IMG/VR virus record: IMGVR_UViG_3300044627_000308
Coordinates: 1-22,802 of that record
Reading direction: 5' to 3' (one strand)
Length of the DNA: 22,802 bases
DNA from: a virus
This document shows positions 1 through 22,802 of this stretch, in pieces. A program made the translations under genes and the position numbers. The notes beneath the pieces are model-generated. The model had not been told where the DNA came from. It did not search any database and saw nothing but the letters and a program-made list of their open reading frames with translations. Position 1 is the stretch's first letter, and each line of letters starts with the position of its first letter.

Positions 1-1682
1 TCTGCCATTTTAGGTATTGAGCTGCTAATAGTGGAAACAATACGGTTAACCCGCTCGGTTACTACTACGTCAATGTTTACCGAGCGCTTTAGCTTGGCGG
101 CTATCTCGTCCATTTTGGCCATAAGTTTTGGCGTTAATTTGGTGAGCTCTGCCTCAAGGCCGTTAACAATAAAGGTTGCTTGGTCTACGCCTGTCTTGTA
201 CCAATTGTTGGCGGCTTGTAGTCCTACCTTGTCGGCTGCCCGTTGTGCGGCCTCTACAAGCGCGTTGGTTTCGTCTATTGCGGTTTGCCCGCCCTTTACT
301 AGCTCTAGCGCTATTTCGGCGCCAGCGACGTTGCCAGCGTCCATGACGTAGCCCAATGCGTCTTGGCTTAAACCCATTTCCAACGCTTTGCCAAGGTTGG
401 TGGAATACTCGACAATGCCACGTACTTGCCCACGTAGGGCGTCTAAAAAGCCTTTAAAGCCGTAGTCGCCAGCCTCAAGCGCGGCGTTAAAGTCGAGGGC
501 GCCCTTAACGGCGTCGCTTACCTTGGTAGCAAAATCGTTAAATTCGCCTTGCGCCTCGGCAAGCTTGTCTTTAGCGGTATCTACTGCCTCGGTAAGTTTT
601 TCTTTAAGCGCTTCGGCAAAACTGTCCACCTCTTTTTTAGCGTCGCCCACGTTGTCTTTTGTCTCTTTAAATTTAGAATTAAATACACCAGCAGCGTCCG
701 CTACGCGCATTTGCTGTTGAGCCGACAAACCAAGCGCCTTGTTGTATGCGCCTGTTTCTTGCTCGGCGTCAAAATAGCCCGAGCCAATAGCCTGCAAGCC
801 GTTAACAAACAACGAAATAGGGTTAATAAGCTCGCCAATTAACTTGCCAAATTTGCCAACCTTTATGGTTGCGTTGGTTGCCGGGGTGGGCATATTGCTA
901 AACGCGTCGTTAATTTTTACTAAGCCGTTAGCAAAATCGGTTGCCGCTGGCAGTAGTTGTTGGCCTAATTGTATTTGAAAGTTTTTAAACAGGGCGCTAA
1001 GGGTGCGCTGCTTGTTTGCGAGGTTGTCGGCTGTCCTAGCAAAGTCGCCTTGTGCGTCGCCTGTCTGTTTGTAGATAGCGGATTGTGCCGCCAAAATCTT
1101 TTGTTGAGCTGTAAGCGCACCGCTGCCCTTGTATATGCCTAATTCCATTGCCTCGGCTTTTAGGGTGGCGTCGTTGAGCAATACACCAAAACGGCGTAGC
1201 GGCTCTGCCTCGCCACGTAGGGCCGCGCCAATGGCCTGTACGGCCTCCTCGGGCGTTGTGTTGTTAAACGAGGCTAAGTCAGTAGCAAGCGTTACAAAGT
1301 CTGTTGTAAACGTGCTTAAATCCTCGCCAGCTAGCCCGGCAGCTTTACCGAACGTGCCGAAAGCACCGGCAGCGTCGAGCACAGCCTGTTTAGACTGGCC
1401 AAGCTCTCGAGCGGCAGTATTGGCAAAGTCTTTAACGCTCTTGGACGCCCGCCCAAAAATTACGTTGACCTTGCTAGTTGCTTCTTCAAAATCCGAGGCC
1501 GCTTTAATAGCCGGGGCAATAACTTGCGTTATGGTGCCAATAGCGGCGGCAGCTGGCAGCAATGCGCGCTGCAAAATAAAGCCCGCTTTTTGGGTTGTTG
1601 TCGTAAGGCTTTTAAATTCGCGTTGAGCGTCGGCAACACCCTTGCCACTAAAGCTTGTTAAAATCGGTATGTTAATTGCCAC
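1..1682 (-). CDS. Tape measure protein, copy A (C-terminus cut by window edge)
   Basis: Tape measure protein sets tail length and threads the tail lumen during assembly and DNA ejection. The frame is open from a GTG start at 1682 to the window edge, giving 560 residues; copy B (14986-16881) shows that about 72 C-terminal residues are missing. The GTG start follows a GGTGG Shine-Dalgarno and overlaps the end of the gp10-like gene by 11 nt, the same as in copy B. The N-terminal third resembles the TP901-type phage tail tape measure domain, followed by helical, Lys/Glu-rich coiled-coil-like sequence. It differs most from copy B around positions 660-900, where it also carries one extra codon. The rest is close to copy B, largely with synonymous changes. 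Confidence 0.88.
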   Translation of the reverse strand, partial: MAINIPILTSFSGKGVADAQREFKSLTTTTQKAGFILQRALLPAAAAIGTITQVIAPAIKAASDFEEATSKVNVIFGRASKSVKDFANTAARELGQSKQAVLDAAGAFGTFGKAAGLAGEDLSTFTTDFVTLATDLASFNNTTPEEAVQAIGAALRGEAEPLRRFGVLLNDATLKAEAMELGIYKGSGALTAQQKILAAQSAIYKQTGDAQGDFARTADNLANKQRTLSALFKNFQIQLGQQLLPAATDFANGLVKINDAFSNMPTPATNATIKVGKFGKLIGELINPISLFVNGLQAIGSGYFDAEQETGAYNKALGLSAQQQMRVADAAGVFNSKFKETKDNVGDAKKEVDSFAEALKEKLTEAVDTAKDKLAEAQGEFNDFATKVSDAVKGALDFNAALEAGDYGFKGFLDALRGQVRGIVEYSTNLGKALEMGLSQDALGYVMDAGNVAGAEIALELVKGGQTAIDETNALVEAAQRAADKVGLQAANNWYKTGVDQATFIVNGLEAELTKLTPKLMAKMDEIAAKLKRSVNIDVVVTERVNRIVSTISSSIPKMA

Positions 1683-2268
1683 GGGATACCACCAAATTAC
1701 GGTTTGTCTGTGTCATAACTTTACCCACAATGCTTAGTAGCTCGGCGGTTACTGCCGGGCGATTGCTTTCCACGGCCTTGTCAATAACACGTGGGGCGTC
1801 GCCTACCTCTTTATTTAGGTTGGCAATAAACGCCGTGTTACGTACTCCGCTAATGCCAGCGCCCGCGTGGTCATAGATAGCACCCGCAAAACTCTTTTGT
1901 TGTACCACCATTAAACGGTATGGCTTGGCACCGTACACAACTTGCCGGGTGTAACCGCCTTGGTCAAAATCTACGTAGCGCTCTTTAGTAGCTCGTACAC
2001 CTACGCGCACGTTAAAGCCGCCTTGTACCTCGGATACGTTCCAAGCGGCCTCTCGGCCACGAATTAGCGAGCCTCGACGCATACCGGATAGCGGGGCACC
2101 GTTGCTACGCGATTGTGTAGAAACCATGCTTCGCGCCTCTTGCACAATTTGGTTTCCAACGGTTTTAATGTCTTTAGTTACTTGCCGCCTAATTTTGCGG
2201 TCTATGTCGTTTAACTCTTTTAACGCGTTTTGCACCCCGTAAACGTCAATTTGTCCGGTTATGCCCAT
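1672..2268 (-). CDS. HK97 gp10-like tail-completion/minor tail protein, copy A
   Basis: A 198-residue protein whose N-terminus (a G-x-D motif, then a charged helix with LKELNDIDRKIRRQV and IVQEARSMV) resembles the HK97 gp10-like family of head-tail joining or tail-completion proteins. A central basic stretch is followed by a conserved block (GGYTRQVVYGAKPY, then AGAIYDHAG). It starts 8 nt beyond the stop of the frameshifted chaperone extension, preceded by AGG, and its 3' end overlaps the tape measure GTG. Its place after the tail chaperone is unusual, because gp10-like genes normally precede the major tail gene. An alternative is a minor tail protein with a similar fold. It is among the more divergent proteins between copies, with changes clustered at residues 49-100 and 140-175. 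Confidence 0.55.
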   Translation of the reverse strand: MGITGQIDVYGVQNALKELNDIDRKIRRQVTKDIKTVGNQIVQEARSMVSTQSRSNGAPLSGMRRGSLIRGREAAWNVSEVQGGFNVRVGVRATKERYVDFDQGGYTRQVVYGAKPYRLMVVQQKSFAGAIYDHAGAGISGVRNTAFIANLNKEVGDAPRVIDKAVESNRPAVTAELLSIVGKVMTQTNRNLVVSRGN

Positions 2269-2275
2269 AGCGTCG

Positions 2276-2416
2276 CTACCTTTTTTTGTGTGCCTCTGTC
2301 AACACTTTAGCCACCGTCTGCAAGTCTTGTAGCTCAAACGGGATATTAGGCGGCCACCAACCGACAGCTACTAGCACCTCGGCTAGCTGGCGTCTGTAGG
2401 TGCCGCTTCTGTAAAA
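2276..2416 (-). CDS. Tail assembly chaperone -1 frame extension (gpGT-like), copy A
   Basis: After Phe85 of the upstream chaperone, the -1 frame is open for 45 more codons to a TAG at 2278-2276. The frame reads YRSGTYRRQLAEVLVAVGWW and then a helical LQDLQTVAKVLTEAHKKR end, typical of the second half of siphophage tail chaperones. A ribosome slipping back one base would make a fusion of about 130 residues that binds the tape measure protein. The frame opens only downstream of a TGA within the GTTGAGG context of the first ORF, so it has no convincing start of its own. The only difference from copy B here (A to C in the codon after the slip) is synonymous in both frames. Confidence 0.72.
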   Translation of the reverse strand, partial: FYRSGTYRRQLAEVLVAVGWWPPNIPFELQDLQTVAKVLTEAHKKR

Positions 2417-2667
2417 CTTGGTTGCTCTTGCTCGACAACCTCAATGTTGACAAGCTGCTTAATGAAGTTGTCAAACTCTGCCGGTACAACAATTTTGTTT
2501 AACTTGGACGCCTCAAACGCCAAAAAGGCTAAATCCTCTATGCCAATACCGTTGGCCATGTCGGACGCCTTGCGTTTAAATTTGCGCTCCCATGCCACAA
2601 CAACGTAAAGGTTGGTTGTAACCGTGTACGTGTTGTCGGGTAACTCAACTTTTAGGGTTAGCTGCAT
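2383..2667 (-). CDS. Tail assembly chaperone (gpG-like), copy A
   Basis: A 94-residue protein in the lambda gpG position, between the major tail protein and tape measure genes. The N-terminus is a short beta segment (MQLTLKVELPDNTYTVTTNL), followed by a charged WERKFKRKASDM region and helices ending in an acidic tail. The start at 2667 has an AGAGG Shine-Dalgarno six bases upstream. Chaperones of this class coat tape measure protein before tail tube polymerisation. The in-frame stop at 2383 would be bypassed by -1 slippage near 2413-2419 to make the longer product. The protein is identical in copy B despite several silent substitutions, which indicates strong purifying selection. Confidence 0.8.
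   Translation of the reverse strand: MQLTLKVELPDNTYTVTTNLYVVVAWERKFKRKASDMANGIGIEDLAFLAFEASKLNKIVVPAEFDNFIKQLVNIEVVEQEQPSFTEAAPTDAS
2413..2419 (-). promoter_or_regulatory. Candidate -1 ribosomal slippage site, copy A
   Basis: The minus strand reads A AGT TTT in the zero frame. After a -1 shift the A-site Phe tRNA re-pairs perfectly with TTT, while the P-site pairing is imperfect, so this is not a canonical X XXY YYZ heptamer. It lies inside the window where both frames are open and is unchanged in copy B (17618-17624). The exact slip point is inferred. Confidence 0.45.
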
Positions 2668-2675
2668 AACTAGCC

Positions 2676-2689
2676 TCTTTCGTGTCGGG
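2676..2689 (-). repeat. CCCGACACGAAAGA element upstream of the tail chaperone, copy A
   Basis: A 14-mer on the minus strand that also occurs at 11298-11311 upstream of the 74-residue gene, and at 17881-17894 in copy B. Its core CCCGACAYG recurs immediately before the starts at 8884, 10522 and 11289. Its closing GAAAGA merges with the Shine-Dalgarno of the chaperone gene. It may be a translation-leader motif or an operator. Confidence 0.5.
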
Positions 2690-2706
2690 CCGTGTTGAGG
2701 CCGTTA

Positions 2707-3129
2707 TTAGGAAACGTCTACCGAGTATGAGCCGCCAGTAAACGTAATGTCAATGGTTGACAATTCGCCCATGGTTGCGTTAATGACTGGCAAGCTTTCT
2801 AGGTAAGTGCCTGTCAGAATAAAGCCCGGGTTGGTTGCCGAATAAGTGTTTGGCGTTGTCGGTGCTTGTGGCGAAACCAACACGTTGCATTGGGTACCAA
2901 CAAGGCTGGCCAATGTTGCGTATGTTTCGGTTGCTGCATAGCTCATGTAAAGCGTTAGCGTTAGCTCGTTGTTTTCGAGGCCGCCAACGTTGAAACGGGC
3001 GGTGTCACCAAATGCGGTGCTTTCCAATGCTTCTACCGTGCGGGTGAGCGTTGCGGCGGTGCACTGGTCACGCAAGTTAACCGTTGCGATAGTTACGTCC
3101 GGGTTGCTTAGGTAAGTTGTTGTGGCCAT
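2707..3129 (-). CDS. Major tail (tube) protein, copy A
   Basis: A 140-residue beta-rich protein in the tail tube position, after the terminator and before the chaperones. Features typical of small actinophage tube proteins include an N-terminal NPDVTIATVNLRDQCTAA strand pair, a TAFGDTARFNVGGLENN block, and a C-terminal FILTGTYLESLPV to ITFTGGSY hairpin region. It polymerises into the non-contractile tail tube. The ATG is preceded by a strong GAGGAG, which forms the last codons of the 59-residue upstream gene, so translation is probably high. The amino acid sequence is identical to copy B although several codons differ. Confidence 0.85.
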   Translation of the reverse strand: MATTTYLSNPDVTIATVNLRDQCTAATLTRTVEALESTAFGDTARFNVGGLENNELTLTLYMSYAATETYATLASLVGTQCNVLVSPQAPTTPNTYSATNPGFILTGTYLESLPVINATMGELSTIDITFTGGSYSVDVS

Positions 3130-3133
3130 GGGG

Positions 3134-3313
3134 TTACTCCTCGTTTGTGTCTATGTCTTTTTTAGCATTTTTTGCGGGCTTAGGTGCGGATACTTTAATA
3201 AAGCCGCCAGCAAGTAGCGCCTCAACGTTGGCACCGCGCTTTACAGCTAGGTCTAGGTCAAATTCGTCGCCGGGTGTACCCACTCGAGGGCTAACAACGG
3301 TGTATTTGCTCAT
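3134..3313 (-). CDS. Small conserved structural-module protein (59 aa), copy A
   Basis: A 59-residue ORF fills the gap between tail terminator and major tail protein. Its ATG overlaps the terminator stop in an ATGA arrangement (3313-3310), and its terminal GAGGAG codons provide the Shine-Dalgarno for the tube gene. It begins MSKYTVVSPRVGTPGDEFDL, continues with a VEALLAGGFIKV segment, and ends in a Lys-rich then acidic tail. Copy B (18339-18518) keeps the frame with conservative changes (S2T, ED to AD, V to I, L to V), which supports real coding. I recognise no family with certainty; by position it could be a head-tail joining or decoration accessory. Confidence 0.75.
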   Translation of the reverse strand: MSKYTVVSPRVGTPGDEFDLDLAVKRGANVEALLAGGFIKVSAPKPAKNAKKDIDTNEE

Positions 3314-3678
3314 GCTGTGGTACTCGCTTTCAAGTCAATGGTTAAATCATAGGCGGCGTACTCGGCCCCACCGTACACCGCTACCGTTGGGCGGCCGCCA
3401 GTAACCGCTACGTTTTTGGCAAGTAGTAAAGCTGCCATGTTCATTAGCGAGCGTTGCGCGTCTAGGTTGCCCGGGCCAAGGGTAATAAGCCGTACTGGAA
3501 ACGTAATTTCAACAATGTTGTAATTAAACGCCACAAAGCTTGGGGCGTCTATAAACGCGCACGGCGGGTTAATGTTGCGCGGGTCATTAGTAACGGTTAG
3601 CCCCGTAATCGTGTTTAGCGTCGTTGTAAGGTTGTCTAGCGCGACGTTAAAAAGGTCGGTGTATGCGGGTACGGGCAT
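3310..3678 (-). CDS. Tail terminator-like protein, copy A
   Basis: A 122-residue protein placed between adaptor and tube genes, where siphophages encode the tail terminator that caps the tube and docks it to the head. An N-terminal helix (LFNVALDNLTTTLNTITG) is followed by VTNDPRNINPPCAFIDAP, a Pro-rich motif common in actinophage terminators. Then come a beta-rich core (VEITFPVRLITLGPG) and a second helix (AQRSLMNMAALLL). It overlaps the adaptor by one base and the 59-residue gene by four. Copy B differs only by V to I near the C-terminus. Assignment rests on position, size and motif, since terminators diverge greatly in sequence. Confidence 0.65.
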   Translation of the reverse strand: MPVPAYTDLFNVALDNLTTTLNTITGLTVTNDPRNINPPCAFIDAPSFVAFNYNIVEITFPVRLITLGPGNLDAQRSLMNMAALLLAKNVAVTGGRPTVAVYGGAEYAAYDLTIDLKASTTA

Positions 3679-4313
3679 TAGGCCACCGCGGGGCGGTCAA
3701 TACCCAACAACTGTTTAACCATTGGGCTAAAGCCTGTTGAACCGCCAGTAGTCATACCATCAAACGACGCGTAATCCATGCCAGCGCTACCACGTTGCCT
3801 ATACAAAAAGCCTGCATAAGCCACCGTGCCAAGGGTTACCGCGGCGCTCGGTGAGGTCGTCAAACTGTCAACGTACCCGGCTTGCTGGCGACGCTTGTAA
3901 CAAACAGCGTTTGCACTTGTGCGGCATTGCGTTAAAAACGTAGCGTCGGCAGCTGTAGCGGTGCCTATGCCTAACCAATCCTCAACTTGACTGTCGAGCG
4001 TTACCCACGTACACGTGGGCGTAGTGGTCAGGGTGCCGGTAGCCGCGACAATTTCGACGTTGGCAGCTGTACGCGCATACAACACTTGGTTTTGTATTGG
4101 CTGCTGGTAATCAAAGGTAAAAAAGCCTTGTTCGTCTACGCCCGTAAAATAGTATTGCGGCAAATCCGCTGTTAGATACGTGCCGTTAAACGTCGCGTCA
4201 ACGCCAGTAATAACTACAGACTGCCCAACCTCGAGCGGGTCGGCGTTTGTTTGTAATACTAAAACCGCGTAATTGTCGGTTAAGTACTTTTGTGTGACCG
4301 AGTAAGCGGCCAT
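3678..4313 (-). CDS. Head-tail adaptor with N-terminal beta-rich extension, copy A
   Basis: A 211-residue protein immediately downstream of the capsid gene, where the head-tail connector/adaptor normally lies. Residues from about 96 to the end look connector-like: a SQVEDWLGIG helix, cysteine-containing helices (CRTSANAVCYKRRQQAG), a YAGFLYRQRG segment and a loop ending in the LLGIDRPAVA tail. Residues 1-95 form a separate beta-rich module (EVGQSVVITGVDATFNGTYL, then YYFTGVDEQGFF) of the kind seen as add-on domains in phage structural proteins. All amino acid differences from copy B lie in this N-terminal module. An AAAGG Shine-Dalgarno lies ten bases upstream of the ATG. Confidence 0.62.
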   Translation of the reverse strand: MAAYSVTQKYLTDNYAVLVLQTNADPLEVGQSVVITGVDATFNGTYLTADLPQYYFTGVDEQGFFTFDYQQPIQNQVLYARTAANVEIVAATGTLTTTPTCTWVTLDSQVEDWLGIGTATAADATFLTQCRTSANAVCYKRRQQAGYVDSLTTSPSAAVTLGTVAYAGFLYRQRGSAGMDYASFDGMTTGGSTGFSPMVKQLLGIDRPAVA

Positions 4314-4334
4314 AGTTGGCCTACCTTTCGGTTG

Positions 4335-5903
4335 TTAAACGAGCTTGACAAACTTGGTGGCGTCGGCCATGTAGCCAGCGGCATAGCCTCTAAACGCAAT
4401 AGTGCGGCCCAAGGTTGCTGGTACGTCTACCGAGATAGCGCCCTTTTGCTGTTCGTAGAATTCAAAACCAGCGGCAGGGCCGGCAGCGTGGCCCATGAAC
4501 GAGCCGTCACAATTTTTGTCTACGACAAGGTTTAAGCCAAGCGGGTTGCCGTTCCACGAAGTAGCCGACGACGTACCGCTTGCGTTTTGGCCCATAAGGC
4601 CCGGTGCGCCAACGAATGGAAACACGGGGCGGTTTTGGTCGTCAACCTGAGCGCCGAGGTATCCCCACACAGTAGGCGAAACAAACAAGTGCGACGGCAA
4701 GTAGTTGCTGCTGTTGCTAATTTGTACAGCTGCACCGTAAATGCCCTCGATTGTGTCTTTGGCCACTTGTGGGTCCCATGATTGAGTTTGCACAATTGCA
4801 TTGCGGCAAGTGTCAATTGCGTAGTTGTCTGTTGCCTGACCGTAAGCAATTGCAAGTTGGTTAAGGATAATGTCAATGCTTGCAGGGTCACTCCAATCCA
4901 AGTCTTGTTCGGACACGGTGACGTATGTTCCAAAACTTAGTTTGGAAACGTCAGAGTTGGAAACCTCAACGGTTGACGGGTCGAGCGTGTTTAGCTGGCC
5001 TGTTGGTTGCTGTGTTACTACTGGCCGCACCACAATTTTTGGGCGGCGGAAAGTTGCGCCTTGTGTTGGCATTGCGCGAGTACCAATTGCGCTAACGAAA
5101 GGGCGAATTGGGTTTAGCCCGTCATACACGCTGCCGGTGATAATTTCGGGCAAAATGCCGGGTGTGTCCGAAGTAGTAATGTTTGGTGCGGCAGCGTTAA
5201 CGCTTACTTGCTTAATGTTGGCGTTAAGTTGTGCGAAGTCGGCGCCGCCACGTACGTAGCTAGCGATATATTCCGAAGTGCTCGGCAATTTAAAAGCTTG
5301 GCGCGGCTGTGCATAAATTGTTTGCACGGTTGCTGCTTCAATTACGGCTGGTGCTTCTACGGTCTTTTCCATGTCGTTTAACTCCTCGTTTTCGTCTTGT
5401 GTATTATTTAACTCTATTTCGTCGGGCTCTTGGTGGATACTTGCCGCGACGCGCTGCACCTTGGCGGCCTCAAATGCGCCATAGGGCAAAAGGCTTAATT
5501 CTTGCCAATCGGCCTTAGTTACAACCATGGTGCCGGCCTCGTCAAAACTAAATTCGACGGGCAAAATGCCTACGCTTACGCTGTCCAAAACGCCGTCTTT
5601 TGCAAGCTCTAGCGCCTCATTGCCTAGCGTTGTTTCGCTTATCTTGGCTTCAAACATGACGGTATTTCCGACAAGCTCTCGAGCGGTTACTAAGCCGATT
5701 GGGCTAGTGCTGTCGTGGTTTAAGTACATTTTGGGTTTTTTGCCTTCTAAAGGTAGTGCGCCCATTTCGAAACGTACTTTTTGCCCATCGGATACAACGG
5801 CCTCTACGCCATATTCGAGGGCGACGCCAGCCAAGGTTCTACGTGGCAGCGCGTCACCTTTAGCGGCGTCTAAATTTAATTCTTGTGGGATTAACCTAAG
5901 CAT
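4335..5903 (-). CDS. Prohead protease-major capsid protein fusion, copy A
   Basis: A 522-residue fusion. Residues 1-155 are an HK97-type (U35) prohead protease: YLNHD with His63, LDSVSVG with candidate nucleophile Ser110, and the ELSLLPYGAFEAAKV strand. Residues 156-220 are a charged, Asn/Glu-rich linker that may act as scaffold. From about 221 the chain is an HK97-fold major capsid protein (ASYVRGGADF, TPGILPEIITGSVYD, TVSEQDLDWSDPASIDI, and a C-terminal GRTIAFRGYAA segment). The start overlaps the portal gene by 8 nt after a GAGGT Shine-Dalgarno. A second strong start within the frame, Met178, could give free capsid protein of 345 residues. Variation from copy B clusters at 201-206, 232-248, 288-315 and 363-425. 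Confidence 0.88.
   Translation of the reverse strand: MLRLIPQELNLDAAKGDALPRRTLAGVALEYGVEAVVSDGQKVRFEMGALPLEGKKPKMYLNHDSTSPIGLVTARELVGNTVMFEAKISETTLGNEALELAKDGVLDSVSVGILPVEFSFDEAGTMVVTKADWQELSLLPYGAFEAAKVQRVAASIHQEPDEIELNNTQDENEELNDMEKTVEAPAVIEAATVQTIYAQPRQAFKLPSTSEYIASYVRGGADFAQLNANIKQVSVNAAAPNITTSDTPGILPEIITGSVYDGLNPIRPFVSAIGTRAMPTQGATFRRPKIVVRPVVTQQPTGQLNTLDPSTVEVSNSDVSKLSFGTYVTVSEQDLDWSDPASIDIILNQLAIAYGQATDNYAIDTCRNAIVQTQSWDPQVAKDTIEGIYGAAVQISNSSNYLPSHLFVSPTVWGYLGAQVDDQNRPVFPFVGAPGLMGQNASGTSSATSWNGNPLGLNLVVDKNCDGSFMGHAAGPAAGFEFYEQQKGAISVDVPATLGRTIAFRGYAAGYMADATKFVKLV
5370..5387 (-). promoter_or_regulatory. Internal Shine-Dalgarno and ATG in the protease-capsid fusion, copy A
   Basis: GAGGAG at 5387-5382 lies nine bases before an in-frame ATG (5372-5370, Met178). 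Copy B keeps GAGGAG, spacing and ATG although the codons between them changed (LND to LTE). This suggests selection for internal initiation, which would supply capsid protein in excess of protease. Confidence 0.6.
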
Positions 5904-6969
5904 TGTTTACCTCGTTTGCCATGTCCGGCATGTTTTCGGCGCTGTCTTGGTATTGGTTTTCTAAATAGCTTTCGATGTCAAACATAACACCCGTGCCACG
6001 TGGTAGCACGTTATCCGCGCTTAGTGTTTCTTGTATGCAATCTATGTATGGCTTAACCCCAAAGGTATAAAGGTCACGGCTGGCCTCACTTGATGAGACG
6101 TATGAATAATTACCGATAGATACCGAAACTAAATAAGCGGGGACGTTTGCAATGCGCGCAATTTCTTTTGCTTGGTATTCGGCGGCGTCAATAAGCAACA
6201 TTTTGTCGGGCGTTGCATTGTTAGGTATTACCTCTACAAATTCGTTTACGGCACACGTGGCCGACGCGTAACGCGCCGAGTCGTAGGCCGCTGCCAAGTC
6301 GCTTAACTCTTGCGGGCTCATAGGCTCGCCGCCAGTCTGCCTAAGCGTTACGGCTGGCTGTAGCGAGCTCGAGTTTCTGTTGCGGGCCTGCTCAAGCTTT
6401 AACGCGGTGTCCACTGACGTTGCGCCGGTATAAATCAAACCTTGAATTGGGCTCAAAAATTGTACGCAATCCTCGTAACGGATTGGTAAGCCTTGAAACA
6501 AAATTTGTTTAGACGGGCCGAACCATACGCCAGTACCTTGTGCTTGGTCTTGTGTTGTGACCATTGCAGCGGGTAGACGTGTAAACGACATTGGGTAGCC
6601 ATCGGCCGAGCGCTCAACACAATACCAAAAAGCTCTACCATAAAAAAATAAATCGTCAAATGTCCACGAAAGTATAAAGTTGTTTGTTACGCCTTTGTCA
6701 ATGCGTCGTAGCCATGAGCGCGGCGCCTCGGGCACTTTTTCCATTTCGTCGCCGTTCCACATTTCTTTATACATGACAAGCGGCAGACAGCCAACAAGGC
6801 TTGCCATTAAATCGCGGCTACGGCTAATAGTTGGCACTTGCATAAAGCGGCTACGGTTTACGCCGTCGGTGTACGCAAAAAAGTTGCCAATTTGTGAGGC
6901 GCCAGCGTTGCTACCGGCAGCGGCTTTAACAACGGTTGCTGGTTCAGGTTTGCGCGTAAAAATAGCCAT
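5896..6969 (-). CDS. Portal protein (HK97-like), copy A
   Basis: The portal is a dodecameric ring at the capsid vertex through which DNA enters and leaves. At 357 residues this is a short HK97-family portal. It has the typical N-terminal VPTISRSRDLMASLVGCLPL segment, a WTFDDLFFYGRAFWYCVERS wing region, an RYEDCVQFLSPIQGLIYTGA stretch, and a C-terminal stem/clip region (AEYQAKEIARIANVPAYLVS). It follows terminase after a 96-bp gap that holds a strong hairpin. I see no good Shine-Dalgarno before the ATG, but a four-codon mini-ORF (ATG GCA CAC TAA) ends just upstream, so initiation may depend on the leader. The protein is identical in copy B. Confidence 0.9.
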   Translation of the reverse strand: MAIFTRKPEPATVVKAAAGSNAGASQIGNFFAYTDGVNRSRFMQVPTISRSRDLMASLVGCLPLVMYKEMWNGDEMEKVPEAPRSWLRRIDKGVTNNFILSWTFDDLFFYGRAFWYCVERSADGYPMSFTRLPAAMVTTQDQAQGTGVWFGPSKQILFQGLPIRYEDCVQFLSPIQGLIYTGATSVDTALKLEQARNRNSSSLQPAVTLRQTGGEPMSPQELSDLAAAYDSARYASATCAVNEFVEVIPNNATPDKMLLIDAAEYQAKEIARIANVPAYLVSVSIGNYSYVSSSEASRDLYTFGVKPYIDCIQETLSADNVLPRGTGVMFDIESYLENQYQDSAENMPDMANEVNNA

Positions 6970-7003
6970 GCGTTTAGTGTGCCATATTTAGGCGGCTAAT
7001 GGT

Positions 7004-7056
7004 GGCACTCGCTGGCGGCGAGCAATCCCCGACGGAAAGCAAGGCCAGCGAGCGCC
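7004..7056 (-). other. 12-bp inverted repeat in the terminase-portal gap, copy A
   Basis: On the minus strand GGCGCTCGCTGG (7056-7045) pairs with CCAGCGAGTGCC (7015-7004). The single non-Watson-Crick pair is a G-U wobble in minus-strand RNA but would be an A-C mismatch in plus-strand RNA, so an RNA hairpin in the direction of transcription is favoured. The 29-nt loop holds a smaller UUCC/GGGA hairpin. No U tract follows, so it is not an intrinsic terminator. Roles could include mRNA processing, control of portal translation or a packaging signal. Confidence 0.6.
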
Positions 7057-7065
7057 AAACAAACT

Positions 7066-8811
7066 TTAGCGGTTAGCGCCCATAATCATTGGTTTACCGA
7101 CAAGTTGCGGGCGGCTTGCCATGGCGGCGGCCCATACCATACAACGCGCTGCCTCGATAGGGCCCGGGCTACGCGACGTGGATAAAGCAACACTCCCGTT
7201 GTGTTTAATTAAAACGGCTCGGGCGCAATGTTGTGTAAGTAGTAATTCGCCGTTGTGTTGTAAACGGTTTTCTACAATCATTGAGCGCACAGCGGCCGTC
7301 CATTTCAGTAGCTCACGGTAGCCAACTATGGTGCGGCGACGCTCGAGCGCGGGCGGGCAACTTACCTCTAGCGCGGGGATTATTGCTAGGCGTAGCCCGG
7401 GGTTGTTTTCTATTTCTATGTCAACTAGCCGCCACATTTCGGCAACGCTGTTAGCGGTAAACGCTACGGTTACGTGTGTTTTGTTGCCAGCTTGTACGGC
7501 GCGTACGGCGGTATAGCGGGCTTCGTCGGTTGAGCTTTCGATAGCCAACACTCCGCCGGGGGGTGGCGGGGTATCGGTTTTGCAAGCGTCAAAGACGCCT
7601 ATTTCTAGCCAGCCTGTTGTTACAGCCTGCCAAAGGTTGACGGACGCTCTAAGAAACGCCGAGCGGTTTGGGCCGAGCGCTTCGCCCTCAATTACGTCTA
7701 GGTCAATGAGGCCGCCAGCTAGTGCGGGGTTTGCGTACTCCCATGCCTCGGGCGTCATTGGGTCTAGTTGTGGGCTAGGGCTAAATTCGGCAAAGTACAA
7801 CGTGGTTTGTTTGCCGCTATCTATAGCCCTTAGCCCTTGGTCACGCCAACGTAATAGCGCGGTGCTTTCTTGCGTACCAGCCGTGCTCACAAGTAAACAC
7901 AACGGGTTTTTACGTGCACGTTGAGACGGTAGTAAACCGTCGTCTATAGCGGCCTCGGAAATTTGCCATACCTCGTCGGCGGTGATTAGGTCGGCGCTGT
8001 AACCGTGACCGGCTGCCGGGGTAGCTGCTCGAATATGCCACACGCTGCCATTCGGCATTGTTAACTTTTGGCGGCCGTATGACCACGAAACTTCGGCCCC
8101 AAATTTGGCTTCGAGGATTGGCGCCAAGTAACTGAATTGCGCGGCCGTTAAATCCAACTTGTGACTAACGCTAATTATTGTTTGCGGCTGGCCTCGGTGC
8201 TCGGCCTCTTTAGTAAGCCAATGCCCGATAACCGCGCTACTTAAAAGGCTCTTGCCGTTTTGCCGGGCCACACTTATTAGCCCTACACGGTGTAACCACT
8301 TACCAACGTCGTCGAAAGCGGTCAAACCCTCTAGACAATGCAGCTGCCACGCCATAAGCGGTAGCCCTAGCACCCTCTCTGCAAACTCCCCAATTTCGGT
8401 TGCGCGTGATTGGCTGCCAACGTGCGTAGTTGTTTCTAGTCTCGGTTGGTATCTGCCGGTTAGAGCTGGTTCGGGCTGGTTTCCAAAAAATATAGGAATT
8501 AGAGCTTGCGGGGGCTTCGCTTGCGTTTGCAAAAAAACGGGCTCGCCAAATCCTTGTGGTGTAAGGGTTTTAGCGCGTTGTTTTTGTTGTGCGTATTGTT
8601 GGCCTCGTCGAGCGTTACACGGTTTGCATGCCGGCACTAAGTTGTCGATTGCGTTTGTACCACCGTTGTCGGTGGGTTCTAGGTGGTCGGCTTCTGTTGC
8701 TTGGTTTACTCCGCACCAATGGCACACGGCGTTGCCGTTGTCAAGCACCTTTAAACGGTTGTGTTTGAATTCTTTTTGGTTGCGTTGCTTGCTGTTGTTG
8801 TTAGTTGGCAT
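7066..8811 (-). CDS. HNH nuclease-terminase large subunit fusion
   Basis: A 581-residue single polypeptide. Residues 25-72 are an HNH domain with two zinc knuckles (Cys30/Cys33 and Cys62/Cys65) and the catalytic DH pair (Asp42-His43). After a linker come the packaging ATPase: Walker A ARQNGKS at 182-188, Walker B LITADE with Asp279/Glu280, and coupling motif STAGT at 309-313. From about 421 (VLAIESSTDEARYTAV) runs the RNase H-like nuclease. It drives DNA into proheads and cuts concatemers. In many phages an HNH protein is encoded beside terminase and works with it; here it is fused, and I find no separate small terminase. The start has a GGGAG Shine-Dalgarno five bases upstream. The C-terminal 175 codons recur unchanged at 22275-22802. 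Confidence 0.9.
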   Translation of the reverse strand: MPTNNNSKQRNQKEFKHNRLKVLDNGNAVCHWCGVNQATEADHLEPTDNGGTNAIDNLVPACKPCNARRGQQYAQQKQRAKTLTPQGFGEPVFLQTQAKPPQALIPIFFGNQPEPALTGRYQPRLETTTHVGSQSRATEIGEFAERVLGLPLMAWQLHCLEGLTAFDDVGKWLHRVGLISVARQNGKSLLSSAVIGHWLTKEAEHRGQPQTIISVSHKLDLTAAQFSYLAPILEAKFGAEVSWSYGRQKLTMPNGSVWHIRAATPAAGHGYSADLITADEVWQISEAAIDDGLLPSQRARKNPLCLLVSTAGTQESTALLRWRDQGLRAIDSGKQTTLYFAEFSPSPQLDPMTPEAWEYANPALAGGLIDLDVIEGEALGPNRSAFLRASVNLWQAVTTGWLEIGVFDACKTDTPPPPGGVLAIESSTDEARYTAVRAVQAGNKTHVTVAFTANSVAEMWRLVDIEIENNPGLRLAIIPALEVSCPPALERRRTIVGYRELLKWTAAVRSMIVENRLQHNGELLLTQHCARAVLIKHNGSVALSTSRSPGPIEAARCMVWAAAMASRPQLVGKPMIMGANR

Positions 8812-8884
8812 TGCTACTCCCGCGCTTCGCTTGGGCTAGCGCGCCGCAAGCGGCTTGCTGTCGTGGTTGCTGGTAGCTGCTCAT
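8801..8884 (-). CDS. Possible 27-residue leader peptide upstream of terminase
   Basis: A short ORF begins at 8884 behind GAGGT and the spacer AAACCCGAC, the same leader that precedes the 76-residue gene at 10522. It encodes MSSYQQPRQQAACGALAQAK plus seven residues and overlaps the terminase start by 11 nt, an arrangement suited to translational coupling. I recognise no family. It could be a true small protein or a leader whose translation controls terminase. Confidence is limited by its length and by the absence of a second copy to compare. Confidence 0.4.
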   Translation of the reverse strand: MSSYQQPRQQAACGALAQAKRGSSNAN

Positions 8885-8899
8885 GTCGGGTTTACCTCG

Positions 8900-8928
8900 G
8901 TTGTGTTGGTTTGTTATCGGTATGTCAA
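8900..8928 (-). promoter_or_regulatory. Candidate promoter for the terminase/structural operon
   Basis: A perfect TTGACA (8928-8923) is followed 17 bases later by CACAAC (8905-8900), which matches only three of six -10 positions. It lies just upstream of the leader ORF and terminase. The -35 is convincing and the -10 weak, so host sigma preference or an activator would have to compensate. Confidence 0.3.
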
Positions 8929-9026
8929 TGCTCGAGCGATTAAAGCCTAATGCAGTAATGCTCTACCCGACGGGCTGCCTCAATCCGTCTACCTTGCATT
9001 ACGCCTAATTATGTTTATAGGCCGCC

Positions 9027-9057
9027 GCGCCACGTCACCTGTTAAAGGGCGTGGCGC
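9027..9057 (-). other. 8-bp inverted repeat (GCGCCACG/CGTGGCGC)
   Basis: Perfect arms at 9027-9034 and 9050-9057 flank a 15-nt loop that can form three more inner pairs (CCT/AGG). No T tract follows on either strand, so an intrinsic terminator is unlikely. It sits between the VRR-NUC gene and the terminase operon, and one arm overlaps a repeated nonamer. Confidence 0.5.
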
Positions 9058-9125
9058 TCTACCCACGTTGCCGTGTGTTACCAACTGCCGTGCGAATGGC
9101 TTAGGTCTTGGTGCTTGCCAATTGT

Positions 9126-9500
9126 CTAACTAGAGGGGTGGGTAAAGGTTCCGAATAGTAGCTGTTGTATCTCTTGCATTTGTGCAGGGCGCCATACAAA
9201 CGCCATTTGCCCACAAGCGCGTAACGCTGTTAGCCATTGCTCTTGGCTGGCTGTTGTCTTGCCTCGTTGTGTCTTGAGCTCTGCAAACACAACCATTGGC
9301 TTTAGCCCTGTAACCATGTTGCCCGGGTGCACTAGCACTAAATCCGGAAAGCCGCTGTCGCCTTGTGTTGCTGTAGCCCAACTACCGTTAGCGCGTTGGC
9401 TCGGTAAATCATGGTGGACTAGCCAACCTAAGTCTCGAGCAAGCGTAACAATGCTGTTTTTAAACTCTCGCTCGCTTAACAAGTTAGGCGTAAGTTTCAT
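9126..9500 (-). CDS. VRR-NUC domain nuclease
   Basis: A 124-residue single-domain VRR-NUC (PD-(D/E)XK superfamily) protein. It shows the family's ordered motifs: N-terminal Glu11, GDSGFPDLVLV with Pro52-Asp53, AELKTQRGK with Glu74-x-Lys76, then TASQEQWL and a GQMAFVWRP end that matches the usual WRP finish. Stand-alone phage VRR-NUC proteins are thought to cut branched or structured DNA such as Holliday junctions. It is the last gene of the DNA module, overlaps the coiled-coil gene by ATGA, and neighbours a Rad52/ERF-like protein. A role in resolving recombination intermediates or replicating concatemers is inferred. Confidence 0.85.
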   Translation of the reverse strand: MKLTPNLLSEREFKNSIVTLARDLGWLVHHDLPSQRANGSWATATQGDSGFPDLVLVHPGNMVTGLKPMVVFAELKTQRGKTTASQEQWLTALRACGQMAFVWRPAQMQEIQQLLFGTFTHPSS

Positions 9501-9709
9501 TGCGGCTTAAACGCGCGTCTTAGTGCCTCATGGGCCAAATTCAATTCGTCTTGTAGGCGGTCTGCCTCGGTTTGCAGCTCAACAATGCGGTTGTTTAACT
9601 CCATAACTAACGCTTGCTCGGCAGCCAACTTGCGCGCTATTTCCATGCTGTGTTGGCGCACGTCGCGCAAGTCTTGAGCGTAGCTGTAGTTGGACTTGTA
9701 CCGGGTCAT
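9497..9709 (-). CDS. Small coiled-coil protein (70 aa)
   Basis: A 70-residue protein joined by ATGA overlaps to the annealing-protein gene upstream and the VRR-NUC gene downstream. Residues 15-66 form a long helix with leucine/isoleucine heptads (MEIARKLAAEQALVMELNNR continuing through IVELQTEADRL), so it should form a coiled-coil dimer or oligomer. I recognise no family. Tight coupling suggests it works with the recombination proteins, for example as an oligomerisation partner, but that is inference from context only. Confidence 0.7.
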   Translation of the reverse strand: MTRYKSNYSYAQDLRDVRQHSMEIARKLAAEQALVMELNNRIVELQTEADRLQDELNLAHEALRRAFKPQ

Positions 9710-10302
9710 TTCATTATTCCAATAACCTTGGTGGCGTCGCTCGCTGTAAGCGTTTCTAATATCACGTCGTTACGCCCTAGTATTTCGTGCAGCTTTTCTA
9801 GTAGCTCGCCCTCGTCGTATTCGCGGCCTTTGGCTAACGCTTTAATAAAGTTGATTTGCTTGGCGCTGGCAAAATTGCCGCTTGGTGCCGCGTCGTTTAG
9901 GACGGCTTTAGAGCCTGCTACTGCTCGAGTACGCTCAGGGCGCACTATGTCGCCGTCGTCCTCTTGACGGGCTAGCACCTCGTTTTTGCTGGCAATGCTT
10001 TTGTTAACGCCGAAACCCATATAGCCAAGTGCACGGCCTAATGCGCTGGTCATGCCAACCATAAACTCGCTGTTTTTTGTGTATGGCGTTTTGCCCGGGT
10101 ATGGCTCGGCAGCTGTAGCAATTGCTGGTAGCGCGTCGTCCACGTCGCGGTAGACGGTTACGGTGCAGCGGTAAAAGGTTGAGCCGTCGGGCATTGTGAC
10201 TACTTGCGCGTCGGTTTCTTGTATGCGTAGGTTCGGGTATTTCTTTAATGCTTCCGTTAAACGGGTTGGCACGTCTACATAGTTGTCAATGTTAAAGGCC
10301 AT
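9706..10302 (-). CDS. Rad52/ERF-like single-strand annealing or ssDNA-binding protein
   Basis: A 198-residue protein starting MAFNIDNYVDVPTRLTEALK, an opening seen in a family of actinophage DNA-metabolism proteins. The central SEFMVGMTSALGRALGYMGF motif followed by SIASKNEV is like the T/S-A-x-GRAL signature of Rad52/ERF-type annealing proteins. After a polar linker, the C-terminus has SAKQINFIKALAKG, a small module often found at the end of phage recombination proteins. It probably binds or anneals single-stranded DNA, promoting recombination or genome circularisation. It overlaps the 76-residue gene by 11 nt and the coiled-coil gene by 4 nt. Family assignment is by motif only; a plain ssDNA-binding role is the alternative. 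Confidence 0.5.
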   Translation of the reverse strand: MAFNIDNYVDVPTRLTEALKKYPNLRIQETDAQVVTMPDGSTFYRCTVTVYRDVDDALPAIATAAEPYPGKTPYTKNSEFMVGMTSALGRALGYMGFGVNKSIASKNEVLARQEDDGDIVRPERTRAVAGSKAVLNDAAPSGNFASAKQINFIKALAKGREYDEGELLEKLHEILGRNDVILETLTASDATKVIGIMK

Positions 10303-10522
10303 TAGATACCACCACGTCGCAATTTTCTACCTTTAACACTTGCATTGCTTGTGCAAATAATTTAGCGGCGTACTGTGCGCTGGTTGCGTTGTTCTGTGTC
10401 ACAGCAAGCACGTTAAGCAACCATTCGCCCGCGTTAAAATCCTCGGGGTCATAATCGTGCATTGTTACTAGCAACGTAACTTTTTGTAGTTGCGTGTTGG
10501 GTGTTTCTACTTTTTCTTGCAT
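10292..10522 (-). CDS. Hypothetical protein (76 aa), first gene of the recombination operon
   Basis: A 76-residue acidic protein beginning MQEKVETPNTQLQKVTLLVT, with a DYDPEDFNAGEWLLNVLAV segment and a C-terminal helix. I recognise no family. It starts behind AGGA plus the AAACCCGAC spacer shared with the terminase leader ORF, and a candidate extended -10 promoter lies about 30 bp upstream, so it probably heads a four-gene operon (76 aa, annealing protein, coiled coil, VRR-NUC). Its stop overlaps the annealing-protein start by 11 nt. Confidence 0.65.
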   Translation of the reverse strand: MQEKVETPNTQLQKVTLLVTMHDYDPEDFNAGEWLLNVLAVTQNNATSAQYAAKLFAQAMQVLKVENCDVVVSNGL

Positions 10523-10553
10523 GTCGGGTTTTCCTGTTCTAATCGGGATTGTA

Positions 10554-10562
10554 TTTATAGCA
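10554..10562 (-). promoter_or_regulatory. Candidate extended -10 promoter (TGCTATAAA)
   Basis: In the 48-bp gap before the 76-residue gene, the minus strand reads TG-C-TATAAA, an extended -10 with five of six -10 matches. There is no recognisable -35 box. The placement fits transcription of the recombination operon. Confidence 0.35.
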
Positions 10563-10570
10563 CATGGGTA

Positions 10571-11068
10571 TTACGCGGTTGGTAGGTCTGCCATTGTCCA
10601 TAGTTTGTAGCTTTTAACCCAATAACTACCGCCGCTGTTGTCGTCATGCTCGACGTGTTGCCAAGCCAAGTCGGCTATTTGCCAGCCGTACAGCCAACCA
10701 ACAAGGTTGTAGGTATCGGGCAGTAAGAGCTGCACAAGCACAAACGGGCTGTTCGGGTAGCGGTCTATTTCTACGCCGGGCACAATGAGGCTTACGACGT
10801 CGTTAGTGCAATCCGTAGTTTTAACTTGGTAAATGTCCACGTCGCCAAGTAGTGCGTTGTGTTCGGCGCTGCCTAAAAGTGTTACGCCCGGGTGCTCTAA
10901 TAGGTAATGGTCTGCAAATACAATCTCACCTAACGCGCCTATTGCTTCGCGGCCCGCTCTAAATTGTTTGCGCTCGCTGTTAAACGTGTTGGCACACTCT
11001 TTGCGTTGTGCTGCAATAAATTTGGCGTAATCCTTTTGGGCTTGGCTAATTGTGCCCGTGTCGGTCAC
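10571..11068 (-). CDS. PD-(D/E)XK-like nuclease-fold protein
   Basis: A 165-residue protein with an N-terminal charged helix, then REAIGALGEIVFADHY (Glu48) and LLGDVDIYQVKTTDCTND with Asp76/Asp78 and Lys83. This spacing of an early Glu, an Asp and a (Q/E)xK strand is typical of restriction-endonuclease-like folds, although the middle acid is replaced by Gln81, which some families tolerate. The C-terminus has WLYGWQIADLAWQ and an aromatic end. It could be a structure-specific nuclease, a Holliday junction resolvase-like enzyme or a host-DNA-degrading enzyme. It overlaps the 74-residue gene by ATGA and is followed by the promoter-bearing gap. Confidence 0.5.
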   Translation of the reverse strand: MTDTGTISQAQKDYAKFIAAQRKECANTFNSERKQFRAGREAIGALGEIVFADHYLLEHPGVTLLGSAEHNALLGDVDIYQVKTTDCTNDVVSLIVPGVEIDRYPNSPFVLVQLLLPDTYNLVGWLYGWQIADLAWQHVEHDDNSGGSYWVKSYKLWTMADLPTA

Positions 11069-11289
11069 GCGTCGCCGCCTAACGCCTCTATTGCTAGCTC
11101 AATGACAAACGCTCGAGGGTCGTCAATACGCACCATGTCACTATGTAAGGCCCGCAATTCGCCTTTTAGGTGGTAGAGGTGCCGAGCGTGTTTGCTTTCC
11201 ACGTGCGCGGGTTTTACTAGCTCGTCCAAAATGGTAAACATTTTGCGCGTTGTTTCGCTAATGCCAATTTCAGGGTATTGCTCGCTCAT
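11065..11289 (-). CDS. Hypothetical protein (74 aa)
   Basis: A 74-residue predominantly helical protein (MSEQYPEIGISETTRKMFTI start, VESKHARHLYHLKGELRAL centre). I place the start at 11289 because this ATG carries the CCCGACATG leader seen at 8884 and 10522; a longer frame to 11361 would run back into the lysozyme-like gene. It overlaps the PD-(D/E)XK gene by ATGA, so the two are probably co-translated. No family is recognised. Confidence 0.6.
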   Translation of the reverse strand: MSEQYPEIGISETTRKMFTILDELVKPAHVESKHARHLYHLKGELRALHSDMVRIDDPRAFVIELAIEALGGDA

Positions 11290-11297
11290 GTCGGGTG

Positions 11298-11311
11298 TCT
11301 TTCGTGTCGGG
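11298..11311 (-). repeat. CCCGACACGAAAGA element upstream of the 74-residue gene
   Basis: The second location of the 14-mer seen before the chaperone gene. It is followed directly by CACCCGACATG, so two CCCGACA copies lie 16 bases apart just upstream of the start at 11289. It sits right after the stop region of the lysozyme-like gene, where a new regulatory unit would be expected. Confidence 0.5.
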
Positions 11312-11800
11312 TTAGTTTGCTGTTTTCCATGGTAGCCAACCGCTGTTACGCCAAATAGCAACCATGGCTTTTACGTTGGTTTCGGGGTCAAACAGCTCGG
11401 CGCAATCGTCCAAAATGCCTTGGGCTTGTAGCCAGCCAGTAGGCCAATACGTCGAGGGTTTGCACCAAAAATAATTAACTTGAAAATAGCCCGCGCTACC
11501 GCCGTTTGTGTCTGTCGCGTTAAACGCTTGGTGGGTACAGCGGCTTTCGCGATATGCCACTTTTAGCGCTGTTTCCATTTCGGCTACTGGTAGGCCCTCG
11601 AGCGCTAGCAGGGTGCCAACTATTGTGCAGCTGTCCACGTTTACCGTGGTGGTTGGTGCCGGCACGGAATAGGGCACGTACACGGTGCTTGGTATGGTGC
11701 TTGCTGGTTGGTCGTTAGGCGCGTTTAGAGCGCTTGTGGTGGCCGCAAACCCTAAAAGGGCTGTAACTATGCCTATTACTAATTTGGTGCCTGTAATCAT
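11312..11800 (-). CDS. Exported lysozyme/transglycosylase-like cell-wall hydrolase
   Basis: A 162-residue protein with an N-terminal hydrophobic segment (TKLVIGIVTALLGFAATTSA), so it is exported or membrane-anchored, followed by a Pro/Thr/Ser-rich linker. The catalytic region resembles lysozyme-like/SLT folds: AYRESRC with candidate catalytic Glu85, GGSAGYFQVNY around 101-110, and an ELFDPETNVKAMVAIWRNSG helix. I chose ATG 11800 because it has GAGGT six bases upstream and an ATGA overlap with the preceding gene; the in-frame ATG at 11833 lies inside that gene. It may act with the M15 endolysin in lysis, or cleave peptidoglycan independently of the holin. Confidence 0.68.
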   Translation of the reverse strand: MITGTKLVIGIVTALLGFAATTSALNAPNDQPASTIPSTVYVPYSVPAPTTTVNVDSCTIVGTLLALEGLPVAEMETALKVAYRESRCTHQAFNATDTNGGSAGYFQVNYFWCKPSTYWPTGWLQAQGILDDCAELFDPETNVKAMVAIWRNSGWLPWKTAN

Positions 11801-11982
11801 GGTTTTACCTCGCATTGGTAGGGGACGCCCCACGAGCCGCTAGCCAAGGTTTTAAAAGCTAGTTGCGCGTGTAGGACGCTGCCCGTGTTGGGGTTTCGGA
11901 ATAGTTGAAACATGGCTTGTTGGCCGTTGTCGAGTGTCGTTATGTAGCACTCGTACAAAAAGGTTTGTAGCTCGTCTGTCAT
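11797..11982 (-). CDS. Hypothetical protein (61 aa) between the two wall hydrolases
   Basis: A 61-residue protein (MTDELQTFLYECYITTLDNG start) with a good AGAGGT Shine-Dalgarno five bases upstream and an ATGA overlap with the lysozyme-like gene. It has two Cys residues and aromatic-rich strands (AMFQLFRNP, GSWGVPYQCEV), no signal peptide and no membrane segment. Function is unknown; coupling to the hydrolase suggests a lysis-associated or regulatory role, which is inference. Confidence 0.65.
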   Translation of the reverse strand: MTDELQTFLYECYITTLDNGQQAMFQLFRNPNTGSVLHAQLAFKTLASGSWGVPYQCEVKP

Positions 11983-12029
11983 TAGGTACCTCTAGCTTTC
12001 CGTCGGTAACCCAACGGTAGTGCAGGGTG

Positions 12030-12569
12030 CTACGCGGTTGGTGGATTATCCCCGAACACCAATAAAAACGCGGCTTCGACGGCTTGCGGGTTGTCTGCCA
12101 TGGTTGGCGATATCTCGACGTGGTACCAATCGCCGCCCGGGGCGCCGCTTATGTCGGGCTTGCTGTAACTACTCCACGCTTGACGGTCACAACGCCAGCC
12201 ACGGCCAAAAGGTTTTGGAAAGTAATCTAAAATTGCTTGAACGCCTAGCGCGTTAGCGTTGGCAACAACCTTGTTAATAAACTCGAGCGACGTTTTACGG
12301 CCTGTTGGTACACCCTTTTTGGTTTCTGCCATGTAGCGCCAGCTCAAGTCAACGGCTCGGCCCGTGGCATGTACCGACAAGCTGCCGGGTTTGCCTTTCA
12401 TATCCCTCTGCCCAAAACTGCCGTTATTCCATAAACTTTTGTTGCTGTACTTAATCGCGCATTTAATCCACGCGTCCATACCGGCACGTGGCGCGGGTGC
12501 GGCCCCGTCGGCGTTGCCTATGTAATCTCGAGCGCCTAATACACCCGGCTTGGCTTTAGCAACGGTCAT
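12030..12569 (-). CDS. Endolysin, M15-type D-Ala peptidase
   Basis: A 179-residue peptidoglycan peptidase of the VanY/M15 (LAS) type. It carries the two zinc/catalytic motifs: SVHATGRAVD with His67 and Asp74, and GGDWYHVEIS with Glu152 and His150. The N-terminal 60 residues (RDYIGNADGAAPAPRAGMDA, then KCAIKYSNKSLWNNGSFGQR) are compatible with the same domain; no separate wall-binding domain is evident, so it is a compact enzyme. It probably cleaves stem-peptide or cross-bridge bonds at lysis. Its start overlaps the holin stop by ATGA, forming a holin-endolysin pair. No signal peptide is present, so export through the holin is expected. Confidence 0.85.
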   Translation of the reverse strand: MTVAKAKPGVLGARDYIGNADGAAPAPRAGMDAWIKCAIKYSNKSLWNNGSFGQRDMKGKPGSLSVHATGRAVDLSWRYMAETKKGVPTGRKTSLEFINKVVANANALGVQAILDYFPKPFGRGWRCDRQAWSSYSKPDISGAPGGDWYHVEISPTMADNPQAVEAAFLLVFGDNPPTA

Positions 12570-12883
12570 TGGTCAATTTGTGGGGTTTTGCTTTTAAGCC
12601 CATTAGACGCCACAAGGCCGCTAAGGGTGCCGGTAAGAAACACAAGCAACGTCGATAGCAAGTCGATGAGCTGGGCGTCAGTCGGGGCCTGTTTTTCAGG
12701 CTGGTCAACAAAAAGCACTCCGTAGATAAATGCAAATACGGTAAAAGTAAAACATACCGCTAGCAAACGGCCCACAAAAACTATAAGTGCCGCGTGTTGT
12801 TGTTCAGGTGTTTTAATCATTTTCGCAACTCGCTTTTGTAAAACATTGGTACGTAGTATTTTGTTTAGAAATTGTGCAGCCAT
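12566..12883 (-). CDS. Holin-like two-helix membrane protein
   Basis: A 105-residue protein with two hydrophobic segments (about 31-59 and 73-93) separated by a charged loop, and a polar C-terminus. That topology, together with the ATGA overlap with the endolysin gene, supports a holin that permeabilises the membrane. Two starts are possible. ATG 12883 gives a strongly basic N-terminal extension (MAAQFLNKILRTNVLQKRVAK is 21 residues, so only its ends are diagnostic). ATG 12820 gives an 84-residue form and would leave room for the small ORF at 12813-12938. Dual starts are known in holin/antiholin pairs. The start is unresolved. Confidence 0.7.
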   Translation of the reverse strand: MAAQFLNKILRTNVLQKRVAKMIKTPEQQHAALIVFVGRLLAVCFTFTVFAFIYGVLFVDQPEKQAPTDAQLIDLLSTLLVFLTGTLSGLVASNGLKSKTPQIDQ

Positions 12884-12938
12884 TAAGCACCGCCGCTATA
12901 ACTGCAACCATAAACAACAAGGCCGCATATTTAGCCAA
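12813..12938 (-). CDS. Possible tiny lipoprotein overlapping the holin start
   Basis: A 41-codon frame from TTG 12938 (or ATG 12911, 32 residues) to TAA 12815-12813. It reads (M)AKYAALLFMVAVIAAVLNGC, a Lys followed by a hydrophobic stretch and an LNGC lipobox-like end, then a short polar tail with two more Cys. It fills an otherwise empty 47-bp gap in a tightly packed genome and ends on the alternative holin ATG at 12820. Phage lysis cassettes often embed small lipoproteins in overlapping frames. Asn at the -2 position is atypical and no Shine-Dalgarno is seen. Confidence 0.38.
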   Translation of the reverse strand: MAKYAALLFMVAVIAAVLNGCTISKQNTTYQCFTKASCEND

Positions 12939-13140
12939 TCGGCGTAGGTGGGTTTGCTGCAATTTCCGTTGCCTTTGCCATTGTCGCCGCCTCTGTTGGC
13001 TGTAGCGCGGGGTCGTCCATCCATTCGAGGCAGTAGTAGCCGTCGCCGGGTTCGTTGTAACGCCATGTTGTGCCGGGTGCTAATTCGCGTGTGGCGTTGC
13101 CTATTTGTGCGTTAATTTCGGCGGTGGTTGGTGTAGCCAT
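12931..13140 (-). CDS. Small protein downstream of the tail knob gene (69 aa)
   Basis: A 69-residue protein with a central YNEPGDGYYCLEWMDDPALQ segment followed by PTEAATMAKATEIAANPPTP. A short strand-rich part ending in a 'leucine-aspartate then Pro-Thr' motif and an Ala-rich helix resembles small proteins next to phage tail fibre genes that aid fibre assembly or sit on the virion. Its ATG shares one base with the stop of the knob gene (TAATG), so translation is coupled. Family assignment is uncertain. Confidence 0.6.
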   Translation of the reverse strand: MATPTTAEINAQIGNATRELAPGTTWRYNEPGDGYYCLEWMDDPALQPTEAATMAKATEIAANPPTPIG

Positions 13141-13667
13141 TATGCAATCCTTGCTATGTAAAGGGTGCTGTAAATGCTTTCGTCAAACCCTGTTGCAATT
13201 CCTAGACCTTCGGCAGAGTGACTAGTAGTAACACGCATTTGCAACTCAATATTTGTACTAGCCGAAATTGTTACATAAGCCTCAACTGGACACAAGGCAA
13301 ACCCAGCATTACTAAATGCGGCAAATGAACCTTGACCATTGGCAATAGTTGTGCTGGCTGTCGTGTTTCGCAATCGTGCTTGTGTTTGGTCGCCTCTATA
13401 AACTGGAGTTATGCCACAAAGATAATATGTGCCAGCCGTAGCAAGTGTAACAACACTAGACGCAATAGAACAGCCAGCAATGTTATTGACGACTGTTGTG
13501 TTTAGTGTTCGTTTAGCAAACGAGCCAGAAGTAGAACTACCGCCAGCGGTTGCGCTTGACTGTGTTTCATTAAACATTGCAATATCTTGAAAGTTGTCCA
13601 CTACGTCATTAAGTTGCGCAGCAGTCAAAACGTTGCCCGCTACAAATGCTGTCCAATTTGCCGTCAT
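13140..13667 (-). CDS. Probable receptor-binding/tail knob protein
   Basis: A 175-residue protein. The N-terminus (TAFVAGNVLTAAQLNDVVDN) is a helix of the type that attaches short fibres or knobs to phage tails. The remainder is Ser/Thr/Ala-rich beta sequence, including ASSVVTLATAGTYYLCGITP, reminiscent of C1q/TNF-like trimeric knobs. Its place after the minor tail protein and before lysis genes fits a receptor-binding protein. The gene is visibly richer in A and T than its neighbours, as expected for a module exchanged between phages. The fold assignment is by pattern only. Confidence 0.5.
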   Translation of the reverse strand: MTANWTAFVAGNVLTAAQLNDVVDNFQDIAMFNETQSSATAGGSSTSGSFAKRTLNTTVVNNIAGCSIASSVVTLATAGTYYLCGITPVYRGDQTQARLRNTTASTTIANGQGSFAAFSNAGFALCPVEAYVTISASTNIELQMRVTTSHSAEGLGIATGFDESIYSTLYIARIA

Positions 13668-13676
13668 GTTTTTACT

Positions 13677-14984
13677 TTATCCTAAAACGGGTTGCGGGTC
13701 GGTTATTCCTAAAATGCCGTAAATTGCGTCGTCCAAAATAAATTCGTACACAATCACCGTAGGGCTCGTACTAATTAGGACGCTATGCCCGGTAGCAAAA
13801 TTTAGGCGGTGCTCTATGCCCTCTATGGCTAGCTCTTGGGCTAGTTGGGTTGTTGTTAGCCCTGTTTGAAAAGACTTTTCTATGGTAATTGTGTCGCCAA
13901 TTTCGAGGGTTGCTACCGTGTCGCGTTGTGCAGCTGTTAGGACGGTAAACGACGTTTCTACGGACGTGTAGCGGGCCTCGGGTTGGCCGTTTAGTAGGTA
14001 GTCCGCGGCGTCGTCTATGGCTGTTTGCTCATGTAAAAGGCTGTTGCCAATGTTGGTGGTTTGTATAAAGTACGTGGCAATGCTGCCAGCGTCTACAGCG
14101 GTAGCGGTTTTGTCGTCGAGGGCGGTTACTACGGCGCGGTTTATTACTTGGTCGGCTTCAAAGGATATGCCCACACCCGTAAATTTAAGGGTGCCGGGTG
14201 CGCCGTCGTCGTGGAAGTCGGCCGAGCTGCCCGCAATGGTGTTGCCGATACGGTTTTGAAAGGTTAGGACGCCTGCTCGAGACATAAACAACCGCCCAAA
14301 TTCGGCGGTGTCGTTAATTTGGGTTAGGTAGTTAAGTACGTTGGTTCCGGCTGGCACGGTATAAGCGCTGTCGTGGCCGAGGTTTACGGTGCCTGTAGCA
14401 ATGTTTCGGGCCGCTATTGGAAAGTCAACCTCGGGCAAGTTAAGCACCGTTTCTATGCGCTCGCCCGACGTTTCGGCGGTTACGTTGAGCTCGTCTAAAA
14501 CGGTTTGACTAAGCAAATAAAATTGGTCGGCGCAATATACCTCTACCGTGTCAGTACCGCCAAGCGCAAAATTGTAGTCGTAGTTAACTATGTACCCGTT
14601 AAAAATGTACTCGGGGTTGCCAAGGGTGTCGTAACGTAGTAGCCGTACCTCGCGCATTGGGGCTAGCCCGGGTTGGGCGTTGGCGGTGTCAAAAAATGGG
14701 CTGTCTTGGTTAAACGGATTAAATACGCCCGAGGCCAATGTGTCGTCGAGGGTAAAGGTCATGGTGCCCGCGCCAAAAGTGTCGCCTTGGTCACGGCGGC
14801 CTCGTCGTACGTTGACATTTAACGCGCCGTCTAAAACGCTTGCAAATTCGCCTACACCGTCTAACACGTACTCGGAATTGTTGAGCACCCCACGGGTACT
14901 GTCGTCGAGTGTAAACGCGTTGACTTGAAAGCCTGTGTCTATTTGTAAGTCATAGTTGCCCGATTGGATTACAGCTACAGCCAT
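13677..14984 (-). CDS. Minor tail protein (tail tip)
   Basis: A 435-residue protein directly downstream of tape measure (TAA, one base, ATG), where siphophages encode distal tail or tail-tip proteins. It is beta-rich: FQVNAFTLDDSTRGVLNNSE near the N-terminus, MTFTLDDTLASGVFNPFNQD around 75-95, then a MREVRLLRYDTLGNPEYIFN segment typical of actinophage minor tail proteins. The C-terminal region has repeated EIGDTITIEKSFQTG and VYEFILDDAIYGILG strands. It probably forms the tail tip or baseplate hub that carries the receptor-binding knob encoded next. No catalytic motif is seen. Confidence 0.7.
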   Translation of the reverse strand: MAVAVIQSGNYDLQIDTGFQVNAFTLDDSTRGVLNNSEYVLDGVGEFASVLDGALNVNVRRGRRDQGDTFGAGTMTFTLDDTLASGVFNPFNQDSPFFDTANAQPGLAPMREVRLLRYDTLGNPEYIFNGYIVNYDYNFALGGTDTVEVYCADQFYLLSQTVLDELNVTAETSGERIETVLNLPEVDFPIAARNIATGTVNLGHDSAYTVPAGTNVLNYLTQINDTAEFGRLFMSRAGVLTFQNRIGNTIAGSSADFHDDGAPGTLKFTGVGISFEADQVINRAVVTALDDKTATAVDAGSIATYFIQTTNIGNSLLHEQTAIDDAADYLLNGQPEARYTSVETSFTVLTAAQRDTVATLEIGDTITIEKSFQTGLTTTQLAQELAIEGIEHRLNFATGHSVLISTSPTVIVYEFILDDAIYGILGITDPQPVLG

Positions 14985-14985
14985 T

Positions 14986-16881
14986 TTATGCCACGTTTAG
15001 TTGTAGCGGGCCAGCGGTACGCGAATACGCCCGCAACGCGTTAACGACGCTTTGCCCTATTTCGGCGCTAGTTGATAAACCGCCAGCCACGTTAATAGTT
15101 ACGCCGCCGCCGCCCATGTTGCCCATTTGCGATAACGGTATGACAGCCTCGGGGCCTGCCTCGCCAATCATGGCAAGCGTTGGCCCGGTCACTATGCCGC
15201 CGTCGGCCATTTTAGGTATCGAGCTGCTAATAGTGGAAACAATACGGTTAACCCGCTCGGTTACTACTACGTCAATGTTTACCGAGCGTTTAAGTTTTGC
15301 GGCTATTTCGTCCATTTTTGCCATAAGTTTTGGCGTTAATTTGGTTAGCTCTGCCTCTAGGCCGTTAACAATAAAGGTTGCTTGGTCTACGCCGGTCTTG
15401 TACCAATTGTTGGCGGCTTGTAGTCCTACTTTGTCGGCTGCCGCTTTTGCGGCCTCTACAAGCGCGTTGGTTTCGTCTATAGCGGTTTGCCCACCCTTTA
15501 CTAGCTCAAGTGCTATTTCGGCGCCAGCGACGTTGCCAGCGTCCATAACGTAGCCCAATGCGTCTTGACTTAAACCCATTTCCAAGGCTTTGCCAAGGTT
15601 GGTGGAATACTCGACAATGCCACGTACTTGCCCACGTAGGGCGTCTAAAAAGCCTTTAAAGCCGTAGTCGCCAGCCTCAAGCGCGGCATTAAAGTCAAGT
15701 GCACCCTTTACGGCGTCGCTTACCTTGGTAGCAAAATCGTTAAATTCGCCTTGCGCGTCGGCCAACTTATCCTTAGCAGTATCAACGGCTTCGCTTAACT
15801 TTTCTTTAAGCGCCTCGGCAAAACTCTCTACCTCTTTTTTAGCGCCGCCCACGTCGGTTTTGGTTTCTTTAAACTTTTTGTTAAACTCTCCGGCAGCGTC
15901 GGCCATACGCATTTGTGCTTGGTTTGACCGGCCCATTTCTTGGTTGTATGCGCCTGTTTCTTTTTCGGCGTCAAACATGCCCGAGCCAAGTGCCTGTATT
16001 GCATTTGTAAGGGCAATAAGCGGGTTAATGTTTGACGCTACTTTTGCAAATAAATTTAGTTTGTCTATTGCCTTTTGTGCCGGGGTAGGCATATTGCTAA
16101 ACGCGTCGTTAATTTTTACTAAGCCGTTAGCAAAATCGGTTGCCGCTGGCAATAGTTTTTGGCCGAGTTGTATTTGAAAGTCTTTAAACAAGGCGCTTAG
16201 GGTGCGTTGCTTGTTAGCGAGGTTGTCGGCTGTCCTAGCAAAGTCGCCTTGTGCGTCGCCTGTCTGTTTATAAATAGCGGATTGTGCCGCCAAAATCTTT
16301 TGTTGAGCTGTTAGCGCACCGCTGCCCTTGTATATGCCTAATTCCATTGCCTCGGCTTTTAGGGTTGCGTCGTTAAGCAATACACCAAAACGGCGTAGAG
16401 GCTCTGCCTCGCCACGTAGGGCCGCGCCAATGGCCTGTACGGCTTCCTCGGGGGTTGTGTTGTTAAACGACGCTAGGTCAGTAGACAGCGTTACAAAGTC
16501 AGTAGTAAACGTGCTCAAATCCTCGCCAGCCAGCCCGGCAGCTTTACCGAACGTGCCAAAAGCACCAGCAGCGTCAAGCACAGATTGTTTAGACTGGCCA
16601 AGCTCTCGAGCGGCAGTATTGGCAAAGTCTTTAACGCTCTTTGACGCCCGCCCAAAAATTACGTTTACCTTGCTGGTTGCCTCTTCAAAATCCGAGGCCG
16701 CTTTAATAGCCGGGGCAATAACTTGGGTTATCGTGCCGATAGCGGCGGCAGCTGGCAGCAATGCGCGCTGCAAAATAAAGCCCGCTTTTTGGGTTGTTGT
16801 CGTAAGGCTTTTGAATTCGCGTTGAGCGTCGGCAACGCCCTTGCCGCTAAAGCTTGTTAAAATCGGTATGTTAATTGCCAC
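14986..16881 (-). CDS. Tape measure protein, copy B (complete)
   Basis: 631 residues from a GTG start with a GGTGG Shine-Dalgarno. The N-terminal part resembles the TP901-type tape measure domain (SDFEEATSKVNVIFGRASKS, then PEEAVQAIGAALRGEAEPLR), with a hydrophobic stretch near 38-58. A middle coiled-coil-like region follows, and the C-terminal signature GPTLAMIGEAGPEAVIPL lies near 567-584. It is short for a tape measure, so the tail should be correspondingly short, of the order of 0.1 micrometre by the usual 0.15 nm per residue rule. Compared with copy A the variable stretch corresponds to about residues 255-345. Confidence 0.92.
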   Translation of the reverse strand: MAINIPILTSFSGKGVADAQREFKSLTTTTQKAGFILQRALLPAAAAIGTITQVIAPAIKAASDFEEATSKVNVIFGRASKSVKDFANTAARELGQSKQSVLDAAGAFGTFGKAAGLAGEDLSTFTTDFVTLSTDLASFNNTTPEEAVQAIGAALRGEAEPLRRFGVLLNDATLKAEAMELGIYKGSGALTAQQKILAAQSAIYKQTGDAQGDFARTADNLANKQRTLSALFKDFQIQLGQKLLPAATDFANGLVKINDAFSNMPTPAQKAIDKLNLFAKVASNINPLIALTNAIQALGSGMFDAEKETGAYNQEMGRSNQAQMRMADAAGEFNKKFKETKTDVGGAKKEVESFAEALKEKLSEAVDTAKDKLADAQGEFNDFATKVSDAVKGALDFNAALEAGDYGFKGFLDALRGQVRGIVEYSTNLGKALEMGLSQDALGYVMDAGNVAGAEIALELVKGGQTAIDETNALVEAAKAAADKVGLQAANNWYKTGVDQATFIVNGLEAELTKLTPKLMAKMDEIAAKLKRSVNIDVVVTERVNRIVSTISSSIPKMADGGIVTGPTLAMIGEAGPEAVIPLSQMGNMGGGGVTINVAGGLSTSAEIGQSVVNALRAYSRTAGPLQLNVA

Positions 16882-17473
16882 GGGTCACCACCAAATTACG
16901 GTTTGTCTGTTGCATAACTTTACCCACAATGCTTAGTAGCTCGGCGGTTACCTCTTCGCGGTTGTTTTCTACAGCTCTGTTAGTAACACGCGGTGCAGTA
17001 CCAATAGAGGCTTTAGAGTTAAGGCTGCCAATAAAATTGGAATTGCGTATACCGCTAATGCCAATGCCCACGTGGTCGTAAATAGCGCCCGCAAAGCTCT
17101 TTTGCTGCACGACCATTAGTTGGTATGGCTTCGCACCGTACACAACCTGCCGGGTGTAACCGCCTTGGTTAAAATCCACGTATTTTTCGCGAGTAGCTCG
17201 AGCACCAACTTTAATACCTAAGCCCTTTTGCACCTCGGATATATCCCAAGCCGCTGCACGGTCACGAATGAGCGAGCCGCGGCGCATACCCGACAACGGG
17301 GCACCTTGTTTACGCGATTGGCTTTGCACCATGCTTCGCGCGTCTTGCACAATTTGGTCGCCAACGGTTTTAATGTCTTTAGTTACTTGCCGCCTAATTT
17401 TGCGGTCAATGTCGTTTAACTCCCTCAACGCCGCTTGCACCCCGTATACGTCTACTTGTCCGGTTATGCCCAT
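16871..17473 (-). CDS. HK97 gp10-like tail-completion/minor tail protein, copy B
   Basis: A 200-residue orthologue of the 1672-2268 protein, two residues longer because of an in-frame insertion near residue 154. The N-terminal helix, the SGMRRGSLIR motif, the GGYTRQVVYGAKPY block and the C-terminal AELLSIVGKVM helix are conserved. The stretches 49-100 and 140-175 are replaced by similar but distinct sequence (for example KGLGIKVGARATREKYVDF). This clustering suggests two surfaces under relaxed or diversifying selection. The start is again close behind the chaperone extension stop at 17481. Confidence 0.55.
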   Translation of the reverse strand: MGITGQVDVYGVQAALRELNDIDRKIRRQVTKDIKTVGDQIVQDARSMVQSQSRKQGAPLSGMRRGSLIRDRAAAWDISEVQKGLGIKVGARATREKYVDFNQGGYTRQVVYGAKPYQLMVVQQKSFAGAIYDHVGIGISGIRNSNFIGSLNSKASIGTAPRVTNRAVENNREEVTAELLSIVGKVMQQTNRNLVVTRGN

Positions 17474-17480
17474 GGCGTTG

Positions 17481-17621
17481 CTACCTTTTTTTGTGTGCCT
17501 CTGTCAACACTTTAGCCACCGTCTGCAAGTCTTGTAGCTCAAACGGGATATTAGGCGGCCACCAACCGACAGCTACTAGCACCTCGGCTAGCTGGCGTCT
17601 GTAGGTGCCGCTTCGGTAAAA
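17481..17621 (-). CDS. Tail assembly chaperone -1 frame extension, copy B
   Basis: The same 45-codon -1 frame as copy A, ending in TAG at 17483-17481. It differs from copy A at a single base (AGA to CGA, both Arg), which is also silent in the zero frame (ACA to ACC, both Thr). The rest of the overlap and extension is unchanged while neighbouring genes have accumulated many substitutions. This fits coding constraint in both frames. The slip would occur near 17618-17624. Confidence 0.72.
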   Translation of the reverse strand, partial: FYRSGTYRRQLAEVLVAVGWWPPNIPFELQDLQTVAKVLTEAHKKR

Positions 17622-17872
17622 CTTGGTTGCTCTTGCTCGACAACCTCAATGTTGACAAGCTGTTTAATAAAGTTGTCAAACTCTGCCGGTACAACAATTT
17701 TGTTTAACTTGGACGCCTCAAACGCCAAAAAGGCTAAATCCTCTATGCCAATACCATTGGCCATGTCGGACGCCTTGCGCTTAAATTTCCTCTCCCATGC
17801 GACAACAACATAAAGGTTGGTTGTAACCGTGTAGGTGTTGTCGGGTAATTCAACTTTTAGGGTTAGCTGCAT
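17588..17872 (-). CDS. Tail assembly chaperone (gpG-like), copy B
   Basis: A 94-residue protein identical to copy A, encoded with several silent differences. The AGAGG Shine-Dalgarno and the upstream CCCGACACGAAAGA element are conserved. It lies between the major tail protein and gp10-like genes. Normal termination gives this short form; a -1 shift gives the fusion of about 130 residues. Confidence 0.8.
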   Translation of the reverse strand: MQLTLKVELPDNTYTVTTNLYVVVAWERKFKRKASDMANGIGIEDLAFLAFEASKLNKIVVPAEFDNFIKQLVNIEVVEQEQPSFTEAAPTDAS

Positions 17873-17911
17873 AACTAGCCTCTTTCGTGTCGGGCCGTGT
17901 TGAGGCCGTTA

Positions 17912-18334
17912 TTAGGAAACGTCTACGGAATACGAACCGCCAGTAAACGTAATGTCAATCGTTGACAATTCGCCCATAGTTGCGTTAATAACTGGCAAGC
18001 TTTCTAGGTAAGTGCCTGTCAAAATAAAGCCCGGGTTGGTTGCCGAATAAGTGTTTGGCGTTGTCGGTGCTTGTGGCGAAACCAACACGTTGCATTGGGT
18101 ACCAACAAGGCTGGCCAATGTTGCGTATGTTTCGGTTGCGGCGTAGCTCATGTAAAGAGTAAGTGTTAGCTCGTTGTTTTCGAGGCCGCCAACGTTGAAA
18201 CGGGCGGTGTCACCAAATGCGGTGCTTTCCAATGCTTCTACCGTGCGGGTAAGCGTTGCGGCGGTGCACTGGTCACGCAAGTTAACCGTTGCGATAGTTA
18301 CGTCCGGGTTGCTTAGGTAAGTTGTTGTGGCCAT
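17912..18334 (-). CDS. Major tail (tube) protein, copy B
   Basis: A 140-residue tube protein identical in amino acid sequence to copy A although many third positions differ, for example in the last ten codons. The GAGGAG Shine-Dalgarno is kept. The silent divergence shows that both versions come from lineages under strong purifying selection, rather than from sequencing noise. Confidence 0.85.
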   Translation of the reverse strand: MATTTYLSNPDVTIATVNLRDQCTAATLTRTVEALESTAFGDTARFNVGGLENNELTLTLYMSYAATETYATLASLVGTQCNVLVSPQAPTTPNTYSATNPGFILTGTYLESLPVINATMGELSTIDITFTGGSYSVDVS

Positions 18335-18338
18335 GGGG

Positions 18339-18518
18339 TTACTCCTCGTTTGTGTCTATGTCTTTTTTAGCATTTTTTGCGGGCTTAGGTGCGGATACTT
18401 TAATAAAGCCGCCAGCTACTAGCGCCTCGATATTAGCACCGCGCTTTACAGCTAGGTCTAGGTCAAAATCGGCGCCCGGTGTACCCACTCGAGGGCTAAC
18501 AACGGTGTATTTGGTCAT
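18339..18518 (-). CDS. Small conserved structural-module protein (59 aa), copy B
   Basis: Orthologue of 3134-3313, beginning MTKYTVVSPRVGTPGADFDL. It keeps the ATGA overlap with the terminator gene and the terminal GAGGAG that serves the tube gene. Amino acid changes from copy A are few and conservative and the frame is intact. Function is unknown. Confidence 0.75.
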   Translation of the reverse strand: MTKYTVVSPRVGTPGADFDLDLAVKRGANIEALVAGGFIKVSAPKPAKNAKKDIDTNEE

Positions 18519-18883
18519 GCTGTAGTACTCGCTTTCAAGTCAATAGTTAAATCATAGGCGGCGTACTCGGCCCCACCGTAGATAGCCACCGTTGGGCGGC
18601 CGCCAGTAACCGCCACGTTTTTGGCAAGTAGTAAAGCTGCCATATTCATTAGCGAGCGTTGCGCGTCTAGGTTGCCCGGGCCAAGGGTAATTAGCCGTAC
18701 AGGAAAGGTAATTTCAACAATGTTGTAGTTAAACGCCACAAAGCTAGGGGCGTCTATAAACGCGCACGGCGGGTTAATGTTTCGCGGGTCATTAGTGACG
18801 GTAAGCCCCGTAATCGTGTTTAGCGTCGTTGTGAGGTTGTCTAGCGCGACGTTAAAAAGGTCGGTGTATGCGGGTACGGGCAT
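18515..18883 (-). CDS. Tail terminator-like protein, copy B
   Basis: 122 residues, differing from copy A only by one V to I change (GGRPTVAIYGG). Position and motifs (VTNDPRNINPPCAFIDAP, VEITFPVRLITLGPG) are as described for copy A. It overlaps the adaptor by one base and the 59-residue gene by four. Confidence 0.65.
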   Translation of the reverse strand: MPVPAYTDLFNVALDNLTTTLNTITGLTVTNDPRNINPPCAFIDAPSFVAFNYNIVEITFPVRLITLGPGNLDAQRSLMNMAALLLAKNVAVTGGRPTVAIYGGAEYAAYDLTIDLKASTTA

Positions 18884-19518
18884 TAGGCCACCGCGGGGCG
18901 GTCAATACCCAACAGCTGTTTAACCATTGGGCTAAATCCTGTTGAGCCGCCAGTAGTCATACCGTCAAACGACGCGTAATCCATGCCAGCGCTACCACGT
19001 TGCCTATACAAAAAGCCTGCATAAGCCACGGTGCCGAGGGTTACCGCGGCGCTCGGTGAGGTCGTCAAGCTGTCCACGTACCCGGCTTGCTGTCGTCGCT
19101 TGTAGCAAACGGCGTTAGCACTTGTGCGGCATTGCGTTAGAAACGTGGCGTCGGCAGCTGTAGCGGTGCCTATGCCTAACCAATCCTCAACTTGGCTGTC
19201 GAGCGTTACCCACGTACACGTAGGCGTAGTAGTCAGGGTGCCAGTAGCCGCGACAATTTCGACGTTGGCAGCTGTACGCGCATATAACACTTGGTTTTGT
19301 ATTGGCTGCTGGTCGTCGTAATGGAAAAACCCTTGCTCGTCAACGCCCGTAAAATAGTATTGCGGCAAGTCAACGACGGTGTACGTGCCGTTAAAGGTTG
19401 CGTCAACGCCGCTAATAACAACGGATTGAGCAACCTCAAGCGGGTCGGCGTTAGTTAGTAATACAACAACCGCGTAATTGTCGGTTAAGTATTTTTGTGT
19501 GACCGAATAAGCGGCCAT
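18883..19518 (-). CDS. Head-tail adaptor with N-terminal beta-rich extension, copy B
   Basis: 211 residues. From about residue 70 to the end it is identical to copy A. Before that, about ten residues differ in three patches (around 18-36, LTA to TVV at 47-49, and TFDY to HYDD at 66-69). The boundary coincides with the junction between the beta-rich extension and the connector-like part, supporting a two-domain reading in which the outer domain evolves faster. Confidence 0.62.
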   Translation of the reverse strand: MAAYSVTQKYLTDNYAVVVLLTNADPLEVAQSVVISGVDATFNGTYTVVDLPQYYFTGVDEQGFFHYDDQQPIQNQVLYARTAANVEIVAATGTLTTTPTCTWVTLDSQVEDWLGIGTATAADATFLTQCRTSANAVCYKRRQQAGYVDSLTTSPSAAVTLGTVAYAGFLYRQRGSAGMDYASFDGMTTGGSTGFSPMVKQLLGIDRPAVA

Positions 19519-19537
19519 AATGGCCTACCTTTCGATA

Positions 19538-21112
19538 TCAGACGAATTTAACAAACTTGGTGGCGTCTGCCATGAAAGCGGCAGCGTAACCACGGAAAGC
19601 AATCGTGCGGCCCAAGGTAGCTGGTACCTCAACGCTAATTGCGCCCTTTTGCTGTTCGTAGAATTCAAAGCCAGCGGCAGGGCCAGCAGCGTGTCCCATG
19701 AATGAGCCCGGTGCGTTCTTGTCAACAACAAGTACCAAACCAAGCGGGTTGCCGTTCCACGTTGTTGCAGCGGCGTTGCCGGCAGCGTTTTGGCCCATAA
19801 GGTTTGGTGCGCCTGTGTATGGAAATACTGGCCTGTCTTGGTTGTCTACCGAGCTGGCCAATGCGGCCCAACTTGCAGGCGTTACAAACATGTGCGTTGG
19901 CAGGTAGTTAGAGTTTGCCGAAATTTGGCGGGCGCCCTCGTAAATTGCTGCTACCCAATCTGCACCTTTGTCGGTATCTGCTACCGATGAAGTTTGTGTG
20001 ATTGCTGCATGGCAAGTGTCTACGGCGTAGTTGTCGGTTGCTTGGCCGTAAGCAATTGCAAGCTGGTTCAAAATAATGTCAATGCTTGATGGGTCTGACC
20101 AATCCAAGTCTTGTTCGGACACGGTGACGTATGTTCCAAAACTTAGTTTTGAAACGTCGTTGTTTGAAACTACAACGGTTGACGCGTTGAGCGTGTCAAA
20201 CTGTGCGGCCTGTTGTGTAACAACTGGTCGAGTTGTAATTACTGGACGGCGGAAAGTTGCGCCAGCTGTCGGCATTGCCCTAGTCCCGATTGCACTAACA
20301 AACGGCCTAATTGGGTTTAGCGAGTCGTAGACACTCCCGGTGATGATTTCTGGCAATATGCCCGGGGTGCTTTCCGTGTTAATGAATGGCGCAACACCGG
20401 GTGCAGCTTCAACAACTGCTTGCTTAATGTTTGCGTTCATTTGTGCAAAGTCGGCGCCGCCACGTACGTAGCTAGCGATGTATTCCGACGTGCTCGGCAA
20501 ACGCAATTTGCGAGGCTGTGCATAAATGGTTTGCACGGTTGCGGCCTCAATAACGGCTGGTGTTTCTACGGTCTTTTCCATTTCGGTTAACTCCTCGTTT
20601 TCGTCTTGTGTATTATTTAACTCTATTTGTTCGGGCTCTTGGTGGATACTCGCCGCGACGCGCTGCACCTTGGCCGCCTCAAATGCGCCATAGGGCAGCA
20701 AACTGAGCTCTTGCCAATCGGCCTTAGTTACAACCATGGTGCCGGCCTCGTCAAAACTAAATTCGACGGGCAAAATGCCTACGCTTACGCTGTCCAAAAC
20801 GCCGTCTTTTGCAAGCTCTAGCGCCTCGTTGCCTAGCGTTGTTTCGCTTATCTTGGCTTCAAACATGACGGTATCGCCCACCAACTCTCTAGCCGTGACC
20901 AAGCCGATTGGACTAGTGCTGTCATGGTTGAGATACATTTTGGGTTTTTTGCCCTCGAGCGGTAGTGAGCCCTGCTCAAACCGTACTTTTTGCCCGTCCG
21001 ATACGACGGCCTCTACGCCGTATTGTAGGGCGACACCGGCAAGGGTTCTACGTGGCAGCGCGTCACCTTTAGCGGCGTCTAAATTTAATTCTTGTGGGAT
21101 TAACCTAAGCAT
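19538..21112 (-). CDS. Prohead protease-major capsid protein fusion, copy B
   Basis: 524 residues with the same layout as copy A. The protease has His63 in YLNHD and Ser110 in SVSVG, followed by a charged linker and an HK97-fold capsid domain. The first 23 codons are identical at base level to copy A, then substitutions begin abruptly. The protease differs at few residues (E30Q, M47Q, A49S, N80D). The capsid domain differs strongly in the patch after residue 362, where copy B carries a distinct sequence (TSSVADTDKGADWVAAIYEG), while the flanking TYVTVSEQDLDWSDP and the C-terminal GRTIAFRGYAA are preserved. Met178 again has its own GAGGAG. Confidence 0.88.
   Translation of the reverse strand: MLRLIPQELNLDAAKGDALPRRTLAGVALQYGVEAVVSDGQKVRFEQGSLPLEGKKPKMYLNHDSTSPIGLVTARELVGDTVMFEAKISETTLGNEALELAKDGVLDSVSVGILPVEFSFDEAGTMVVTKADWQELSLLPYGAFEAAKVQRVAASIHQEPEQIELNNTQDENEELTEMEKTVETPAVIEAATVQTIYAQPRKLRLPSTSEYIASYVRGGADFAQMNANIKQAVVEAAPGVAPFINTESTPGILPEIITGSVYDSLNPIRPFVSAIGTRAMPTAGATFRRPVITTRPVVTQQAAQFDTLNASTVVVSNNDVSKLSFGTYVTVSEQDLDWSDPSSIDIILNQLAIAYGQATDNYAVDTCHAAITQTSSVADTDKGADWVAAIYEGARQISANSNYLPTHMFVTPASWAALASSVDNQDRPVFPYTGAPNLMGQNAAGNAAATTWNGNPLGLVLVVDKNAPGSFMGHAAGPAAGFEFYEQQKGAISVEVPATLGRTIAFRGYAAAFMADATKFVKFV
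20579..20596 (-). promoter_or_regulatory. Internal Shine-Dalgarno and ATG in the protease-capsid fusion, copy B
   Basis: GAGGAG at 20596-20591 lies nine bases upstream of in-frame ATG 20581-20579 (Met178). Signal and spacing match copy A even though the intervening codons differ, consistent with a real internal initiation site for free capsid protein. Confidence 0.6.
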
Positions 21113-22178
21113 TGTTTACCTCGTTTGCCATGTCCGGCATGTTTTCGGCGCTGTCTTGGTATTGGTTTTCTAAATAGCTTTCGATGTCAAACATAACACC
21201 CGTGCCACGTGGTAGCACGTTATCCGCGCTTAGTGTTTCTTGTATGCAATCTATGTATGGCTTAACCCCAAAGGTATAAAGGTCACGGCTGGCCTCACTT
21301 GATGAGACGTATGAATAATTACCGATAGATACCGAAACTAAATAAGCGGGGACGTTTGCAATGCGCGCAATTTCTTTTGCTTGGTATTCGGCGGCGTCAA
21401 TAAGCAACATTTTGTCGGGCGTTGCATTGTTAGGTATTACCTCTACAAATTCGTTTACGGCACACGTGGCCGACGCGTAACGCGCCGAGTCGTAGGCCGC
21501 TGCCAAGTCGCTTAACTCTTGCGGGCTCATAGGCTCGCCGCCAGTCTGCCTAAGCGTTACGGCTGGCTGTAGCGAGCTCGAGTTTCTGTTGCGGGCCTGC
21601 TCAAGCTTTAACGCGGTGTCCACTGACGTTGCGCCGGTATAAATCAAACCTTGAATTGGGCTCAAAAATTGTACGCAATCCTCGTAACGGATTGGTAAGC
21701 CTTGAAACAAAATTTGTTTAGACGGGCCGAACCATACGCCAGTACCTTGTGCTTGGTCTTGTGTTGTGACCATTGCAGCGGGTAGACGTGTAAACGACAT
21801 TGGGTAGCCATCGGCCGAGCGCTCAACACAATACCAAAAAGCTCTACCATAAAAAAATAAATCGTCAAATGTCCACGAAAGTATAAAGTTGTTTGTTACG
21901 CCTTTGTCAATGCGTCGTAGCCATGAGCGCGGCGCCTCGGGCACTTTTTCCATTTCGTCGCCGTTCCACATTTCTTTATACATGACAAGCGGCAGACAGC
22001 CAACAAGGCTTGCCATTAAATCGCGGCTACGGCTAATAGTTGGCACTTGCATAAAGCGGCTACGGTTTACGCCGTCGGTGTACGCAAAAAAGTTGCCAAT
22101 TTGTGAGGCGCCAGCGTTGCTACCGGCAGCGGCTTTAACAACGGTTGCTGGTTCAGGTTTGCGCGTAAAAATAGCCAT
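21105..22178 (-). CDS. Portal protein (HK97-like), copy B
   Basis: 357 residues identical to copy A, and the bases also appear identical throughout, unlike all genes from the capsid gene downstream. It overlaps the capsid fusion by 8 nt. Complete identity here next to marked divergence in the adjacent capsid gene indicates recombination or an assembly switch close to the capsid gene start. Confidence 0.9.
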   Translation of the reverse strand: MAIFTRKPEPATVVKAAAGSNAGASQIGNFFAYTDGVNRSRFMQVPTISRSRDLMASLVGCLPLVMYKEMWNGDEMEKVPEAPRSWLRRIDKGVTNNFILSWTFDDLFFYGRAFWYCVERSADGYPMSFTRLPAAMVTTQDQAQGTGVWFGPSKQILFQGLPIRYEDCVQFLSPIQGLIYTGATSVDTALKLEQARNRNSSSLQPAVTLRQTGGEPMSPQELSDLAAAYDSARYASATCAVNEFVEVIPNNATPDKMLLIDAAEYQAKEIARIANVPAYLVSVSIGNYSYVSSSEASRDLYTFGVKPYIDCIQETLSADNVLPRGTGVMFDIESYLENQYQDSAENMPDMANEVNNA

Positions 22179-22212
22179 GCGTTTAGTGTGCCATATTTAG
22201 GCGGCTAATGGT

Positions 22213-22265
22213 GGCACTCGCTGGCGGCGAGCAATCCCCGACGGAAAGCAAGGCCAGCGAGCGCC
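22213..22265 (-). other. 12-bp inverted repeat in the terminase-portal gap, copy B
   Basis: The exact counterpart of 7004-7056: arms at 22213-22224 and 22254-22265, one G-U wobble in minus-strand RNA, a 29-nt loop and no U tract. Because the whole surrounding block is identical in both copies, conservation here adds no independent evidence. Confidence 0.58.
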
Positions 22266-22274
22266 AAACAAACT

Positions 22275-22802
22275 TTAGCGGTTAGCGCCCATAATCATTG
22301 GTTTACCGACAAGTTGCGGGCGGCTTGCCATGGCGGCGGCCCATACCATACAACGCGCTGCCTCGATAGGGCCCGGGCTACGCGACGTGGATAAAGCAAC
22401 ACTCCCGTTGTGTTTAATTAAAACGGCTCGGGCGCAATGTTGTGTAAGTAGTAATTCGCCGTTGTGTTGTAAACGGTTTTCTACAATCATTGAGCGCACA
22501 GCGGCCGTCCATTTCAGTAGCTCACGGTAGCCAACTATGGTGCGGCGACGCTCGAGCGCGGGCGGGCAACTTACCTCTAGCGCGGGGATTATTGCTAGGC
22601 GTAGCCCGGGGTTGTTTTCTATTTCTATGTCAACTAGCCGCCACATTTCGGCAACGCTGTTAGCGGTAAACGCTACGGTTACGTGTGTTTTGTTGCCAGC
22701 TTGTACGGCGCGTACGGCGGTATAGCGGGCTTCGTCGGTTGAGCTTTCGATAGCCAACACTCCGCCGGGGGGTGGCGGGGTATCGGTTTTGCAAGCGTCA
22801 AA
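22275..22802 (-). CDS. Terminase large subunit C-terminus, copy B (cut by window edge)
   Basis: 176 codons, including the stop, of the terminase gene run to the window edge, corresponding to residues 407-581 of the copy A protein. They cover the RNase H-like nuclease domain from VFDAC, through VLAIESSTDEARYTAV, to the C-terminal GKPMIMGANR. The ATG near 22760 is an internal codon, not a start. The sequence is identical to copy A as far as it goes. The ATPase and HNH parts would lie outside the window. Confidence 0.9.
   Translation of the reverse strand, partial: FDACKTDTPPPPGGVLAIESSTDEARYTAVRAVQAGNKTHVTVAFTANSVAEMWRLVDIEIENNPGLRLAIIPALEVSCPPALERRRTIVGYRELLKWTAAVRSMIVENRLQHNGELLLTQHCARAVLIKHNGSVALSTSRSPGPIEAARCMVWAAAMASRPQLVGKPMIMGANR

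Follow-up and report, generated by a model that had tools for sequence, protein, structure and literature searches.

A conserved in-frame start within a phage protease-capsid fusion gene predicts a free capsid protein

Introduction

When a head protease and a shell protein are encoded as one polypeptide, does every subunit of the shell carry a protease, or can the same gene also supply capsid protein that is free of it? Fusions of an S78-type protease to an HK97-type capsid protein are present in the small actinophage clusters EE, AN, AX, FE, CW, DM and RRH1 (PMC7302621, PMC5513430). Among the smallest tailed phages, they have been noted as odd, since there is apparently one protease on each subunit. 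Here, we focus on a fusion gene of this kind in a virus record of IMG/VR (IMGVR_UViG_3300044627_000308), the whole 22,802-base stretch of which is referred to as the window.

Nested genes offer a precedent. In phage lambda, the head protease gene C contains an internal in-frame start from which a C-terminal product without the protease, the scaffold Nu3, is made; I/Z of phage Mu is a nested same-frame gene pair of the same sort. Shaw and Murialdo reportedly described C/Nu3 in 1980 as nested genes in one frame (cited in PMC8508860).

The fusion gene and its genome

The window runs one and a half times through a genome of approximately 15.2 kb, having been assembled from two strains. One region occurs in it in two versions, at 1-7593 and 15203-22802, with 90.7% identity overall, 100% identity beyond approximately position 6000 and the greatest divergence at approximately 4500-5000. 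The fusion gene is present as copies A and B (table 1), which are strain variants of a single locus and were rejected as independent evidence of conservation. Because the window is a 1.5-fold read of two strains, agreement between the copies carries little weight, and the argument of the original prediction from conservation in both of them is weak. The gene order within the 15.2-kb unit is portal, fusion, then connector and tail genes, and the start of the fusion gene overlaps the portal gene by 8 bases.

Table 1. Positions of the fusion gene, its predicted products and its candidate signals in the window.
Feature	Position	Strand	Description
Protease-capsid fusion gene, copy A	4335..5903	minus	ORF, 522 aa; PF04586, PF25209 and phrog_2263 matches
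Protease-capsid fusion gene, copy B	19538..21112	minus	ORF, 524 aa; strain variant, same locus as copy A
Shine-Dalgarno GAGGT for full-length start at 5903	5909..5913	minus	Duplex energy -7.3
S78 protease domain, residues 22-157	5433..5840	minus	Profile match, confident part of model, invariant His63 and Ser110
Portal gene	5896..6969	minus	8-base overlap with start of fusion gene
Predicted free capsid protein, copy A, 345 aa	4335..5372	minus	Inferred from internal start; HK97-type fold, C-terminal part
Predicted free capsid protein, copy B, 347 aa	19538..20581	minus	Inferred
Internal Shine-Dalgarno GAGGAG, copy A	5382..5387	minus	Pattern match; duplex energy -8.2
Internal in-frame ATG (Met178), copy A	5370..5372	minus	ATG in 93/93 distinct genes
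Internal Shine-Dalgarno GAGGAG, copy B	20591..20596	minus	Pattern match
Internal ATG, copy B	20579..20581	minus	Pattern match
Box 1, AGTATCCACCAA, copy A	5430..5441	minus	69 bases before internal ATG; longest invariant run of the gene
Box 2, TAG[AT]GTTAAAT, copy A	5406..5416	minus	13 bases after box 1; 44 bases upstream of ATG
Box 1, copy B	20639..20650	minus	Sequence match
Box 2, copy B	20615..20625	minus	Sequence match

In profile searches, the fusion protein is matched by Peptidase_S78 (PF04586) at residues 55-157, by Phage_capsid_4 (PF25209) at residues 233-520 and by phrog_2263 along its whole length; a sequence search with the protein matched no solved structure. The catalytic residues His63 and Ser110 are invariant across 42 sequences, as is characteristic of Peptidase S78, and the N-terminal part is a predicted protease. 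An AlphaFold2 model built from 42 sequences shows high confidence in the protease (residues ~21-154), low confidence in residues 155-266 and moderate confidence in the capsid part, for which Foldseek returned matches to HK97-type capsids with E down to 9e-11. Within the low-confidence region, residues 178-266 have pLDDT mostly below 50, with helices near 209-231 only. Domain order, gene position, genome size and homology all place the gene among the small-actinophage protease-capsid fusions, in which one gene likewise lies between those for portal and head-tail adaptor and the genomes measure 14-18 kb.

Elsewhere in the window, the large terminase and an HNH nuclease are fused in one reading frame (7066-8811, minus strand). 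Nineteen loci, a few of them duplicate contigs, begin precisely at 8506, midway through this ORF (site 8506/8507, minus strand), and records that read across 8506/8507 keep an HNH-terminase ORF of 581-592 aa open, as if a genome end (cos) lay inside the ORF and the gene were whole only in joined DNA. Neither a host nor a prophage was found when bacterial genomes were searched.

An internal start and its conservation in two lineages

A GAGGAG signal nine bases before in-frame Met178 had been predicted for both copies, and this was confirmed: the record contains GAGGAG-N9-ATG at two places only, 5370-5387 and 20579-20596, in frame and on the minus strand in each case, while the reversed control pattern has zero matches in the record. 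The codons between signal and ATG encode LND in one copy and LTE in the other, as had been noted. The expected 345-residue product is correct for copy A, but copy B would give 347 residues. Met178 falls within the linker that follows the protease and is poorly modelled, and the product would therefore retain approximately 90 residues ahead of the capsid core.

A protein search with the fusion gave 559 related stretches, from which the conservation of this start could be assessed. The prediction had named relatives without the internal signal as the evidence that would count against it; the start is instead kept in 93 of 93 distinct close relatives (group 1), in all 68 genes of a second lineage (group 2) and in nearly all cultured small-genome fusions. 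In group 1, the ATG lies within an otherwise variable linker and the signal before it varies between GAGGAG (Glu-Glu), AAAGGA (Lys-Glu) and AGAGGT (x-Glu-Val), all of which are complementary to the anti-Shine-Dalgarno. Group 2, at approximately 44% protein identity, was gathered by protein alone, avoiding selection by the DNA element, and has AGAGGAG together with the ATG in 68/68.

Constraint on the DNA itself was measured as synonymous variation. Among 29 group 1 genes less than 90% identical, this reaches its minimum for the gene over codons -23 to -5 relative to the ATG, where the ratio of observed to expected variation is 0.17; none of 2000 permutations was as low, the lowest permuted value being 0.45. 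For group 2, the ratio falls to 0.05 at codons -16 to +3 (0/1000 permutations as low), with zero synonymous change in 9-codon windows centred at -12 to -4. The gene-wide minimum thus falls at the internal start in both groups. An overlapping gene was excluded as the source of this constraint, as no alternative frame is open throughout both groups. Conservation of the start and the strongest nucleotide-level constraint in the gene support the prediction that two products arise from one gene.

Boundary starts in cultured phages

The window protein is matched by 210 phage records, the best at approximately 25% identity over 84-89%, with E down to 2e-18. The cultured set comprised Microbacterium, Arthrobacter, Gordonia, Curtobacterium and Rhodococcus phages with an annotated fusion, which are approximately 25% identical or linked via intermediates. 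A strong Shine-Dalgarno followed by an in-frame ATG or GTG is present at the protease/capsid boundary in nearly all cultured small actinophages with the fusion, including Microbacterium cluster EE, Arthrobacter cluster AN, Gordonia, Curtobacterium and Rhodococcus RRH1. Boundary ATGs with a good signal are MrGreen M163, Efeko M168, Naby M161, Maggie M160, SerialPhiller M176, Sputnik M165, Adaia M162, Penoan M160, Root M178, Noely M205, Barebow M173, GMA5 M265, McGonagall M276, Coeur M307, Schiebs M226 and RRH1 M274; the signal is modest or weak in Berka (M190), BlueFeather (M204) and Yavru (M197). Contigs L216-L219 also have a strong signal and boundary start, which is GTG in L216-L218 and ATG in L219. 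The more distant fusion of Circum (cluster AM) has a boundary ATG at M165 with AAGGAG, and two other ATGs in that gene score equally.

Two Gordonia phages, Emperor and EricDab, are exceptions in which a boundary start with a Shine-Dalgarno is absent; a strong signal and ATG lie instead ahead of the protease, after an N-terminal membrane segment (M121 and M117, respectively). An extra membrane-spanning, holin-like segment of this kind precedes the protease in frame in RRH1, Emperor, GMA5, EricDab, McGonagall and Coeur, and the segments of RRH1, GMA5 and McGonagall match phrog_4316, a phrog with no assigned function. Hadban, for which the recorded host is Pseudomonas aeruginosa, has a fusion that shares 98.9% identity with the one in Arthrobacter phage Adaia, and this host entry looks doubtful.

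Across 19 lineages, the boundary ATG as chosen by eye has the best Shine-Dalgarno of its gene in 15, against 2.8 expected. When the ATG was chosen blind, as the first after the protease motif and without regard to the signal, it still has the best one in 12 of the 19 (2.8 expected, P 1.2e-6), and the median energy is -8.0 at the Met so chosen and -2.4 at other ATGs. Synonymous codon shuffling of signal strength was not significant across the 19 lineages (Fisher P 0.18, Stouffer 0.06), because the linker residues (EE, KE, RED) themselves favour a Shine-Dalgarno. Codon choice alone is therefore no proof of a signal, and the stronger evidence is positional conservation together with the missing synonymous change. 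Cluster EE, an independent case, also has its lowest synonymous windows at the internal start; no such dip was seen in the six genes of cluster AN.

These comparisons bear on the possibility that only the full-length fusion is made, with the protease of each subunit cleaving itself at the linker and the internal signal persisting as a relic from before the fusion. Published annotations do give one product, a 'protease-scaffold-capsid fusion' (PMC7302621), Emperor and EricDab do without a boundary start, and a 1:1 scaffold domain is tolerated in HK97 (PMC10275583). A relic would decay, yet the site persists across proteins of approximately 25% identity and no other DNA in the gene is as constrained, and we regard this explanation as improbable.

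It is similarly unlikely that both proteins are made with the short product as a minor regulator or scaffold, leaving the self-cleaved full-length fusion as the main shell subunit. The full-length start has a good Shine-Dalgarno too (-7.3), which would suit such an arrangement. The internal signal (-8.2) is at least as strong, however, and lies in unfolded mRNA, the start being within the 1-7% least folded mRNA windows where the site is present. The short product also holds the entire HK97-type capsid part and should therefore assemble as shell.

Two conserved boxes upstream of the start

Two further sequences, boxes 1 and 2, lie upstream of the internal start in the freshwater lineages and are an addition relative to the small actinophage fusions. 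Box 1 is found in 92 of 93 group 1 genes and 67 of 68 group 2 genes, and box 2 in nearly all group 1 genes and 68/68 of group 2; box 1 is also the sole 12-mer of the window common to all 12 diverse long contigs. A DNA scan for the two boxes matched at least 80 contigs, some just 42% identical in protein. Within coding sequence, the boxes are nearly invariant and fixed in spacing across proteins down to this identity. In 80 of the 80 contigs listed, an in-frame ATG with a Shine-Dalgarno lies exactly 69 bases downstream from the start of box 1. One relative, L044, has a 27-base deletion that takes out box 2, with box 1, the Shine-Dalgarno and the ATG kept.

A standard sigma-70 promoter scan had no match on the gene's strand at the site of the boxes. 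TAGWGT in box 2 fits a TANNNT-type -10 element, lying 17 bases downstream of TATCCA in box 1, and a promoter of this type, with transcript start approximately 32 bases before the ATG, is possible. The pattern of conservation suggests that the boxes are an extra control element, perhaps a promoter for a capsid-only message. Box 1 as a repeated operator was rejected, since each unit has just one exact copy of it and each contig listed has one match to the two boxes. RNA structure was likewise rejected as the explanation: there is no stable fold (z -1.2) and the start lies in weakly structured mRNA.

That a DNA or RNA element of some kind (promoter, packaging or recombination site, RNA structure) imposes all of the constraint, leaving the Shine-Dalgarno and ATG incidental, is very improbable: the boxes do lie 34-69 bases upstream of the ATG, past the Shine-Dalgarno, in single copy and at fixed spacing, but the group 2 stretch of zero variation extends through the Shine-Dalgarno up to the ATG, the 69-base distance holds in every contig listed, cluster EE has a constrained internal start with no upstream synonymous dip of the box type, a stable fold is absent, and a promoter at the boxes would itself serve the internal product.

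Discussion

We consider it likely that the locus encodes a nested pair in one frame, in which the fusion carries the protease, the internal start gives free capsid protein and the two co-assemble. On the comparative evidence, both a fused enzyme and a free shell protein are very probably made from the one gene; most likely the fusion serves to bring in the protease, with the shell built mainly from the internal product. Ribosomes starting at 5903 would produce the 522-residue protease-capsid fusion, while those starting at the internal signal (Met178, 5372) would produce the 345-residue capsid protein without protease. Both products would co-assemble via their common HK97-type capsid part, such that the fusion carries a controlled dose of protease into the prohead and free capsid protein makes up most of the subunits. 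During maturation, the protease would then trim linkers or N-terminal arms as well as itself. Residues 178 to approximately 266 may serve as the scaffold. In the freshwater lineages, the internal product may be boosted by the conserved element that lies 69 to 34 bases upstream and could be a promoter for capsid-only mRNA.

The closest known logic is that of lambda C/Nu3, which the fusion gene appears by analogy to follow. Both are head protease genes with a conserved internal in-frame start and its own ribosome-binding site. The protease of lambda belongs to another family, and the internal product is a scaffold there and would be the shell protein here; as the predicted product contains the capsid fold and is not scaffold only, the gene is no member of the C/Nu3 type. 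HK97 shares the S78 family and capsid fold but has separate genes for the gp4 protease and gp5 capsid, and compared with the approximately 90-residue N-terminal stretch before the core here, its delta domain has 102 residues (PMC8508860). In Pseudomonas phage MD8, protease, scaffold and capsid are predicted in one gene, gp5, the protease of which was modelled on ClpP and aligned by the authors with that of lambda (PMC8508860). This single-gene arrangement, compared by description, is alike, and no internal start is mentioned (PMC8508860). The fusion itself is already published; in the accounts covered by our search, we found no report of an internal start or of two products.

More speculatively, small-genome siphophages as a class may set the dose of prohead protease via two starts in one gene, with boxes 1 and 2, which may be an internal promoter, controlling the choice in freshwater lineages, and some Gordonia phages separating an N-terminal membrane domain from the protease-capsid part likewise; we hold this broader view as a possibility that falls somewhat short of even. 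The conserved second start, if used, would solve the puzzle of protease stoichiometry in these phages, and the main structural protein of hundreds of phages would then be missing from database entries.
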